Positions 1-64,000 of a DNA stretch of 64,000 nucleotides are shown here, piece by piece (positions within the stretch are counted from its first letter, which is position 1; every line of letters starts with the position of its first letter). Where the stretch lies: contig NC_022234.1 of assembly GCF_000463015.1 (NCBI RefSeq), positions 1,240,001 to 1,304,000 of the forward strand, given 5' to 3'. A program made the position numbers and the translations under genes. Origin of the DNA: Variovorax paradoxus B4. Lineage in GTDB: Bacteria > Pseudomonadota > Gammaproteobacteria > Burkholderiales > Burkholderiaceae_C. Below the pieces are notes generated by a model. That model searched no databases. It was not told the origin of the DNA and saw only the letters and a list, made by a program, of their open reading frames with translations.

Positions 1-745
1 CGCTCGATGAACTCACAAGCCAAGGGCTCGGGCCTGGTGGGCTACAACGTGCAAGCGGCCGTTGATGCCAAGCACCATCTGATCATTGCCCACGAGGTGA
101 CGAACATCGGCAATGACCGAGCCCAGCTAAGCAAGATGGCGCAGGCCGCTCGCGAGGCGATGGGTAAAAGCAGGGTGCGCGTCTTCGCTGACCGCGGGTA
201 CTTCAACGGCACCGAACTCAAGGCCTGCGAAGACGTTGGCATCACAACCTTCGTGCCCAAGCCGATGACCTCGGGCGCCAAGGCCCAGGGGCGCTTCGAC
301 AAGAGCGACTTCATCTATATCGCGAAAGATGACGAGTACCAGTGCCCTGCAGGACAACGACTGCGGTGGCATCAGACCACCACGGAACGGGAAATGAACC
401 TGCGGGCTTACTGGACGTCGGTGTGCCCGCAGTGTCCCCTCAAGGCGCAATGCACCACTGGCAAAGAACGACGCGTGAAGCGTTGGGAGCACGAAGCAGT
501 GCTGGAGCGCGTTCAGCAGCGGCTTGATCGCAAGCCCGATTCCATGACGCTGCGAAGAAGTACCGTGGAGCATGTGTTCGGGACCCTCAAGCACTGGATG
601 GGCTGGACGCACTTCCTGACGAAGACACGTGGAGAATGTCGGCACCGAGATGAGCTTGCATGTGCTGGCTTACAACCTCAAGCGGGTGATCGCCATCCTG
701 GGCATGACAAGAACGATGAAGGCGATCAAGTTGGCGGGGGCGTGA
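1..745 (+). pseudogene. IS1182-family transposase, 5' truncated by window edge and frameshifted
   Basis: A DDE transposase fragment. It contains VGYNVQAAVDAKHHLI and the catalytic-core neighbourhood FADRGYFNG. Further on it has a cysteine-rich insert (YQCPAGQ, CPQCPLKAQC) and the late STVEHVFGTLKHWMG block, all typical of IS1182 transposases. The reading frame is open from base 1; the ATG at 7 is only an internal methionine. After GWTHFLTKT the frame is lost. One extra base near 629 (ACACGTGGAG where ACACTGGAG is expected) shifts it. In the restored frame the protein continues ENVGTEMSLHVLAYNLKRVI to a TGA at 743-745, the normal family C-terminus. As written, translation instead runs to 765 with an unrelated tail. 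The copy is therefore probably inactive unless the extra base is a sequencing error. Confidence 0.85.
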
Positions 746-905
746 GCGCCTTTAACGACGGCTGAGGATGGGCCAGAACATCACGAAGAGGAGGAATGCG
801 CGTTTGCGCGGCGATAAGTACCGGATGGCATCAGCGGGCTCAATGACGGGGCCTGTGGTCTCGTGCTCGGCATACTGATGTGTCAATTGCGTTTCCACAC
901 AACCT
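1..905. mobile_element. IS1182-like insertion sequence, right-hand part only
   Basis: The element enters from the left window edge and holds one transposase gene (1-745). Its right end is inferred near position 905. There the plus strand reads GCGTTTCCACACAACC (889-904), and immediately beyond it the minus-strand coding similarity of the neighbouring broken gene begins (residues NGHFWP read leftwards up to about 907). This suggests the element sits in the 3' end of that gene. The left end and target duplication lie outside the window, so the boundary is provisional. Confidence 0.55.
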
Positions 906-2433
906 CGGCCAGAAGTGGCCGTTGGCCAAGTACCGCGCACGCTGCTCCAGCGCCCGGTAGAACTTTTCGCGGTCTATACCCTCGAGCAGGTGTCGCAACT
1001 GCGGATCGGCTTCTATGCGCAGCCATCATCAATTCGAGCAGGGTCGGGAACGTGGTGATGCGCTCGAGCACAAAATCGAGATAGTCGGCTACGTTCCGTA
1101 GCCCGAACTGGTAGTGGCGTAGTTCGGGCCGGTGGCGGGTGAGCTCGTTGACGCAGTAGCTGAGCCAGTGATCGTGCGCCTGCGAGTGCTTCGCAGCGAT
1201 AAAGTACTCGAAGGCATTTTCGACCATCGCGAGCCAGCGTCCGTCTTTCGTGAGACCGTAAGCCGCATCAGGCCGAATGCGGCTTCGCCGTCGTAGTAGA
1301 TGACGCGGAACGCGTCCTTCACGGCGAGGCCCGTGTGATGCAGTACGTGAACAAAGCGACCGGTCTGCGGATCTTGCATGTGAGCAATGCCCAGCCCAAG
1401 CTGCTCCATCAGTGGCAGGAAGCGCCTGTCGCCGGTGAGTTCGGTGTACTTCACGAACGCCAACAGGCACACCGCGTTGCCGCCGAGCTTGATTTCGTGC
1501 GACATGTCCAAGAGGAAGGCGGCATGCGTACCATCAGGCAACTGTGCCGATTGGATCAGTGTGCCGGCAAGGAAGGCCAGTGAGCGGTCGATGGCTGCCT
1601 TCTGCGCAGCATCACGCGTAAGCTCCCAAGCGCTCAATCAGCGCATAGGTGGAACTCGCATGGCGCAGCGTGTTGTAGGTAGGAATCGGACGATCAAAGC
1701 AAGGGAACCAGCCATAGTGGAACTCCCCCGTAGATTTGACCTGTCCAGCGAGGTATTCGCTTGCACGATCGATCAACGTGCGGACCTGCCCGGAGTCCCG
1801 GCTGTCCAGTTGCCGGTAGCCTGCAGCGGCTCCCTTTGCCGTAATCGGCCATGCTCCATCGCGGTCCGCGTAGACAGCGCGAGTGTCGAAACACCAAACC
1901 GGTGCCGCATCGTCCTTCGGGAACTCCAACTCGCGCCCGAAACGTCGCTCGGCGAAAATGCGCAGGTTGCCCGGATTCGGCTCCGCATGCTCGATATCGC
2001 CATCGTATAGCACGGTCGCGCCATTCATTTCAGGTGCGAGCATCGCGGTCTCGAAGCCAGCATCCAGCGAAAGACCCTGCGTGAAGTAGTTGCGCTTGGT
2101 CTGGGAGAGGCGGAGCTTCAGCTCTCCCCAGGTAAGTTGCTCGACTTGATCAACCACGTCAACACGCAAGTATTTCGGCGGGCGCGGCGAACGTTTGGCA
2201 TTTGATTGCAGTGCTGCCGCGCCTTGTTGCCAGACATCTGCCAGATTCTTTCCCTGCACCGGAAGTATCGTCGCGCGCTGGGCTCCAGTACTGATGGAAA
2301 AAAATGCGATGCAGACCGATCCTGGGGTTGGATGGAGTCCTGATGCCCCGTCGACCAAGGCATCCAGCTTCTTACGGGCACCGGCCAGCAGCGCGCTAAT
2401 CTTCGAACCTGGGTCCACAATATTTAGCGGCAC
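905..2433 (-). pseudogene. Unrecognised protein gene, broken by at least three frameshifts
   Basis: Three overlapping minus-strand frames join into one protein. The first (2433 down to about 1632) ends YNTLRHASSTYALIE. One extra base then moves the frame to AWELTRDAAQKAAID, continuing [20 protein letters not shown] and [13 protein letters not shown]. Near 1262 a base is missing and the frame moves to [20 protein letters not shown], then [20 protein letters not shown]. Near 1021 it shifts again to [20 protein letters not shown]. The 5' end opens at a GTG without an obvious ribosome site and is probably a truncation point rather than the native start. The repeated helical segments with GLM and YYDGEA motifs suggest an alpha/alpha-toroid enzyme, but I cannot name the family. 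The 3' end appears cut by the IS1182-like element. Confidence 0.6.
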
Positions 2434-2579
2434 ACGCGATGCAGTTCTCCGCGCTGGTCACGGCAGAGACCCAGGTTCGGCTGTTCCAGACCAATCCGCC
2501 GCCACTGTCGGCGGATCAGATCCATGCGATGGTTCAGCGCGCTGTAGAAATGTTCCTCGCTGGCGCCGCGCCGCGGTAG
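2400..2579 (+). pseudogene. Headless gene remnant, C-terminus resembling a TetR regulator
   Basis: This short open frame reads LAAHAMQFSALVTAETQVRL and later DQIHAMVQRAVEMFLAGAAP before a TAG at 2577-2579. An ATG lies at 2439, but no start region is evident and a stop precedes the frame at 2397-2399. The PPPLS-DQIHAMVQRAVEMFL ending is the kind seen at the C-terminus of TetR/AcrR regulators, and such regulators often sit just upstream of hydrolase genes like the one at 2702. The N-terminal HTH domain is missing. The fragment abuts, head to head, the 5' truncated minus-strand pseudogene at about 2430. The assignment is tentative. Confidence 0.35.
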
Positions 2580-2701
2580 GCCGCGAAGGGGCTCGCCGCC
2601 ATGTGCTGTGGTCTATCGATGAGATCTACGAGGGACATAGACAACAAGGCTTGTGGGCTTTGCTGCAACCGTGCAATCTTTGATGGAGGAGAAATCGAAA
2701 C

Positions 2702-2751
2702 ATGAGTGGCAAACCCACAATCGCTCTGGTGCATGGTTTCTGGCGCCCCGA
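2702..2751 (+). pseudogene. 5' fragment of an alpha/beta-hydrolase gene cut by the IS21 element
   Basis: An ATG at 2702 follows a good ribosome-binding site (GGAGGAG) and starts MSGKPTIALVHGFW, the standard first beta strand and oxyanion-hole HGFW of small alpha/beta hydrolases. The coding similarity stops about 15 codons in, at the left terminus of the IS21-family element. The C-terminal two thirds of the same protein reappears beyond the element at 5336-5751. Confidence 0.75.
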
Positions 2752-2811
2752 TGGCCACCCCAAACTGCTCCACTTATGGCCGGTCAAACTGCTCCAGGCA
2801 GGACGGTCGGA

Positions 2812-3576
2812 TTATGACGATTCGGGCGTGATGGCGATGCGCGCGGCGGCCTCCTTCAGGCGGTAGCTCTTGCCCTCGAACTCCAGCATTGCGCAGCGGT
2901 GCATGAGCCGGTCCAGGATGGTGGTGGCCATGGTGGCGTCGGCGAGGTACTTTCCCCAGTCCTGCACCACCCGGTTGGAGGTGATGACGATGGCGCGACG
3001 CAGCTTGTAGCGCTGGTGCACGATGGCCTGCAAGAGTTCGGCGCTCACGTCGGCAATGCGCCGGGCCAGGAACAGGTCATCAAGGACCAACAGGTCCGGC
3101 TCGATCCAGCCCTTGAGCTGTTCGGCCTGCTGCGCCGTGCTGGCCAGCCCGTAGTGGGCGAACTCGGAGTCGGCCTCCACGTAGCGCACGTCATAGCCCT
3201 GCAACGTGGCCTGGTAGGCCACAGCCTTGGCGATGTGCGACTTCCCGGTGCCGGGCTTGCCGACGATCAATGCGTTGGCCCCCTCGCCGATGAACTTCAG
3301 GGTGTGCAACTCGAAGCAGGCGTTGCGCGGCAGCTTGGGATTGAAGCGCCAGTCGAAGTCCGCCAGCGTCAGGCGCTCGGCCAGGCCTGAGCGCTTGAAG
3401 CGGCGCTCCATCAATCGCGAGCGGCGCCGGTCGAGCTCGTCTTGCAGCATGGCGGCCAACGTCTCCAGGAAGGGCTGCTGGGCGGCCTGGGCCTGCATCA
3501 CGCGGGTGGACAGCGTGTCGGCGATGCCGGACAGGCGCAGCTCGCGCAGGGCGCGTTCGATCTCTGTCATGTTCAT
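2812..3576 (-). CDS. istB: IS21-family helper ATPase IstB
   Basis: 254 residues, normal for IstB. It is the AAA+ ATPase that assembles on target DNA and stimulates the IstA transposase. Visible motifs are Walker A GKPGTGKSHIA (around residue 105) and Walker B LLVLDDLF, followed by RRAIVITSNR (sensor region) and the C-terminal LDRLMHRC block. Its ATG overlaps the istA stop codon (ATGA, 3573-3576), indicating translational coupling, which is the usual IS21 arrangement. It appears intact. Confidence 0.93.
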   Translation of the reverse strand: MNMTEIERALRELRLSGIADTLSTRVMQAQAAQQPFLETLAAMLQDELDRRRSRLMERRFKRSGLAERLTLADFDWRFNPKLPRNACFELHTLKFIGEGANALIVGKPGTGKSHIAKAVAYQATLQGYDVRYVEADSEFAHYGLASTAQQAEQLKGWIEPDLLVLDDLFLARRIADVSAELLQAIVHQRYKLRRAIVITSNRVVQDWGKYLADATMATTILDRLMHRCAMLEFEGKSYRLKEAAARIAITPESS

Positions 3577-5186
3577 GGCTGGGCGATCTCAGTGGTGGGG
3601 GTGGGAGAGGTTGTGCCGCCCGAGGTGGCGGTGGCGGCGTGGGCGAACAGATCGCCGTATTCGTCGGCGCTGCGGATGAGCGCGTGCTGCTGGGTGAGCG
3701 TTGACGCCGACTGTGTCGGCGTGCCGGCCTGCAGGGCGGCCAGGGCGTCGGCCACCAGCCGCTCGGTGAGCGCCTTGACGTGGCGGTAGCTGTGCACGCC
3801 TTGCTCCATGGCGCCCGCACAGGCCGCGTCGATAAAGTGGTTCGGGTAGCGCTTGGCCAGGTTGACGATGCCCCACAGCTTGCGCTGGCCCACGCGTCCC
3901 TCGATGGCGAACAGCATCTGGCACAGCTGCGAGGCCTGCGCCCCGATGGCTCGGGCCTGGGCCAGGATGTAGCGCGTCTCGCGCGAGGGGTTGAACACCC
4001 GCTCGGCCATGGGCAGCACCACGCTGCCGGGGCGATCGACCCGCTCGTGGGTGCGCAGCAAGGCTTGCGTGCGCAGCTCGCGGATCTCGATGCGCCGCTC
4101 GAACAGCCGCACCAGCACCTTGGAGCCAATCGGGGCCAGACGAGCGGCGTAGCTGCTGTGGTCGATGCGCACGCAGCTGTCGTCGCAGACCGTGCGCTGC
4201 ACCTCGGTGAAGTACTGCATGCGCGTGGCCGGCAGCGGCTGCAGGTGGGCGCGCTCCTCCTCGAACATGGCCTGCACCTGACGCCGCTCGGCGCCGTGGA
4301 TGCGCGAGGCGGCCCACCTGGACTCCCAGTGTTCCAGGAAGGTGTTCTGCTCTTCGATGGTCTCGAAGCGCCGGCCCTTGAGCGCGGTGGCCTGGGTGTG
4401 TTGGATCGCGTTCTCCACCGTCCCCTTGCGATTCGGATCCCGGACCCGGGCCGGGTCGGCCACCACCTCGTAATGAGCGAGTGTGGCCGCGTAGACCGGA
4501 TTGAGCGCGGGCTCGTACAGGTCGGGCTTCAAGACGCCTTCCTTGAGGTTGTCGAGGACGACGTAGTGGGTGGACCCGCCGAAGTAGGCCCAGGCCTGCT
4601 CGTGCAACTCAGCCCAGACTTGCTGGCTGGATTTCCAGACCACGCGGCGGAAGCTACGCCGCGAGTAGCGCAGCGTGGCCACGAACAGGCGGGGTTTGCG
4701 CCAGCGCTCGGTGCCCGGCATCCGCGTGGGGGCGCCTTCACCGTAGTCGACCTGCATCTCCTCGCCGGGCGCAAAGCTCAGACGATCAAACTGCTCGGGC
4801 TCCTTGTGGCGAAGCTGGGCGCAGAACCGTTTGACCGAGTTGTAGGCGCCGTCAAAGCCGTGCAGGTCGACCAGGTCCTGGTAGATGGCGGTGGCGTTGC
4901 GGCCCAGGCGCAACTGGGCGTCGATGAAGGCGCGGTGGGGGGCGCACTTGGAGGTGGCCAGCGGCGGCGCTACCGGCCCGGAAGTCGGTGGCCAGGGTGG
5001 AGCAGTTTGACCACCAGAGTCGGTGGCCACCCCGGGGCAGTTTGCCGGATCGGCGGCGAAGCGCTGCTGGTAGGTGCGGATGGTGTGGCGCGAGATGCCG
5101 GTGATGCGTTCGATCTCGCGCTGGGTGGCGCCGCCCTTGAGCAGCGTCCAGATGGTGGTTTGCAGATGTGGCTTCAAGACGTTCAC
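3573..5186 (-). CDS. istA: IS21-family transposase IstA
   Basis: DDE transposase of about 537 residues. The N-terminus carries an HTH (GGATQREIERITGISRHTIR). The rve-type catalytic core follows, with EMQVDYGEGA (first Asp), THYVVLDNLKEGV (second Asp) and GTVENAIQ (Glu). The start is uncertain: no ATG lies near the conserved N-terminus, so the GTG at 5184-5186 (VNVLKPHLQTTIW) is chosen; a TTG further upstream would add 27 residues of no evident similarity. A proline-rich stretch between the HTH and the core is encoded by DNA that repeats the element's own terminal motif (4985-5046). The gene otherwise looks complete. Confidence 0.9.
   Translation of the reverse strand: MNVLKPHLQTTIWTLLKGGATQREIERITGISRHTIRTYQQRFAADPANCPGVATDSGGQTAPPWPPTSGPVAPPLATSKCAPHRAFIDAQLRLGRNATAIYQDLVDLHGFDGAYNSVKRFCAQLRHKEPEQFDRLSFAPGEEMQVDYGEGAPTRMPGTERWRKPRLFVATLRYSRRSFRRVVWKSSQQVWAELHEQAWAYFGGSTHYVVLDNLKEGVLKPDLYEPALNPVYAATLAHYEVVADPARVRDPNRKGTVENAIQHTQATALKGRRFETIEEQNTFLEHWESRWAASRIHGAERRQVQAMFEEERAHLQPLPATRMQYFTEVQRTVCDDSCVRIDHSSYAARLAPIGSKVLVRLFERRIEIRELRTQALLRTHERVDRPGSVVLPMAERVFNPSRETRYILAQARAIGAQASQLCQMLFAIEGRVGQRKLWGIVNLAKRYPNHFIDAACAGAMEQGVHSYRHVKALTERLVADALAALQAGTPTQSASTLTQQHALIRSADEYGDLFAHAATATSGGTTSPTPTTEIAQP
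4985..5046. repeat. Internal copies of the IS21 terminal motif inside istA
   Basis: On the minus strand this stretch contains GGTCAAACTGCTCCACCCTG and a second degenerate unit (GGCAAACTGCCCCGGGGTGG). They match the AAACTGCTCCA units found twice at each terminus of the element, including the right-end copy near 5285-5303. Here they are translated as the Pro/Gly-rich linker of IstA. Confidence 0.7.
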
Positions 5187-5335
5187 TCCGTTGTTCCCTC
5201 GCTCAGAGGGGGTGGAAATTAACGTCCTGCCTGTCGGGCTTCGCGGTGCCCGACGCACCGTGTTCAATGCGTCAGATCACCCGGGCCAGGGTGGAGCAGT
5301 TTGGGTGGCCACAAGTGGGGCACTTTGGGTGGCCG

Positions 5336-5751
5336 CCGGGGCTGGCGCGGCGCGGCGCACTGGCCTGGTCTATATCGCCGCGTTCGCACCGGATGCCGGT
5401 GAAAGCGCAGGCGGCCTCAGCCATGCCATCCCGCCGGCGGCGATTGCCAGTCTCGCGCCCGACAGCGACGGCTATCTCTGGGCAAAGTACGACAAGTTCC
5501 AGGAGAGCTTCTGCCAGGACCTGACGGCGGACGAGGCCCTGGTGATGGCGGTGGCGCAGAAGGCGCCGCTGGCCAGCACGTTCGGCGACAACGTGACCGC
5601 GCCGGCATGGAAGAAGAAGCCGAGCTGGTACCAGATCTCCAGCGAGGACCGGACGATCGATCCGGAAAATCAAAGGAAGATGGCCGCGCGAATGGCCCCG
5701 CGCAAGACCGTCACCCTCGCCGAGCCATGCCTCACTGGCGTCCAGGCCTGA
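5336..5751 (+). pseudogene. 3' fragment of the IS21-split alpha/beta-hydrolase gene
   Basis: Reading from the IS edge, the frame encodes TGLVYIAAFAPDAGESAG, then PDSDGYLWAKYDKFQESFCQ, APAWKKKPSWYQISSEDR and ENQRKMAARMAPRKTVTL. This is the well-known C-terminal half of small alpha/beta hydrolases whose first 15 residues lie at 2702. The segment carrying the nucleophile elbow (GHSYGG in relatives) is absent, so no active enzyme can be made. A second lesion lies near the end: one extra base before CATGCCTCACTGGCG replaces the expected SHASLASRP by EPCLTGVQA and a stop at 5749-5751. The gene is dead. Confidence 0.8.
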
Positions 5752-5780
5752 ACGAGCGCACTCCCCGAAGATCCACGGAC

Positions 5781-6644
5781 TCAGTTCAAGACCGGGCTGT
5801 CCGTTGCCGCGGCGGCAGAGGCCGCGAGCATGTGCGTGCAATGTGCGGCGGTTGCGTGTCCGGCGGATGAAATCTCGGCGTTGACCAGCGCCTGCACCCG
5901 CGCCGCGAGCTGGGTCCGGTTGTCGACCCGCAGCTTGCGGAATGCATTGGTGAGATGGAAGCGGACCGTGGCTAACCCGACGCCCATGCGCTTTGCAATG
6001 AGCTTGTCGGGGCATCCCGAGACGATGAGCGCCGCGGCCTCGGCTTCGCGCTGGCTCAGCGCGGACTTGCGCTGCAGCAGCTCGCTCACGCCTTCGTGCG
6101 CGCCGGCAGACGCCGCCGGCTTCGCCTCCCAGCGAAAGCGCGCAAGCGCTGCCGCAAAGGCAGGTTCGACCAGGCGCAGCACTTCGATCTCGTTGGCATC
6201 GAAGTTTCCGCGTTCTCGGTGGCGCCAGATGCGCATGTCGCCGGTGCATTCGCCGTCGGCGAAGACGTAGACGTTCACGCCCCAGTGCATGCGGTCGCGC
6301 TGGAGGAAGTCGTTGAAGAACTCCGTGCGCGACAGGTCCTGCTGGCAGAGGATTTGCGTGGCCAGCGTCGGATGGCGCCGCGCCATCATCGGAAAGGTGA
6401 GCGGGTCGACGAAGCGGTAGTACTCGTCCCAGCTGCGCAGGTTTTCCGGCGACATGTTCATCGCCTTCACACGCGCGAAGCGCTGCTGGGCGGCGTCCCA
6501 GGTGAAGGAGACGTAGTTGTCCGCTCGCAGCAGGTCGAGCATGGGCAATGCCAGGTCGTTGCGCAGCGTGTCCGCGTCGGTGGCTTGGGCCAGTAGACGC
6601 ATGACGTCACCCAGTGCGCGGGTCTGTGCTGTGGAGAGGTGCAT
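5781..6644 (-). CDS. LuxR-family transcriptional regulator
   Basis: 287 residues from the ATG at 6642-6644 (MHLSTAQTRALGDVMRLL); a TTG nine codons upstream is possible but less likely. Residues about 20-180 form an autoinducer-binding/GAF-like sensor region, and residues about 205-265 the LuxR HTH (SALSQREAEAAALIVSGCPD, IAKRMGVGLATVRFHLTNAF). It is divergent from the amidase-transporter operon starting at 6815. Only about 170 bp separates them, containing a 20-bp dyad (6717-6736), so it most likely controls that operon. No LuxI synthase is present in the window; it may be a solo LuxR responding to a substrate or plant/microbial signal. Effector unknown. Confidence 0.85.
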   Translation of the reverse strand: MHLSTAQTRALGDVMRLLAQATDADTLRNDLALPMLDLLRADNYVSFTWDAAQQRFARVKAMNMSPENLRSWDEYYRFVDPLTFPMMARRHPTLATQILCQQDLSRTEFFNDFLQRDRMHWGVNVYVFADGECTGDMRIWRHRERGNFDANEIEVLRLVEPAFAAALARFRWEAKPAASAGAHEGVSELLQRKSALSQREAEAAALIVSGCPDKLIAKRMGVGLATVRFHLTNAFRKLRVDNRTQLAARVQALVNAEISSAGHATAAHCTHMLAASAAAATDSPVLN

Positions 6645-6716
6645 GGCGTCGGTCAAGCAAAGACCGTGCAAACTTGTTGACTGGCGATGCTAGCCCCGGC
6701 CGATGGCGCGTGAATC

Positions 6717-6736
6717 GGGACCGACCCGTAGGTCCC
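6717..6736. promoter_or_regulatory. 20-bp inverted repeat, candidate lux-box-like operator
   Basis: GGGACC-N8-GGTCCC is a perfect 6-bp dyad with the 20-bp span typical of LuxR-type boxes. It contains an inner GACC-CGTA-GGTC dyad. It sits between the divergent LuxR gene and the amidase operon, about 80 bp upstream of the amidase ATG. Binding by the adjacent regulator is inference. Confidence 0.45.
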
Positions 6737-6814
6737 TTCGGACCCCTATCAATCGTGCTAGGTGTGGGATGCCCGGGCGATTTCTAGGATGCAGGGAACG
6801 TTACGGGAACCCTC

Positions 6815-8221
6815 ATGAACCTCACACAACTCGGCGTCGCCGACCTGCGGCGCGGCTTCCAGGCACGTTCGTTCCGAAGCCTGGACGTGGCCGATGCGCT
6901 GATCGAGCGGACGCAAGCGCATGCCGCGCTGAACGGCTATGTCGCCTTCGACCCCGAAGGGCTGCGCGCCGAGGCCAAGGCTGCGGATGTGCGCATCGCG
7001 GCGGGGGAGGACCTTCCCTTGCTCGGCGTGCCGGTGGCGTTGAAGGACAACATCGACGCGGTGGCGCTGCCCAGTTCCGCGGGCACGCGGGCGCTGCTCG
7101 GCCTTCACCCGCCACAGGACGCCGAAGTGGTGCGGCGGCTGCGCGAAGCCGGTGCGCTGATCGCTGGCAAGGCCAACATGCACGAGCTGGCCATGGGCAT
7201 CACCACCAACAACAGCGTCACCGGCGCCGCCCGCAACCCCTGGGACCCCACGCGCATTCCCGGCGGCAGCAGCGGCGGTTCGGGTGTGGTGGTGGCGGCG
7301 GGGCTGGTGCCCGCGGCCATCGGCACGGACACGGGCGGTTCGGTGCGCGTGCCCGCCGCGCTGTGCGGCGTGACGGGCTTGCGCCCGACGACGGGCCGCG
7401 TGCCGGGCCGGGGCATCGCGCCCATCTCGCTCACCCGCGACACGGCCGGGCCCATCGCGCGCAGCGTCGAGGACTGCGCGCTGCTCGACGGCGTGCTCGC
7501 GGGCAGCGCGCAGCCGCTCGCACCCGTATCGCTGCAGGACGTGCGCCTGGGCATTCCGGGACCGGGCTTCTGGGAAGGTGTCGATTCCGGCGTGCGCGAG
7601 GCGGCACAAGGCGCGGTCGACCGGCTGCGCGCCGCGGGTGCGCAACTGGTCGAGGTGCCGCTGCCAACGCTCGCCGGGTTCAACGAAGCGGCCGGATTTC
7701 CGATTGCGCTCTACGAGTTCGTCAGGGACATGGGCGACTACCTGCACTACGCGCAGCGCGGCGTCGATCTGCGTCAGTTGGTCGAGGCCATCGGCAGTCC
7801 CGACGTCGCGGCCATCGTGCGGCCGTTGCTGGGCGAGGGCGCGGTGCCCAAGGCGGCCTACCAGCAGGCGCTGCAGGCGCGCCGCGCGTTGCAGGCCGTC
7901 TATGCCGAAGCCTTTGCCGCGCATGGGGTGAGGGCGCTGCTGTTCCCCACCACGCCGTTGACGGCCGCGCCGATCGGCCGGGACGTCACGGTGCTGCTCG
8001 ACGGACAGGAACACCCGACCTTCGCTGCCTTCATCCGCAACACCGATCCGGGCAGCAACGCCGGCATTCCCGGCCTGACCCTGCCCGCCGGCCTGGCAGA
8101 CGGATTGCCCGTGGGGCTGGCACTCGACGGTCCGGCAGGCAGCGACCGCGGCCTGCTGGCGCTGGCCGCCGCCATCGAGGCGGTGTTGCCCGCGCTGCCC
8201 TCGGCGCCCTGGCGGCGCTGA
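6815..8221 (+). CDS. Amidase-signature family hydrolase
   Basis: 468 residues. It carries the full amidase signature: Lys77 in GVPVALKDNID, the cis-Ser in PGGSSGGSG (Ser152) and the nucleophile in GTDTGGSVRVP (Ser176), forming the Ser-cisSer-Lys triad. It hydrolyses an amide to acid and ammonia in the cytoplasm. Length and the late NTDPGSNAGIPGLTLPAG block resemble indoleacetamide hydrolases and the related mandelamide hydrolase group; the substrate cannot be fixed from sequence. It is first in an operon with a urea/amide-type ABC importer (8268-12756), so the transporter probably supplies the amide. Given the arylacetonitrilase and mandelate genes nearby, an aromatic 2-hydroxy amide is an attractive candidate. 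Confidence 0.88.
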   Translation: MNLTQLGVADLRRGFQARSFRSLDVADALIERTQAHAALNGYVAFDPEGLRAEAKAADVRIAAGEDLPLLGVPVALKDNIDAVALPSSAGTRALLGLHPPQDAEVVRRLREAGALIAGKANMHELAMGITTNNSVTGAARNPWDPTRIPGGSSGGSGVVVAAGLVPAAIGTDTGGSVRVPAALCGVTGLRPTTGRVPGRGIAPISLTRDTAGPIARSVEDCALLDGVLAGSAQPLAPVSLQDVRLGIPGPGFWEGVDSGVREAAQGAVDRLRAAGAQLVEVPLPTLAGFNEAAGFPIALYEFVRDMGDYLHYAQRGVDLRQLVEAIGSPDVAAIVRPLLGEGAVPKAAYQQALQARRALQAVYAEAFAAHGVRALLFPTTPLTAAPIGRDVTVLLDGQEHPTFAAFIRNTDPGSNAGIPGLTLPAGLADGLPVGLALDGPAGSDRGLLALAAAIEAVLPALPSAPWRR

Positions 8222-8267
8222 GCGCGCCGGCCCGACCCCGTCATTCATTCCAAAACCAGGAGTTCCC

Positions 8268-9416
8268 ATGGACCGTCGTACCTTTCTCCACGGCCTTGCG
8301 GCCGCCGCGGCTGCCAGTTCTTCGGCCGTGCGCGCGGCATCGCCGCTCAACGTGGCCGTCATGCTGCCGATGAGCGGGCCGGCCGGACTCTTCGGCCCCT
8401 CGGCCAAGGCCTGCGCCGAGCTGGCCGTGCAGACGATCAACGCCCGCGGCGGCGTGCTCGGCCGCAACATCAACGCGCTCTTCGGCGATGCCGGGCTGCC
8501 GCCCGCCGAAGCGTCGCAGACCGCGCTCAAGCTCTGGAAAGGGCAGGGCGCACAGGCGGTGATCGGCATGCACGACAGCGCGGTGCGCGGCGCGCTGGTG
8601 GGGCTCTTCAAGGGCCAGGTGCCGTATTTCTACACGCCGGTGTACGAAGGCGGCGAATGCGCGCGCGGCACCTACGTGAACGGCGAGACGCCCGCGCAGC
8701 AGCTCGCGCCGGTGATCCCGTGGCTGGCCTCGGAACGCAAGCCGAAGAAGTGGTACATGATCGGCAACGACTACATCTGGGGCCGCAACACCAACGCCGC
8801 GGCCAAGGGCTACATCGCCCAGACCGGCGCCCAGGTCGTCGGCGACGAGTACCTGCCGTTCACCGCCGACAACTTCGATTCGAGCCTGGCCCGCATCCGC
8901 GACAGCGGCGCGGACGCGGTGCTGGTGTCGCTGGTGGGCGGTGCTTCCGTCACTTTCAACAAGGCCTTCGCGAGCTTCGGGCTGCCCGACAAGGCGATCC
9001 GCCTTGGCACGCTGATCGAGGAGAACACGCTGGCCGGCATCGGCCTGGCCAACGCGCGCAACCTGTATTCGAGCGCGGGCTATTTCGCCAACATCGAGAC
9101 GCCGGCGGCCAAGGCCTTCTCGGACGCCTACTTCAAGCGCTTCGGCGCCCAGGCGCCCGCGCTCAACGGCCTGGCCGAATCGGTCTACGAAGGCTTCCTG
9201 ATGCTGGAGGCGATGGCCGTGCGCGCCAAGTCGCTCGAAGTGGCGAAGCTGGAGCCGGCCAGCGAAGGCGCGGGCTACAACGGCCCGCGCGGCGCCGTCA
9301 CCATGCATGCGCGGCATGTCGACCAGGACATCTACCTCGCCGACGTGGGCGACAAGGGCTTTCGCGTCGTGAAGACCTTCCCGCGCATCGCGTCGGGCCA
9401 ATCCTGCAAGGCGTGA
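8268..9416 (+). CDS. Amide/urea-type ABC transporter substrate-binding protein
   Basis: 382-residue periplasmic binding protein of the branched-chain amino acid/amide class (Peripla_BP_6/5). The N-terminus MDRRTFLHG is a twin-arginine-like export signal followed by an Ala-rich hydrophobic segment and an AVRAAS cleavage region. The mature protein begins PLNVAVMLPMSGPAGLFGPS. The internal IGNDYIWGRNTN, YLPFTADNFDSSLARIRDSG and LVGGASVTFNKAF blocks resemble UrtA/FmdD-type receptors more than LivJ. It lies 46 bp after the amidase and 7 bp before the first permease, within one operon. Confidence 0.88.
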   Translation: MDRRTFLHGLAAAAAASSSAVRAASPLNVAVMLPMSGPAGLFGPSAKACAELAVQTINARGGVLGRNINALFGDAGLPPAEASQTALKLWKGQGAQAVIGMHDSAVRGALVGLFKGQVPYFYTPVYEGGECARGTYVNGETPAQQLAPVIPWLASERKPKKWYMIGNDYIWGRNTNAAAKGYIAQTGAQVVGDEYLPFTADNFDSSLARIRDSGADAVLVSLVGGASVTFNKAFASFGLPDKAIRLGTLIEENTLAGIGLANARNLYSSAGYFANIETPAAKAFSDAYFKRFGAQAPALNGLAESVYEGFLMLEAMAVRAKSLEVAKLEPASEGAGYNGPRGAVTMHARHVDQDIYLADVGDKGFRVVKTFPRIASGQSCKA

Positions 9417-9423
9417 CGGTGCG

Positions 9424-10278
9424 ATGGACACCAGCTGGCTGCTGCACGCGCTGAACCTCGCCTACGAATTGGCGACACTGGGCCTTACCACGCTCGGCCT
9501 CGCGGTGGTGTTCGGCCTGCTCGGCGTGATGAACATGGCGCATGGCGAGTTCGTGATGCTGGGTGCCTACGCGGTCGTGACCGTGCAGGCCTGGGGCTGG
9601 CCGATCGCCACGGCCATGCCGCTGGCCATGCTCGTGTGCGGCGTGCTGGGCTATGCGGTGGAGCGCTGGCTGATCCGCCCGCTGTACGCGCGGCCTTTCG
9701 ACACATTGCTGGCCACCTGGGGTCTGGCAATGGTCATGCGCAAGACGGTCGAGGCGGTGTACGGGCGCGGCTACCGCAACGTCGAGAGCACGCTGGGCGC
9801 GCCGGTCGACCTGGGCGGCGTGCAGTACCCGGGCTACCGGCTCGCGCTGATCGCGCTGGCGGTGGTGCTGATGATCGGCCTCGCGCTCTGGTACCGGCGC
9901 AGCACCATGGGGCTGCGCGTGCGGGCGATGACCGGCAACCCGGTGCTCGCGCAGGCGCTGGGCATCGACACGCGCCGGCTGGCCTCGCAGGCCTTCGTCA
10001 TCGGCGTGGTGCTGGCCGGCGCCGCGGGCGTGCTGCTGGCACCGCTGGTGCGCATCGAGCCCGGCATCGGTGTCGACTACCTGCTCGATTCCTTCTTCGT
10101 GCTGGTGGTCGGCGGGCTCGGCACGCTCGGCGGCTTCGGCGGCGGCGTGGGCGTGATCGGCGGCACCCAGTCCGCCGTCAGCAGCATCGCGGGCCAGACC
10201 AGCGGCTATGCGGTGGTGCTGATTCTCTCGATCCTCTTTCTCTGGTTGAAACCGAATGGACTCTTTGGACGCCGTTGA
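9424..10278 (+). CDS. ABC transporter permease, LivH/UrtB type
   Basis: 284 residues, strongly hydrophobic with about eight membrane segments. It has the family motifs GLAVVFGLLGVMNMAHGEFV near the N-terminus and VVGGLGTLGGFGGGVGVIGG near the end. It forms the translocation pore together with the permease half of the next gene. It starts 7 bp after the receptor gene, and its last 23 bases overlap the start of the next gene, indicating tight translational coupling. Confidence 0.9.
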   Translation: MDTSWLLHALNLAYELATLGLTTLGLAVVFGLLGVMNMAHGEFVMLGAYAVVTVQAWGWPIATAMPLAMLVCGVLGYAVERWLIRPLYARPFDTLLATWGLAMVMRKTVEAVYGRGYRNVESTLGAPVDLGGVQYPGYRLALIALAVVLMIGLALWYRRSTMGLRVRAMTGNPVLAQALGIDTRRLASQAFVIGVVLAGAAGVLLAPLVRIEPGIGVDYLLDSFFVLVVGGLGTLGGFGGGVGVIGGTQSAVSSIAGQTSGYAVVLILSILFLWLKPNGLFGRR

Positions 10279-12064
10279 TGCTTCGCGGGCCGCCGCCGCA
10301 CCGCGGGCTCCCGCGCGCAGGTGGCGCGGGTGGCGCAGTCGAGCGGCCGGGCCGTGGCTGCTCGGCGCGGGGCTGCTGGCCCCGCCCTTCGTGTCGAACG
10401 ATTTCGTCGCCTACCAGATCGCGCTGTTCCTCATCTACGGCATTGCGACGCAAGGCGTGGCGCTGTGCTGGGGGCGACTCGGCTTCCTGCCGCTGGGGCA
10501 TGCGCTGTTCTTCGGCCTGGGCGCCTACCTGGCCGGCGGCATGCTGAAGGCGGCGCAGCAGCAGCCGGCCTGGTTCGCTGCCTTGCCGCTGGCGCTGTTC
10601 GCACCCGCCGCGCTGGCCTACGTGGCGGCGCGGCTGGTGTTCGCGCGCAGCCACCGCAGCGGGCCGTTCTTCTCGCTCATCACCCTGGCGATGACGATGC
10701 TCGGCTTCCTCGCGGCGCAGCAGTGGAGCGCGGTCACCGGCGGCTTCAACGGCATGGCCGACATTCCCGAGCTGCCCGGCACCGAGCGCTACAGCAGCTT
10801 CTACTGGGTGGTCGCGGCCTGCGCGCTGGGCAGCACGCTGCTGATCGCTGCCGTGCTCGGGCGGCCGCTGGGCCTCTTGTGGAGCGCGCTGGCGCAGAAC
10901 GAGGAGCGGCTGCAGCTCTTCGGCTGCGCCACCGACCGCATCAAGGCCGTCGCCTTCGCATTCTCCGCAACGCTCGCAGCCCTGGCCGGCGCGCTGTTCG
11001 CCATGCACCAGGGCATCGTCACACCGCTGACGATGGGCTTCGTGCTGTCCACCGAGTTCGTCATCTGGGCCGCGGTGGGCGGCAAGGCCAGTCCGCTGGG
11101 CGCGCTGCTGGGCGCCGTGTTCGTCGGCTATGCGTCGTCGGAGCTGCGCGACCACTTCGCCTACTGGGAGGTGGCTGTCGGCGCGATCTTCATTCTGGTG
11201 GTGCGGTTCCTGCCCGATGGGCTGGCCGGGTTGGGGCGGCGGTTCTCGGCGCACGCAGAAGAGATTCCGCAGGCGCACAAGACACTGGCACCGGAGGTGA
11301 GGGCGCAGGGGGCCGACGTGCGCCTCGCGTTCGAGCAGGTCGAATCCGCCCAAGGCGGCGTGCGCATCCTCGACGGCCTCACGTTCGACCTGCAGGGCCC
11401 CGGCCTGCGCTGCGTGATCGGACCGAACGGCGCGGGCAAGACCTCGGCCTTCAACGTGATGACCGGCCGCCTGCCGCTGCGCACCGGGCGCATCCGGCTG
11501 GACGGCGCCGACGTGTCGGGCGCCACCGCCTGGCGCGTGGCCCGGCAGGGCGTGGGGCGCAAGCTGCAGATTCCTTCGGTCTTTCCCGGCCTGAGCGTGA
11601 GCCAGAACCTCGATGTCGCGCTGTGGGCGGGCCGCCTGCGTCCCGCGGCGTCATTGCAGCGTGCGCCGTTGGGGTGGGACAGCCCGCTGCGCGGGGAGCT
11701 GCTCGCGCTCTTTCCCGCGCTCGGCAGGCAACTGCACGCGCCGGCCGGCAGCCTCTCGCAGGGTGAGCGGCAGGCACTGGAGTTCGTCATGACCATGCTG
11801 CCGCAGCCCCGCCTCGTGCTGCTCGACGAACCCTGCGCCGGCCTGTCGCCCGCGGAGACGCACCACATGATCGAGGCGATCAAGGCCGCGACCAGGCGCC
11901 TGGGCGCGGCGGCGCTGGTCATCGAGCACGACATCAGCGCGGTGGCCGCCATCGGTGGCGACGTCTACGTGCTGCACCAGGGCAAGCTGCTGGCGCGCGG
12001 TCCGCTGGCGCAGATCCAGGCCGATCCCGCCGTGCGGGCGGTCTATGCGGGAGCGCGCAAATGA
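10256..12064 (+). CDS. Fused ABC permease-ATPase, LivM/UrtC plus LivG/UrtD
   Basis: 602 residues. Residues about 30-330 are a LivM/UrtC-type permease (GVALCWGRLGFLPLGHALFF, FVIWAAVGGKASPLGALLGA). Residues about 355-602 are an ABC ATPase with Walker A GPNGAGKTS, signature LSQGERQALE and Walker B LVLLDEPCAGLSP. The signature variant resembles UrtD-type proteins (LSHGE/LSQGE) rather than classical LivG. The two halves are usually separate genes; here a roughly 25-residue charged linker joins them. Overlaps with both neighbours (23 bp and 4 bp) show an intact operon. A frame error creating the fusion is unlikely because the linker is in frame and GC-typical. Confidence 0.9.
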   Translation: MDSLDAVDASRAAAAPRAPARRWRGWRSRAAGPWLLGAGLLAPPFVSNDFVAYQIALFLIYGIATQGVALCWGRLGFLPLGHALFFGLGAYLAGGMLKAAQQQPAWFAALPLALFAPAALAYVAARLVFARSHRSGPFFSLITLAMTMLGFLAAQQWSAVTGGFNGMADIPELPGTERYSSFYWVVAACALGSTLLIAAVLGRPLGLLWSALAQNEERLQLFGCATDRIKAVAFAFSATLAALAGALFAMHQGIVTPLTMGFVLSTEFVIWAAVGGKASPLGALLGAVFVGYASSELRDHFAYWEVAVGAIFILVVRFLPDGLAGLGRRFSAHAEEIPQAHKTLAPEVRAQGADVRLAFEQVESAQGGVRILDGLTFDLQGPGLRCVIGPNGAGKTSAFNVMTGRLPLRTGRIRLDGADVSGATAWRVARQGVGRKLQIPSVFPGLSVSQNLDVALWAGRLRPAASLQRAPLGWDSPLRGELLALFPALGRQLHAPAGSLSQGERQALEFVMTMLPQPRLVLLDEPCAGLSPAETHHMIEAIKAATRRLGAAALVIEHDISAVAAIGGDVYVLHQGKLLARGPLAQIQADPAVRAVYAGARK

Positions 12065-12756
12065 GCACGCCGCTGCTGGTTTTCGACGATGTGGTCTGCG
12101 GCTACGGCGACACCATGGTGCTGCGCGGCCTCGCGGGCACTGTCGGCGCGGGGCGCGTGCTCGGCGTGCTGGGCCGCAACGGCGTGGGCAAGACGACGCT
12201 CATGCGCGCGCTCAGCGGCTTTCTTCCGCTGCAGCGGGGCAGGGTGACGCTCGCCGGGCGCGACCTGGCGCGCGTGCCGCCGCAGCAGCGGCTGGCCGCG
12301 GGCATGGCCTATGCGCCGCAGGAGGACGTGGTCTTCGGCGACCTCAGCGTGAGCGAGAACCTCTGGCTGCACCTGCGCGGCCGCGACGGCCAGCGCTACG
12401 CCGCCTGCCTCGAGGCATTTCCGCGCCTGGCCGAGCGCATGCAGCAGCGCGCCGGTTCGCTCAGCGGCGGCGAGCGCAAGCTGCTCTCCTTCACGCGCAC
12501 CCTCGGGCTGCGCGCGCCGCTCAGCATCCTCGACGAGCCCACCGAGGGCGTGCAGCCGGAGAACATCGAGCGCATGGTCCGGCTGGTTGGCGCGCGCAAG
12601 GCCGAGGGTGCGTCGTTCGTCATCGTCGAGCAGAACCTGGAGTTCCTGCTGTCTGTGGCCGACGACATCCTGGCCATCGACCATGGCGAATGCTCGCTGG
12701 CGGGGCCGGCCAGCGAGCTGCCGCGCGAGACGCTGGAGGCGCACCTGGTGGTCTGA
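12061..12756 (+). CDS. ABC transporter ATPase, LivF/UrtE type
   Basis: 231 residues. Walker A is GRNGVGKTTLM, the signature LSGGERKLLSF, and Walker B LSILDEPTEGVQPENI. The PTEGVQP loop is typical of UrtE/LivF proteins. Its ATG overlaps the previous stop codon by 4 bp. It completes a five-component importer (receptor, permease, fused permease-ATPase, ATPase) for the amide operon. Confidence 0.9.
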   Translation: MSTPLLVFDDVVCGYGDTMVLRGLAGTVGAGRVLGVLGRNGVGKTTLMRALSGFLPLQRGRVTLAGRDLARVPPQQRLAAGMAYAPQEDVVFGDLSVSENLWLHLRGRDGQRYAACLEAFPRLAERMQQRAGSLSGGERKLLSFTRTLGLRAPLSILDEPTEGVQPENIERMVRLVGARKAEGASFVIVEQNLEFLLSVADDILAIDHGECSLAGPASELPRETLEAHLVV

Positions 12757-12798
12757 CTGCCGCCGGTCTGTGGCACATTCCAGCCTCCGGCAAGAACC

Positions 12799-13695
12799 AT
12801 GAGCCATCTGGACCTCAACCTCGTTCGCGTGTTCGTCGCGATCTATGAAACGCGCAGCGTGACGCAGGCGGCGGAGCGGCTCGACGTCACGCAGCCGACC
12901 ATCAGCTACGGCCTCGCGAAGCTGCGCAAGGTGTATGCCGACCGCCTGTTCATGCGCGGCAGCGACGGCCTGATGCCCACCAGCCTGGCGGAACAGCTGT
13001 TCGAGCGCTACCGGGAGGCGCTGACCACCGTCGAGAGCACCCTCGAGCAGAACATCGCCTTCGACCCGCTGCGCTCGACGCGGCGCTTTCGCCTTGCGAT
13101 GTCGGACATCGGCGTGCTGTATTTCGTGCCGCCGCTGTTGCGCAGGTTCCAGGAGTCGGCGCCGCACATCGAGATCGACATCGTGCAGATTCCGGATGCG
13201 CTGGGCGAAGACCTGTCGGTCGGGCGGCTCGACATGGCCATCGGCAACATCCCGGCGCTGGCATCTCCCATGCACAGCGTGCTGCTGTTTCGTGAGCATT
13301 ACGTGTGCCTGATGTCGGCCAACCATCCGACCATCGGCGAGCGCATGAGCCTGAAGGAGTTCTCGTCGGCGCGGCACGTGATGGTGTCTTCACCGCGCTC
13401 GGGCCACTTCCTGATCGAGGAGGCGCTGGCCGAGCGCGGCATCAACCGCAACATCGTGGCGCGCGTGCCCCAGTTCACCGTGCTGCCGCAGCTGTTGTCG
13501 CAGAGCGACCTGCTGGTGCTGCTGCCTTCGCGCGTGGCAAGCCTCTACGTGTTGCAGGGCGGGCTGAAGGCGCTGCCGCTGCCCGTGCCGCTGCCGGACT
13601 TCCAGGTGCAGGCCCATTGGCATGCGCGGCAGGAGTACAGCGCGGCCCACCGCTGGCTGGTCGAAGAGATCGTGCAGACGCTCGGCAAGCTTTGA
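12799..13695 (+). CDS. LysR-family transcriptional regulator
   Basis: 298 residues. The N-terminal winged HTH is LNLVRVFVAIYETRSVTQAA, followed by LDVTQPTISYGLAKLRK. An effector-binding domain occupies residues about 95-295. The domain layout and the FMRGSDGLMPTS segment after the wing resemble the NahR/NodD/PnbR side of the family, which often senses aromatic compounds. It follows the amide transporter by 42 bp on the same strand, so it may be cotranscribed with it, unlike the usual divergent arrangement. It may also act on the mandelate operon beyond the hipBA pair; that is speculation. Confidence 0.88.
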   Translation: MSHLDLNLVRVFVAIYETRSVTQAAERLDVTQPTISYGLAKLRKVYADRLFMRGSDGLMPTSLAEQLFERYREALTTVESTLEQNIAFDPLRSTRRFRLAMSDIGVLYFVPPLLRRFQESAPHIEIDIVQIPDALGEDLSVGRLDMAIGNIPALASPMHSVLLFREHYVCLMSANHPTIGERMSLKEFSSARHVMVSSPRSGHFLIEEALAERGINRNIVARVPQFTVLPQLLSQSDLLVLLPSRVASLYVLQGGLKALPLPVPLPDFQVQAHWHARQEYSAAHRWLVEEIVQTLGKL

Positions 13696-13707
13696 GCGTT
13701 CGACCGC

Positions 13708-15057
13708 CTAGAAAGCGGGCATCGCCTCCAGCGCCTTGGCGGAACGCACAAGGCCTTCGAGAATCCTGTGGGACACCGCGGCCGGAAAGTGCGCAGGCAG
13801 GCGCGCGCCGATGCGGTCGATCACGCCCGGCGTTGCCGAGAGCACGCGCTGGATGAGGCTCTCCGCGTCCGGCCCGTAGTGGCACTTCTGCGCCATGGCA
13901 TTGAAATGACGCCGCTGGATGGTCTTGAACTGGTAGTGCTTGCTCTTGCCGATCAGGGCCATGGCCAGCTTGGCCTCGTGCTTGGAGAACTGGTTCGGCC
14001 CGTTGCCCTCCACGGGCCAGATGGACATCACGTCGTAGACGGGTGTCAGCCTGTAGCGGCCCATCGGCAACCATGCGATGCTGAAGTTCTTCGCATGCCC
14101 GTCGGGCGCGCCGAGCATCCAGAAGAGCAACTGCACGGTGATGAGCGTGGCCAGGTCCTGCTGGGCATCGACCGAGCTTCGAAGCACCCCTGCCAGGTCG
14201 ACCATGCCGGGACCACCATCGGCCTCGTACTTCAGGTGCGGCGGCTTGCCCAGGGCCTGGCAGAAGTCTTCCTGCGGCAGGCGCAGCCACCAGTGGCCGG
14301 ACGAGTGCAACCTGCGATCGAAGCGCTCGACGGCCAGCACCTTCTGCGAGCCGAAGCGCAGGACAGCCGTGCGGGGCACGGGTATGCCGTACTCCTGCAG
14401 GATGTTCAGGCAAAGCCATTCGTTTTCCACCGAGGTGCTGAAGTCGGCTTTGCGGTGGCCGACCAGGCCCAGCGGCAACTTCAGGATGTGCGTGGTGGGC
14501 GTCGAGCCGTGCGGGCGGAACCATTGGCCCTCGTGCCACAGCAGCGCGGTCTTCTCCTGGGCGCCGGCCAGGGAGATGCGCAACTCGTCTTCGGGTGCGG
14601 ATTGCGCAGCAAACCTGCCGGGGTCGACGGTCTGCTGCAGCAGCTTCTCGACGTCGGCCTCACTCATCGCCTCGCCCTCGATGCGTTCGACATCCGCCGG
14701 GCCGTCGTCCTCGCCCAGCAGCTGGATGGCGCCCACGCAATCGCGGCCGATGGCCTGCAGGAGGTCGAAGGGCTGCGTCGTGCGCGTCCTGAAGCGGCTC
14801 GCGATGCGCTCTCGAATGGGCTGGCTGTCGGGCAGCAGGTTGTCGAAGTAGTTCTGGACGACCGGGCCCTTGTGGATGAAGCCGCCGACCAGCGGCAAGG
14901 AGAGCGAGAGCGGGCGCCCTGTCGGCGAGCCGACCCAGGCGTCGTCGTAGCGCAACTCGTCCGCCCCGCGCGCAGGAATGCGCCAGGTGCCGACGCGCTC
15001 GCCGTTGGCCCAGATGGAAAGCGCCGGCATGTTCGATGTACGCGCCATGCTCACCAC
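13708..15057 (-). CDS. hipA: HipA-type serine/threonine kinase toxin
   Basis: 449 residues from a GTG at 15055-15057 (an ATG three codons later is possible), matching E. coli HipA length. Family features are PLSLSLPL near the N-terminus and the P-loop region DELRISLAGAQEKTALL, with Ser162 at the position of the autophosphorylated Ser150. The catalytic loop is GAPDGHAKNFSI (Asp319, Asn324), and the metal-binding motif YDVMS (Asp342). HipA kinases phosphorylate translation factors such as glutamyl-tRNA synthetase and induce growth arrest. All catalytic residues are present. The gene overlaps hipB by 7 bp, the usual coupled order antitoxin then toxin. Confidence 0.93.
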   Translation of the reverse strand: MVSMARTSNMPALSIWANGERVGTWRIPARGADELRYDDAWVGSPTGRPLSLSLPLVGGFIHKGPVVQNYFDNLLPDSQPIRERIASRFRTRTTQPFDLLQAIGRDCVGAIQLLGEDDGPADVERIEGEAMSEADVEKLLQQTVDPGRFAAQSAPEDELRISLAGAQEKTALLWHEGQWFRPHGSTPTTHILKLPLGLVGHRKADFSTSVENEWLCLNILQEYGIPVPRTAVLRFGSQKVLAVERFDRRLHSSGHWWLRLPQEDFCQALGKPPHLKYEADGGPGMVDLAGVLRSSVDAQQDLATLITVQLLFWMLGAPDGHAKNFSIAWLPMGRYRLTPVYDVMSIWPVEGNGPNQFSKHEAKLAMALIGKSKHYQFKTIQRRHFNAMAQKCHYGPDAESLIQRVLSATPGVIDRIGARLPAHFPAAVSHRILEGLVRSAKALEAMPAF

Positions 15058-15356
15058 TCTGAAGCGGGCGGCTCGCTGGCGACATGCCTTGGGCCTGGGT
15101 GGTCGGCATCTGATGCTTGCGCAGTCGAGCGCTTCGCCGGATTCTTCGAGCCGACCAGCATCTCGAGGCCCAGCACGCCGAAGAGCGCCAGCAGTTGCTC
15201 CAGGCTCACCGAGCCGGGGTTGAGCTCCATGTGGGACATGCGGCTCTGGCTGATGCCGAGCCGCTCGGCCAGCTTCACCTGAGAGATGCCTGCTTCCTTG
15301 CGGGCCGCCTTGAGGAGCACGCCGAGCTGCGATGGAACCGAGAGGACTTGCTGCAT
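15051..15356 (-). CDS. hipB: HipB-type XRE antitoxin
   Basis: 101 residues from the ATG at 15354-15356 (MQQVLSVPSQLGVLLKAARK). The open frame extends to a TTG at 15425, but that would run through the operator array, so the ATG is preferred. The XRE HTH is KEAGISQVKLAERLGISQSR, followed by MSHMELNPGSVSLEQLL. HipB binds operator DNA, sequesters HipA and represses the operon. Three GGTAW-N8-WTACC dyads lie directly upstream, exactly the operator geometry known for E. coli hipBA (TATCC-N8-GGATA). Confidence 0.92.
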   Translation of the reverse strand: MQQVLSVPSQLGVLLKAARKEAGISQVKLAERLGISQSRMSHMELNPGSVSLEQLLALFGVLGLEMLVGSKNPAKRSTAQASDADHPGPRHVASEPPASEW

Positions 15357-15374
15357 GGGAATACCAACGAAGTG

Positions 15375-15460
15375 GGTAACTCGCAGTTTACCGATATGAG
15401 GGGTATCCGGCAAAATACCTATCAAATGGGTAATTCAGTGGATACCCACGACATGGGTAT
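15375..15460. promoter_or_regulatory. hipBA operator array, 27-bp period
   Basis: Three inverted repeats of form GGTAW-N8-WTACC occupy 15375-15392 (GGTAA..TTACC), 15402-15419 (GGTAT..ATACC) and 15429-15446 (GGTAA..ATACC). A fourth left half-site GGTAT lies at 15456-15460. Start-to-start spacing is 27 bp each time. They precede the hipB ATG by 19 bp and end just short of the mdlA stop codon. HipB binding is inferred from the resemblance to the known hip operator. Confidence 0.8.
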
Positions 15461-15468
15461 GTTGTCCT

Positions 15469-16563
15469 CTAGACGAGGTACTGGCGCACCGCCTCCTCGT
15501 TCCACGCGATGCCGGTGCCAGGCTCCGGCGGCGCGATGGCTGTGCCGTCCGCAAAGGCCAGGGGCCGCGCCAGCACCGGCGCCGCGAGGTCCATGCGCTC
15601 GAGCAGGTGCCGTGTCGGCGTGACGGCCAGCAGGTGCACGCTGACCTCCTGGAAGATGTGGCTCGACATCGGCACACCGTGCGATTGCGCCAGCGCCGCG
15701 GCGCGCAGCCAGCCGGTCACGCCGCCGATCTTCATCGCGTCGGGCATGGCGAGGTCGCAGGCACCGGCCTGCAGCGCCTTGGCCATCTCGCCGGGGCCGC
15801 ACCAGTTCTCGCCCATCTGGATCGGCAGGCGCACCTGCTCGCGGATGCGCGCGTGGCCGGCATAGTCTTCCTGCAGCGTGGGCTCCTCGACCCAGCCGAT
15901 GCCTTCGTCCTCCAGCGCGCGGATGCGGCGCACCGCCTCGACGGCCGTCAGGCCCTGGTTGTAGTCGACCAGCAGTTGCGTGTCCTCGCCGATCACGCCG
16001 CGCAGCGCGCGAACGATGGCCAGGTCCTCGGCCAGCGTGGCATAGCCGATCTTCGTCTTGATGGCCTGGAAGCCTTGGGCCATCGCCCCTTCCGCTCGCG
16101 CCACGCCGAGTTCGCGGCCGTCCATGCTGTGGCTGTCATAGGCCGCGATGGCGCGGCGGGTGCCGCCCAGCAATTCCACCAGCGGCATGTTGCGCACCTT
16201 GGCCAGCGCATCCCACGCCGCCATGTCGAGGCCCGCGCTCGCCATGAGCGCAATGCCGGTGCGCCCGAGCAGGCGCAGCCGCTGCGCGAGCAACTGGTCG
16301 AGGTCGACCGGCGCAAGCGCCTGGCCCTTGAGCACGCCGCCCAGCGTCAGCAGCATGCGACGCGTGGCCCGCAGGGCGAGCGGCGTGTAGGTGAAAACGT
16401 AGGCATGGCCGACGGCGCCCTGGTTGGTGTGCAGGTCGATCAACACCAGCGGGGCGGTCGCCACCACGCCGACGCTGGTGCGCACGGGGTGCTCGAGCGG
16501 CACGTTGACCGCGCGCGCCTGCACGTCGGTGATCAACAGGCCGGGATCGGTGGGCATGTTCAT
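15469..16563 (-). CDS. mdlA: Mandelate racemase
   Basis: 364 residues, enolase superfamily. It interconverts (R)- and (S)-mandelate. Every mechanistic residue of Pseudomonas putida mandelate racemase is present at a constant offset of +5: the base pair in IKTKIGY (Lys169, Lys171), the metal ligands Asp200 (DYN), Glu226 (EEP) and Glu252 (GEN), the Asp275-His302 dyad (MPDAMKIGG, SSHIFQE) and Glu322. Extended identity around AVNVPLEHPVRTSVG, TAPLVLIDL and LAMPDAMKIGGVTGW makes a true racemase more likely than a general sugar-acid dehydratase. Its ATG has an AAGGAGA site and lies 11 bp after the last transporter gene, so it is the last gene of the mandelate operon. Confidence 0.87.
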   Translation of the reverse strand: MNMPTDPGLLITDVQARAVNVPLEHPVRTSVGVVATAPLVLIDLHTNQGAVGHAYVFTYTPLALRATRRMLLTLGGVLKGQALAPVDLDQLLAQRLRLLGRTGIALMASAGLDMAAWDALAKVRNMPLVELLGGTRRAIAAYDSHSMDGRELGVARAEGAMAQGFQAIKTKIGYATLAEDLAIVRALRGVIGEDTQLLVDYNQGLTAVEAVRRIRALEDEGIGWVEEPTLQEDYAGHARIREQVRLPIQMGENWCGPGEMAKALQAGACDLAMPDAMKIGGVTGWLRAAALAQSHGVPMSSHIFQEVSVHLLAVTPTRHLLERMDLAAPVLARPLAFADGTAIAPPEPGTGIAWNEEAVRQYLV

Positions 16564-16574
16564 TCGCTTCTCCT

Positions 16575-17303
16575 TCACAGTCCGAGGTAGGCGGCCTTCA
16601 CGCGCTCGTCGCGCAGCAGCTGCGCGGCCGGGCCGCCGAGCGTGATGGTGCCGGTTTCCAGCACATAGCCGACGTCGGCCACCGACAGCGCGGCGTGCGC
16701 GTTCTGCTCCACCAGCAGGATCGGGATGCCCTGCGCCTTCAGCCGCGCGATCACGCCGAAGATCTCCTTCACCAGCAGCGGCGCCAGGCCCATCGAAGGT
16801 TCGTCGAGCAGCAGCACCTTGGGCTCGCTCATCAGGGCGCGGGCAATGGCCAGCATCTGCTGCTGGCCGCCCGAGAGCGTGCCGGCGGCGAGCAGGCGCT
16901 TCTCCTGCAGGATGGGAAACAGGGCGTACATCTCTTCCATGCGCTGCTGGCGGCGTTCGGGGCGGGTGTAGCTGCCCAGCAGCAGGTTGTCCTGCACGGA
17001 GAGCGGCCCGAAGACCTGCCGGCCTTCCAGCACCTGCGACAGCCCGGCGCGCACGCGCGCGTCGGCGCTCTCGCGGCCGATCTCTCGGCCGAACAGGCTC
17101 ACGCTGCCTGCGCTGGGCTTGATGAGGCCGGAGAGCGCGCGCAGCAGCGTCGTCTTGCCCGCGCCGTTGGCGCCGATCAGCGCCACCAGTTCGCCGCGGC
17201 CGAGCCGCAGGTCGATGCCGTGCAGCGCCTCGATGCGGCCGTAGCCGGCGAAGAGGCCGCGCACTTCGAGCGCGGCGCTGCTGCCGGTAGTTGCGCTGCT
17301 CAT
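16575..17303 (-). CDS. livF: ABC transporter ATPase, LivF type
   Basis: 242 residues. Walker A is GANGAGKTTLLRAL, the signature LSGGQQQMLAIARAL, Walker B VLLLDEPSMGLAP and the switch LLVEQN. It energises import through the LivH/LivM pore encoded upstream. It overlaps livG by 4 bp. Being sandwiched between mandelate catabolic genes suggests the importer carries mandelate or a related aromatic acid rather than leucine. Confidence 0.9.
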   Translation of the reverse strand: MSSATTGSSAALEVRGLFAGYGRIEALHGIDLRLGRGELVALIGANGAGKTTLLRALSGLIKPSAGSVSLFGREIGRESADARVRAGLSQVLEGRQVFGPLSVQDNLLLGSYTRPERRQQRMEEMYALFPILQEKRLLAAGTLSGGQQQMLAIARALMSEPKVLLLDEPSMGLAPLLVKEIFGVIARLKAQGIPILLVEQNAHAALSVADVGYVLETGTITLGGPAAQLLRDERVKAAYLGL

Positions 17304-18082
17304 GCGGCCTCCGCGATGTCAACGGCTTCGCTCGCCGCCTCGGTGCCGAGATACGCCGCGATCACGTGCGGATTCGCGCGCACTTCGGCGGCCGTGCCTT
17401 CGGCGAGCTTGCGGCCGTAGTCGAGCACCAGCAGATGGTCTGAAATGTTCATCACCAGCTTCATGTCGTGTTCGACCAGCAGCACCGTCACGCCCGAGGC
17501 CGCGATGCGGCGGATGAGTTCGGTGATCTCGTGCGTCTCGGTGTCGTTCAGGCCGGCCGCCGGTTCGTCGAGCAGCAGCAGGCGCGGCCTGCTCGCCAGC
17601 GCGCGCGCAATCTCCAGCCGCTTGAGCAGGCCGAAGGACAGCTGCGTGGCGTGCGCATGCGCGTGCCGGCCCACGCCCACCTCGTCGATCAGCCGCAGCG
17701 CCTCCTCGCGCAGCGCGGCGTCCGCGCGGCGCGTGGCACCGGTCATGCCGCCCAGCAGCGAGCTGCGCGTGCGCAGGTGGGCGCCGAGCATCACGTTCTC
17801 GCACGCGGTCATGTTCATGCAGACCTGCAGGTTCTGGAAGGTGCGGCTCATGCCCCGGCGCGCAAGCTGGTCGGGTGCGAGGCCTGCCACGTTCTCGCCG
17901 TCGAGCAGGATCTCGCCGCGCGTGGGTTCGTATACGCCGCTGATCAGGTTGAACAGCGTGGTCTTGCCCGCGCCGTTGGGCCCGATCACCGAGTGCACCG
18001 AGCCGGCGCGCACCGTGAAGCTCACGTCCTGCATGGCGTGCACGCCGCCGAAGGACTTGGAGAGGTTCTTCACTTCGAGCAT
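17300..18082 (-). CDS. livG: ABC transporter ATPase, LivG type
   Basis: 260 residues. Walker A is GPNGAGKTTLFNLI, then ISGVYEP and the LivG-typical GMSRTFQNLQ. The helical insert and FGLLKRLEIARAL take the place of the canonical signature, followed by Walker B LLLLDEPAAGLND and switch LLVEHDM. The end overlaps the livF start by 4 bp; the start lies one base after the livM stop. It is the second ATPase of the mandelate-operon importer. Confidence 0.9.
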   Translation of the reverse strand: MLEVKNLSKSFGGVHAMQDVSFTVRAGSVHSVIGPNGAGKTTLFNLISGVYEPTRGEILLDGENVAGLAPDQLARRGMSRTFQNLQVCMNMTACENVMLGAHLRTRSSLLGGMTGATRRADAALREEALRLIDEVGVGRHAHAHATQLSFGLLKRLEIARALASRPRLLLLDEPAAGLNDTETHEITELIRRIAASGVTVLLVEHDMKLVMNISDHLLVLDYGRKLAEGTAAEVRANPHVIAAYLGTEAASEAVDIAEAA

Positions 18083-18083
18083 C

Positions 18084-19028
18084 TCAGGCCTTCCTGCGCA
18101 GCTTGAGCGCGATGGAGGGCACGAGTCCCTTGGGCAGGAACATCATGGTCAGCATCAGCACGAGGCCGAAGAACACCATCTCGTAGCCGTGCAGCCCACC
18201 CAGCAGTTGCGGCAGGGCGGTGAGCAGGGCCGCGCCCAGCACCGCCCCGAAGGTCGAGGCCATGCCGCCGAGCACCACCATGGTCGCCAGCTCCACCGAG
18301 TGAGTGAAGGCGGCGAGCGAGGGGCTGATGAAGCCCAGGTAGTGCGCCGTGAGGCTGCCCGATACGGCCGCGAACACAGCCGAAAGCACGAAGGCACGCA
18401 CCTTGAAGCGCGCCACGTCCACCCCCATCACGCGCGCCGCCACCTCCGAGCCATTCAGGCCCCGCAGCGCGCGCCCGCCCGGCGATTCGTACAGGTTGAG
18501 CGAAAGCAGCACCGACAGCCACAGCAGCACCGCCGCCAGCGTATACCAGTGCAGCACCTTCGCGAAGGCGAAGCCGCCGACCACCAGCGGCGGCACCGGC
18601 ATGCCGTCGGGCCCGCCGGTCCAGTCCACTTCGTTGATCAGCACGATGTTGACGATCACGCCCAGGCCCAGCGTGGCCATGGTGAGCGAATGGCCCTTGA
18701 GCCGCAGGATCGGCTTGGCGATCAGCCAGGCGACGACCGCCGCGCCAAGAGCTGCGCCGCCGATGGCCGTCAGCGGCGGCCAGCCGAAGCGCACGGTCAC
18801 GATGCCGCTGCCATAGGCGCCGATGGCGACGAAGGCCGCATGCCCGATGCTGATCTGGCCGGCAAAGCCCATCAGCAGGTTGAGCCCGATGGCGGCGATG
18901 GCGGCGAGCGCGATGCGCACGGCCACGTCGATCACGTAGTTGTTCGGCATGGCCAGCGGCAGCAGCGCGAGCACCAATGCCAGCACCAGCAGGGAGGGGC
19001 GCAAGAGCGCATGCGTTCCTGCCTTCAT
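18084..19028 (-). CDS. livM: ABC transporter permease, LivM type
   Basis: 314 residues with about eight membrane segments. The motif GLNLLMGFAGQISIGHAAFV is diagnostic of LivM, followed by GHSLTMATLGLGVIVNIVLI and VVLGGMASTFGAVLGAALLT. The start MKAGTHALLRPS is set by the ATG at 19026-19028, which overlaps the livH stop by 4 bp. It forms the membrane pore with LivH. Confidence 0.9.
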   Translation of the reverse strand: MKAGTHALLRPSLLVLALVLALLPLAMPNNYVIDVAVRIALAAIAAIGLNLLMGFAGQISIGHAAFVAIGAYGSGIVTVRFGWPPLTAIGGAALGAAVVAWLIAKPILRLKGHSLTMATLGLGVIVNIVLINEVDWTGGPDGMPVPPLVVGGFAFAKVLHWYTLAAVLLWLSVLLSLNLYESPGGRALRGLNGSEVAARVMGVDVARFKVRAFVLSAVFAAVSGSLTAHYLGFISPSLAAFTHSVELATMVVLGGMASTFGAVLGAALLTALPQLLGGLHGYEMVFFGLVLMLTMMFLPKGLVPSIALKLRRKA

Positions 19029-19897
19029 ACGCGCTCCGAGGCCTTGGCGCCGAACAGCCCGTGCGGCATGACCAGCAGGATGAAGACGATCAGCACGAAG
19101 GGCACCGCGTCCTTGTAGGCCGACGACACGTAGCCCGCCATCAGCGCCTCCAGCAGCCCGACGATGAGCCCGCCCACCACCGCGCCGCCCGCGCTGCCGA
19201 GGCCGCCGAGGGTGGCTGCGACGAAGCCCTTCATGCCCAGCATGAGGCCGATGTCGTAGACGGTGGTGGTGATCGGTGCGGCCACCACGCCGGCCACGGC
19301 GCCCAGCAGCGCCGAGAGGCCGAACGAGAGCTGCAGCACGCGCGAGGTGGGGATGCCCACTGCGCGCGCCGCCAGCGCGTTGGCGGCCACCGCCAGCATC
19401 GCCTTGCCGACCATGGTGAAGCGGAAGAACGCGAAGCACAGGGCGACCAGCACCGCCGCCGTGCCCAGCACCCACAGGCTCTGCGGCAGCACATATGCGC
19501 CGAGGATGGAGAGCGACGCGTCGCCGCTGAAGGGCGGCAGCGTCTGCTGGTTCTTGCCGAGCACGATCTGCACCACCCCCTGGATGAAGATCGACGCGCC
19601 GATGGTGATGATGATGAGCGACACCACGCTGGCCTCTCCGGCCGGCCTGATCGCCAGCCGGTAGAGCAGCAGGCCCGCCGCCACGGTGGCCAGCACGCCG
19701 CCCGCAATGGCCAGGCCGTACGGCAGGTTGGCACCCAGCATGGCGGCGGTGATCATCGCGCCGAGCATCAGGAAATCGCCCTGGGCGAAGTTGATGACGC
19801 CGCTGGCGTTGTAGATCAGCGAGAAGCCCAGCGCGGCCAGCGCATAAATCGCGCCGGTGGTGAGCCCCGAGAAAACGAATTGCATGAAGTCAGCCAC
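19025..19897 (-). CDS. livH: ABC transporter permease, LivH type
   Basis: 290 residues with the LivH signatures FMQFVFSGLTTGAIYALAAL and VINFAQGDFLMLGAMI, and late GFVAATLGGLGSAGGAVVGG. Its first eight bases overlap the end of the mandelate dehydrogenase gene, linking transporter and catabolic genes in a single translationally coupled operon. Confidence 0.9.
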   Translation of the reverse strand: MADFMQFVFSGLTTGAIYALAALGFSLIYNASGVINFAQGDFLMLGAMITAAMLGANLPYGLAIAGGVLATVAAGLLLYRLAIRPAGEASVVSLIIITIGASIFIQGVVQIVLGKNQQTLPPFSGDASLSILGAYVLPQSLWVLGTAAVLVALCFAFFRFTMVGKAMLAVAANALAARAVGIPTSRVLQLSFGLSALLGAVAGVVAAPITTTVYDIGLMLGMKGFVAATLGGLGSAGGAVVGGLIVGLLEALMAGYVSSAYKDAVPFVLIVFILLVMPHGLFGAKASERV

Positions 19898-21065
19898 GGC
19901 GGTCTCCGGCTTGGGGGTTGACGAGCAGGTGCTGCGCCGAGATGTCGGCCACGCGGTCGGCGCCGATCAGGATCATGGTGCGGGCGATCTCCTCGGACAG
20001 CGCGGCCAGCACGCTGCGCGCGCCGGCCTCGCCCTCCGTGGCCATGCCCCACGCAGCGGGGCGGCCGACGAAGGCGGCAGTGGCGCCGGCGGCCAGCGCC
20101 TTGACCACGTCGCTGCCGCGGCGGAAACCGCCATCCACGAACACGGGAATGCGCTGCGCCACCGCATCGACCATGCGCGGCAGCACAGAGATGGTGGAGG
20201 GCGCTGCATCGAGCTGACGCCCGCCGTGGTTCGACACCACGATGGCGTCCGCACCGTGCGCGATGGCGCGTTCGGCATCGTGCGGATGGAGCAGTCCCTT
20301 GATGACCAGCGGCCCATCCCACAGCCCGCGCAGCCAGGCCAGGTGCTCCCACACCAGCGTGCGGTCCATGGTGCGCGACAGCAGCGCGGCCTGCACCTGC
20401 GGCGAGGTGGCACCATCGTCCGATTCCGTGAGGTTGACGAAGGAGGGCGAACGGCCCTGCATCGCCATACCCAGAGACCAGGACGGATGCAGTGCGAGGT
20501 CAAGCAGCGTCGAGGGCGTGAAGCGAAAGGGCAGCTTGAAGCCGTTGCGCACGTCGCGCTCGCGCAGGCCGCTGACGGTGGCGTCCACCGTCAGCACCAG
20601 CGCGCCGTAGCCCGCGTGGCGCGCGCGCCGCACCAGCTGTTCGGCGATCGTCCGGTCGCCCATGACGTACAGCTGCATCCACTGCACGGCATCGGGATTG
20701 CGCGCGAGCGCGGCGTCGCGCACGGCCTCGAGCCGGTCGTTGGAGGGCGTGGGCAGCACATGCGGCACGCCGACAGAAGCCGCGGCGCAGGCCAGCAGCG
20801 TGTCGCCGTGCGGCCGCACCAGCCCCGAGAAGCCGATCGGCGCCACGCCCGTCGGCGCAGACCAACGCCGGCCGAACACCGTGATGCCGGTGTCTGCATG
20901 ACGGGTGTCGCACAGGGCGGTGGGCAACAGATGCAGGCCGGCCAGATCGGCGGTATTGCGCCGCAGGCAGTCTTCGTTCTCGGCGCCGCCGTCGACATAG
21001 TCGAAGACGAAGCGCGGCAGCCGCCGGCGCGCGTGGCGTCGGTGGTCGTTTGCATTGAGCTTCAT
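19890..21065 (-). CDS. mdlB: FMN-dependent (S)-mandelate dehydrogenase homologue
   Basis: 391 residues, FMN-dependent 2-hydroxy-acid dehydrogenase family. It probably oxidises (S)-mandelate to benzoylformate with electrons passed to the quinone pool. Active-site residues are Tyr23 (FDYVDGGAENE), Tyr133 (MQLYV), Arg168 (GLRERD), Lys256 (LVIKGLL), His280 and Arg283 (SNHGGRQLD). Long blocks match P. putida MdlB in arrangement, including ALVLTVDATVSGLRERDVRN, the LHPSWSL segment of its membrane-anchoring loop and WEHLAWLRGLWDGPLVIKGL. A general lactate dehydrogenase is the alternative, but linkage to mandelate racemase favours MdlB. It starts 30 bp after the receptor gene and overlaps livH. Confidence 0.85.
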   Translation of the reverse strand: MKLNANDHRRHARRRLPRFVFDYVDGGAENEDCLRRNTADLAGLHLLPTALCDTRHADTGITVFGRRWSAPTGVAPIGFSGLVRPHGDTLLACAAASVGVPHVLPTPSNDRLEAVRDAALARNPDAVQWMQLYVMGDRTIAEQLVRRARHAGYGALVLTVDATVSGLRERDVRNGFKLPFRFTPSTLLDLALHPSWSLGMAMQGRSPSFVNLTESDDGATSPQVQAALLSRTMDRTLVWEHLAWLRGLWDGPLVIKGLLHPHDAERAIAHGADAIVVSNHGGRQLDAAPSTISVLPRMVDAVAQRIPVFVDGGFRRGSDVVKALAAGATAAFVGRPAAWGMATEGEAGARSVLAALSEEIARTMILIGADRVADISAQHLLVNPQAGDRRG

Positions 21066-21095
21066 GCGTGTCCTTCTCTGCAGGGCCGCACGGCC

Positions 21096-22271
21096 TCAGC
21101 GCACTTCCTTGAACGCGCCTCCCTGCACCTCGACCATGCGGAACGCCGACACGTCGAGGCCCATGTGGTCGGCGGCCGACATGGTGTAGATGCCGCTCAC
21201 CCCGACGAAACCTTTGGTGGCCTCGATCGCGTCGCGCAGCTTCTGCTTGTCGGTGCCGCCCGCGCGCTGGATCGCGTCGACCAGCAGGAAGAGCGCGTCA
21301 TGCGCATAGCCGCCGAAGGTGGACACGTCCATCCTGGCCTGCGATTCGAATTCCTTCGCATACGACACGCTGACCTTCTTCTGCGTGTCGCCATCGGGCA
21401 GCGCCTGCGCAATCAGCAAGGCGGGCGAGGGCATGCGGATGCCTTCGGACGACTTGCCCGCGATGCGGATGAACTCCGTCGAGGCCTGGCCGTGCGTGGT
21501 GTACAGCGGCTGCTTCATGGCCAGCTGCTGGTAGTTGCGCGCGATGATGGCCGGCGCCTGGCCCGTGCCGAACACCAGGATCGCCTGCGCGGGCGAGGAC
21601 TTGATGCGCGTGAGCTGCGGCGTGATGTCGGTGTCCTTCTCGCCGTAGGTCTGGTCTTCGGCCACCTTCATGCCGAGCGTGCCGGCGAGCTTGAGGGTCT
21701 CGGTGCGGCCCGACTTGCCGAAGCCGCCGGTGTCGGACAGCAGCGCAAACTGCGTGAAGCCACGGCGCTTCATTTCGCCGAGCACCTTCTCGGCCGCCAT
21801 GCGGTCGGAGTGCGGCATCTTGAAGACGTAGGGCTTGACCGGCTCGACGATGACCGAGGCTGCGGCGAGCGAGATCATCGGTACCTTCGCCGCTTCCGCC
21901 TGCGGCACCATCGCCATGGTGGCGCCGGTGGTCGAGGCGCCGACGATGACGTCGACCTCGTCCTGCATGATGAGCCGGCGCGTGAAGGCGTTGGCCTTGT
22001 TGGCGTCGCTGGCGTCGTCGTACAGCACCAGCTCGAGCTTGCGGCCGAGCACGCCGCCGGCGGCGTTGATCTTTTGCACGTACATGGCAAGCGTCTTCTG
22101 CTGCGGGTCGCCGAGGAACGAGGCCGGGCCGGTGGCGGAGACCACCGCGCCGATCTTGATGGGATCGGCAGCGTGCACGGCGGCAGCCAGCGGCAGCAGC
22201 GCGGCGCCGGCCAGCAGGGAAGCGACGGCGCGACGGCCGATGCGAAGGTGGGGGAACTTGGCGATTTTCAT
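21096..22271 (-). CDS. ABC transporter substrate-binding protein, Liv type
   Basis: 391 residues from the ATG at 22269-22271 with a GGAGAC ribosome site. The signal peptide is KFPHLRIGRRAVASLLAGAA with cleavage likely after AVHAA. The mature receptor begins DPIKIGAVVSATGPASFLGD and has KINAAGGVLGRKLELVLYDD, typical of Peripla_BP_6 proteins that bind branched-chain or aromatic acids. It sits between iorB (37 bp upstream) and mdlB (30 bp downstream), and supplies the binding component for the LivHMGF subunits of this operon. Ligand inferred to be mandelate or a related aryl acid. Confidence 0.88.
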   Translation of the reverse strand: MKIAKFPHLRIGRRAVASLLAGAALLPLAAAVHAADPIKIGAVVSATGPASFLGDPQQKTLAMYVQKINAAGGVLGRKLELVLYDDASDANKANAFTRRLIMQDEVDVIVGASTTGATMAMVPQAEAAKVPMISLAAASVIVEPVKPYVFKMPHSDRMAAEKVLGEMKRRGFTQFALLSDTGGFGKSGRTETLKLAGTLGMKVAEDQTYGEKDTDITPQLTRIKSSPAQAILVFGTGQAPAIIARNYQQLAMKQPLYTTHGQASTEFIRIAGKSSEGIRMPSPALLIAQALPDGDTQKKVSVSYAKEFESQARMDVSTFGGYAHDALFLLVDAIQRAGGTDKQKLRDAIEATKGFVGVSGIYTMSAADHMGLDVSAFRMVEVQGGAFKEVR

Positions 22272-22308
22272 TTTTTGTCTCCTGATGGTTCTGCGTGAGG
22301 GAATCTCT

Positions 22309-23865
22309 TCAGCGCGCCGGTCTTCGCCGCACGATGTGGATGGGGTGGGCGCGCACCTCCGGCGCCGGCAGGCCGAGTGCGCGCGCCAGCGTGCGGCCCT
22401 CGGGGTCGGCCAGTGCGGCTTCGCGGGCCGAACGCACGCGGTCGGCGGCCTGCTCGAGCGAACCGGCATCGTGCGAGGCCGAGGCCATCGTGGCCTGCAT
22501 GTCGTCGAGCACGGCACCGAGGTTGCGGTGGCCGCGCTCGCTGGTCTCTCCGTAGCCCTTGACGAGGTTGCCGCACAGCGCCAGCTCGAAGGCCAGCCGC
22601 GGGCTGAGCGCGAGCGCGCGCCGCACGGCTTCGAGCCAGCGTTCGATCATGGCCTGCTCGAAGGCGTAGCGCGAGGTGCGCCGGCGCAGCGGCCGCAGCG
22701 AACGCAGCGCGCACAGCATGGCGAAGCCGCGCACGGTGTCGGTGCGCATGTGCAGGCCGATGCTCAGCTTGTGGGACTTGTGCGCGAGGCGCGCGCGCAG
22801 CCAGTCGGCGGCGCGCGTGGGCAGCAGCGAACAGATCTCGTCGAGCCCGGGCTTGAGGTATTCGGTCAGCCGCAGCGGCTCGCCATCGCGCGCGCCGACT
22901 TCCTTGCGCACCCGCTGCAGCCGGTCGCCGCGCGTCTTGAGGTCGGCGACGCGGATCACGTCCTCGTAGCTCATCCACAGTGCGAGGTAGCGCGCGGTTT
23001 CGCGCGCCACGGGGAAGTCGCCGCCGTGTGCGCGCTCGGCTTCGCACACGACCTGGACGCGATCCAGGTAGAGATCGGCGTAGCGTGCGTCCTGGTAGTC
23101 GGCGACCTGCCGCAGGCCATGGCTCACCAGCTTGCGCAACGGCTCGGGCATTGCCTGGGCGCGCGGATGGAGGGCAGAGGCTGCGACCGTGCCTTGTTCG
23201 GCAGACGCCGCACTCGCTGTGCCCGTCACATGGTCGTAGCCCGCAGCAAACCCCTTGAGGCTCGCTTCCACCGCCTTGCCCGATTCGCGGATCGCCTGCT
23301 CGCAGGCTTCGCGCGAGAAGGGAAGGGCGCCGCTGCCGGCCATCGCGCCGAACATCACCGTGTTGATCACCGTGCCGTTGCGCCAGGCCAGCGCACGCAT
23401 GTCGAAGAGGAAGGTGCGCTGCGCGAGGCGCCGCGCCGCCTCGGTCACGCGCTGGCCGTCGTAGCGGCCGTCGCCCATCGCCGACTTCTCCGACACCGCG
23501 TACTCGCGGTGCAGCGACGCCACCAGCGTGGTGCGCTGCGGATGCACGAAGCCGCCCTGCAGCACACGCCCGGCCTCCACGAGCTCGGAGGCCGCGACGA
23601 TGTTCACGTCGCCCGGGTTCGGCGTGAGCGAGAACACCGGCCGCGCGCCGCCGAGCTGCGCGCTCGGCACGGGGTAGATCTCGATGTAGTAGTTGGTCGC
23701 GCCGGTGCGCTGCGCCACGCCGGGAACCGAGGTGCTCTGCACCGGGAAGTCGTGCGCCGCGGCGGCCGAGATCAACCAGTCGGCCAGCACGCCGCCGCCT
23801 TCGCCGCCCATGGCGGCCACCAGCACGGTCACGATGCGCGGGGTGGATGTGCGCGCGGTGTTCAT
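22309..23865 (-). CDS. iorB: Indolepyruvate-type 2-oxoacid oxidoreductase, beta subunit
   Basis: 518 residues. The N-terminal about 200 residues form the 2-oxoacid:ferredoxin oxidoreductase gamma-type domain (VLVAAMGGEGGGVLADWLIS, STSVPGVAQRTGATNYYIEI, NPGDVNIVAASELVEAGRVL). The long C-terminal region (about 250-500) is the extension found in proteobacterial IorB proteins. The enzyme decarboxylates an aryl 2-oxoacid, making the aryl acyl-CoA and reduced ferredoxin. The ATG at 23863-23865 overlaps the iorA stop (ATGA). In this operon benzoylformate (phenylglyoxylate), the product of MdlB, is a plausible substrate instead of indolepyruvate or phenylpyruvate. Confidence 0.85.
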   Translation of the reverse strand: MNTARTSTPRIVTVLVAAMGGEGGGVLADWLISAAAAHDFPVQSTSVPGVAQRTGATNYYIEIYPVPSAQLGGARPVFSLTPNPGDVNIVAASELVEAGRVLQGGFVHPQRTTLVASLHREYAVSEKSAMGDGRYDGQRVTEAARRLAQRTFLFDMRALAWRNGTVINTVMFGAMAGSGALPFSREACEQAIRESGKAVEASLKGFAAGYDHVTGTASAASAEQGTVAASALHPRAQAMPEPLRKLVSHGLRQVADYQDARYADLYLDRVQVVCEAERAHGGDFPVARETARYLALWMSYEDVIRVADLKTRGDRLQRVRKEVGARDGEPLRLTEYLKPGLDEICSLLPTRAADWLRARLAHKSHKLSIGLHMRTDTVRGFAMLCALRSLRPLRRRTSRYAFEQAMIERWLEAVRRALALSPRLAFELALCGNLVKGYGETSERGHRNLGAVLDDMQATMASASHDAGSLEQAADRVRSAREAALADPEGRTLARALGLPAPEVRAHPIHIVRRRPAR

Positions 23866-26024
23866 GCGGCGAGCGCCTCCGCGCGGTCGCGCGCCTTGCC
23901 GGCCATCAGGCCGATGACGCCGCCGCGCAGCCGGTGCAGCAGGCGCTCCCAGGTGCCGGCGTTCTGCACGATCTCCGCCTTGTAGAAGGAGGGGCACAGA
24001 ATGGCGGCATGCGCGTTCTCGCCGCACAGGCCGCAGCCCACGCAGCCCTGGTTCACGGTGGCCACCGGGTCGGTGCGCAGCGCGCTCGGGTTGGGCTTGA
24101 CGGTGAGCGAGGGGCAGCCCGACAGGCGGATGCAGGAGTGGTCGCCGGTGCACACGTCGTCGTCGATGCCGAAGCGCGTGCGCACCACGCGCTCGCCGCG
24201 CTTGAGCTTGGCGGCATTGACCGGCTTGATGCGGCGCTGGCGCTCGAGCTGGCATTCGCCGTCGGCAATGATCACCTTCAGGCCGCCTTGCTCGGTGGTC
24301 ATGGCCTCCTGCAGCGTGTCGCGCATCTCGGCGACGTTGTAGCTGGTGACCTTGCGCACCCACGCGACGCCGACGCCCTTGAGCGCGGCTTCGATGTCGA
24401 GCGTGAGCGGCCGTGCCGCCGGCTGCATGGGAGAAGAAGGAATGGCCTGCGTGCCGGTGGCCGAGGTGTAGCCGTTCTTCAGGATCACCAGCACCGAGTC
24501 CTGGCCGTTGTAGACCGCGTTCACCACGCCGCTGGTGAAGCCGTTGTGCCAGAAGCCGCCGTCGCCCATGATGCTGACGACGCGGTTGCCCATGAGCGGG
24601 CCCACGCCCGAGGAACTGGCCAGCCCCAGCCCGTAGCCGAGCACCGTGCTGCCGGTGTTGAAGGGCGGCAGCGTTCCGAAGGTGTGGCAGCCGATGTCGG
24701 CGCTCACGTGGACCGCACCGAGCTCCTTCTGCATCAGCTTGATGGCGGCGAACACCGGACGCTCGGGGCAGCCGATGCAGAAACCCGGCGGCCGGTTCGG
24801 CACCGGCACGCCCAGCGCCTGCACCGCCTGCGGCTTGAGCGTGGCCAGCGGCGCGGCGGCGTCGCCGACCTGTGCCACGCCGTCGTCGCCCAGTGCCTGC
24901 GGCTGCGCCTGGCGGATGAAATCGGAGATGCAGCGTACCAGCACTTCCCCGGTGTATTCGCCGGCCATCGGGAAGATGTCCTTGCCGTGCAGGCGCGTGT
25001 CGCAGCCGGCCTTGCGCAGGATGGCGTGCAGCGCGTCTTCCATGTAGTTGGGCTGGCCTTCCTCGACCATCAGCACCGCGCGCTTGCCGGCGCAGAAGTC
25101 CACCAGCTCGTCGGGCACCATTGGGTAGACCACGTTGAGCACCTGCAGCGGAATGCGGCTGTGGCCGAAGGCGTCGGCCAGGCCGAGCTGCTGCAGCGCG
25201 CGGATGGTGCCGTTGTAGAGGCCGCCGGGCAGGATCAGGCCGATGTCGCCGCAGTCGCCTTCGAAGCGCTCATTGAGGCGCTCGCGGCGGATGAAGTCGA
25301 GCGCGGCCGGCCAGCGCGAGTCCACCTTCATGCGCTCTTGCGCATAGATCGATGGCGGCAGGTTGATGTTCGCGAAGTCGAAGTGCGGCTTCTCGATGAC
25401 GTCGCGCGTGGAGATGGCCGGTGCGCGGTTGTCCTTGCACACGAAGCTGCCGTGCACGTGGCAGGCGCGGATGCGCAGCTGCAGCATCACCGGCGTCTGG
25501 CTTGCTTCGGAGAGCTCGAAGCTGCGCTCGACCGCATCGACGATGGACGTCAGGTTGGGCCGCGGGTCCATCAGCCACATCTGCGACTTCATGGCGAAGG
25601 CGTGCGTGCGCTCCTGGATGATGCTGGAGCCCTCGCCGTAGTCCTCGCCCAGGATCACGAGCGCGCCGCCCTTCACGCCGGCGGAGGCGAGGTTGGAGAG
25701 CGCGTCCGAGGCAACGTTGGTGCCCACGGTGGACTTCCACGTCACCGCGCCGCGCACCGGGTAGTTGATGGAGGCGCCGAGCATCGCGGCCGCGCCGGCC
25801 TCGGAGGCGCTGTTCTCGAAGTAGATGCCGAGCTCGTCGAGCAGCCCGCGCGCATCGCCGAGCACGTCGATCAGGTGCGACACCGGCGCGCCCTGGTAGC
25901 CGCCGATGTAGCTCACGCCCGACTGCAGCAGCGCCTTGGTGACGGCAAGGATGCCCTCGCCATGAAATACCTCGTCGGCGCCCAGTGAAAGGCGTTTGAT
26001 TTCTTCGGCGAAAGATCGCTCCAT
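23862..26024 (-). CDS. iorA: Indolepyruvate-type 2-oxoacid:ferredoxin oxidoreductase, alpha subunit
   Basis: 720 residues. The N-terminal pyrimidine-binding domain has GADEVFHGEGILAVTKALLQ and SYIGGYQGAPVSHLID, then ENSASEAGAAAMLGASINYP. The ThDP-binding domain has FCIGCPERPVFAAIK, DIGCHTFGTLPPFN and the GDGGFWHNG...N motif (MGDGGFWHNGFTSGVVNA). The C-terminus carries two [4Fe-4S] cysteine sets (CTGDHSCIRLSGCP and CVGCGLCGENAHAAILCP). It is first in the long minus-strand operon ending in mdlA. It begins at an ATG with GGAG 10 bp upstream. No ferredoxin gene is adjacent, so a genome-encoded electron carrier must serve it. Confidence 0.9.
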   Translation of the reverse strand: MERSFAEEIKRLSLGADEVFHGEGILAVTKALLQSGVSYIGGYQGAPVSHLIDVLGDARGLLDELGIYFENSASEAGAAAMLGASINYPVRGAVTWKSTVGTNVASDALSNLASAGVKGGALVILGEDYGEGSSIIQERTHAFAMKSQMWLMDPRPNLTSIVDAVERSFELSEASQTPVMLQLRIRACHVHGSFVCKDNRAPAISTRDVIEKPHFDFANINLPPSIYAQERMKVDSRWPAALDFIRRERLNERFEGDCGDIGLILPGGLYNGTIRALQQLGLADAFGHSRIPLQVLNVVYPMVPDELVDFCAGKRAVLMVEEGQPNYMEDALHAILRKAGCDTRLHGKDIFPMAGEYTGEVLVRCISDFIRQAQPQALGDDGVAQVGDAAAPLATLKPQAVQALGVPVPNRPPGFCIGCPERPVFAAIKLMQKELGAVHVSADIGCHTFGTLPPFNTGSTVLGYGLGLASSSGVGPLMGNRVVSIMGDGGFWHNGFTSGVVNAVYNGQDSVLVILKNGYTSATGTQAIPSSPMQPAARPLTLDIEAALKGVGVAWVRKVTSYNVAEMRDTLQEAMTTEQGGLKVIIADGECQLERQRRIKPVNAAKLKRGERVVRTRFGIDDDVCTGDHSCIRLSGCPSLTVKPNPSALRTDPVATVNQGCVGCGLCGENAHAAILCPSFYKAEIVQNAGTWERLLHRLRGGVIGLMAGKARDRAEALAA

Positions 26025-26164
26025 GGCTTTGTGTCTCCGGCTGGCAGCCTCGAGGCGCCGGCTTTTTTTCGTGGGGCCCGCCGCTCGGTGGCGATGGCGG
26101 GTCGATCAAGTGGGAGGACTTTAGGAGCGCAGGGGCAGAGGACCAATCGATGTGGCTTGCGTTA

Positions 26165-26176
26165 CACATAGATGTG
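26165..26176. promoter_or_regulatory. Inverted repeat in the nitrilase/iorA divergent promoter
   Basis: CACATAGATGTG (5-bp arms CACAT/ATGTG) is flanked by ATCGAT hexamers at about 26146 and 26177. It lies in the 283-bp region between the divergent nitrilase and iorA starts, the only stretch that could hold both promoters. A regulator-binding role is inferred from position and symmetry only. Confidence 0.35.
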
Positions 26177-26307
26177 ATCGATGAAGCTCGGGACGGCGAT
26201 TCCTGCCGGCATCGACCCACTCGATAGGCAACAACGGCGGCATGGATAGGGAAGGACCGAGCACCACTCCTAGAGTCCAGATCCCCTACCGAAAGAGACT
26301 CACCGTC

Positions 26308-27411
26308 ATGACCTCGCCCTCGAAGACTCAGTACAAAGTGGCGGCCGTCCAGGCTGCACCCGAATTCCTCGACCTCGGCAAGGGTGTGGACAAGGCCATC
26401 GGGCTCATCGCCGAGGCGGCGCGCAACGGCGCTTCGCTGATCGCGTTTCCGGAGGTCTGGCTGCCGGGCTGCCCGTGGTGGATCTGGCTCGACTCACCAG
26501 CCTGGGGCATGCAGTTCGTGCAACGCTACTTCGAGAACGCGCTCGTGATTGGCAGTCCCGAATGGGAGCGGCTGCGGGCCGCCGCCGCGCAGCATGGGAT
26601 TCACGTCGTGCTGGGCTTCAGCGAGCGCGAGGGCGGCACGCTCTATCTGGCGCAGGCCATCATCGACGACCGCGGAGAGGTCGTCGCGACACGTCGCAAG
26701 CTCAAGCCCACGCACGCGGAGCGCACGGTGTTCGGCGAGGGCGACGGCAGCCACCTGGCCGTGCACGAGACCGCGCTCGGCCGCATGGGCGCGCTGTGTT
26801 GTGCGGAGCACATCCAGCCGCTGAGCAAGTACGCCATGTACTCGCAGCACGAGCAGGTGCACATCGCGGCGTGGCCGAGCTTTTCCGTCTACCGGGGCGC
26901 GGCGTTCCAGCTGAGCGCCGAAGCCAACAACGCGGCCAGCCAGATCTACGCACTCGAGGGACAGTGCTATGTCATTGCGCCCTGCGCGACGGTCTCCAAG
27001 GAGATGCTCGATCTGCTGATCGACTCGCCGAACAAGCGCGCCCTGCTGCTGGAAGGCGGCGGCTTCGCGATGATCTATGGCCCGGACGCCAAGCCCTTGT
27101 GCGAGCCGCTGCCCGAGACGCAAGAGGGCTTGCTGTATGCGGATGTCGACCTGGGCGCCATCGGCATCGCCAAGGCTGCCTACGATCCGGCTGGCCACTA
27201 CTCGCGCCCGGATGTGCTGCGGCTGCTGTTCAACAAGAAGCCCAGCGCGCGCGTGCATGCGTTTGACCCCGAATACAACGAACAACATGCCGCGGCGCAG
27301 GCAGGCGAAGCGCCGGGAGGCTGGGGCGTCTATCGATCCAGGAATTCGATCGCCCTGGGCACGAAGTCGGCATGGAACTGGAACACGCTGCCGTGCCCGG
27401 CATCGGGATAG
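26308..27411 (+). CDS. Nitrilase, arylacetonitrilase type
   Basis: 367 residues. The carbon-nitrogen hydrolase triad is Glu49 (IAFPEVW), Lys131 ([19 protein letters not shown]) and Cys165 ([12 protein letters not shown]). The usual Trp after the catalytic Cys (CWEH) is Ala here (CAEH). As I recall, the same alanine occurs in the arylacetonitrilase of Pseudomonas fluorescens EBC191, which acts on mandelonitrile and releases much mandelamide as well as mandelate. The enzyme converts nitriles to acids in the cytoplasm. It is divergent from the mandelate operon. The last roughly 27 residues overlap the convergent hydrolase gene by 82 bp and look unlike a normal nitrilase tail, so the native 3' end may have been replaced. 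The start at 26308 is set by conserved [17 protein letters not shown]. Confidence 0.85.
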
Positions 27412-28166
27412 ATGAATAGCGTGCTGTTCGGAAGCCGCCATGCCAGTTCGTGCGAGTTCGACGTCGGGACCATCCGGTCATCGTCGCCGTTGACGATGAG
27501 CACCGGCTGCCTGACCGCGGAAAGATCGGCGGGTTTCTTGCGGCCCCAGGCCTTCAGCGCCCGCAGCTGCGCCAGGTATGCGGCGATCGTGATCTCCTTG
27601 TCGCGGTTCTCCGAGCGTTCCTTCAGTCGTGCGAGAAAGGCCTTGCCGGCCTCGATGCCGCCCGGCGTGCGCGTGAAGAACAGGAACTGCTTGGGGTCCT
27701 GGCCGGTGAGGAGACCCCGCAGGAGGTCCCAGTGCGAAACCCTGGCCACCGTGCTCATGCCCTCGCCGCCCGCGGGGCCGGTGCCCGCGAGGATCATCTT
27801 GCGCACGAGTTGCGACTCCTTCAGCACGATTTCCTGGGCGATCATGCCGCCCATCGAAAAGCCGAAGAGGTCGACCTGCGCGAAGCCCATCGCCTGGATG
27901 AAGGCGATGGCGTCGTCCGCCATCTGCTCCACCGAATCGGACGGTGAACCGCCGGATGCGCCGACGCCCCGGTTGTCGAAGGCGATCACGTGGTGCTTCG
28001 CCGCGATGCCATCCATGATGCGCGGGTCCCAGTTGTCCAGGACGGCGGCCAGGTGAACGAGAAACACCACCGGTGTTCCGCCATGGCGCGTTCCCAGCTC
28101 GCGGTACGCAAAATCCACGCCGCCGGCCGAGATGGATCTCGTTGGAACGTCCGTCCAGCGGCCCAC
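27330..28166 (-). CDS. Alpha/beta-fold hydrolase
   Basis: 278 residues. The nucleophile elbow is [11 protein letters not shown] (Ser104), the acid lies in [13 protein letters not shown], and the catalytic His in [19 protein letters not shown] is typical of haloperoxidase/ester-hydrolase relatives. It starts with GTG immediately after the SDR stop (TGA then GTG), so it is translated by coupling as the third gene of the TetR-controlled operon. Its 3' end overlaps the convergent nitrilase gene by 82 bp. Substrate unknown. Confidence 0.85.
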
Positions 28167-28871
28167 TCAGTCCACCTGCGGAAGGTAGCTGGGCCTCGGC
28201 GCCGTCATTCCGAGCTTGACCTGCTGGGTGAGCTCATCGGCCAGCACCTCGTCGAGGTTCGACTCGAGCCCGTCGAGCGCGCGCTTCACGATGTCTTCGG
28301 GGCTCGTCTTCGGCACATCGAATCCGCGCGTGAGATCGGTGTCGACATAGGCCATGTGCAGTGCGAGCACCTGGGTCTTCTGCGCCGACAGTTCGTGGCG
28401 CAGGGCATTGGTGAGCGACCACGCGGCCGCCTTGCTCGCCGAATAGGCCGCCAGATCCCCGCCGTTCACCCACGAGGCAACCGACAGGACGTTGAGCAGC
28501 GCGCCGCCGCCGTTGGCCTTGAGCATGGGCGCGAAGGCCTTGCTCATGCGCAGCATGGCAAAGAAATTGGTCTCGAAGATGCGGCGTGCGACCTCTTCGC
28601 TGTCGGCCGCGAGAAAGCCTCCGGCTTGGGCAATGCCCGCGTTGTTGACGACCAGCGTCACATCCGACGCCAGCGCCGCCGCGGCCGACACGTCTTCCGG
28701 ATTGTTGACGTCGAGGCGCAGCGCCTGGACGCCGGATTGGGTGATCGCCGCGGGGTCGCGTGCGCCCACGTAGACCTTGCGGGCGCCGCGGTCGAGCAGC
28801 TCGCGCGCGAACGCCAGGCCGATGCCGCGATTGGCACCCGTGACAAGGGCAACAGAATTTTCGATCTTCAT
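28167..28871 (-). CDS. Short-chain dehydrogenase/reductase (SDR)
   Basis: 234 residues from the ATG at 28869-28871, preceded by GGAGA. The cofactor motif is VTGANRGIGLAFA (TGxxxGIG), followed by NNAGIAQAGG. The catalytic Ser is in NVLSVASWVNG, and Tyr/Lys in AAYSASKAAAWSL. The VNNPEDVSAAAALASDVTLV segment is SDR-typical. It is an NAD(P)-dependent oxidoreductase of unknown substrate. It lies between the quinone-reductase-like gene (48 bp upstream) and the alpha/beta hydrolase. Confidence 0.88.
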   Translation of the reverse strand: MKIENSVALVTGANRGIGLAFARELLDRGARKVYVGARDPAAITQSGVQALRLDVNNPEDVSAAAALASDVTLVVNNAGIAQAGGFLAADSEEVARRIFETNFFAMLRMSKAFAPMLKANGGGALLNVLSVASWVNGGDLAAYSASKAAAWSLTNALRHELSAQKTQVLALHMAYVDTDLTRGFDVPKTSPEDIVKRALDGLESNLDEVLADELTQQVKLGMTAPRPSYLPQVD

Positions 28872-28919
28872 GGGAATCTCCAAGAGTGGGGGGATAAAAA
28901 GAACAGAGAGAGAGGGAGC

Positions 28920-29921
28920 TCACTTGAGCTTGACGACGACCTTGCCCTTGGCGCGGCCTGCTTCGACATAGGCCAGGGCTTCGTTGGTGGCGTCGAACGG
29001 GAAGACCCGATCCACCACCGGGCGGGCGGCGCCGGCCTCGAAAAGACGCGTGATCTCGCGCAGCTGGCTCCCGTTCGCGCTCATGAAGAGAAACGAGAAA
29101 CCGACGCCGCGGCTTTTGGCCCTGCGCCTGATGCCTGCGCTCAACAGCCGCATGACCAGCTTCACGAAACCGGGCGCGCCGATCTGCTTGCCGAACTCGG
29201 GATCGGGCGGCCCGGAGATGGTGATGAGCTTTCCGCCGCGCTTGAGCACGCGCAGGGATTTCTCGAGCGTCTTGCCGTCCTGGCTGTTCAGGACCACGTC
29301 GCAGTCGCGCAGCAGATCCTCGAAGTCTTGCGTCCTGTAGTCGATGACGACGTCTGCGCCCAGGCGCTTCACGAGTGCGGCATTGGTCGCGCTCGTCGTC
29401 GTGGCGACGGTGGCGCCCAGGTGCTTGGCCAGCTGGATGGCAAAGGTGCCCACGCCGCCGGAGCCGGCCTGGATGAAGACCTTCTGACCCTTCTTCAGCC
29501 CGGCCTTCTCGACCAGCGCCTGCCACGCTGTCAGGGCCACCAGCGGAATGGAAGCGGCTTCTTCCATCGAGAGGCCTCGGGGCTTGGGCGCGAGCGATGC
29601 CTCCTGGACCGCAACGAATTCGGCGAAGGTGCCGATCCGGAAATCATCCGCCCGCGCATAGACCTCGTCGCCCGGCTTGTATTGCCGCACGCGCGGGCCG
29701 ACCTTGGCCACGACGCCGGCCACGTCGTGCCCCAGCACGAGGGGCAGGCGGTACGGCAGGATCAGCTTGAACTCGCCATTCCTGATCTTGGCGTCCAGCA
29801 GGTTCACGCCGGCGGCATGGACCTCGACCAGGACCTCGTCGTCGCGCAGCGTCGGCATCGGCATGTCTGCCGGCCGCAGCGCGGCTTTCTTGCCGTATCG
29901 ATCGAGCACAAATGCTTTCAT
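28920..29921 (-). CDS. Zinc-independent MDR NAD(P)H oxidoreductase (quinone/enone reductase-like)
   Basis: 333 residues from the ATG at 29919-29921 with AGGAAG upstream; an earlier in-frame start at 29963 would cross the putative operator. It is a medium-chain dehydrogenase with GHDVAGVVAKVG and the cofactor loop FIQAGSGGVGTFAIQLAKHL. YARADDFRIGTFAEFVAV lacks the catalytic-zinc Cys/His set, so it is of the quinone oxidoreductase/enoyl reductase class. It is the first gene of a three-gene operon (reductase, SDR, hydrolase) behind a 17-bp site shared with the neighbouring TetR gene. Confidence 0.86.
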   Translation of the reverse strand: MKAFVLDRYGKKAALRPADMPMPTLRDDEVLVEVHAAGVNLLDAKIRNGEFKLILPYRLPLVLGHDVAGVVAKVGPRVRQYKPGDEVYARADDFRIGTFAEFVAVQEASLAPKPRGLSMEEAASIPLVALTAWQALVEKAGLKKGQKVFIQAGSGGVGTFAIQLAKHLGATVATTTSATNAALVKRLGADVVIDYRTQDFEDLLRDCDVVLNSQDGKTLEKSLRVLKRGGKLITISGPPDPEFGKQIGAPGFVKLVMRLLSAGIRRRAKSRGVGFSFLFMSANGSQLREITRLFEAGAARPVVDRVFPFDATNEALAYVEAGRAKGKVVVKLK

Positions 29922-29947
29922 GGTTCTTCCTGGCCCCCGGTTGTTTG

Positions 29948-29964
29948 GCATGATGATCGTCATA
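29948..29964. promoter_or_regulatory. Candidate TetR operator, copy 1
   Basis: GCATGATGATCGTCATA, an imperfect dyad 27 bp upstream of the reductase ATG. It shares 13 of 17 bases, including GCATGATG and TCATA, with the site at 30587-30603 at the start of the TetR gene. Two copies at the two promoters suggest autoregulation and control of the reductase operon. Confidence 0.5.
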
Positions 29965-30002
29965 TTTATTGGCGAACGAAAAGGCGTCGTGTTCCGACGG
30001 AT

Positions 30003-30590
30003 TCAGGCCGGGGCCAGATGCTTCAGCGCAGCCTCGCACAGGCCGGCCGACAGCGCCGGCTCATCGACCGCGCGCGCGAGCAGCAAGGTGCCCACCATGG
30101 TGGCGACGGTCACGACTGCGCGTTCATGCGCCCCGGGCTGCCCCCAGTCGGGCGACTGGCGGGCGACGAGATCGATCATTTCCTTGATGTGCCGGGTGGT
30201 CACCCGCCGCACTTCGGCGGCCTGGCGCGGCGTCTCCGAGCCCAGCGCAGCCAGCGGGCACCCCAACTCCGCATGCGCCACGTGCTCCGGCGAGAGATAG
30301 GCGCGCAGCATGGCGGCCAGGGCCTGCCCGGAGGGGACGTCGGAAGCGACCTTGGCCACCGCGACGGCCGATTCGGCGCAGGCCCGGCCCGCGGCCTCGG
30401 CCAGCATGGCTTCGCGCGAGGGGAAGTGGGCGTAGAAGGCGCCATGGGTCAGGCCGGCTTCCTTCATGATGTCGGCCACGCCGGTGCCGTCATAGCCGCT
30501 GCGGCGGATCGCCCGGGCAGCCACGGACACGATGCGCTCGTGCGAGGCTTCCTTGGCTGCTGCCCTGACGCTGTGCTTTGTGTTTCGCAT
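30003..30590 (-). CDS. TetR-family transcriptional regulator
   Basis: 195 residues from the ATG at 30588-30590 (MRNTKHSVRAAAKEASHER); an ATG four codons upstream is possible. The HTH is AARAIRRSGYDGTGVADIMK, followed by EAGLTHGAFYAHFPSREAML, the classical TetR recognition helix. The C-terminal ligand domain (residues about 90-195) resembles regulators of enone/quinone or organic-electrophile response operons. It sits immediately upstream of the reductase-SDR-hydrolase operon on the same strand and probably represses it. Confidence 0.88.
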   Translation of the reverse strand: MRNTKHSVRAAAKEASHERIVSVAARAIRRSGYDGTGVADIMKEAGLTHGAFYAHFPSREAMLAEAAGRACAESAVAVAKVASDVPSGQALAAMLRAYLSPEHVAHAELGCPLAALGSETPRQAAEVRRVTTRHIKEMIDLVARQSPDWGQPGAHERAVVTVATMVGTLLLARAVDEPALSAGLCEAALKHLAPA

Positions 30591-30603
30591 GATGCATATC
30601 ATA
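30587..30603. promoter_or_regulatory. Candidate TetR operator, copy 2
   Basis: GCATGATGCATATCATA overlaps the TetR start codon and lies in the region divergent to the deaminase gene at 30672. It is nearly identical in its outer arms to the copy at 29948-29964. Overlap with the start codon would suit simple steric repression. Confidence 0.5.
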
Positions 30604-30671
30604 CATCTTTTCCGGCCATGGCGCCAGCAGGGCTGCTGCGGCAGAACGTTCAAGACCCAGGATAAAAAGCG

Positions 30672-31163
30672 ATGTACCAAGAAACTTTCATGAAACGGGC
30701 CCTGGCGCTTTCGGCCAAGGCCCTCGAAACGCCCGGCACGGAGCCCTTCGGGGCCGTGGTCGTGAAGGACGGCCAGGTCGTCGGCGAGGGGCTCAACCAC
30801 TCGGTGGCGAATTTCGATCCGACCTCGCACGGCGAAGTCGAGGCGATCCGCGATGCCTGCAGGCGGCTGCGCAGCGTCGACCTTGCCGGATGCGACCTGT
30901 ACACCTCTTGCGAGCCATGCGCCTTGTGCGTCGCGGCGATGCGCATCGCCGGCATCCGCGCGCTCTTCTACGCGGCCTCCATGGAACAGGCAGGCCTGGC
31001 CTTCGACGGGCTGCCGGCCGCTGCTCGCCACCCGATCGACGTGGATGATCTCCGCACGGAAGCGGGCGCGCCCCTGGCCCTGCGCAAGATGCCGGCGCAG
31101 CAGCACCTGGCCGATGAAGCCACCGAGGTGCTGGCCGCCTGGGCGGCGCCGCGCAAGCGCTGA
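30672..31163 (+). CDS. Nucleoside/guanine deaminase-like zinc enzyme
   Basis: 163 residues of the cytidine/deoxycytidylate deaminase fold. Zinc ligands and the catalytic Glu are in SHGEVEAI (HxE) and SCEPCALC (PCxxC). The N-terminal MKRALALSAKALETPGTEPF and FGAVVVKDGQVVGEG are typical of guanine deaminase/tRNA-adenosine-deaminase-like proteins. It would deaminate a free base or related amino-heterocycle; the exact substrate cannot be assigned. It is divergent from the TetR gene and convergent with the TctC gene. Confidence 0.85.
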   Translation: MYQETFMKRALALSAKALETPGTEPFGAVVVKDGQVVGEGLNHSVANFDPTSHGEVEAIRDACRRLRSVDLAGCDLYTSCEPCALCVAAMRIAGIRALFYAASMEQAGLAFDGLPAAARHPIDVDDLRTEAGAPLALRKMPAQQHLADEATEVLAAWAAPRKR

Positions 31164-31175
31164 GGGTTTGCCTGG

Positions 31176-32156
31176 CTAGAGCTTGATGCCCGCGCCCTTG
31201 ACCGTCGGGCCCAGCACGTTCACCTGCTCCTTCACGAAGCCATTGAACGCGGCGACGCTCTCGGGCTTGGCCACGATGCCCAGATCGGTGAGCTTCTTCT
31301 GGATCTCGGGCATCACCAGCACCTCGTTGCAGGCTGCGTTGAGCCGCGCCACCACGTCCTCCGGCAGCCGGGCCGGGCCGGACAGGCCGAAGAAGTTCTC
31401 GAGCACCAGCTTCGGCTGCTTGAGCTCGGCGATGCTCGGAACCTCCGGCATCAGCGGCGAGCGCTGGGCGCCGGTCACGGCCAGGGGCACCAGCTGTCCG
31501 CTCTTGAAGAAGGGAACGTAGGCGGTGATGACGTCGATGCCCACCGGAATGGTGTTGGCGATCAGATCGGTGGTCATCGGTGCGCCGCCGCGATAGGGCA
31601 CGTGCACCATGTTGATTCCGGTGATCTTCTTGAGCAGCTCGCCGTGGATGTGGCCGATCGAACCGGGGCCCCCGGAGCCGAAGTCCATGCGGCCGTCCTT
31701 GCGCGCGGCCGCCTCGAACTCGGCGTAGCTCTTGATGCCGGACGGCTTGCTGGCCATGATGACCAGCGGCGCGGCACCCAGGTAGGCGATGTGGCTGAAG
31801 CCCGCCACCGGATCGTAGGGCTGCTTGTCGAGCGTGAAGGGGCCGAGCGCGATCGGCGTGGTGTTCGAAAGCATCAGCGTGTAGCCGTCGGGCGCGGCCG
31901 AGGCCACCTGCGCGCCGCCGATCGTGCCGCCCGCGCCGGGCTTGTTGTCCACGACCACGGGCTGCCCCAGCTTCTTCGACAACTGTTCCGCCATCACGCG
32001 CGCCAGCACGTCGCTGGAGCCGCCCGGCGGAAAGGTCACGATGATCTTGATCGGCCTGTCGGGCCATTGCGCGAAGGCAGGGAGCGCGAGCGAGGCCGCT
32101 CCTGCCGCGAGCATGTGCAGCGCAGCGCGGCGGGTGGGGCGGAAGTCGGTGGTCAT
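31176..32156 (-). CDS. Bug/TctC-type tripartite tricarboxylate receptor
   Basis: 326 residues. The signal peptide contains a twin-arginine-like RPTRRAALHMLAAGAASLAL and ends PAFAQ. The mature part opens WPDRPIKIIVTFPPGGSSDV, with DNKPGAGGTIGGA, the two-strand ligand loop of Bug receptors. Such solitary receptors are greatly expanded in Burkholderiales; no TctA/TctB membrane genes are adjacent. The ligand is a carboxylate of unknown identity. Confidence 0.9.
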   Translation of the reverse strand: MTTDFRPTRRAALHMLAAGAASLALPAFAQWPDRPIKIIVTFPPGGSSDVLARVMAEQLSKKLGQPVVVDNKPGAGGTIGGAQVASAAPDGYTLMLSNTTPIALGPFTLDKQPYDPVAGFSHIAYLGAAPLVIMASKPSGIKSYAEFEAAARKDGRMDFGSGGPGSIGHIHGELLKKITGINMVHVPYRGGAPMTTDLIANTIPVGIDVITAYVPFFKSGQLVPLAVTGAQRSPLMPEVPSIAELKQPKLVLENFFGLSGPARLPEDVVARLNAACNEVLVMPEIQKKLTDLGIVAKPESVAAFNGFVKEQVNVLGPTVKGAGIKL

Positions 32157-32306
32157 GGCGTTGTTCTCTGCTGGCGTTGGGGGGAATCAGCGGATAGCAG
32201 GAACCGGGCCCGGCGCGGAAAGCAGCAATCCCGCCAAACTTGTTACTCCCACCGCTCGATGGGCGGTGCCAAACTTTTCTTCTCGCCCAACCAGGAGATT
32301 CAAGCC

Positions 32307-33104
32307 ATGACGACTTCCATCGAGAACGGAAAGAAGGGCGGCCCGCCCACCATGCACACGCCACCGGTCGTGTCGCCCAAGGCGTGGGAGGCGGCCCGCG
32401 AGCAACTGCTCGCGAAGGAAAAGGCCCAGACCCGGGCCCGAGACGCGCTGGCCGCCGAGCGCCGGCGCATGCCGTGGATGGCCGTGGAAAAAACCTATGC
32501 CTTCGACGGGCCCGCGGGCAAGGCCAGCCTGCCCGAGCTGTTCGACGGCCGGCGCCAGCTGATCGTCTACCGCGCCTTCTTCGAGCCCGGCGTGTTCGGC
32601 TGGCCCGACCACGCCTGCCGCGGCTGCTCCATGGTGGCCGACCAGGTCGCCCACGTTGCCCACCTGAACGCCCGCGACACCACCCTCGTCTTCGTCTCGC
32701 GTGCGCCGCAGGCAGACATCGCGCGGCTGAAGGCGCGCATGGGCTGGGAGATCCCGTGGTTCACCCTCACCGACAGCTTCGACGCCGACTTCGGCGTGCA
32801 CGAGTGGCACGGCACGAACGTGTTCTTCCGCGATGCAGGCGACCGCGTGTTCCGCACCTACTTCCTCAACAACCGCGGCGACGAGCAGATGGGCAACACC
32901 TGGAACTACCTCGACATCACGCCGCTGGGCCGGCAGGAGGTGTGGGAAGACTCGCCCGAGGGCTATCCCCAGACGCCCACCTACAAGTGGTGGAACTGGC
33001 ACGACAACTACGCCGAAGAGGCCGTGCCCGACAAGAAGTGGGTCGAGGTGTCCACCGCCGGCGAGGCGGCGTTCCGCGAGCAGAGCCTGAACGCGAAGCG
33101 ATGA
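32307..33104 (+). CDS. DUF899 thioredoxin-like protein
   Basis: 265 residues from the ATG at 32307 (AGGAG 10 bp upstream). The features EKTYAFDGPAGKASLPELFD, then DHACRGCSMVADQ (CxxC), are those of DUF899, a thioredoxin-fold family of unknown reaction. It continues with ARMGWEIPWFTLTDSFDADF and GNTWNYLDITPLGRQE. It is a single gene, convergent with the membrane protein at 33139. Confidence 0.85.
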   Translation: MTTSIENGKKGGPPTMHTPPVVSPKAWEAAREQLLAKEKAQTRARDALAAERRRMPWMAVEKTYAFDGPAGKASLPELFDGRRQLIVYRAFFEPGVFGWPDHACRGCSMVADQVAHVAHLNARDTTLVFVSRAPQADIARLKARMGWEIPWFTLTDSFDADFGVHEWHGTNVFFRDAGDRVFRTYFLNNRGDEQMGNTWNYLDITPLGRQEVWEDSPEGYPQTPTYKWWNWHDNYAEEAVPDKKWVEVSTAGEAAFREQSLNAKR

Positions 33105-33138
33105 GGCGGGGCGGGTGGCTGCGCCGCGTGGCGCACGC

Positions 33139-33747
33139 TCAAGCCGAAAGCCGCAGCATCGGCAGGTGCCAGCCGCCGTAGATTCCGCCGAGCCGGAGCG
33201 CCACGACCAGCAGCAGGCCCGTATGAAAGGCCCAGCGGCGCGGCGTTCCCGCGGCCTGCAGAAGCAGGTAGGCGGCAATGCCCACGATGGCGGCGGAACC
33301 GTAGATGCCGCTGCTCAGCAGCAGCGGAATGCGGTCGGTGAGCACATCGCGCAAGAGGCCGCCGGCGGCGCCCGTCATGGTGCCGATCAGGATCACGACG
33401 AGCGCCGGCAGGCGCCGCTCCTCGGCCACCTGCGCGCCGGTCATCGCAAAGAGCGCCAGGCCCAGCGCATCGGCCAATGCCAGCGCGTGCTCGGGCAGCG
33501 GGAAGAAATGGACCCACGCGATGGCGGCCGCGGTCGCCGCCAGGATCACGTACACGTAGCGCACTTCGCGGATCCAGAACACCGGATGGCGGTCGAGCAG
33601 CAGGTCGCGCAGCGTGCCGCCGCCCACGGCCGTGACGGAGGCGATCACCACCACGCCCAGCCAGTCGAGGCCCGCACGGCCCGCCGCCAGCACGCCGCTG
33701 ATGGCAAACACCGCGATGCCGGCGAGATCGAGCAGGTACAGCAGCAT
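33139..33747 (-). CDS. TRIC-like/UPF0126 membrane protein
   Basis: 202 residues with seven hydrophobic segments and the two internally repeated glycine blocks of UPF0126/YadS proteins: FAISGVLAAGRAGLDWLGVV with VTAVGGGTLRDLLLD, and FAMTGAQVAEE with GAAGGLLRDVL. The family is related to trimeric intracellular cation channels. The start at 33747 lies 10 bp after the PaiB-like gene, so the two are probably cotranscribed. Confidence 0.87.
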   Translation of the reverse strand: MLLYLLDLAGIAVFAISGVLAAGRAGLDWLGVVVIASVTAVGGGTLRDLLLDRHPVFWIREVRYVYVILAATAAAIAWVHFFPLPEHALALADALGLALFAMTGAQVAEERRLPALVVILIGTMTGAAGGLLRDVLTDRIPLLLSSGIYGSAAIVGIAAYLLLQAAGTPRRWAFHTGLLLVVALRLGGIYGGWHLPMLRLSA

Positions 33748-33757
33748 GGCAGTCCGG

Positions 33758-34402
33758 TCAGCGCTGCTGCCGGGCGGCACGTTCGACGAGGAGCGCCATG
33801 GCCGCCGCGTTCTCGGTGCCTTCGGCGGCAAGCCCGCTCACGGTGCCCCACCGGTCCTGCAGTGCCTCGTCCTGGCTCACCTTGAGCTTGCCGACCAGGC
33901 GCTCGATCGGAATCTCGATACCCACCACGGCGCGCAGCAGCTTGTCGATGAAATCCGCCGGCGCGTCCGTCATTTTCCAGGGCAGCTGTTTCGAGGATTC
34001 GTGGGCCGCCGTGAGGCGCGTCAGCATGCCGCGCAGCCAGTGTTCGTCGTCGATGGCTCGCGCCATGCCGTGCGCATGTGCGACCGCATAGTTCCAGGTT
34101 GGCACGACCTTTCCGTGCGCCTGCTTGCCCGGATACCAGCCGGGCGTGATGTAGGACTGCGGGCCCTGGAACATGACCACCGAATGCCCTGAGGCAGGCA
34201 GCAGCTTCCACACGGGATTGGCACGCGACACGTGGCCCATCAGTGTTCCGAACGGGCCGCGCGACCTGTCCAGCAGAAAGGGCACATGGTTGGCGACCAG
34301 GCCTTCGCTGCCGGGCACGACCCATGCGCCCAGCGGGTGGGCCTCGATCAGTGCCTGGGCTTCAGCGGGCTCGGGCAGCGCGTGGTGCTTTGATACGTAC
34401 AC
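33758..34402 (-). CDS. PaiB-type FMN-binding regulator
   Basis: 214 residues. It begins MYVSKHHALPEPAEAQALIE and continues HPLGAWV, then ANHVPFLLDRSRGPFGTLMG, GHVSRANP, MFQGPQSYITPGWYPGK and VVPTWNYAVAHAHG, all standard PaiB/FMN_bind_2 motifs of the split-barrel flavin fold. In Bacillus PaiB was described as a negative regulator of sporulation and protease genes; in proteobacteria the role is unclear. Confidence 0.88.
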   Translation of the reverse strand: MYVSKHHALPEPAEAQALIEAHPLGAWVVPGSEGLVANHVPFLLDRSRGPFGTLMGHVSRANPVWKLLPASGHSVVMFQGPQSYITPGWYPGKQAHGKVVPTWNYAVAHAHGMARAIDDEHWLRGMLTRLTAAHESSKQLPWKMTDAPADFIDKLLRAVVGIEIPIERLVGKLKVSQDEALQDRWGTVSGLAAEGTENAAAMALLVERAARQQR

Positions 34403-34448
34403 GAAAACTCCAGGGAGTCAGTTGAAAGATGGCGCTGCTTGGGGAAGG

Positions 34449-35216
34449 CTATGAATTTCCCTCGGCACGCTGGTAGACCCTTTCGATCACCTTCACTCGA
34501 GCGCCCAGCGCCTCGAAGCGGTGGACAAGGTCGTCCTTCAGGGCAACGCTGACGCTGTTGTCCAGCAGCGGCAACGGCAGCTGGTGCCTGAGCTTCAGCA
34601 GGCTTGCGCCCGCGAGGTGCCTGTAGTCCGGATGCGCCTTGAGCGCCGTCAGGACCCGCAGGGGTTCGTTGCCCAGGTCCGTCAGGTGCACCGTGTGGAA
34701 GACCACAGGCACACCGCCCCTCGGCAGCGAAGGCGGCACATGCATCTGGATGCGCTCCATCAGCATCTGGAGATTCGGGAACAGCGGCTGCGGCGACCAG
34801 TGCCCGCTTCCGTGACAGTCCCACAACACCGGCACCTCGGGCTGGCTGATGTCGCCGATCAAGGGGTCGCCATCGGCGTTCTGCAAGACCACCCAGTGGG
34901 GCTGCCACAGGCCCGCATCCACGGCGTCGCTCCACACCAGATGCTCGGGCGTGCTCGCCTTCGGGTCCAGGATGAAGCGGTAGCCTTCCATTTCGGCCAG
35001 CAGGCCGGGCGCGTCGACGGCGCCCGAGCCCGTGAGCATGCCACCCCCGTCTTCGCGCCAGCTCGGCTCCTCCAGCACAAGAGACTGGGTCCCCATGCGG
35101 CGGCACCACGCGAACCAGTCCTGGATCGGTGGGGGCAGGGGTGGCAGGGTGAACCGGGCTGCCAGCGAGGCCTGCACGGCGGTGCGGCTCGGCCGGTTGT
35201 CACGCGTGAGGGCCAT
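34449..35216 (-). CDS. SUKH/SMI1-KNR4-like protein with an L7/L12-like tail
   Basis: 255 residues. The middle part reads PHWVVLQNADGDPLIGDISQ, then VPVLWDCHGSGHWSPQPLFP. This resembles the SUKH fold (WVVxGxD.GDP...PV..HGxGxWxPxPL), a family rich in toxin-immunity proteins. The C-terminal about 65 residues (LRVLTALKAHPDYRHLAGAS, then ALKDDLVHRFEALGARVKVI) look like a ribosomal protein L7/L12 C-terminal-domain fold. No toxin gene is adjacent. Both domain calls come from motif reading only. It lies 6 bp after the acetyltransferase gene. Confidence 0.55.
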   Translation of the reverse strand: MALTRDNRPSRTAVQASLAARFTLPPLPPPIQDWFAWCRRMGTQSLVLEEPSWREDGGGMLTGSGAVDAPGLLAEMEGYRFILDPKASTPEHLVWSDAVDAGLWQPHWVVLQNADGDPLIGDISQPEVPVLWDCHGSGHWSPQPLFPNLQMLMERIQMHVPPSLPRGGVPVVFHTVHLTDLGNEPLRVLTALKAHPDYRHLAGASLLKLRHQLPLPLLDNSVSVALKDDLVHRFEALGARVKVIERVYQRAEGNS

Positions 35217-35222
35217 TGAATT

Positions 35223-35702
35223 TCAGGACGCCTGCACGGGTCGCACGGGCGGCACCGGAATGTCGAAATGCAGCACGTCTTCGCGCACGCCGAGCTTCGA
35301 GTACAGGGCGACGGCCGGCGCATCGGGCGGATCGGCCTGGACGAAGATCACGTAGGCCCCGCGTTCGGCGCCGATGCGCTGGAGCTCGCGGATCAATGCC
35401 GTCGCAACTCCTCGGCGCCTGTGCGCGGCAGCAACGGCCAGGTCGTAGATGTAGATCTCGCTGCGCTCCTGCTCGAACTTCCGCAGCTCGTAGGCCGCGA
35501 GGCCGCCGATGACTTGCGGTCCCTCGCGCGTCACCAGCACAATGAAATAGTCGCTGTCGAGCAACTGCCGAAGGTAGGCGGGGCGAGGCCGGCTGGTGCC
35601 GTAGGTATCCGGGTCGCCGAAGGCCTCGCCGAAAACGCCGAGAAGCGCATTCATCAGTGCCCCGTCGTCGGCCGAGAGCTGCTGAACTGTGCAGGTGGAC
35701 AT
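35223..35702 (-). CDS. AAC(3)-I-like aminoglycoside N-acetyltransferase
   Basis: 159 residues, GNAT fold, the same length as AAC(3)-I enzymes. The blocks LLGVFGEAFGDPDTYG, AAYELRKFEQERSEIYIYDL, AAAHRRRGVATALI (acetyl-CoA-binding loop) and GAYVIFVQADPPDAPAVALY, ending LHFDI, follow AAC(3)-Ia closely throughout. Family members acetylate the 3-amino group of gentamicin-type aminoglycosides. No integron attC site, IS or plasmid feature is next to it, so it looks like a resident chromosomal homologue whose activity and natural role are unproven. Confidence 0.82.
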   Translation of the reverse strand: MSTCTVQQLSADDGALMNALLGVFGEAFGDPDTYGTSRPRPAYLRQLLDSDYFIVLVTREGPQVIGGLAAYELRKFEQERSEIYIYDLAVAAAHRRRGVATALIRELQRIGAERGAYVIFVQADPPDAPAVALYSKLGVREDVLHFDIPVPPVRPVQAS

Positions 35703-35752
35703 GACGGAATCCTAGCAATGAAGACGCCCGCTGGCGCGGGCCGATCCATGGC

Positions 35753-37738
35753 TCAAGAGGAACTCATGGCCTTTTCGATTCCAGCCCCATGGTGAAGGGG
35801 TAGCCAGAGCGTGAAGCGCGTTCCGTCACTGCCGGACTCCCAGCGCACCGTGCCACCGATGGCCAGTGCGCGCCGCTGCTGGTTGCGCAGCCCCCGGCCG
35901 CTTCGGCGCAGGGCTTCCTCCACGGCAAAGCCCGCGCCGTTGTCTTCGATCACCACGCAGACGCCCTGGCCATCCGTCGCCGTGCTGAAGCGGATGGTGG
36001 TGGCCCGCGTGTGGCGCAGCACGTTGGCCACGCATTCCTGCATGATGCGCAGGATGTGCAGTGCGCCGCCCGGGTCCAGCCAGGACAGCGCAGGCACGGG
36101 CTGCACCTCCCAGCGCAGCGCGACGCCGGCGCTCTCGATGCGCGGCGCCAGGCGAAAGCGCAAGGTCGCCAGCAACAGCAGCAGATCGGCGTCCACGCTC
36201 TCCATGGAATCGATGGCCAGCTTCAGGTCGTCCATGCAGCCCTTGAGCACGCCGGAGATCTCGGTGTCGGTCATGGCCCCTTGCTCCACCGAACGGATGG
36301 CGCTGATCAGCGACGATCCCAGCCCGTCGTGCATGTCCTGCATCAGGCGCCGACGCTCGGCACTGAGCATCTGCTCGTTCTCGATCACGCGCAGCCGCTG
36401 GTAGCTTTGCTCCAGCTCGGCCTCGCGCGCCTGCAGGCGCTGGGCCAGGCCCTTGTTCAATCGGGCCACCTCGGCGAACGCGCCCGTGTAGCGCTGGAAC
36501 ATGATGTACGAAAAGATGAAGAACAGGCTGATGATGGCGTAGGGAGAGGTGTACACGCTCTCCGGGCTGACCAGGTTGTTCTGCAGGAGCCCGTCATAGG
36601 AAGTGAATACGAGGGCCAGCACAGCCCAGCCCGCCACCAGCCGCCCCTCGGGAAATTTGGAGCGCAGCGCCTTGCGCAGGTTCACCGCAAAGATCAGCAC
36701 TGCAATGGGCAGCACCGCCAGGTTGAGCAGCGGCGTGAAGAGATAGAGGCTGGGTATCGCCCTGGACACATGCGGCAGCGTCGCAACGCTGCAAGCCAGC
36801 GCCAGCGCTACCGACGAACGGGTGAGCCAGGGCGAGGGCTGCCGGTGCAGCCGCTGCAGGAACAGGTGGATGAGGATGATCAGCCAGAGCAGCGAGGCCA
36901 CGGTGATCCATTCGAACCACTCGTCCGAAATCGGCAGGTAGTCGCCGCTCACGAAGTAGTGCAGCGTGCGCAGGAAGGCCATCGCCGAGATGGCAAAGAA
37001 CAGCAGGTAGAGCGATTCGCGCCGCTTGCCCAGCCATACCGCGAATGCGAAGGCGCCCACCGCCAGGAACGCGGCGCTGCCCATGAACGGCAGCTGCACC
37101 TGCAGCAGTTGGCGGGCATGGTAGCGCCAGCCCAGCGCATCCTGGTCGCCTACCCACACCGTTGAAAAACCGCTCCCGCTGCTGCGCAGGCGGTCGACGC
37201 GAATCAGCACCGACGCCGGAGAAGGCGTATGGGCCGGTGCGTTCAGCGGCAGCAGCAGCGGATGGTTGTAGCCGTTGTGCACGGCGCTGCCTTGCGACTG
37301 ATGGAGCAGCACGCCATCGCCGTACACCGCGATGCGGCCCAGGGTCTTCCAGCGCGGGAGGTAGAGAAGGCGAGGCTGCGCCGAGGGCGCGAGCCCGGCC
37401 AGATCGATGCGGTACCAGTCGGTGACCGTCTGCACGCCGCCCGTGGATGTGGGCACCAGCTCTCGTCCGGCCGTATGCGGGAGGCTGACCGTCTGCCAGC
37501 CTTCGCTTGGCAACCCGGTGTCCTCGATGCGCCGCGGCGGGGCGGAATAGCCGGTGCCGGGAATGGACAGCAGCTCGGCCCGGGTGATGTGGACAGCGCC
37601 ATCGCTCTGCGGCGCGGATGCATCCGCTGCCGGCGGTTCGGTGGCGCCCGCACAAGGCAGGACGGCCAGCGGCAAGGCCAGCCATAGCGTTGCGATCCAC
37701 CGGCCGATGCGCCGACGGCCCGTGCTGCGCGGTTTCAT
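35753..37738 (-). CDS. 7TMR-type sensor histidine kinase (NarX-like HisKA_3)
   Basis: 661 residues. A signal segment (RWIATLWLALPLAVLPCAGA) precedes a periplasmic beta-rich domain (about 40-210). Seven membrane helices (about 220-420), a coiled coil (about 430-470), the dimerisation/phosphoacceptor box MQDMHDGLGSSLI and a HATPase domain (QECVANVLRHTRATTI, IEDNGAGF, GRGLRNQQRRA) follow. The kinase type normally pairs with a LuxR-class response regulator, but none is adjacent, so it is an orphan here. Trigger unknown. Confidence 0.87.
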   Translation of the reverse strand: MKPRSTGRRRIGRWIATLWLALPLAVLPCAGATEPPAADASAPQSDGAVHITRAELLSIPGTGYSAPPRRIEDTGLPSEGWQTVSLPHTAGRELVPTSTGGVQTVTDWYRIDLAGLAPSAQPRLLYLPRWKTLGRIAVYGDGVLLHQSQGSAVHNGYNHPLLLPLNAPAHTPSPASVLIRVDRLRSSGSGFSTVWVGDQDALGWRYHARQLLQVQLPFMGSAAFLAVGAFAFAVWLGKRRESLYLLFFAISAMAFLRTLHYFVSGDYLPISDEWFEWITVASLLWLIILIHLFLQRLHRQPSPWLTRSSVALALACSVATLPHVSRAIPSLYLFTPLLNLAVLPIAVLIFAVNLRKALRSKFPEGRLVAGWAVLALVFTSYDGLLQNNLVSPESVYTSPYAIISLFFIFSYIMFQRYTGAFAEVARLNKGLAQRLQAREAELEQSYQRLRVIENEQMLSAERRRLMQDMHDGLGSSLISAIRSVEQGAMTDTEISGVLKGCMDDLKLAIDSMESVDADLLLLLATLRFRLAPRIESAGVALRWEVQPVPALSWLDPGGALHILRIMQECVANVLRHTRATTIRFSTATDGQGVCVVIEDNGAGFAVEEALRRSGRGLRNQQRRALAIGGTVRWESGSDGTRFTLWLPLHHGAGIEKAMSSS

Positions 37739-38008
37739 CGATCGCTTCCGCCGTGGAAGCTGCTTCCAGCTGGCCGTGGATTCAACGTCTCGCTCCCGCG
37801 GCTTGCGCGATCAACAGGTCCGCCATGATGGCCGCCGGAACTCGGGGGTGTCCTCCACCATTGCCACACGGAGGATGTGGCAGCCAAGGAGGACGGGAGA
37901 TGGTTTCATCAAGTCACAATTATGTCCTCGGCCCGTCTTCCCGGGCCAACCCGCCAACGGCCCGGTCGCGGCAACGTGCCGAATCGTCGCACTCGCAATG
38001 CCAGAAGG

Positions 38009-38917
38009 TCAGGCGCTGACGAATCTCGGGTCGAGTTGCGCCAGAGCGAACTTCCGCACGTGATCGACGAAGGCGCTCACGAGCAATGACGAGCTCCGCC
38101 GCACCGGCGTGAGTACGGAAAAGTCCGTCACCATCATCGGCTCGAAGGGCAGGAAGCTCAGGCCCTGGCCGGCATGCTCCAGTGCGGTGATCGGGTCCAC
38201 CAGCGACACGCCGAGGCCGGCAGCCACCATGGCACAAACGCCGGCCGACACCTGCGTCTCGACCTGCAGCTTGCGCTCGATGCCGTAGGACGCGAAGAGT
38301 GCGTCGACGTGCAGCCGCGATTCGATCGCATGCGGATGCGAGACGAAGTGCTCGCCGGCCAGGTCCGCGGGGCGGATCACCTTTTTCTTCGCGAGCCGGT
38401 GGTCGCTGCGCATCACGCAGACCATCCGGGTCGCAATAAGCCGCTCGCCGTGCGTGCTCGAATGGCTTATCGGCAGAACGACGAAGCCGACGTCGCAGCG
38501 CTCGCCGACCACCATGTCCACCACCGTGCGCGAGGAATGGTTGGCGAGCGACACCCGGATGTCGTTGTGCTCGGCCAGGAAGCCCGCAATCGCGCGCGGC
38601 AGGAAAGACAGCGCCAGTGCCGGCGCGGCGGCAATGCGCAGCGCGCCGCGTTGCAGCGACCGGATCTCCTCGGCGGTTCGTGCGATGCGCTCCATGCCGA
38701 GCAGCGAGCGCTCGACCTCTTCGTTCAGCGCCTCGGCCTCCGCGGTGGGTTGCAGGCGCCCACGCACGCGCAGGAAGAGCGGGAAGCCCACGCTTTCCTC
38801 CAGGTCGGCCACCAGCCGCGTGACGGCGGGCTGCGACACATGCAGCGACTCGGCCGCGCGGGTCACGGTTTGCCACAGCATCACGGCCCGAAAGGCCTCC
38901 AATTGACGAATCTTCAT
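38009..38917 (-). CDS. LysR-family regulator, opine/amino-acid catabolism type
   Basis: 302 residues from the ATG at 38915-38917 with GGAG eight bases upstream. The HTH is MKIRQLEAFRAVMLWQTVTR, then AAESLHVSQPAVTRLVADLE, and the FLRVRGRLQPTAEAEAL wing resembles NocR/OccR-like and amino-acid-responsive members. It is divergent from the ABC transporter-dehydrogenase operon starting at 39103, so it is very probably its activator. A T-N11-A dyad lies between them at 39001-39015. Confidence 0.88.
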   Translation of the reverse strand: MKIRQLEAFRAVMLWQTVTRAAESLHVSQPAVTRLVADLEESVGFPLFLRVRGRLQPTAEAEALNEEVERSLLGMERIARTAEEIRSLQRGALRIAAAPALALSFLPRAIAGFLAEHNDIRVSLANHSSRTVVDMVVGERCDVGFVVLPISHSSTHGERLIATRMVCVMRSDHRLAKKKVIRPADLAGEHFVSHPHAIESRLHVDALFASYGIERKLQVETQVSAGVCAMVAAGLGVSLVDPITALEHAGQGLSFLPFEPMMVTDFSVLTPVRRSSSLLVSAFVDHVRKFALAQLDPRFVSA

Positions 38918-39000
38918 GTCGGGAACTCCATACATGAATGTTATGGCCTTCTGAAAAAAAACGATTGTTCAGCGGTCAGGTGCATCGTTAATCTGCGTCC

Positions 39001-39015
39001 TTCGAGTGAAACGAA
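39001..39015. promoter_or_regulatory. LysR-type T-N11-A dyad
   Basis: TTCGAGTGAAACGAA has 4-bp arms TTCG/CGAA and contains a T-N11-A core. It lies 84 bp upstream of the LysR start and 88 bp before the transporter start, a usual place for an activator recognition site. Confidence 0.45.
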
Positions 39016-39102
39016 CTGCAGAACCCATTCTGGTGCGCCATAAGAGAAACGCATCACGATAGGGAAAACCCGGACTTTTTGGTGCGCAACAAAGGAAATC
39101 CC

Positions 39103-40155
39103 ATGATGCTTCGTCCTGTTTCCGCGGCCGTGAATGCGGCGCTGTCCACCGTGCTGGCCCTCTGCTCGCTGACCGTATCGGCCCAGCAGCCGACCACGCT
39201 CTACGTCGGCTCCTACGGCGGTTCGACCGAGAAGGCTTTCAAGGAGAAGCTGATCCCCGCATTCGAGGCCAAGCACAACGCCAAGATCGTCTACGTGTCG
39301 GGCAACTCGACCGACACGCTGGCCAAGCTGCAGGCGCAGAAGGGCAAGCAGGAACTCAACGTCGTGCTGCTCGACGACGGCCCGATGTACCAGGCCGTGC
39401 AGTTTGGCTTCTGCGACAAGCTGGGCAACCAGCCGGTGCTGAAAGACCTGTACCCCGTTGCGCGCATGACCGACAGCGCGGTCGGCGTCGGCATCGTCGC
39501 CGCCGGCATCGCCTACAACACCGAAGCCTTCAGGAAGGCGAACCTGCCCGCGCCGGATTCGTGGGAGGTGCTCACCGACAAGCGCTTCAAGCAGAAGGTC
39601 GCGATCCCGCCGATCAGCAACACCTACGGCCTGCAGACGCTGCTGACTTTCGCCAAGCTGCGCAAGGGCGGCGACAAGAACATCGACCCGGGCTTCACCG
39701 CGATGGCGCGCGAAGTCGGGCCCAACGTGCTGGCGTGGGAACCGTCGCCGGGCAAGATGACCGAGCTGTTCCAGAACAACGACATCATGCTGGCCGTGTG
39801 GGGCAGCGGCCGCGTGCAGGCGCTGAAGGACACGGGCTTCCCGGTGCAGTTCGTGATTCCGAAGGAAGGCGCGCCGGCCCTGCTGATAGCCGCCTGCCCG
39901 GTGGCGCAGAACACCGCCCCGGCGCTGTCGCAGGCCTTCGTCAACTACCTGCTGACGCCCGAGGTGCAGGCCATCCTCGCCGACACGCAGGGCTGGGGCC
40001 CGGCCAACGCCACCACCAGGCTGGCACCGGCGGTCGCGGCCAAGGTGCCGTACGGCAAGGAGCAGATGGACAAGCTGCTGCCCACCGACTGGACGCGGGT
40101 CAACGAGAAGCGTGCCGAGTGGACCAACCGCTGGAACCGCACCGTCGAACGCTGA
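39103..40155 (+). CDS. Spermidine/putrescine-type ABC substrate-binding protein
   Basis: 350 residues from the first of two adjacent ATGs with AAAGGA upstream. The signal peptide ends SLTVSAQQ. The mature protein begins TTLYVGSYGGSTEKAF, the usual opening of PotD/Fe3+-type extracellular solute-binding proteins (SBP_bac_8), with LAWEPSPGKMTELFQNNDIM and VPYGKEQMDKLLPTDW at the C-terminus. First gene of a nine-gene operon with ABC components and flavin dehydrogenases; the ligand is therefore probably an amine, imino acid or opine. Confidence 0.88.
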   Translation: MMLRPVSAAVNAALSTVLALCSLTVSAQQPTTLYVGSYGGSTEKAFKEKLIPAFEAKHNAKIVYVSGNSTDTLAKLQAQKGKQELNVVLLDDGPMYQAVQFGFCDKLGNQPVLKDLYPVARMTDSAVGVGIVAAGIAYNTEAFRKANLPAPDSWEVLTDKRFKQKVAIPPISNTYGLQTLLTFAKLRKGGDKNIDPGFTAMAREVGPNVLAWEPSPGKMTELFQNNDIMLAVWGSGRVQALKDTGFPVQFVIPKEGAPALLIAACPVAQNTAPALSQAFVNYLLTPEVQAILADTQGWGPANATTRLAPAVAAKVPYGKEQMDKLLPTDWTRVNEKRAEWTNRWNRTVER

Positions 40156-40161
40156 GCACGC

Positions 40162-41229
40162 ATGACCTTCCTCCAACTCGATCAACTCGGCAAGACCTTC
40201 GGCGACTTCCGCGCCGTGGAGAGCCTGAGCCTGGACGTCGAGCGCGGCGAGTTCATCTCGCTGCTCGGCCCCTCGGGCTGCGGCAAGACCACCACCCTGC
40301 AGATGGTGGCGGGCTTCGTCGAGCCGACGCGCGGGCGCATCCGCCTGAACGGCGCCGACATCACGGCCATGCGGCCGGAGAAGCGCGGCATGGGCGTGGT
40401 GTTCCAGAGCTATGCGCTGTTTCCGCACATGACCGTGGCCGACAACATCGGCTTCGGCCTGGAGATGCGCGGCATGCGGGGTGCCGGGAAGTTGAAGCGC
40501 ATCGACGAGACGCTCGAGCTCGTGCGGCTGCCGGGCCTCGGCAAGCGCTACCCGAAGGAACTCTCGGGCGGCCAGCGGCAACGCGTTGCCATCGCCCGTG
40601 CGCTGGCGGTGCGCCCCGAGGTGCTGCTGCTCGACGAGCCGATGTCGAACCTCGATGCGAAGCTGCGCGAGGACATGCACGTCGAACTGCGCGGCATCCA
40701 GCGGCACCTGGGCATCACCACGATCCTGGTCACGCACGACCAGGTCGAGGCCATGACCATGAGCGACCGCATCGCGGTCATGCACGGCGGGCGCATCGTG
40801 CAGCTCGCCACGCCGTACGAGGCGTACGAGCGGCCGGAATCCGCGTTCGCGTCCTCCTTCCTCGGCAAGACGAACGTGCTGAAGGGTGTCGTCGAAGCCC
40901 GCAACATGCGCTGCTGCGAGGTGCGTGTCGGCGATTCGCTGCTGCACGTGCCGCACCAGGAAAAGTCCCTCGCGCGGGAGGTCAACGTCTACGTGCGGCC
41001 CGAGAAGGTGAGGCTTGCGCCGGCCTCTGCGAGCGGCATTCCCGCCACCATCCGCACGCGGCTCTTCCTGGGCAACCACTGGCTGGTCGAGGTCGACAGC
41101 GCGCTCGGGCCAATGCGGGTGAGCCATCCCAACATCGGCGCGGTGCCGCCGGCCGAAGGCGAAGCCGTCGCGCTGCACTGGCTGGACGACGACCTGCGCC
41201 TGCTCGACACGGAGGCCGCGCATGGCTGA
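40162..41229 (+). CDS. ABC transporter ATPase, PotA type
   Basis: 355 residues. Walker A is GPSGCGKTTTLQMV, the Q loop FQSYALFPHMTV, the signature LSGGQRQRVAIARAL, Walker B VLLLDEPMSNLDAKLRE and the switch LVTHDQ. A C-terminal TOBE domain (about 280-350) is present. It starts 6 bp after the receptor gene and overlaps the permease gene by 8 bp. Confidence 0.92.
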   Translation: MTFLQLDQLGKTFGDFRAVESLSLDVERGEFISLLGPSGCGKTTTLQMVAGFVEPTRGRIRLNGADITAMRPEKRGMGVVFQSYALFPHMTVADNIGFGLEMRGMRGAGKLKRIDETLELVRLPGLGKRYPKELSGGQRQRVAIARALAVRPEVLLLDEPMSNLDAKLREDMHVELRGIQRHLGITTILVTHDQVEAMTMSDRIAVMHGGRIVQLATPYEAYERPESAFASSFLGKTNVLKGVVEARNMRCCEVRVGDSLLHVPHQEKSLAREVNVYVRPEKVRLAPASASGIPATIRTRLFLGNHWLVEVDSALGPMRVSHPNIGAVPPAEGEAVALHWLDDDLRLLDTEAAHG

Positions 41230-42100
41230 GGCCGCCACCGGGTCGCGCGCGGGTTCCGCGCCCTGGTTCCTCAGCGCGCCTGCGCTGCTGCTGTTTCTCG
41301 GGCTGCTGGTGATTCCGCTCGCGCTCACCGCGGTGTTGTCATTCCACTCGTTCGACGGCACGCGCGGCGTGCTGCCGGACTTCACCGCGCGCAACTACCT
41401 CGAGGTCTTCTCGGACCCGTACTACTACGAGATCTTCCTGCGCACGGCCGGCCTGGCGCTGGCCGTCACGCTGCTGTCGGTGCTGTTCGGCGTGCCGGAG
41501 ACCATCATCCTGTCGCGCATGAAGGCGCCGTGGCGGGGCATCTTCCTGATCGTCATTCTTGGCCCGCTGCTGGTCTCGGTCGTGGTTCGCACGCTGGGCT
41601 GGGCCATCCTCATGGGCAACAACGGGCTCATCAACGCGGGCCTGAAGGCGCTAGGCCTCGCGGACGAACCAGTGCGCCTGCTGTTCACGATGACCGGGGT
41701 GGTCATCGCGCTCACGCACGTGCTGATGCCGTTCATGGTGATCTCGGTGTGGGCCTCGCTGCAGAAGCTCGATCCGCAGGTCGAGAACGCGGGGCTGTCC
41801 TTCGGCGCGGCGCCTTTGACGGTGTTTCGCCGGGTCATCCTGCCGCAGATCCTGCCGGGCATCCTGTCGGGCGGAATCATCGTGTTCGCGCTGGCGGCCT
41901 CGGCCTTCGCCACGCCGGCCATTCTCGGCGGGCGCCGGCTCAAGGTGGTGGCCACGGCCGCCTACGACGAGTTCCTGAGCACGCTGAACTGGCCGCTGGG
42001 CGCATCGATCGCGATCCTGCTCCTGATCGCCAACGTCATCGTCATCGCGGGCTTCAACCGCTGGCTCGAGCGGCGCTACGCGCAGGTCTTCGAAGGTTGA
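41222..42100 (+). CDS. ABC transporter permease, PotB type
   Basis: 292 residues with six membrane helices. The EAA loop region is ENAGLSFGAAPLTVFRRVIL followed by PQILPGILSG. Its start overlaps the ATPase gene by 8 bp. It forms the heterodimeric pore with the next gene product. Confidence 0.9.
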   Translation: MAEAATGSRAGSAPWFLSAPALLLFLGLLVIPLALTAVLSFHSFDGTRGVLPDFTARNYLEVFSDPYYYEIFLRTAGLALAVTLLSVLFGVPETIILSRMKAPWRGIFLIVILGPLLVSVVVRTLGWAILMGNNGLINAGLKALGLADEPVRLLFTMTGVVIALTHVLMPFMVISVWASLQKLDPQVENAGLSFGAAPLTVFRRVILPQILPGILSGGIIVFALAASAFATPAILGGRRLKVVATAAYDEFLSTLNWPLGASIAILLLIANVIVIAGFNRWLERRYAQVFEG

Positions 42101-42116
42101 GAAGAAGAGGCACGAC

Positions 42117-42911
42117 ATGCGCAAGAACGGACTGATCTCTCTCGTCTACCACGCGATCTTCATCGCCTTCATCCTGGCGCCGCTGATCGTGGTGGTGCTG
42201 GTGTCGTTCACCGGCAAGGGCTACATCTCGCTGCCGACCGACGGCTTCTCGCTGCGCTGGTTCCGCGCCATCGGCGGCGCCACCGAACTTGTCAATGCGT
42301 TCTGGCTCTCGCTCTGGCTCGGCCTCGCGAGCGCGAGCGTCGCCGTGGTGCTGGCGGTGCCGGCCGCGCTCGCGCTGGTGCGCTACCGCTTTCCGGGGCG
42401 CGGCGTGCTCGCGGCCTTCTTCATGTCGCCGCTGATGATTCCGCACGTCGTGCTGGGCGTGGCGTTCCTGCGCTTCTTCACCACCATGGGCGTGTCGGGA
42501 TCGTTCGCGTGGCTCGCGCTGACGCACGTGGTGGTGGTGATGCCGTACGCGCTGCGGCTGGTGCTGGCCTCGGCCACGGGCCTCGACCGCGATGCCGAGA
42601 AGGCCGCGCTCTCGCTCGGCGCGAGCCGCATGACCGCGTTTCGCCGCATCGTGCTGCCGCTGATCCTCCCGGGCGTGGTCGGCGGCTGGATGCTCGCCTT
42701 CATCCAGAGCTTCGACGAGCTCACCATGACGGTGTTCGTCGCCACGCCGGGCACCACGACGCTGCCGGTCGCCATGTACAACCAGATCGCGCAGACCATC
42801 GACCCGCTGGTGGCGTCGGTGTCGACCGTGCTCATCGCCGGAACGGTGCTGCTGATGGTGCTGCTCGACCGCCTCGTCGGCCTCGACCGCGTGCTGATCG
42901 GCAAGGGCTGA
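42117..42911 (+). CDS. ABC transporter permease, PotC type
   Basis: 264 residues with six membrane helices and the EAA motif EKAALSLGASRMTAFRRIVL followed by PLILPGVVGG. It starts 16 bp after the PotB-like gene with AGAAGAGG upstream. Last component of the importer. Confidence 0.9.
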   Translation: MRKNGLISLVYHAIFIAFILAPLIVVVLVSFTGKGYISLPTDGFSLRWFRAIGGATELVNAFWLSLWLGLASASVAVVLAVPAALALVRYRFPGRGVLAAFFMSPLMIPHVVLGVAFLRFFTTMGVSGSFAWLALTHVVVVMPYALRLVLASATGLDRDAEKAALSLGASRMTAFRRIVLPLILPGVVGGWMLAFIQSFDELTMTVFVATPGTTTLPVAMYNQIAQTIDPLVASVSTVLIAGTVLLMVLLDRLVGLDRVLIGKG

Positions 42912-42971
42912 ACGTGCCCAGCTCGTCTGCCCATCTGCTTGCGCTCGGGCGCCTCATTTTTCTGCAGCTCC

Positions 42972-44108
42972 ATGAACACAAGTGATTTGATCGTCGTCGG
43001 TGGCGGCCTGGTCGGCACCGCGCTGGCCTACGGCGCGGCGCGCAACGGCACTCGCGTGACCGTCCTCGACGAGGGCGACGATGCGTTTCGCGCGTCGCGC
43101 GGCAACTTCGGGCTCGTATGGGTCCAGGGCAAGGGGTTCGGCATGACGCCGTATGCGCGCTGGACGATGCAGTCGGCCGCGCAATGGCCGCAGCTCGCCG
43201 AGGCACTGAACGCCGACACCGGCATCGACGTGCAACTGCGCCAGCCCGGTGGCTTTCATTTCTGCTTTTCCGACGACGAGCTGCAGGCACGCGAAGCGCG
43301 CATGCGCAGCATCGGCGACGCGCTCGACGGCGACTACGCCTTCGAGATGCTGGACCATGCATCGCTGAAGGCGCGGCTGCCCGGGGTCGGACCCGCGGTC
43401 GCGGGCGCGAGCTACACGCGGATGGACGGCCACGCGAATCCGTTGAAGCTGCTGCGCGCGCTCCACGCGGCCTGCCGTCATCACGGCGTGCGTTTCGCGC
43501 AGGGCAGCCGGGTGACGCGGATCACGCCGCGGGCCGGCGGCTTCGAGATCGAGACCCGTGCAGCCACATGGCATGCACCGCGCGTCGTGCTCGCGGCCGG
43601 CCTCGGCAGCCGCGAACTGGCGCCGCAGGTCGGCCTGCATGCGCCGGTGCAGCCCAACCGGGGCCAGGTGCTGGTCGGCGAACGCGTCGCCCGCTTTCTC
43701 GACCATCCGACCACCTACGTGCGCCAGACGGACGAGGGCACGATCCAGCTCGGCGATTCGCTCGAGGACGTCGGCCTGGACGACGGAACGACCGCCGAGG
43801 TGCTCAGCACCATCGCGCGCCGCGGCGTGCGCAGCTTCCCGGTGCTGGAGAGCCTGCGGCTGGTGCGCGCATGGGGCGCGCTGCGGGTGATGACGCCCGA
43901 CGGCTTTCCCATCTACCAGGCATCGACGCAGTGTCCCGGCGCCTTCGTCGTGACCTGCCACAGCGGCGTGACGCTGGCCGCCAACCACGCGTTCTCCATT
44001 GCGCCGTGGATCGCCGGCAGCGCCGGGAACGGCGTTCCGGCCGGCATCCAGTCCTTCAGCGGCGACCGCTTCCTCAACGGCAACGAGACCTTTCACCATG
44101 CCCACTGA
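42972..44108 (+). CDS. DAO-family FAD-dependent dehydrogenase (HcnC/OoxB-like)
   Basis: 378 residues from the ATG at 42972. The N-terminal dinucleotide-binding fold is SDLIVVGGGLVGTALAYGAA, followed by VLDEGDDAFRASRGNFGLVW. The substrate-domain motifs NRGQVLVGE and LRVMTPDGFPIY and the C-terminal FAD loop TCHSGVTLAANHAF are as in HcnC/opine oxidase subunit B. It oxidises a C-N bond of an amino or imino acid and passes electrons to its partner subunits. The end overlaps the [2Fe-2S] gene by 11 bp. Confidence 0.85.
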   Translation: MNTSDLIVVGGGLVGTALAYGAARNGTRVTVLDEGDDAFRASRGNFGLVWVQGKGFGMTPYARWTMQSAAQWPQLAEALNADTGIDVQLRQPGGFHFCFSDDELQAREARMRSIGDALDGDYAFEMLDHASLKARLPGVGPAVAGASYTRMDGHANPLKLLRALHAACRHHGVRFAQGSRVTRITPRAGGFEIETRAATWHAPRVVLAAGLGSRELAPQVGLHAPVQPNRGQVLVGERVARFLDHPTTYVRQTDEGTIQLGDSLEDVGLDDGTTAEVLSTIARRGVRSFPVLESLRLVRAWGALRVMTPDGFPIYQASTQCPGAFVVTCHSGVTLAANHAFSIAPWIAGSAGNGVPAGIQSFSGDRFLNGNETFHHAH

Positions 44109-44463
44109 CGTCCGCTTTCGCTCCCTGGTTCCGGCCGATGCTTCGCCGCGCGGCGAGCCGATGGTCACCCTGTTCTTCGATGGCCGCGCCCTGCAGGCGC
44201 CGGCCGGCTGCAGCGTGGCCGCGGCCCTGCTCGCCAACGGCGTCTCGACCTTCCGCACCACGCCCGTGAGCGGGGCGCCGCGCGCGCCCTACTGCATGAT
44301 GGGCGCCTGCTTCGATTGCCTGGTCGAGATCGACGGCCAGCCCAACCGCCAGAGCTGCCTCGTCGCGGTGGCCGAGGGCATGCAGGTCAAGACCCAGGCC
44401 GGCCTGCGTTCTTTCGACGGCGCTGGCACCGTGATTGCCGAAGAGGCTGCCCATGTCGAATGA
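44098..44463 (+). CDS. [2Fe-2S] ferredoxin-like subunit (HcnA/OoxC-like)
   Basis: 121 residues from the ATG at 44098. The plant-type iron-sulfur cluster ligands are in YCMMGACFDCLVEI and, after a gap, NRQSCL. VTLFFDGRALQAPAGCSVAA opens the ferredoxin fold. It serves as the small electron-transfer subunit of the dehydrogenase complex with its neighbours, which it overlaps on both sides (11 bp each). Confidence 0.87.
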   Translation: MPTDVRFRSLVPADASPRGEPMVTLFFDGRALQAPAGCSVAAALLANGVSTFRTTPVSGAPRAPYCMMGACFDCLVEIDGQPNRQSCLVAVAEGMQVKTQAGLRSFDGAGTVIAEEAAHVE

Positions 44464-45841
44464 GCGTTGCGACATCGCCATCGTTGGCGCCGGACCGGCC
44501 GGCATGTCGGCCGCCATCGCTGCCGCGCGGCTCGGCGCCAGCGTCGTCGTGCTCGACGAGCAGCGCGGTGCGGGCGGGCAGATCTATCGCGCCATCACCG
44601 ACGCGCCGGCACGACGGGTCGACCTGCTCGGGCCGGACTACGCCGCCGGCCGCTCGCTCGCCGAGGCCTTCGCCGCAAGCGGCGCCCGGCACCTCACCAA
44701 CGCCGCGGTCTGGCAGGTCACGCCCGAAGGCGCTGTGCACTACCTGCGCGACGGCGCGACTTTCACGCTGCAGGCCGAACGCGTCGTGCTTTGCGCGGGC
44801 GCGATGGAGCGTCCATTCCCGATCCCGGGCTGGACGCTGCCGGGCGTGTTCACCGCCGGTGCCGCGCAGATCCTCTTGAAGAGCGCCGACGTGGTGCCGG
44901 TCGAGCCCGTCGTGCTGGCAGGCTGCGGACCGCTGCTCTACCTGCTCGGCTGGCAGTACGTGCGCGCCGGCGTGCCCATTCGCGCGCTGGTCGACACGAC
45001 ATCGATGGAAGACTACCGCCGCGCGCTCCCGCGCCTCGGCGGCGCGCTGGCCGGCTGGCGCTACCTGAAGAAGGGACTGTCGCTCATGCGCGCGCTCAAG
45101 CGCGCCGGCGTGCCCTTCCATACTGGCGCCGAGAACCTCGCGGCGGAAGGCCGGGAGGGCCAGGACGGCGTGGCGGCGCTGCGCTTCACCGCCGGCGGCA
45201 AGGCGCATTGCATCGAGACCTCCACCCTGCTGCTGCACCACGGCGTGGTGCCGAACACGCAGTTCACCTGGTCGCTGCGGGCCAGGCACACCTGGGACGA
45301 CGCGCAACTGTGCTGGCGGCCCAAGGCCGACGCCTGGGGTGCGCTCGACGTGCCCGGCATCCACGTCGCCGGCGATGGCCTCGGCATCGGCGGTGCGCTG
45401 GCGGCGGCGCGGCAGGGTGAGCTTGCGGCGCTCGGCGCGATGCATGGGCTCGGCCGGATCACGACCGGCGAGCGCGACAAGCTCGCTGCACCGCTTCGCG
45501 CGGCGTTGCGCGAGCACCTGCGCATCCGACCCTTCCTCGATGCGCTGTACCGGCCCAAGAAAGCCAACCGCATTCCGGCCGACGACGTGATCGTGTGCCG
45601 CTGCGAGGAAGTCGCCGCCGGTGACATCCGGCATTTCGTGGCGCTCGGCTGCGACGGACCGAACCAGGCGAAGGCTTTCGGGCGCTGCGGCATGGGCCCG
45701 TGCCAGGGGCGCCAGTGCGGACTGACCGTGACCGAGCTGATCGCGGACGCGCGCGGCGTGACGCCGGCCGAAGTGGGCTACTACCGCATCCGGCCGCCGA
45801 TCAAGCCGATCTCGCTGGGCGAGCTCGCGGGCGCGGAATGA
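44453..45841 (+). CDS. FAD/NAD(P)-binding subunit with BFD-type cluster (HcnB/OoxA-like)
   Basis: 462 residues from the ATG at 44453. The first FAD motif is CDIAIVGAGPAGMSAAIAAA, followed by DEQRGAGGQIYRAI. An internal nucleotide fold (PVVLAGCGPLLYLLGWQYVR) and the CAGAMERPFPIPGWTLPGVF motif are typical of HcnB, opine oxidase A and proline-dehydrogenase alpha subunits. The C-terminus binds a second [2Fe-2S] cluster with VIVCRCEEV and FGRCGMGPCQGRQCG. Start and stop overlap both neighbours. Confidence 0.88.
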   Translation: MSNERCDIAIVGAGPAGMSAAIAAARLGASVVVLDEQRGAGGQIYRAITDAPARRVDLLGPDYAAGRSLAEAFAASGARHLTNAAVWQVTPEGAVHYLRDGATFTLQAERVVLCAGAMERPFPIPGWTLPGVFTAGAAQILLKSADVVPVEPVVLAGCGPLLYLLGWQYVRAGVPIRALVDTTSMEDYRRALPRLGGALAGWRYLKKGLSLMRALKRAGVPFHTGAENLAAEGREGQDGVAALRFTAGGKAHCIETSTLLLHHGVVPNTQFTWSLRARHTWDDAQLCWRPKADAWGALDVPGIHVAGDGLGIGGALAAARQGELAALGAMHGLGRITTGERDKLAAPLRAALREHLRIRPFLDALYRPKKANRIPADDVIVCRCEEVAAGDIRHFVALGCDGPNQAKAFGRCGMGPCQGRQCGLTVTELIADARGVTPAEVGYYRIRPPIKPISLGELAGAE

Positions 45842-46995
45842 AGCGATCGGCGGATGTGATCGTCGTGGGTGGCGGCCTGCATGGCCTGTCGAGCGCGCTG
45901 CATCTTGCGCGGCGCGGGCTTGCAGTCATCGTGCTCGAAGCCGAGTTCTGCGGCCGCCACGCCTCCGGCGTGAACGCGGGCGGCGTGCGAACGCTCGGGC
46001 GCCACGTCGCCGAAATTCCGCTCGCGCTGGCATCGCGGGCGATGTGGCACCGGCTGGCCGAGCTCGTCGGCGACGACGCGGGCTTCGCGCCCAGCGGCCA
46101 GCTGAAGGTTGCCGAGACCGACGAAGAACTGCAGACGCTGCGCGACACCGTCGCGCATCTGCATTCGCTCGGCTTCGGCCATGAAGAACTCGTCGACGCC
46201 CGACAGGTGCGCGAGCTCGTGCCCGCGATCGCGCCGCACGTCGTCGGCGCCATCTGGGCGCGCGACGACGGCCATGCCTTGCCGTACCGCGCCGTCACCG
46301 CATTCCGGCTTGCATCCCAGCGCGCCGGCGCGCAAGTGCACGAGGAGACGCGCGTCGAGCGCATTGACCATCGCGCCGGCCGCTGGCACGTGGCGACCAC
46401 GCGCGGCAGCTTCGACGCCACCCATCTGGTCAACGCCGCGGGCGCCTGGGCCGGCACGCTGGCCGCGCAAGCCGGCGACCCGGTGCCGGTCGAAGGGGGC
46501 GGGCTGATGCTCATGATCACGCATCGCGCGCCGCCCTTCGTCACGCCGGTGCTCGGCGCGACCGGCCGGCCGCTGTCCTTCAAGCAGTTCGCGAACGGCA
46601 CGGTGCTGATCGGCGGCGGGCTGCGCTGCACCGCGGACCTCGACGCGCGGCACGGCATCGTCGACATGCCGAAGCTCGCACGCAGCGCGCGCACGGTGAC
46701 CGACCTGTTCCCGCACCTGAAGCCGCTGGGCGTCAACCGCGCCTGGGCCGGCGTCGAGGCCTTCATGCCCGACGGCATTCCCGTGATCGGCCCGAGCCGC
46801 GCGGCACCGAATCTCGTGCATGCCTTCGGCTTTTCGGCGCACGGCTTCGAGCTCGGGCCGATCGGCGGGCAGATCGTTGCCGAGCTCGTGACCGAAGGCC
46901 GCAGCACGCTGCCCATCGAAGCCTTTGCCGTCGATCGCTTCGCGCGTCGAACAGCCGCAACTTTTCAACCACTCCAAGAAGGAAGCCCCTCATGA
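45838..46995 (+). CDS. Second DAO-family FAD-dependent dehydrogenase
   Basis: 385 residues from the ATG at 45838 (4-bp overlap with the previous stop). It has the FAD motif SADVIVVGGGLHGLSSALHL and AEFCGRHASGVNAGGVRTLG. SFKQFANGTVLIGGG and the C-terminal GFSAHGFELGPIGGQIVAEL resemble sarcosine/glycine oxidase and D-amino-acid dehydrogenase proteins. It may act as the alternative catalytic subunit or on a second substrate or stereoisomer. Its stop overlaps the RidA start. Confidence 0.86.
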   Translation: MKRSADVIVVGGGLHGLSSALHLARRGLAVIVLEAEFCGRHASGVNAGGVRTLGRHVAEIPLALASRAMWHRLAELVGDDAGFAPSGQLKVAETDEELQTLRDTVAHLHSLGFGHEELVDARQVRELVPAIAPHVVGAIWARDDGHALPYRAVTAFRLASQRAGAQVHEETRVERIDHRAGRWHVATTRGSFDATHLVNAAGAWAGTLAAQAGDPVPVEGGGLMLMITHRAPPFVTPVLGATGRPLSFKQFANGTVLIGGGLRCTADLDARHGIVDMPKLARSARTVTDLFPHLKPLGVNRAWAGVEAFMPDGIPVIGPSRAAPNLVHAFGFSAHGFELGPIGGQIVAELVTEGRSTLPIEAFAVDRFARRTAATFQPLQEGSPS

Positions 46996-47345
46996 GCGAC
47001 ATCCAGCGCTACGACTCCAACGCGCGCCTTTCCCGCATCGTCGTGCACAACTCGGTGGCCTACCTCGCGGGCGTCACCGCGAACGACCGCAGCGGCGACG
47101 CCCAGGCGCAGGCCGCCGACATCCTTGCCAAGATCGACGGCTACCTCGCGAGCGTCGGCACGAACAAGTCGCGCCTGCTGTCGGTGCAGATCTGGCTGCA
47201 GGACATCGACCGCGACTTCGCCGGCCTGAACGCCGCCTGGGCGGCGTGGATTCCTGCCGATGCCATGCCCACCCGCGCCACCTGCGAAGCCAGGCTGGCC
47301 GCGCCCGATCTGCGCGTCGAGATCATCGTGACCGCGGCGCTATAG
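46992..47345 (+). CDS. RidA/YjgF-family enamine/imine deaminase
   Basis: 117 residues. RidA features are VHNSVAYLAGVTANDRSGDA, LLSVQIWLQDIDRDFAGLNA and the active-site region MPTRATCEARLAAPDLRVEI with the conserved Arg. RidA hydrolyses reactive 2-imino/enamine acids, the immediate products of amino-acid-oxidising flavoenzymes like those encoded just upstream, so it fits the pathway. Its ATG overlaps the preceding stop by 4 bp. Confidence 0.9.
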   Translation: MSDIQRYDSNARLSRIVVHNSVAYLAGVTANDRSGDAQAQAADILAKIDGYLASVGTNKSRLLSVQIWLQDIDRDFAGLNAAWAAWIPADAMPTRATCEARLAAPDLRVEIIVTAAL

Positions 47346-47488
47346 GGCGCCGGAAAGCCAGAAGATACCTTCAGCGCGCATCCACACGCGGCCGTCAAGG
47401 AAGGCATCGCGAATGGAGCCGCAGTCCCGTTGCAGGAGCGCACCGCCGGGTATTCTTGCGCCATCAAGGCGCCACGGAGGCAACGAAC

Positions 47489-48241
47489 ATGTACATCGAA
47501 CAAGGCGGCGAAGGCCCGGACCTGCTCCTCATGCTGCACGGCATGGGCGCAACGGGCGCGGTGTGGTCGCCCATGTGCGCCGAGGCCGGCGCTCGCTGGA
47601 GCGGCCGCTGGGTCGTGCTCGACCTGCCGGGCCATGGCCGGTCCGACCGGCTGGACTCCTATGCCATCGGCCAGTACGCCGCCAGTGTGGCGCGCGCTGC
47701 GCTGCCGCACATCCATCCCGAGGGCCGCCTCGTGGTGCTCGGGCATTCGCTCGGCGGGGTGATCGCCCTCGCGCTGGCCACGGGCTGGTTCGGCCTCGCG
47801 CCGCACCGGGTGTTCGCGGCCGGCATCAAGATCGCGTGGAGCGACGAAGAGCTGCGCCGCATGGAGACGCTGGCGTCACAGCCGGCCAGGACATTCGCCA
47901 CGGAAGAAGAGGCGTGGGACAGGTACCTGAAGGTCTGCGGCCTTGCCGGGATCGCCGGCGCCGCGGCCCCCGCCGTTGCGCGGGGCATCGCGCAGGGCAC
48001 TGATGGCTGGCGTCTCGCAATGGATCCCCGGGCCCATGCCGTGGGCAAGCCGCCGCTGTCCGAACTGGCGGCGCTGGCGCGCTGCCCCGTCCATCTCGCC
48101 CGCGGGCGCCACGATGCGCTGGTCACGATGGAGCAGACCCGCTCCCTCGATCCCGAGGCCCGGGACCTGGGGCCGCATGGCCACAACGTGATGGTCGAGG
48201 CGCCCGGCCAGGTCTGGGATTGGATGGCCTCGTTCACATGA
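47489..48241 (+). CDS. Alpha/beta-fold hydrolase
   Basis: 250 residues from the ATG at 47489 with CGGAGG upstream. Oxyanion motif MLHGMGATGAVW, nucleophile elbow GHSLGGVIALAL, acid in HLARGRHDALV, and His in GPHGHNVMVE. It follows RidA by 143 bp, so it may have its own promoter or be the last operon gene. Substrate unknown. Its 3' end overlaps the convergent RlmN-like gene by 8 bp. Confidence 0.83.
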   Translation: MYIEQGGEGPDLLLMLHGMGATGAVWSPMCAEAGARWSGRWVVLDLPGHGRSDRLDSYAIGQYAASVARAALPHIHPEGRLVVLGHSLGGVIALALATGWFGLAPHRVFAAGIKIAWSDEELRRMETLASQPARTFATEEEAWDRYLKVCGLAGIAGAAAPAVARGIAQGTDGWRLAMDPRAHAVGKPPLSELAALARCPVHLARGRHDALVTMEQTRSLDPEARDLGPHGHNVMVEAPGQVWDWMASFT

Positions 48242-49271
48242 GCGGACGAATCGGCACCACCCGCATTTCGGCTGCTTCGGCTGCGCGCGCCCTCAGCTGG
48301 CCGCATCCGCCGTCGACATCCTGGCCGGCCGATTGGCGCAGCTTCGTCAGGATGCCCCGCTGGTGCAGCGTGCGCGCCATCTGCTCGCAGCGCTCCCACG
48401 ACGGGCGGCTGAACGCCACGCCATCCACCGCGTTGAACGGGATCATGTTCAGCACGCCGTACTTGCCGGAGAGCAGCCTCACGATGCCTTCGATCTCCTC
48501 CGGCCCGTCGTTGACGCCTTCCAGCAGCGTCCACTGGTACTGGATCGGGTAGCCGGTGGCCCGTGCGTAGCGCTCGCCTGCGCCGACCAGTTCCTCGGGC
48601 GTCATGTTCGGCGCGCGCGGAAGGAGCTTCTTGCGCAGGTCGGCCTTGGTCGTGTGCAGGGAGAGCGCCAGCGCGGGCCTGACGCGTGCCTGCTGCAGCC
48701 TCTCGAACGCGCGCGGATCGCCCACCGTGGAGAACACCAGGTTCTTGTGGCCGATGTTGCCCACCGTGCCGAGCAGCTCGATGGCCTCCATCACGTTGTC
48801 CAGGTTGTGGGCCGGTTCGCCCATGCCCATGAACACCACCTTGCGCACCGGCCGGCGCATGCGCGCGAGGGCGACCTGGGCAATGATCTCGGCGCTTCCC
48901 ACCTGGCGCAGCAATCCGTCGCGCCCCGTCATGCAGAACCGGCATCCGACCGCGCAGCCCACCTGCGACGAGACGCACAGCCCGTCGCGCGGCAGCAGCA
49001 CGCTCTCCACCGTCTGGCCGTCGGCAAGGGCGACGAGCAGCCGCTCGGACCCATCGGCGCCGGGATGCACCGCGTGGATGCGCGCGAGTCCCGCAAGCTC
49101 GGCTTCGATGGCGGGCAGGGCGGCCAGCAGCGACGACGGAAAGAAGCTCGCCGGCAGGCGCCGGCCGCTGTTTCGCGGCAGCGCATGGGACCACAGCCGC
49201 AAGATGCGCTGCGCGTGGCTGGGGCCCGCGCCGGCTTCCCGCAGCCGTTGTTTCAGTTCGTGGATTCGCAT
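48234..49271 (-). CDS. RlmN/Cfr-family radical SAM methyltransferase, short paralogue type
   Basis: 345 residues. The radical SAM cluster is CAVGCRFCMTG, followed by GMGEPAHNLDNV and FSTVGDP. LSLHTTKADLRKKLLPRAP, then QYQWTLLEGVND, matches RlmN-type enzymes, and the late Cys in GGCGQLRARA corresponds to the methyl-carrying Cys. RlmN methylates C2 of A2503 in 23S rRNA and A37 in some tRNAs. The N-terminal accessory domain is shorter than usual (MRIHELKQRLREAGAGPSHA) and the gene lacks the usual housekeeping neighbours, so it looks like a second copy. Confidence 0.85.
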   Translation of the reverse strand: MRIHELKQRLREAGAGPSHAQRILRLWSHALPRNSGRRLPASFFPSSLLAALPAIEAELAGLARIHAVHPGADGSERLLVALADGQTVESVLLPRDGLCVSSQVGCAVGCRFCMTGRDGLLRQVGSAEIIAQVALARMRRPVRKVVFMGMGEPAHNLDNVMEAIELLGTVGNIGHKNLVFSTVGDPRAFERLQQARVRPALALSLHTTKADLRKKLLPRAPNMTPEELVGAGERYARATGYPIQYQWTLLEGVNDGPEEIEGIVRLLSGKYGVLNMIPFNAVDGVAFSRPSWERCEQMARTLHQRGILTKLRQSAGQDVDGGCGQLRARAAEAAEMRVVPIRPLM

Positions 49272-49309
49272 GCTGCGGCAGATTGTGCATGGCCGCGCTC
49301 TGCCATTGC

Positions 49310-50770
49310 CTACTCGCGGCGGCGCTCGGTGCCGCTGTCGCGGTAATGGCGGGCCTTATCCTCGTACATCGCACGGTCTGCGCGCTGCAGCGCCGCGTCC
49401 AGCTGGTCGCCGGCCTCGCAGGTCGCCACGCCGATCGCGAGGTTCAGCACCCGCCCGCTTTGCCCGGCATAGAACTGGTTGTTCAGCTCGAGCATGGAAG
49501 CGATGCGATCGCGCATGGCCTCCGCCGCGCGCTCGTCCGTCTTCGGCAGCACGACGGCAAACTCGTCGCCGCCGATACGCGCGGGCCAGCCGGGCTCGTC
49601 GACCGCCTTGCTCAGCACCTCGCCCACGCGCCGCAGCAGCGCATCGCCGGCGGCGTGTCCTTCCTCGTCGTTGACGGGCTTCAGGCCGTTCATGTCGATC
49701 ACCAGCACCGACACCGGCCACGGGCCCTTGCGCGACAGCCGGTTCAGTTCTTCCGAAAAGAAGGCGCGGTTGCGCAGCTGCGTCAGCACGTCGTGCTTGC
49801 CCAGGTACTCGAGGTAGGCCTCGGCCTTCTTCCTGGCGGTGATGTCGATCAGCGACACCAGCACGAGATCCCAGGTGGCGAGCCGGTCTTCGAGCACGGC
49901 GAACTGCATGTGGATGTTCAGCAGGTCGCCCGTCAGCGCGTAGTTGACGACCTCCCGCTGCTGCACCATCTTGCCGCTCCAGAGGTCCTGCAGCTGCTCG
50001 GCGAAGGAGTCGTGCATCTCGTCGCGAAAGATGCCGGAGAGATTGTCCAGCAGCTCGCTCTTGTCGGCTGCGCCGAACATGCGCAGGGTTTCCCGGTTGA
50101 CGTCGATCACGCGGATCTCGCGCATGCAGCGCGTGATGAACTCGGGGTGCACCTTGATGAAGGTCGTGAAGTCGCTGATGCCCCGGTTGCGTATGTCGTC
50201 GAGCAGGGCCTTGACCGCGCTGAAGTCCTCCACCCACAACGACACCGGCGAACGCTCGAACAGCTCGCGCGCGTAGCGTTCGCTCTCCAGGCGCAGCCGT
50301 TCGGCCCGCACGCGCTCGGTGATGTCGTCCAGCGAGACCAGCACGCGGTCCCACGAGGCCTCGTATCCGGGCAGCACCTGCACGCGCACATGCACGTCGA
50401 GCCGGCGGCCGTCGAGCGCATAGTTGACTGTCTGGTTGTCGAAGCAGAGATTGCCGCGCCAGAGCTGGTCCAGCTCGTAGATCACGGGCGCAGTCATGTC
50501 GTCACGAAAGACGCTGTCAAGCCGGGACAGCAGGTCGGCCTGGCTTTGGGCACCGAAGAGGGCGAGCGTGCTCTGGTTGACGCTCAGCACCTTCAGCTGC
50601 GCCATGCAATCGCGCACATGCTGCGGCTCGGCATTCAGGTGGCCCACCAGATCCACGACGCCGGCGCCGCGCCACGACTCGAACAGCTGGCGCAGCCCGC
50701 TGTAATCCTCGAGCCAGAGCGACATCGGCGCAAACTCGAACATCGATTCGTAGTCGGTGGAGGACGGCAT
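49310..50770 (-). CDS. PAS-PAS-GGDEF diguanylate cyclase
   Basis: 486 residues from the ATG at 50768-50770 (AAGGA upstream). Two tandem PAS-like domains (about 1-150 and 170-310) share the internal repeat PMSLWLEDYSGLRQLF / PVSLWVEDFSAVKALLDDIR and FRDDM / FRDEM, so they arose by duplication. The GGDEF domain (about 325-480) has DVLTQLRNRAFF and the intact active site RIGGDEFAVVLPK, making cyclic di-GMP. No EAL domain or membrane segment is seen, so it is cytosolic. Confidence 0.88.
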   Translation of the reverse strand: MPSSTDYESMFEFAPMSLWLEDYSGLRQLFESWRGAGVVDLVGHLNAEPQHVRDCMAQLKVLSVNQSTLALFGAQSQADLLSRLDSVFRDDMTAPVIYELDQLWRGNLCFDNQTVNYALDGRRLDVHVRVQVLPGYEASWDRVLVSLDDITERVRAERLRLESERYARELFERSPVSLWVEDFSAVKALLDDIRNRGISDFTTFIKVHPEFITRCMREIRVIDVNRETLRMFGAADKSELLDNLSGIFRDEMHDSFAEQLQDLWSGKMVQQREVVNYALTGDLLNIHMQFAVLEDRLATWDLVLVSLIDITARKKAEAYLEYLGKHDVLTQLRNRAFFSEELNRLSRKGPWPVSVLVIDMNGLKPVNDEEGHAAGDALLRRVGEVLSKAVDEPGWPARIGGDEFAVVLPKTDERAAEAMRDRIASMLELNNQFYAGQSGRVLNLAIGVATCEAGDQLDAALQRADRAMYEDKARHYRDSGTERRRE

Positions 50771-50832
50771 GGGTTTTCCTTCGTGCGAGGGATTGTGCCC
50801 CGCAATGATGCACCCTCCGGCAGGCTGAAGGC

Positions 50833-51192
50833 TCAGCCGCATTTCTGAAAGCGCTTGCATTCGGCGGTGGCACGGATGGACGTCAACGTGTTCTCGCCAT
50901 CGATGTGTTTCGCGCTGAACCTGACCCATGAGCCCTCGGCGATGCCAGCGAGCAGCGTCCGGTCCCTCACCCTGAATCTCTGGACCGTGAAGGGAATCTT
51001 GGCCCTCGGAAGCAGCTTCAGTCGGACATACAGCTGGCCGTCGGCCTCCTCCTTGACGGAGGCGACGCGTGCATATGTGGTTACCGGCGCCGCCTCGGCA
51101 TCGGCTTCAGCGGGCCGCGGTTCAGCCGATTGGGCCGCCGCCGCGTCCACGATGGCGAGGCTCAACGCAGTCATGAGGACGAAGCGCAGCAT
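50833..51192 (-). CDS. Small periplasmic OB-fold protein, CusF-like
   Basis: 119 residues from the ATG at 51190-51192. The signal peptide MLRFVLMTALSLAIVDAAAA is followed by an acidic linker. The mature region (VASVKEEADGQLYVRLKLLP, then FRVRDRTLLAGIAEGSWVRF) has the beta pattern of CusF-type domains. The Met/His/Trp copper ligands of CusF are missing, so metal binding is doubtful. Two Cys (AECKRFQKCG) lie at the C-terminus and could form a disulfide. No cus genes are nearby. Confidence 0.5.
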   Translation of the reverse strand: MLRFVLMTALSLAIVDAAAAQSAEPRPAEADAEAAPVTTYARVASVKEEADGQLYVRLKLLPRAKIPFTVQRFRVRDRTLLAGIAEGSWVRFSAKHIDGENTLTSIRATAECKRFQKCG

Positions 51193-51314
51193 AGTCGTGG
51201 AGGAAGTGAAGCAGCCAATGATTCTGCCAGGCGCAACCTTCGGCGGAGCCAAAGATCGGGACCTTGGAGAAGTCTCGACGCGTGCACGCTCGGTGGTGGC
51301 GCAGCGAGACGACC

Positions 51315-51848
51315 TCATCCAACGCCGGCCGCCCGAGCCAGATGGAACACATGCAACTTTTCCCAGCGGCCCGTCGAGTTTTCAATCAGCACGACCGAGG
51401 TGCAATCCGCCTTGACCGCACCGGATGCATCGAGCCGGCCCTGCAACTCGGCAGCCGCCGCAGCGGCCTCGGATGCATCGCCATCGGCGACGGTCAGGTG
51501 CGGAATGACTTCCTCGTGCGCTCCTCCGTACGGCGGGAAATCCGGAAAGGCTTTCACCAGAGCCTGGGTCATGCGGACGAAAGGCTCGGAAGGCTCCGGT
51601 GCGACATAGGCGGTCGTCGGAAAGCGCGCCACCGTGCCCAGCGAAAAGGAGAATGCGGCCACCCGACTCAACGCGTGCTGCGCTCGCTCCAGCACGGCGG
51701 GCGTGATCTGCCGGGCGTCCATGAACGGCACGAGCACGGTGATGTGCGCAGGCACTCCCAGTTGGGTTGTCGCGTCGAAGCGCCGGCGCAAGTCTCCGAC
51801 GAGCGGTTCAGCCGAGGGCACCGGCACAATGAATGCGGATATCGCCAT
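51315..51848 (-). CDS. 2'-5' RNA ligase/2H phosphoesterase family protein
   Basis: 177 residues from the ATG at 51846-51848; starts 7 or 13 codons further upstream are possible. The two HxT motifs that define the superfamily are present: AHITVLVPF and PHLTVADG. The fold is a small two-lobed barrel acting on 2'-5' or cyclic phosphates in RNA or nucleotides. Standalone gene. Confidence 0.82.
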   Translation of the reverse strand: MAISAFIVPVPSAEPLVGDLRRRFDATTQLGVPAHITVLVPFMDARQITPAVLERAQHALSRVAAFSFSLGTVARFPTTAYVAPEPSEPFVRMTQALVKAFPDFPPYGGAHEEVIPHLTVADGDASEAAAAAAELQGRLDASGAVKADCTSVVLIENSTGRWEKLHVFHLARAAGVG

Positions 51849-51950
51849 GGCCCGATGATATTCATCCATCCTGCGCGCAAGGCGCACCTGCGCGCACGCG
51901 ACAGGTCATCCCGGTCACGGCAAGATGGGTCCGGGCGCGATCCGGCCCGT

Positions 51951-52352
51951 CTACGTGGTGTAGTCGCCGGTCGCCTCGGGCTGAAAGAGGATTGCCGCGA
52001 CTTCCGCGGCGCATGCGTCTCCGTTCGGGGCCTCCCACCTGGCGGTGTCCCCGACCTTCAGGCCGAGCAGGCTGTTTCCCACCGGCGACAGCACGGAGAT
52101 GAGGCCGGCCGCGGGCTTGGCCTCTTCGGGATAGCAGACGGTCAGCGTCTGCCGCCGACGCGTGTGCACGTCGACGATGTCGACGCGCGAGCACATCGTC
52201 ACGATGTTCCCGGGCACGGCCCTCGAGCTGGTCACCTCGGCACAGGCCAGAAGGTCCGCAAGGCTGGGCGGCAGGTTGAGCCTGGGCAGCTTGTTCAGGC
52301 GGGCGAAGTCAAGCTCGGTGAGCGTGCGCTCGCCGTGGATCGTTGCATGCAT
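51951..52352 (-). CDS. rnk: Rnk-type nucleoside diphosphate kinase regulator (GreA/GreB C-terminal domain)
   Basis: 133 residues. The N-terminal helical part (TELDFARLNKLPRLNLPPSL) is followed by a GreA/B C-terminal-like domain with VPGNIVTMCSRVDIVDVHTR, then ISVLSPVGNSLLGLKVGD. Rnk proteins bind RNA polymerase and affect nucleotide pools and alginate/AlgR2-linked regulation in pseudomonads. Single gene. Confidence 0.82.
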   Translation of the reverse strand: MHATIHGERTLTELDFARLNKLPRLNLPPSLADLLACAEVTSSRAVPGNIVTMCSRVDIVDVHTRRRQTLTVCYPEEAKPAAGLISVLSPVGNSLLGLKVGDTARWEAPNGDACAAEVAAILFQPEATGDYTT

Positions 52353-52469
52353 TGACGCACTCCATTCGTGCGGACCCGTCGATGGACGACGATGGCCGCG
52401 GACGCGCGGGACTTGTGCCCGGCGGTGGATGGTTGCGCTGAAGATGAAGGAAGAAAGCGACCGCCGGGC

Positions 52470-52592
52470 CTAGGGATGTGCAGGCAGTTGCCTGCGACCC
52501 GCCTTCAAGGCCACGCGTGCACGCGCGCACGCCGCTGCAGCAAGCAGCGCCGCGGCGGCGGTGTGGGTGAAGACGAGGAAGGTGGTCGACAT
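52470..52592 (-). CDS. Possible small hydrophobic protein (40 aa)
   Basis: An ATG at 52590-52592 opens MSTTFLVFTHTAAAALLAAA, one hydrophobic segment, then a basic tail ending before TAG at 52470-52472. No ribosome-binding site is evident and composition alone supports it. It could be a small membrane peptide or chance. Confidence 0.25.
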   Translation of the reverse strand: MSTTFLVFTHTAAAALLAAAACARARVALKAGRRQLPAHP

Positions 52593-52798
52593 GGTGTGTA
52601 GTCTATTCAGCGCGCCGTGGCCGGGCAAGCAATGTCCTCAGGGTTCTTGCCAGATTGCCGTTGTCCTGATTCGATGAAGATCTGCGGCAGGCTGGGTGGG
52701 GCAGTTCGTGTCTGACGAGCCAGGTTCGCGACGTTGACGAAGCCGGCGTGCAGGTCCACCATGGCAAGGCTGCCGTTCGGAACTTTCAAGGAGATCCC

Positions 52799-53611
52799 AT
52801 GGCTGAAAGCGACAAGGTGTTCGCGGGCTCGATCCCGAAGTTCTACGACACGCTGATGGTCCCCCTGATCTTCGAGGCCTATGCCGCCGACATGGCGGCG
52901 CGTGTCGCGGCCTCCTCGCCCGGCGCGGTGCTCGAAACTGCGGCCGGCAGCGGCGTGGTCACGCGGGCGCTGGCGCCAAGACTGGGCGCCGACGCGCGCT
53001 ACGTGGTGACCGACCTCAACCAGCCCATGCTCGACTATGCCGCGACCCGGCAGGGCTCCGACAGCCGCATCGAGTGGCGGCAGGCGGACGCGCTCGACCT
53101 GCCGTTCGAAGATGCCGCGTTCGACGTCGTTTGCTGCCAGTTCGGCGCGATGTTCTTCCCCGACCGGGTCGCCGGCTACGCCGAGGCGCGTCGCGTGCTG
53201 AGGGCGGGCGGGCGATTCGTCTTCAATGTTTGGGACCGCATCGAAGAAAACGCCTTTGCCGACGATGTCACCAACGCCGTGGCTGCGGTGTTTCCGCACG
53301 ACCCTCCGCGGTTCCTCGCCCGCACGCCGCACGGCTATCACGACATCGCACGGATCCGCGAGGATTTGAAGCGCGCAGGATTCACCGGGATCGAGATCGA
53401 GACACGCGAGGAGGTGAGCCGCGCGGCCTCGGCGCGCGAGGTTGCCACCGCCTATTGCCAGGGAACGCCGCTGCGCAATGAAATCGAGACGCGCGATGCG
53501 AGCTTGCTTCAGCTCGCGACCGACCGCGCGACGCAGGCGATCGCCAGCGACCGCGGCGAGGGCCCGGTGGCCGGAAAAATCCAGGCGCATGTGATCGTGG
53601 CGACGGGATAG
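52799..53611 (+). CDS. Class I SAM-dependent methyltransferase
   Basis: 270 residues from the ATG at 52799 with AAGGAGATCCC upstream. The SAM-binding motifs are VLETAAGSGVVTRALAPRLG (motif I, with Ala-Ala in place of the common Gly-Cys), VVTDLNQPMLDYA and DLPFEDAAFDVVCCQFGAMF, as in UbiE/Methyltransf_11 proteins. The substrate is unknown. Convergent with panD. Confidence 0.85.
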   Translation: MAESDKVFAGSIPKFYDTLMVPLIFEAYAADMAARVAASSPGAVLETAAGSGVVTRALAPRLGADARYVVTDLNQPMLDYAATRQGSDSRIEWRQADALDLPFEDAAFDVVCCQFGAMFFPDRVAGYAEARRVLRAGGRFVFNVWDRIEENAFADDVTNAVAAVFPHDPPRFLARTPHGYHDIARIREDLKRAGFTGIEIETREEVSRAASAREVATAYCQGTPLRNEIETRDASLLQLATDRATQAIASDRGEGPVAGKIQAHVIVATG

Positions 53612-53679
53612 CGCACTCCCGGTACATCCGGCCATGGCGTGGCGGTGTGCGCTTGCCGCGCTCGCGCAGCGCGCTCCGC

Positions 53680-54081
53680 TCAGACCATTGCAGTCTCGCC
53701 AGAAGCCGCCTGCACCGGAACGTGCGCGCGCTCTTCCTTGATGCGGTTGGCACCGTCCACAAACACCAGCTTGGGCTTGTAGCCCGCCACCTGGTCTTCG
53801 GGCACCAGGCCGAACGCCGCGATGATGATCAGGTCGCCCACCGAGGCCCGGCGTGCGGCGGAGCCGTTGACCGAGATGATGCCGGTGCCGCGCTCGCCGC
53901 GGATCGCGTAGGTGACGAAGCGCTCGCCGTTGTTGATGTTCCAGATGTGCACCTGCTCGTTCTCGGCCAGGTTGGCGGCATCGAGCAGGTCTTCGTCGAT
54001 GGCGCACGAGCCTTCGTAGTGCAGTTCGCAGTCGGTGACGGCGACGCGGTGGATCTTGGACTTGAGCAGGGTGCGGAACAT
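53680..54081 (-). CDS. panD: Aspartate 1-decarboxylase (pyruvoyl enzyme)
   Basis: 133 residues. It makes beta-alanine for pantothenate and CoA biosynthesis. The self-processing site is Gly24-Ser25 in [11 protein letters not shown]; cleavage there makes the pyruvoyl group on Ser25. Lys9 (LLKSKIHRV), the substrate-binding [20 protein letters not shown] and GDLIIIAAF complete the family pattern. Normal length. Confidence 0.95.
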
Positions 54082-54569
54082 GGAGCGGACTCTTTCTCTC
54101 TGCGAAAAGGTGGATCGGTCCGGCGTCCATCGATGAGCGCGGCGGAACGAGGGGCGCCGCATACGCGGCGGGCGAAGCATAGTCGAGTCGCCAATGGCGT
54201 CGGCGCCCCGTGGCGTCTTCATCGCCAGGACTTCCGGTCCTTCGGGGCCTGCGCGCGGCGCTCGCCCAGAGGCAGGGTGGTGGGATGGCTTGAGGCCGGG
54301 CCTGGATGTGGGCGCGACGCGCGCGTCACGGGTGCCGCGCGCTTTTCGTCTGCGCCAGAGGCGCGGGCAGGGACGCACGCTGGGGCGTTGAGCGTTCCGA
54401 AACCATCCCTACGCCCCCCGCCACGCTGCAGCACGACGGGCTGGGTCGACGGCGCCGGGACATCACCGGAGCATCGGGGTCACTCCGGGCGATGCGGGTG
54501 CCTCCGTCTCCGGAAATCGGTCGCTTGGCCAGCGACAATTATCTTGAGCGGCTGCGGGGTTCCTGGAAT
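54082..54569. other. Intergenic stretch without recognisable gene
   Basis: About 490 bp between panD and the operator array of the second hipBA. Base composition stays high in GC to about 54540 and then turns AT-rich. Short frames exist on both strands but none shows family motifs or a convincing start. The panD promoter presumably lies at 54082-54200. Confidence 0.6.
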
Positions 54570-54732
54570 TTCGGAAAACCGGAAATTCTGATCTGATCGC
54601 GATGGAGAGGGCCGTAGTTTCGGAATTTAGTGAATAGCGCTTCAAAGAGCCACGCGCAGCGTTAAAATTCGGAATATCAGAAATATCTCCTCGGGTAGCC
54701 CGAGCCTATGCGACTATTTGGTAAATTCCGAA
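54570..54732. promoter_or_regulatory. Operator repeats upstream of the second hipBA
   Basis: The core TTCGGAA recurs at 54570, 54619 and 54668 (49 bp apart), and inverted (TTCCGAA) at 54726-54732, touching the hipB start codon. Each is followed by about six bases and RAAT, giving imperfect dyads such as ATTTCGGAA-N-TTACCAAAT (last copy, minus strand). The region is markedly AT-rich. Likely HipB binding sites, distinct in sequence from those of the first hipBA. Confidence 0.6.
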
Positions 54733-55059
54733 ATGAACTCCAGCAGCGTCAAAGTCGAGGCGGTCCGCGCCGCCGACCCGATTGCACCGCCCCCGATTCT
54801 GGTGCGCGGGCAGGGCGGCCTTGGGCAGTACGTGCGCCAGGCCAGAAAGCGGCAACAACTTCGCATCGACGACGCGGCGAGCCTCTTTGGCGTCTCTGTC
54901 GATCTGGTCTCGCGACTTGAGAATGGAGCGGGCTCCGTCAGGCTGGACAAGCTGCAGGCGGTGCTCGATGGGCTTGGTCTTGCGCTTGTGGTCGGACCCA
55001 AAAGTGACCTGCAGAGTTTTGTGACCAGGCAGAAGGCGTCAGACGATGAGCGGGTCTGA
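54733..55059 (+). CDS. hipB: HipB-type XRE antitoxin (second copy)
   Basis: 108 residues from the ATG at 54733. The HTH is YVRQARKRQQLRIDDAASLF, then GVSVDLVSRLENG, followed by DKLQAVLDGLGLALVV as in HipB proteins. There is almost no leader between the last operator and the ATG, and no clear ribosome site. Overlaps hipA by 14 bp. Lower GC than neighbours suggests acquisition by transfer. Confidence 0.85.
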   Translation: MNSSSVKVEAVRAADPIAPPPILVRGQGGLGQYVRQARKRQQLRIDDAASLFGVSVDLVSRLENGAGSVRLDKLQAVLDGLGLALVVGPKSDLQSFVTRQKASDDERV

Positions 55060-56416
55060 GGACAACGTGCATCGCTTGCGCGTGACACACGATGGTGGCA
55101 CCCCGGTCGGCGAGCTCGCCTACGCAAGAGCGGAAGACCAGTGGTCGTTCCGTTATGACCACGCATGGGCGCGCCAGGGTGCATTTCAACTCTCGCCGGC
55201 ATTTCCCTTTGAGCCGCCGCCTGACGGCTATGACTCTCATGCGATCCGACGCTTCATCGTGAACCTCTTTCCGGAGGGGGCGCCTCTTCGCGCCGCACTC
55301 GAGCAACTCCATGTCGCACCGAGCAATGCATTTGCACTGCTGCGAGAAATGGGAGGGGAGACGACCGGAGCATTGGAGTTCCAGCCCGTCGATCAACCAA
55401 CGGCCGCGGCCGCTCGCCGAGAACAACGCTTTCTGTCGCGAGAGGAGCTCAGCGGCCGTATCGATGCTGCAAAGGACGGCGGCCTCACGGTGTGGGACGG
55501 CCGGGTGCGAATGTCGATTGCGGGCTATCAGGACAAGCTGGCCGTATGGGCTGCGCACGACCTCGTCCACGATACAGAGGCCAGCATGTGGCTGCCGGAG
55601 CCGCCGCTGGCCTCGACTTTCATTCTCAAGCCGCAGCCGGCCGGCCCACGCACGCCTCACCTCGTGGCCAACGAGCACTACTGCATGACGCTCGCAGGGG
55701 CGTATGGCGCCCAGGTGGCCCGTGTTGCCATCATGCGCCTGAAGGTTCCCGTTCTGGTCGTCGCCCGGTTCGACCGGCAATGGCGCGCCGAAGAAAACCA
55801 AGCTTGGGTGACAAAGCTGCACGTCATCGACGGTTGCCAGGCTGCCGATCTTTCGGTGGATTCCAAACATGAGCGCCATCTGGGCAATTCCCCCGCCCTC
55901 GCACAATATCGCGATGGGATGAGTCTGCCGAGACTTTTTGGTCTTGCCGCTCTCATGCGCCGCCCGGCGGTGGCGCGGTTGGAGATGTTGCGTTGGGCAC
56001 TGTTCCAGCTGGCGGTCGGCAACTCCGATGCGCATGGAAAAAACTTTTCGTTCTTCGTCGACCGAACCATGCTTGAGCCCGCGCCGTGGTACGACGTCGT
56101 GAGCGTGGCCCAATATCCGGAACTCGACCAAAGCTTCGCAATGTCCTTCGGCGACGCCTTCGGATGGGAAGAGCTCAACGCGATGGAGCTTGCGCATTTC
56201 GCCCACCTTTGCGGCATCAATCAAAAGCTGCTGCACCGGGAGACGGAGCGGCTGTCCCGTGCGATGAAGAGAGCGCCCGAACTTCTTTCCGCCCCGATGT
56301 ACACCGAAGAGGAGCGTGACTTTCTGCGCCCGATATGTGAATTGGTGCAGCGGCTCAGCCAAACGTTGGTGGGGCTGGCGGCCGGTGCCCGTGCCTTCAC
56401 CGCCGAGCACTTCTAA
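55046..56416 (+). CDS. hipA: HipA-type kinase toxin (second copy)
   Basis: 456 residues. The P-loop Ser region is DGRVRMSIAGYQDKLAVW (Ser157), the catalytic loop GNSDAHGKNFSF (Asp328, Asn333) and the metal motif WYDVVS (Asp350), so it should be an active kinase. It is only distantly similar to the first HipA (13708-15057). The stop codon TAA at 56414-56416 coincides with the CTAA target site of the IS701 element, so the protein is intact despite the insertion. Confidence 0.92.
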   Translation: MSGSEDNVHRLRVTHDGGTPVGELAYARAEDQWSFRYDHAWARQGAFQLSPAFPFEPPPDGYDSHAIRRFIVNLFPEGAPLRAALEQLHVAPSNAFALLREMGGETTGALEFQPVDQPTAAAARREQRFLSREELSGRIDAAKDGGLTVWDGRVRMSIAGYQDKLAVWAAHDLVHDTEASMWLPEPPLASTFILKPQPAGPRTPHLVANEHYCMTLAGAYGAQVARVAIMRLKVPVLVVARFDRQWRAEENQAWVTKLHVIDGCQAADLSVDSKHERHLGNSPALAQYRDGMSLPRLFGLAALMRRPAVARLEMLRWALFQLAVGNSDAHGKNFSFFVDRTMLEPAPWYDVVSVAQYPELDQSFAMSFGDAFGWEELNAMELAHFAHLCGINQKLLHRETERLSRAMKRAPELLSAPMYTEEERDFLRPICELVQRLSQTLVGLAAGARAFTAEHF

Positions 56417-57828
56417 GGTTGCTGTGTCACAAGAGCAGTTTTTCGCTTGCCCTTCCGCAGCAGGGGCACTGACCGAGACGAGCGATCAGCTGGTAGCTCA
56501 GTCGATGGCGCAGTGTCGTGATTGACGTCGGCACGTGACGCTGCGCGCGCAGGGCTGCCGCGGGGGATGTAATCCTCGGGAAGGGCAGGCACCTGGCGTT
56601 CGATGAAGTTTTTCTTACCGCCGACAGACTTGTCGGCGGCGAGGCGTTCGGCCATGAGGAACCCGTAGGCCGCGATGCTCAACGCGGCGTGATGATGAAA
56701 CCCCCGCCACCCTCGGCCCTCGTAGTGGCCGAGGCCGAAATCCTGCTTCAGATCCTGGTAGTCACGCTCGATGCGCCAGCGCTGATGGGCGATGTCGACC
56801 AACTCGTTGATCGGCGTGTCCTCTGGCAGGGTGGACAGGAAGTACTTGCTCGGCTCAGCGTCGCTTGCTGGCCACTCGATGAGCAGCCACTGCTCGGGAC
56901 GCAGGCGTGCCTTGCCCGTATTGCCGCCGGCGTGGCGCACCCGCACGGCCGCAAAGCGGCCGTTCAGTGTGTCGCCGGTTCCCTCGCGCCAGCTGATGTT
57001 GTGGAACGCTCGGCTTGGCAACGACTGCGCCAATGCCTTGACGCTCATGGGCTGCAGTGCCGCCGTTCGCCTGGGCATCACTGGCGGTCGGCCCATGCCG
57101 CTGTAAGGCTTGGGTGGCAGCGGCTGAACGCCAGGCGGCCAGACCATGACGGCAGATGTGACACCTACCGCATAGAGCAAGCCCATATCGCTGAGCGCCT
57201 GACGAAAAGCGTTGTCCACGCCGTAGCCAGCATCGGCCAGCACGCAATGGCGCGGCGCGCCTTCATCCAGCAGCGTACGCAATTGCTGCAGCGCGATCTG
57301 CGTCTTCGTGGCGAAGCGCACTTCATCGGGAACGCCAGCCTTGGTGCGGCGTTCAGCATCTGCCGCCCAGTCCTCGGGCAGGTACAGTTGCCAGGCCACG
57401 GGCAAGCTGCCCTGTTTGCTTGCCAGCGAGATGCTGACGGCCACCTGGCAGTTGTCCTGCTTGCCCAGCATCCCGCAGTACTGGCGCGTGACACCGACCG
57501 AATGGCGGCCCTTCTTCGGGAACCCGGTGTCGTCGATGATCCACCAGCCGCCCTGGCTGAAGTCCATCCTGGGCATCACCCACTGGCACACGCGACGCAG
57601 CATCTGGGTGTCGGACCACTCAGCCTTGGCCACGAAATGGTGCAGTGACTGGTGCCGCGCGCTGGCATGCGTCGGATCCACCCGCGCGGCCATGGGCTCC
57701 ACGCTCTTGCGCGACAGGGGGAGCATCAGGCCCGTGCAGTAGCCCCGAAGGCCGGCATGCCGGTCCGCGTGACCCAAGCCTGCGCTCAGGTGTTCAAGGT
57801 AGAGATCAAAGCGTTCCGCAGCACTCAT
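56413..57828 (-). CDS. IS701-family DDE transposase
   Basis: 471 residues. The core includes GGWWIIDDTGFPKKGRHSVG (first Asp), HCVLADAGYGVDNAFRQALS (second Asp) and RWRIERDYQDLKQDFGLGHY (Glu). The protein runs through the left terminal repeat: its last codons are GTG ACA CAG CAA CC, completed by the target-site bases TTAG. The final Pro codon and the TAG stop are thus supplied by the duplicated target, not by the element. Otherwise intact and in single copy here. Confidence 0.92.
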   Translation of the reverse strand: MSAAERFDLYLEHLSAGLGHADRHAGLRGYCTGLMLPLSRKSVEPMAARVDPTHASARHQSLHHFVAKAEWSDTQMLRRVCQWVMPRMDFSQGGWWIIDDTGFPKKGRHSVGVTRQYCGMLGKQDNCQVAVSISLASKQGSLPVAWQLYLPEDWAADAERRTKAGVPDEVRFATKTQIALQQLRTLLDEGAPRHCVLADAGYGVDNAFRQALSDMGLLYAVGVTSAVMVWPPGVQPLPPKPYSGMGRPPVMPRRTAALQPMSVKALAQSLPSRAFHNISWREGTGDTLNGRFAAVRVRHAGGNTGKARLRPEQWLLIEWPASDAEPSKYFLSTLPEDTPINELVDIAHQRWRIERDYQDLKQDFGLGHYEGRGWRGFHHHAALSIAAYGFLMAERLAADKSVGGKKNFIERQVPALPEDYIPRGSPARAASRADVNHDTAPSTELPADRSSRSVPLLRKGKRKTALVTQQP

Positions 57829-57885
57829 AGATCCTCCAGCTCGAAGTCGAGAAGATCGAATTATGCAATTTATGACACAGTAAGA
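56417..57885. mobile_element. IS701-family insertion sequence, 4-bp CTAA target duplication
   Basis: 1469 bp. The ends carry an imperfect inverted repeat with the shared core CTGTGTCAYAA at the same offset (five bases in) on both sides. It is flanked by CTAA at 56413-56416 and 57886-57889, fitting the YTAR target preference recorded for this family. The left CTAA contains the hipA stop codon. Removing the element restores a simple hipA 3' end. Confidence 0.85.
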
Positions 57886-57907
57886 CTAACGCGCAAATGC
57901 AACGACG

Positions 57908-58292
57908 ATGGACATCGAGCACGTCAGAACATGGACCTTCCGCGGGGCACGCAACGTCATGGCCCTGTGGGTAGCCGGTTTTCATCGAGAGACACCGCGA
58001 TCGGCCAAGACCATCGCGTTCTTCGTCGTCCTTTATGCAGCGCTTCCAGTCGACCTGACCCCGGAATTGCTGCCGCTACCGAGCTATCTAGACGACTTGG
58101 CGATGCTGGCCGAGTTGTCCTGGGCGGCGATCCACATGGTTCCTGCAAACGTCTGGGATACAAGTTGTGCCCGAGGGGGATCATTGGCTCAGACGCATGA
58201 TCGGGTGGATCCAAACCAGAAGCGACAACGTGTTGCTGTGCATGGTTCTCGTAGCGCTCGACCTGTGGTTCGGGTTCTGGTTCGGACGGTGA
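57908..58292 (+). pseudogene. DUF1232 (YkvA-type) membrane protein gene, frameshifted
   Basis: The first frame gives ARNVMALWVAGFHRETPRSA, then FFVVLYAALPVDLTPELLPL and YLDDLAMLAELSWAAIHMVP, the DUF1232 signature (YxLSPIDLIPDFIPxxGxxDD). After about 58160 the frame becomes unrelated. One frame over, the sequence continues EGDHWLRRMIGWIQTRSDNV, then LLCMVLVALDLWFGFWFGR and stops at 58290-58292, a typical closing membrane helix. A single-base indel between 58160 and 58175 explains this. It lies just beyond the IS701 element and was originally next to hipA. Confidence 0.65.
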
Positions 58293-58334
58293 AACGTTGT
58301 TGGCTGTTCGTCGGACGTATCGATTTCGCGTGGC

Positions 58335-60343
58335 TCATCCGATCAGCAGCACAACCCGCCCGGTCCATTCCTGCCACTGCGCCGAGCCCTGCTGAGCGCG
58401 AACATCCTGTGCCAGCCGCCGCAGCGGCGTCGTGAAATCGTGTTGCGTTGCGGCGAGCGTGATCAAGCCGACAGGACGCCGCAGGCGCTCGGTGGTCACC
58501 ATGCCGATCCACAAGGGGTGTGGCGGCCCTGCTCCGGTGCTCTCGACGACATAGGCCGATAGCCACAGACGCAGTACTGTGCGCTCGTCGGCGTTCAGCA
58601 CCTTTATGAACGTCATCCCCTGCGCTTCTCCATAGTCGAGCTTCGGCAGCACGGCGAGCTGATCGATCGGCGTGTTCGGCAACAGCCACAGCAGTGCCGT
58701 CTTCGCGGCCCAGGGCGGGGGAGCATGCCATCCCGCCCGATTCAGAATGCCCGCGACCGCTTCCGTCGGGCCCGCCCATTGCACCGACAGCGGCTCTTCG
58801 GCGTCCCCGCCAAGGTCGGTTCGGGTGGAAGCAAGTCTGCGCCATCCGTCCGCTCGCCAATCGGCGACAGGCACCGTGTCGCTTCGTGGGCGGTAGGCGT
58901 ACTGCGCCAGATCGGCGCGGTGGTCTTCGACGACAACCCACCCACCGACGAGCGCCAAGGTCAGCCCCACCACCATCGACAGCGGCAAGGCAGACACCTT
59001 CTCAGGTCCCACATGGTTGAGGTAGGCGATGCTCAGCAAAGCCACCCAGGCCAGACCCAGGCTCAAGCTGGCGAGCACGTCCGAGAACCAGTGGGCGCCC
59101 AGGTACAACCGTGAAAACGCGATCAGCAAGATCACCATCGCGGCCGACAGCGTGATGGCGATCTTCGTTCCGACTGGCTTGGCGCGCGCCAGCAGGAAGG
59201 CCAGAAAACCGTAGACCACGATATTCATCGCGGCATGGCCACTCGGAAACGAAAAGGGATCGATCCCGCTGTAGATTTCCGTCGGTCGCGCTCGACCCAG
59301 CGTGAACTTCAGCGTCCAGACGAGCAACTGGGCAAACCCGACGGCCGCCAGCCAATAGCCCAGCGTGCGCCAGCAGCGCTTCGCGGCCAGCCACAAGGAG
59401 ACGGCGGTGATGATGGAAATCACGGCCGGGGCGCTGCCCAATTCTGTGACGGCCACCATGAGACTGTCGCCCCAGGCCGTGCGAAGCATCTGCAGCATCG
59501 CATAGACGCGGCGATCAACCTGCACCAGCGGGTCATTGGACAGCACGTCCTCGAGCACGCCGAAGAATAGCCAAGCGCTGCCGATCAGCATCAACGCGGC
59601 GGCAAGCAGCGCCTTGGACTCGACCCGGGTGGGGTCGAGCAGGGACAGCACGATGCGCGCAGGCAGGTTCGATCTTGTGCTGGCCCAGGCCACGGCGCGA
59701 TCTCGCCAGCCTTCGATGCGCGGCCGTGCCTGGCGATGCAGCAAGGCCACGAGCCAGACGACGAGCCACAGGGCGCCGGCGACGAAGAGCAGCAGGACGG
59801 CGAGCCGTGAACTCACGGCTCCGGCCAGCTGAAGCGATGCACCGAAGAGAAAACCGGGAGCGAGGTGAGCCGCCGCCCACACCAACGCCGACAGAACGTT
59901 GAACACGTAGAACTGCGGAGCTGGTAGGCCCGACATGCCGGCGACAACCGGTACGACAGCTCGCAGCGGGCCGAGAAAGCGCGCAAGAAAAACGCTCTTG
60001 CCACCATTTTCGCAAAGTACGCTTGCCCTCGATCGAAAAGGGCGGGATAGGCCTTCATCGGCCACAGCGCGCGAATCCGATCGCGATGGCGACGACCGAG
60101 CCAGTAGCTTATGCCGTCGCCGGCTATCGCACCGCACACTGCGGCAATCGCCACCGACGCCGGGTCGAGCGCCTGAAGCCCGACGAGCACGCCGCCGACG
60201 AAGACGATCGAACTGCCCGGAACAACCGTGCCGATCACGGCCAGCGACTCGAGCAGGGCCGCCGCAAACACCGCAGCGAGCGCCCATTGCGGGTGCTCGG
60301 AGAAATAGCCGATCAGCGCTTGAAGATGTGATTCCATCAGCAT
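58335..60343 (-). pseudogene. DedA-PAP2 phosphatase fusion protein gene, frameshifted
   Basis: The first frame (from an ATG at 60343 or 60337) encodes the DedA half: AAALLESLAVIGTVVPGSSI and GDGISYWLGRRHRDRIRALW, up to YFAK. A missing base near 60008 moves the frame. The second frame resumes GGKSVFLARFLGPLRAVVPV and continues through a PAP2 phosphatase (KFTLGRARPTEIYSG, PSGHAAMNIVVYGFLAF, SRLYLGAHWFSDVLA). It ends in an LssY-like C-terminal domain at 58335. The restored protein would be about 669 residues, a known architecture for lipid-phosphate handling. As read, only a truncated DedA piece is made. The IS5-family element lies 46 bp upstream and would also separate it from its promoter. Confidence 0.8.
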
Positions 60344-60389
60344 TCCATTGTCGGTGCCCGGACCGTTTGCGGGTGATCGAACGTCTTAA

Positions 60390-61624
60390 GAGGGTGTAGA
60401 CGAAATCAACTGGCCTGAAGCTTGCATGCCATGTTGCCATCCAACAGGAGTTTGCGATGGCAAGGCAAAGGTAATTGGGCGATGAATCGAAGGCAGTGGA
60501 CCGTGGAGGAAGGCCACCAGCACTGCTTCCCGAGCAGGTCGCTTTGCTACTGACCATCGTCTCGCAGATGCCGCATGCGACGTTGGACGAATTGGCGTCG
60601 GAGCTTGAGCATCGAGGTGCCGTGCGCGTGTGCGCGGCAACGATCCGCAGGGCCTTGCGCGCCCAAGGCATCGTGCGCTTGATGCCAAAGCGCAAAGCCC
60701 TCGAAGGGCCGCCGCCTAAAGCGTCGGCACTGAAACGCTACGGCTACACCGCAGCCCATCGACGTGAAGCAGGTCCGCACTACAGCACCGACCTGACCGA
60801 TGCTGAATGGGCACTGATCGCCGATCTCTTCGAACGCCCGCAGGGGGAGCGAGGCGCGCCGCCGCGCTACGAGCGCCGGCACCTTGTGGATGCCTGTTGC
60901 TATGTCCTGCGCACAGGCTGCGCCTGGCGCCTGCTGCCCGTGAGCTTTGCACCATGGCAGGCGGTTTACAAGGCCTTCGTGCGTTGGGTCCAGGCCGATG
61001 CCTTCGAGCGGATGCGAGACCGGCTGCGCCAGCAGTGGCGTGTGCGCATGGGGCGCAATGCGGAGCCGACCGCGGCAATCATCGATGCCCAGTCAACACG
61101 CTCCTCGCCGCAGGGCGGTGACAGTGGCTTCGATGCGGGCAAGAAGGTCAAGGGCCGCAAGCGCCACTTGGTGGTGGACACACTCGGATTTTTGTTGGCC
61201 GTCACGGTGACTGCGGCCAACGTGCAAGACCGCGATGGTGCCGCACAGGTGGTAGGGCAGGCCTGCGCGAAGGCGCCTACCATCGAGCGGCTCTACACGG
61301 ACGGTGCTTACGGTGGCAAATGTGCGCAGGCCATCGAGCACGTCCACGGCATCCGTGTCGAAGTCGTGCGCAGGCCAGGCAATCGCTCGACCGGGAGGCT
61401 GCACGATCCGCAACAGTCCCTCTGGCCGCAGCCGGTGGCTGGCTTCGTCGTATTGCCCAAGCGATGGGTGGTTGAACGCACTCACGCCTGGGACGAACGC
61501 TGGCGCCGCATGGTTATGCACCACGACCGCAATACCTCTATCTCCACCGCATGGGTCTGGCTTGCCGAGGCGCGTATCCTTCTCAGCAGACTCGCCAACT
61601 TCAGTTGATTTCGTCTACACCCTC
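60390..61624. mobile_element. IS5-family insertion sequence A (1235 bp)
   Basis: Perfect 23-bp inverted repeats start GAGGGTGTAGACGAAATCAA at 60390 and end at 61624. They are flanked by TAA at 60387-60389 and TAA at 61625-61627, a 3-bp TNA-type duplication as in the IS1031 side of IS5. One transposase gene inside. Confidence 0.88.
60475..61608 (+). CDS. IS5-family transposase with N-terminal HTH extension
   Basis: 377 residues from a TTG at 60475. An ATG at 60457 with a GGAG site upstream starts a frame that ends after five codons (MARQR), so the true start may have been lost or involve frame correction. Residues about 15-85 are a winged-helix DNA-binding segment (VALLLTIVSQMPHATLDELA, ATIRRALRAQGIVRLMPKRK). 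The DUF4096 and DDE regions follow: YSTDLTDAEWALIADLFERP, IIDAQSTRSSPQGG (Asp), YTDGAYGGKCAQAIEH (Asp) and KRWVVERTHAWDERWRRMVM (Glu). Confidence 0.85.
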   Translation: MGDESKAVDRGGRPPALLPEQVALLLTIVSQMPHATLDELASELEHRGAVRVCAATIRRALRAQGIVRLMPKRKALEGPPPKASALKRYGYTAAHRREAGPHYSTDLTDAEWALIADLFERPQGERGAPPRYERRHLVDACCYVLRTGCAWRLLPVSFAPWQAVYKAFVRWVQADAFERMRDRLRQQWRVRMGRNAEPTAAIIDAQSTRSSPQGGDSGFDAGKKVKGRKRHLVVDTLGFLLAVTVTAANVQDRDGAAQVVGQACAKAPTIERLYTDGAYGGKCAQAIEHVHGIRVEVVRRPGNRSTGRLHDPQQSLWPQPVAGFVVLPKRWVVERTHAWDERWRRMVMHHDRNTSISTAWVWLAEARILLSRLANFS

Positions 61625-61627
61625 TAA

Positions 61628-62500
61628 GAGCGGCTAACAAAACGGGGGGAGATTGCGAATGCAGATGACGCAACACGCCAGGGAAAGCAGCGCGACATGA
61701 ATGTCGATGCGACGCTCGAATCGGGTGCGCAGCTTGCCGAAGGCAGCCAGCCAGGCGTGAGTGCGCTCGACCACCCAGCGGTGGCGTCCGAGCCGATCAT
61801 TGCGTTCGATGCCTCTGCGGGCGATGCGATCCTTGATGCCTCGGCGCCTGAGATGAGCACGGCATCGCGCGTAGTCGTAACCCTTGTCCGCATGCAATTT
61901 CTCGGGCCACCGGCGCGGCCTGCCGCGCTTGCCACTCACTGCCGGCAAGGCGTCGACGAGTTCCTCGAAGACCACCGAATCGTGGCGGTTGGCCCCGGTG
62001 ACGCAGAAGATCAGCGGGATGCCCTGGCGGTCCGTGATGACGTGGCGCTTGCTGCCGAGTTTGCCCCGGTCCGTGGGGTTGGGCCCCGTGTGCGGGCCCC
62101 CCGGGGGCTGGGCACGCTGGCCCCGTCCATGCTGACGCGACTGAAGTCGAGCTTGTCGGCGCTGCGCAGTTCCCCCAGAAGTGCCAGATGCAGGCCATGC
62201 CACACCCCGGCAGCTTGCCAGTCACGAAGCCGCCGCCAGCAGGTCATGCCGCTGCCAAAGCCCAACTCTTGGGGGAGGTCTTCCCAGGGGATGCCCGTGC
62301 GCAGCACGAAGAGGATGCCGTTGAGAGCTTGCGCGTCGCTCAGGCGTGGCCGCCCGCCCTTGGCTGAAGGTGTCACCACGGGCAGCAATGGCGCAATCTT
62401 CTTGTACAGCGCCGCGCTGATTTCTTTGTTTCTGATTCGTCCCATCGCTCGTCAAACGCATGCCCCGCGCATGGCGATGACAGGGTTTTGTTAGCCACTC
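61628..62500. mobile_element. IS5-family (IS427-like) insertion sequence B (873 bp)
   Basis: The inverted repeats GAGCGGCTAACAAAAC (left, from 61628) and GAGTGGCTAACAAAAC (right, complement, ending 62500) bound a two-frame transposase. The flanks are TAA at 61625-61627, shared with element A, and TAA at 62501-62503. The two elements therefore abut through one common TAA. Confidence 0.87.
61634..62445 (-). CDS. IS427-type transposase in two frames (orfA/orfB)
   Basis: orfA runs from the ATG at 62443-62445: MGRIRNKEISAALYKKIAPL, then GRPRLSDAQALNGILFVLRT, up to FSRVSMDGASVPSPRG. orfB continues in another frame: GPHTGPNPTDRGKLGSKRHV, then LHADKGYDYARCR (Asp) and RHRWVVERTHAWLAAF (Glu). The shift (net +1, or -2) falls at a run CCCCCGGGGGGCCC (minus strand, 62107-62094). 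Frameshifted expression is usual in this IS group, so the element may be functional; a one-base deletion in the G tract is the alternative. Confidence 0.8.
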
Positions 62501-62613
62501 TAAGTAGGCCAAGTTGAGAAACCGCCTCAGGCTGCGAAGGCAAAGGGGTCATCATCAGCAGCGCGTGGCTGCACCTCTTTGGCGATTGCCTTCGCTACCG
62601 CTTTCTGCGCAAC

Positions 62614-62862
62614 CTAGAAATCGTAGGTCGCTTGCATATTGATCCAACCCACCGCGTCGGCCTCTTCACCGCCAAAGTAGCGAGTCAGGCGCAGCGCAGT
62701 GTCTGGCGAAATGCCGCGGCGTTCGAGCACGATGTCATTGACACGGGACGCAGGCACGTGCAGCGCCTTCGCCAGCGCGTTGGCAGTCATGCCAAGGGGC
62801 TTGAGGTAGTCCTCGCGGAGGACTTCGCCGGGATGGACCGGGCGCATTCCATTCTTAAACAT
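62614..62862 (-). CDS. higA: HigA-type antitoxin, C-terminus cut by a premature stop
   Basis: 82 residues: MRPVHPGEVLREDYLKPLGM opens the HigA XRE domain, and TANALAKALHVPASRVNDIV is the recognition region. Reading ends at TAG (62614-62616) after MQATYDF. In the same frame beyond the stop the sequence continues VAQKAVAKAIAKEVQPRAAD for 28 codons to TGA at 62527, a tail commonly seen in HigA relatives. The core HTH is intact and probably still binds HigB or operator DNA. It lies 41 bp downstream of higB in the toxin-first order typical of hig loci. Confidence 0.87.
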   Translation of the reverse strand: MFKNGMRPVHPGEVLREDYLKPLGMTANALAKALHVPASRVNDIVLERRGISPDTALRLTRYFGGEEADAVGWINMQATYDF

Positions 62863-62903
62863 CGGGTTGCCCTTTCAAGGTGCGGTTTCGGCTGACTGGC
62901 CGG

Positions 62904-63173
62904 TCAGTGCGGGTCATCAATCCTCACGTCGTATGGGCCCGCATCGCCCCATTTGAAGATCAGCCGCCACTGCTGCTTGATCCTGACGTGCCAGGCGCCG
63001 TCGTAAAACTTCAGGTCGTTGCCTGGTGGCATCTTCATGAAAACTACCGTCGGCGCAGCGTCCAACTGGGTCAGCTTGCGGATCGCCACGTCCCGGATAT
63101 TGGCGAAGCGAGCGTTTTTGCCCGTGGTGAAAAGCTCTTCAGTATCCGGGCAAGAGAAGGATTGAATCGCCAT
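62904..63173 (-). CDS. higB: HigB-type RelE-superfamily toxin
   Basis: 89 residues from the ATG at 63171-63173. It begins MAIQSFSCPDTEELFTTGKN and includes LTQLDAAPTVVFMKMPPGND, then WHVRIKQQWRLIFKWGDAGP, the core of plasmid-maintenance HigB toxins that cleave ribosome-bound mRNA. The basic residues of the active face (RIKQQWR) are kept. Longer in-frame upstream extension exists, but this ATG matches family length. Confidence 0.88.
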   Translation of the reverse strand: MAIQSFSCPDTEELFTTGKNARFANIRDVAIRKLTQLDAAPTVVFMKMPPGNDLKFYDGAWHVRIKQQWRLIFKWGDAGPYDVRIDDPH

Positions 63174-63856
63174 GCACCTCGTCCCTCTGCTTGCGCGGCG
63201 CCCGAGTTGCTTCGCAAGGACATGGCGGCACTCATGTGCGTCGGTCCCGCCGTGCGCATACCAAGTACGAAGTCCGAGGCTGCTGTCGACTCTGATTTCG
63301 ACCAGTGGGCTTGACGGCCGAATTGCTCCAGTCTTCGAGGGGCGCGAGCGTTGCGCCGCTCGGCGCATCTTGCCTGTGCGTGGCCCGCGTGCGGTGCGCG
63401 GACGGCGGTGACGCCTGGACGCCGATGCGCGCGATGGTCGGAGAAGGGCCGGCCGACCGGGGAATCGGCGCGGGTCGCCAAGTGGCCGTGCATGCACGGC
63501 AGTCACCGGCCAGGCCGCTCGCCTCGGCGTTCGGCGGTTCCTGACAGGGCTGGAGGCGCGCGCTTCGCAGCGGCCTGGATGGCACGCCGCCTTGGGCGGC
63601 GCCGCGTGCGGGTGCCTGCGGCCTGTCCGCGTGGCCTCTGCGTTCGAAGCCACCTCTTGACCGACGCATAGCGCGCACGGGCCGCTGTCCAGGGCTGCGG
63701 GCTTTGCCACCGTCCTCACCCGGTCCTCGCTGCGTTCGGCTGCGGCTTGCGGCCGGTCCCTGGACATCGGCCCTTTTCGCGCGCTGTTCATGCGTCGAGG
63801 CGGCTCCGAAAGCAGATGTTCAACCACCGCGGCACATGCCGCAGAAAGGCCCAGCG
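63174..63856. other. GC-rich stretch without recognisable gene
   Basis: About 680 bp with long open frames on both strands that show only Arg/Ala/Pro-rich, motif-free translations, as expected from very high GC. A perfect hairpin CGCCGCC-TTG-GGCGGCG lies at 63585-63601 without a following T run. CGGTCC units repeat at about 63709-63760. The higBA promoter should lie just above 63173. Nothing else can be supported. Confidence 0.5.
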
Positions 63857-64000
63857 ATGCACGCGAATCCAACTTCCAGCGCCACCCCGCATCACGCGCG
63901 GATGCAAACAGCCACGGGCGTTCCTCCCGCACCCCCCGAGGACTCACCCAAAGCAGGTGAGGGTGTTGTCGAATCTGCGGGCGCTGCTGTGCAGGGGCGG
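63857..64000 (+). CDS. Start of an unidentified gene running off the window
   Basis: An ATG at 63857, with AAAGG nearby upstream, opens 48 codons without a stop to the window end: MHANPTSSATPHHARMQTAT followed by a Pro/Ala/Glu-rich low-complexity stretch. Such N-termini are common in large plasmid or integrative-element proteins, but no family can be named from this piece. Confidence 0.4.
   Translation, partial: MHANPTSSATPHHARMQTATGVPPAPPEDSPKAGEGVVESAGAAVQGR

Follow-up and report, generated by a model that had tools for sequence, protein, structure and literature searches.

A predicted CoA-dependent variant of the mandelate pathway with an IorAB-type oxidoreductase in Variovorax paradoxus B4

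A 64,000 bp stretch of the Variovorax paradoxus B4 genome (NC_022234.1, positions 1,240,001 to 1,304,000; hereafter the window) carries predicted mandelate racemase and (S)-mandelate dehydrogenase genes in one run with iorAB, which raises the question of how benzoylformate would be consumed there. Textbooks present the mandelate pathway as a model of how enzymes evolve, its benzaldehyde branch being treated as the aerobic route, and the classical gene order in P. putida is mdlA, mdlB, mdlC, mdlD. Excerpts of PMC10204090 describe the classical chain as (S)-mandelate dehydrogenase, a decarboxylase and benzaldehyde dehydrogenase. From sequence evidence we consider it likely that the operon of the window encodes a CoA-dependent variant of this pathway, leading from mandelate to benzoylformate and on to benzoyl-CoA without free benzaldehyde.

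Organisation of the locus

The preliminary description of this DNA had reported a nine-gene minus-strand run with overlaps or gaps of at most 37 bp, and its order, strand and spacing were all reproduced from the coordinates (Table 1). The single run from 26024 to 15469 encodes IorA, IorB, a binding protein, MdlB, LivHMGF and MdlA; iorA/iorB, livH/livM and livG/livF each overlap by 4 bp and mdlB/livH by 8 bp, with gaps of 37 bp between iorB and the binding protein gene, 30 bp between the latter and mdlB, 1 bp between livM and livG, and 11 bp between livF and mdlA. Classical mdlC and mdlD had been described as missing, and neither was found among the genes of the run. No ferredoxin or reductase gene was found within the run, which counts against our reading. 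One of the two best PDB matches of the binding protein, 3sg0, is presumably a receptor from R. palustris whose structure was determined with an aromatic ligand.

Table 1. Features of the locus in window coordinates, with proposed roles
Feature	Position	Strand	Remarks
Amidase, possibly mandelamide hydrolase	6815-8221	+	NF005688 (named indoleacetamide hydrolase), 610 bits (cut-off 532)
Second ABC importer	8328-12756	+	Urea/amide-receptor-like binding protein
Second importer, binding protein	8328-9416	+	
Second importer, permease	9424-10278	+	
Second importer, permease-ATPase fusion	10391-12064	+	
Second importer, ATPase	12061-12756	+	
LysR regulator	12799-13695	+	LysR domains; displaced from iorA
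mdlA, mandelate racemase (predicted)	15469-16563	-	1mdr, 454 bits, ungapped
livF, ATPase	16575-17303	-	PF00005
livG, ATPase	17300-18082	-	PF00005, PF12399
livM, permease	18084-19028	-	PF02653
livH, permease	19025-19897	-	PF02653
mdlB, FMN (S)-mandelate dehydrogenase (predicted)	19890-21065	-	PF01070, 429 bits; 6bfg_A, 308 bits
Importer periplasmic binding protein	21096-22271	-	PF13458; best PDB chains 3sg0_A (141 bits) and 7ylt_B (140 bits)
iorB	22309-23865	-	POR domain + DUF6537, 518 aa; PF01558, PF20169; NF006179
iorA	23862-26024	-	ThDP- and Fe-S-type subunit, 720 aa; proposed large subunit of benzoylformate oxidoreductase
Operator-like motif ATCTATGTGTAAC-N9-ATCGATTG	26144-26173	-	30 bp; 120 bp upstream of iorA, between iorA and nitrilase
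Nitrilase	26308-27411 (start codon 26308 or 26242)	+	PF00795; proposed conversion of mandelonitrile to mandelate

The nitrilase gene was missing from the preliminary description, although the range given there ends at 27411, the end of this gene. Its product, a candidate arylacetonitrilase, scored 581 bits against NitA 6zby, which we take to be the P. fluorescens EBC191 enzyme, and 357 bits against the next best chain. A nitrilase gene lies near iorAB in 4/13 loci of the IorA clade defined below, a 77–85% relative being found in three loci besides the window. The LysR regulator is 48–60% identical to the LysR proteins encoded beside iorA in nine other clade loci, where the orthologs are divergent to iorA. 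Relatives of the amidase were found at 62–63% in L024, L160 and L162 and at 43% in L161, and the second importer is kept in L024, L160, L162 and L166. P. putida likewise has an amidase, which acts on mandelamide.

The operator-like motif, first spotted by eye in upstream regions and then scanned for, is present with the same spacing upstream of iorA in 11/13 clade loci (L160 is without it), and L162 has a second copy between its LysR and nitrilase genes. At four or fewer mismatches it had no match in 30 shuffles of the window, its consensus having been drawn by eye from the same sequences. A generic scan for palindromic T-N11-A motifs upstream of iorA gave one match in 12 loci and nothing shared.

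Predicted roles of MdlA, MdlB and IorAB

The catalytic residues of MdlA had been placed at a constant +5 offset from those of mandelate racemase, and an ungapped alignment to the P. putida enzyme (1mdr; 203/356 identical residues, 57%) confirmed this. MdlA keeps K164, K166, D195, N197, E221, E247, D270, H297 and E317, which we take to be the catalytic and metal-binding residues of the racemase; they are also kept in seven other complete MdlA proteins of the clade, an eighth (L024) being cut short. The only changes among 22 catalytic or pocket positions compared were L298I and L319M, and the pocket residues V22, V26, V29, F52, Y54 and L93 are the same as in P. putida. The reported match of MdlB to (S)-mandelate dehydrogenase was likewise borne out by alignment to 6bfg (161/367 identical), internal segment included, where HPxW is conserved. 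MdlB keeps Y26, G81, Y131, R165, H274 and R277, which together with an internal membrane segment are presumably features of (S)-mandelate dehydrogenase; position S108, Ser in P. putida and in 8/8 other clade MdlB proteins, is Pro in the window, a point against our reading. From these residues MdlA is predicted to be a mandelate racemase and MdlB an (S)-mandelate dehydrogenase. Given how closely both resemble their P. putida counterparts, the 2-oxoacid to be expected is benzoylformate, for which IorAB is the sole candidate consumer within the run.

Oxidoreductases of the IorA type are characterised by a ThDP motif, GDG-X(24-27)-N, and by Fe-S-type cysteines. In the IorA of the window GDG is at 487 with N after 27 residues, and this GDG-X27-N motif was found in 85/85 aligned IorA sequences, as were 11 cysteines of the C-terminal half (C416, C419, C446, C591, C625, C631, C637, C661, C664, C667 and C677). 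IorB scored above the cut-off of NF006179 (IorB-like, PRK08312; 594.5 versus 348 bits), and IorA scored below that of TIGR03336, the indolepyruvate oxidoreductase equivalog (279.7 versus 650.9 bits). A sequence search found no solved-structure relative of IorA, so that, with IorA also below the NCBI cut-off, its specificity is not readable from residues and the substrate of IorAB is read from gene context alone.

That context is conserved. In a quick tree of 85 rows the mdl-associated IorA sequences form a single clade (13 rows, SH-aLRT 100, stem 0.42), separate from the two close IorA paralogs of the same genome, each of about 60% identity. In an order-level search 14/399 genomes passed, all but the window's own with IorA sequences of 63–69% identity that fall outside the clade. 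Genes for MdlA and/or MdlB lie near iorAB in 11/13 clade loci from several genera (mdlB in nine, mdlA in nine); L013 has neither, nor does L159, whose sequence begins within iorA at the end of a contig. In L159 the 12 kb or so after iorAB contain homologs of boxD, boxR, boxC, boxB and boxA (54–92% identical to own-genome proteins), and the CoA ligase gene there is a remnant (133/515 residues matched, with stops in frame), as would be expected if that cluster needs no benzoate activation. The distances of IorA and MdlB correlate at 0.89 over 36 pairs; co-variation is uneven, however, with a value of only 0.35 for the binding protein and MdlA, which counts against our reading.

This conserved neighbourhood has to be set against the possibility that IorAB serves arylacetic acid or auxin metabolism by oxidising phenylpyruvate or indolepyruvate, acting with the nitrilase and an "indoleacetamide hydrolase" while the mandelate genes are mere neighbours. 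The database names indolepyruvate oxidoreductase and indoleacetamide hydrolase (the latter above cut-off) point that way, as do excerpts of PMC9765128, in which IorAB is the phenylpyruvate enzyme of A. aromaticum, and of PMC5109826, in which it is suggested as that of D. multivorans. Outside the clade, moreover, L026 and L034 have pad-type genes beside iorAB, PadI lying directly upstream of iorA in L034, and both genomes carry PadI, a further point against our reading; because they do, IorAB there may act on phenylpyruvate and could turn it into phenylacetyl-CoA. In the window, by contrast, the run holds no arylpyruvate-forming gene and the genome has the two other IorA paralogs; given also the mandelate genes of the clade loci and the box genes of L159, we judge this explanation quite improbable. 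L026 (box genes, PadBCD-like genes, iorAB and bzd genes) was itself considered as a case of iorAB replacing PadEFGHI, and was dropped because PadI is encoded elsewhere in its genome.

Decarboxylase, PadI and box genes in the clade genomes

A genome-wide search for mdlC, suggested in the preliminary description together with one for box genes, found none above cut-off: the benzoylformate decarboxylase model NF005485 gave nine matches, the best reaching 236 bits, under the cut-off of 493. With these matches in the genome, an unrecognised ThDP decarboxylase encoded elsewhere might make benzaldehyde from benzoylformate, leaving IorAB some other, minor role, and excerpts of PMC7057948 describe the conversion of phenylglyoxylate to benzoate via benzaldehyde in C. 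necator. Family members above the cut-off, however, score 768–862 bits, and all nine matches sit on the other contig of the genome, so that a hidden decarboxylase seems very improbable to us. A decarboxylase is missing from 11/13 clade genomes, that of the window among them, which is not a depletion since only 43/349 family genomes have one. The two clade genomes that do carry it, G263 and G323, have iorAB clusters without mdlB, which counts against our reading; in G323 an MdlB of 57% identity is encoded next to the decarboxylase gene.

PadI (NF045766) was above the 700-bit cut-off in 0/13 clade genomes (best 101 bits); the model does detect PadI in two other genomes, at 810 and 833 bits. A PadB search of 398 genomes of the phylum gave two matches, with a close iorAB in neither 20-kb stretch (L182 has a 26% IorA relative). 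A search of plasmid records gave no match.

The box search found BoxA, BoxB, BoxC, benzoate-CoA ligase and 3,4-dehydroadipyl-CoA semialdehyde dehydrogenase all above cut-off in the window's genome, with TIGR03225 at C2:96706-98118 and TIGR03224 and TIGR03222 in adjoining genes. BoxB was above cut-off in 13/13 clade genomes (G055, G263 and G323 included) against a background of 186/349 family genomes, the clade genomes being a non-random draw that includes three of Bordetella, a genus outside the family from which this background comes. As BoxB belongs to the route of unsubstituted benzoyl-CoA, this bears on the possibility that the cluster serves ring-substituted mandelates such as hydroxymandelate, with IorAB making a substituted benzoyl-CoA, e.g. 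4-hydroxybenzoyl-CoA. The distant iorAB loci L040 and L048 do carry DpgC-like genes, the named substrate of DpgC being (3,5-dihydroxyphenyl)acetyl-CoA, and an importer about 50% identical to that of the window; the BoxB distribution and a P. putida-like MdlA pocket nevertheless make this unlikely. The direct conversion of benzoylformate to benzoyl-CoA, as first proposed, is supported at the level of sequence by the mdl linkage, the separate IorA clade, the box genes and the lack of any decarboxylase or PadI above cut-off in the window's genome.

Proposed pathway and comparison with known systems

In the pathway we propose, the Liv-type importer would take up either mandelate or benzoylformate as its aromatic acid, and the (R) and (S) forms of mandelate would be interconverted by MdlA. 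Membrane-bound MdlB would deliver electrons from (S)-mandelate to the quinone pool and so form benzoylformate (phenylglyoxylate). From this 2-oxoacid and CoA, IorAB would make benzoyl-CoA by oxidative decarboxylation, releasing CO2 and reducing ferredoxin or another acceptor, and the ring would then be opened aerobically by the products of the box genes, which lie on the larger replicon. Through the nitrilase and the amidase, mandelonitrile and mandelamide may enter the pathway as mandelate, and the LysR regulator may act at the motif upstream of iorA. Such a branch would bypass a toxic aldehyde, spare the ATP otherwise spent on activating benzoate and retain electrons in a low-potential carrier; it would also assign a substrate to an IorAB clade whose present annotation is indolepyruvate oxidoreductase.

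More tentatively, and with rather less than even confidence, the IorAB branch could act on arylglyoxylates in general, as an arylglyoxylate:acceptor oxidoreductase (CoA-aroylating), and so be a second kind of phenylglyoxylate dehydrogenase, one of two subunits that works in aerobic bacteria. Its arylglyoxylates would come from mandelate through MdlB in the window's clade, and from arylacetyl-CoA through DpgC-like dioxygenases (L040, L048) or PadB/PadC-like proteins (L048); PadI was not found in the genomes of L040 and L048. If so, the breakdown of mandelate, of mandelonitrile and, in aerobes, of arylacetate would be connected directly through the IorAB branch to CoA-thioester ring-opening pathways. 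The proposed benzoyl-CoA branch of the mandelate pathway may also point to a candidate kind of enzyme for organisms like Desulfococcus multivorans, for which excerpts of PMC5109826 describe phenylglyoxylate as having no assigned fate. Among the matches listed from the open-licence PMC literature, none gave IorAB a part in the oxidation of mandelate or phenylglyoxylate.

The locus shares with the classical mandelate pathway its first two steps, through a predicted mandelate racemase and (S)-mandelate dehydrogenase, and it has a LysR regulator; for classical clusters, divergent LysR regulators are described in excerpts of PMC10204090. The regulators described there and in parts of PMC7057948 are those of the decarboxylase route. 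It differs in having iorAB in place of mdlC and mdlD, an ABC importer within the operon, and benzoyl-CoA as the proposed product. The reaction proposed for IorAB (phenylglyoxylate + CoA to benzoyl-CoA + CO2) is that of the PadEFGHI enzyme, a phenylglyoxylate:NAD+ oxidoreductase that excerpts of PMC5109826 describe for Thauera, Azoarcus and A. aromaticum. PadEFGHI, however, is a five-gene, NAD-linked enzyme, whereas the window encodes two subunits, its clade belongs to genomes of the aerobic box route, and all 13 of these fall short of the PadI model. With indolepyruvate:ferredoxin oxidoreductase the window's IorAB shares subunit families, the ThDP motif and conserved cysteines, but its clade is separate and tied to mandelate genes, its IorA lies under the TIGR03336 cut-off, and it would turn an arylglyoxylate into an aroyl-CoA rather than form arylacetyl-CoA. 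The aerobic box pathway is the proposed sink of the benzoyl-CoA, which, unlike in the known pathway, would arrive without benzoate or an ATP-dependent ligase.

The mandelate operon and its closest relatives

Genome comparison gives good support to the reading of this locus as a mandelate operon that uses IorAB instead of benzoylformate decarboxylase, in which mandelate would pass through benzoylformate to benzoyl-CoA. The V. paradoxus B4 genome comprises two contigs of approximately 1.35 and 5.8 Mb, the smaller of which carries the window. Gene calls and profile matches in the window bore out the nine genes in a single minus-strand run and the spacing claimed for them in the preliminary description (overlaps or gaps of at most 37 bp). 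By sequence comparison MdlA is, as proposed, a mandelate racemase: it aligned without gaps to 1mdr (454 bits, 203 of 356 residues identical), and L298I and L319M were the sole changes at the 22 catalytic and pocket positions compared. The runner-up chains, at 346 and 306 bits, were superfamily members with no substrate named, and the first named sugar-acid enzyme scored 159 bits. The assignment of MdlB as an (S)-mandelate dehydrogenase also held (308 bits to 6bfg), with the internal segment and usual active-site residues present; the only higher total, 316 bits to 7f22, sums four pieces of a tandem lactate-oxidase chain. Residue 105 of the window MdlB (S108 of P. putida) is Pro, and is Ser in all eight other MdlB proteins of the clade described below.

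Among named genomes the closest IorA proteins were those of V. boronicumulans EBFNA2 (96.9%) and Variovorax sp. Root411 (94%). The EBFNA2 locus (L166) lies on a 938-kb plasmid record and has an identical operon order; after the operon come hipBA, LysR, the second importer and then the amidase, and the nitrilase is absent upstream of its iorA. In both loci the HipA/HipB-type toxin-antitoxin pair separates the LysR gene from mdlA, and these were the only two of 14 clade loci queried with both proteins in which the pair was matched. Near the amidase module of the window is a transposase-like gene with rve and Mu-type domains, both slightly below Pfam cut-offs.

Features of the window and of compared iorAB loci
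Feature	Location	Setting	Basis
Transposase-like gene	window 3573-5186		
Amidase	window 6815-8221 (+)		
Second importer	window 8328-12756 (+)		
LysR gene	window 12799-13695 (+)	beyond hipBA pair, away from iorA	ortholog comparison
hipBA pair	window 13708-15356		
iorA to mdlA operon	window 26024-15469 (-)		
Operator-like motif	window 26144-26173	upstream of iorA	
Nitrilase	window 26308-27411 (+)		
Inserted gene pair	L024:12198-14377	between iorA and iorB	
DpgC-like gene	L040:2753-4042	near iorAB	421 bits
DpgC-like gene	L048:7869-9182	near iorAB	397 bits
Dehydrogenase-like gene	L159:5567-6895	between iorAB and box genes	
Benzoate-CoA ligase remnant	L159:6978-7376		
IorA paralog locus (L164)	larger contig, 1.716 Mb		

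Distribution and genome setting of the IorA clade

A genome scan confirmed 570 stretches, of which the best 80 were kept and gave 79 loci; IorA identity was at least 77% in nine of these and at most 69% in the other 70. These nine, three loci from the family sample (G055, G263 and G323) and the window made up the 13 loci compared, L159 being a longer reading of L028. When 85 IorA proteins were placed in a quick maximum-likelihood tree, those of all 13 loci formed a single branch (SH-aLRT 100), with both own-genome IorA paralogs outside it. The clade is rare, being found in 5 of 349 family genomes, and an order-level draw of 399 genomes gave clade-level identity in the window's own genome only. 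Nine of the 13 loci carry mdlB, nine carry mdlA, 11 carry at least one of the two, and nine have the binding protein at 73% identity or more. In Xenophilus azovorans (L024) two inserted genes separate iorA from iorB: one encodes a TctC receptor, and the other is a second mandelate-racemase-superfamily gene that lacks the racemase residues K166, D270 and H297 where the two align. Three Bordetella loci have relatives of both inserted genes upstream of their iorA.

Box genes are common to the clade: BoxB scored above cut-off in 13/13 clade genomes (10/10 plus G055, G263 and G323), a non-random set that includes three Bordetella, versus 186/349 in the family sample. G080, which has matching BoxB scores and apparently duplicates G009, adds no further genome to the 13. 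PadI was above cut-off in none of the 13. Benzoylformate decarboxylase exceeded its cut-off in 0/10 and in two of the other three (G263 and G323); since the family figure is 43/349, its absence is no depletion, and shows only that the V. paradoxus B4 genome has no recognised classical step. In G323 an MdlB sharing 57% identity with that of the window lies approximately 1.7 kb from the decarboxylase, so this genome probably holds both mandelate routes.

One clade contig, L159 (Xenophilus sp. E41), has iorAB at 0-3.3 kb, then a binding protein (26%) and an FAD-dependent D-amino-acid-dehydrogenase-like gene, with box homologs to approximately 15 kb (BoxD 69%, BoxR 54%, BoxC 75%, BoxB 92%, BoxA 72%). 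A benzoate-CoA ligase remnant with in-frame stops (43% over the 133 of 515 residues that match) occupies the position of the ligase in the window's own-genome box cluster, and the L159 genome has a second BoxB. Speculatively, the dehydrogenase-like gene could yield benzoylformate from phenylglycine.

Operator-like motif and candidate feeding genes

The motif ATCGATnTGTAAC-N9-ATCGATTG was present upstream of iorA in 11 of the 13 clade loci with 0-3 mismatches, and additionally in L166 with three, the gap being 9 throughout. It was not found in L160, where the nearest LysR is merely 30% identical; the other locus without it, L159, begins within iorA. A second copy is present in L162, where it separates LysR from the nitrilase. 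No match arose in 30 shuffles of the window, the consensus having been derived from the very sequences scored. LysR orthologs, 48-60% identical, are divergent and adjoin iorA in nine other loci.

The nitrilase occurs in 4/13 clade loci, adjoining iorA or LysR in the window, L160 and L162 and lying approximately 2.5 kb off in L161. Its closest match was NitA 6zby, the P. fluorescens EBC191 nitrilase, which acts on mandelonitrile. The amidase matched a model named indoleacetamide hydrolase, and the binding protein beside it resembles urea and amide receptors. Because mandelate genes are adjacent, mandelonitrile and mandelamide would be the simplest substrates of the two enzymes; indole analogues are conceivable.

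IorAB outside the clade

DpgC, an arylacetyl-CoA dioxygenase, leads to arylglyoxylates. Genes near iorAB in L040 and L048 matched nearly the full length of the DpgC model; their scores fall under the cut-off of 530, which makes them relatives of DpgC and not members. CoA ligases and an importer approximately 50% identical to that of the window lie near iorAB in both loci, and L048 additionally has PadB- and PadC-like genes; PadBCD leads to arylglyoxylates according to passages of PMC5109826. Neither genome had a PadI match at E 1e-20. These gene sets suggest an aerobic arylacetate route via an arylglyoxylate, in which IorAB could either consume the arylglyoxylate or make arylacetyl-CoA upstream. 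The latter role fits at least as well in two loci whose genomes have PadI, namely L026, with PadBCD-like, box and bzd genes, and L034, with PadI directly upstream of iorA. Across the 70 non-clade loci from the best 80 of 570 stretches, many of them short contigs, PadB and DpgC queries matched only L026, L040 and L048. At the own-genome paralog locus L164, IorA is accompanied by a CoA ligase, a reductase-like gene and a large subunit of ring-hydroxylating-dioxygenase type whose scores stay under the model cut-offs; this is probably another aromatic cluster.

The component enzyme families of the proposed route are already known; what is new is the mandelate pathway variant into which they are assembled.
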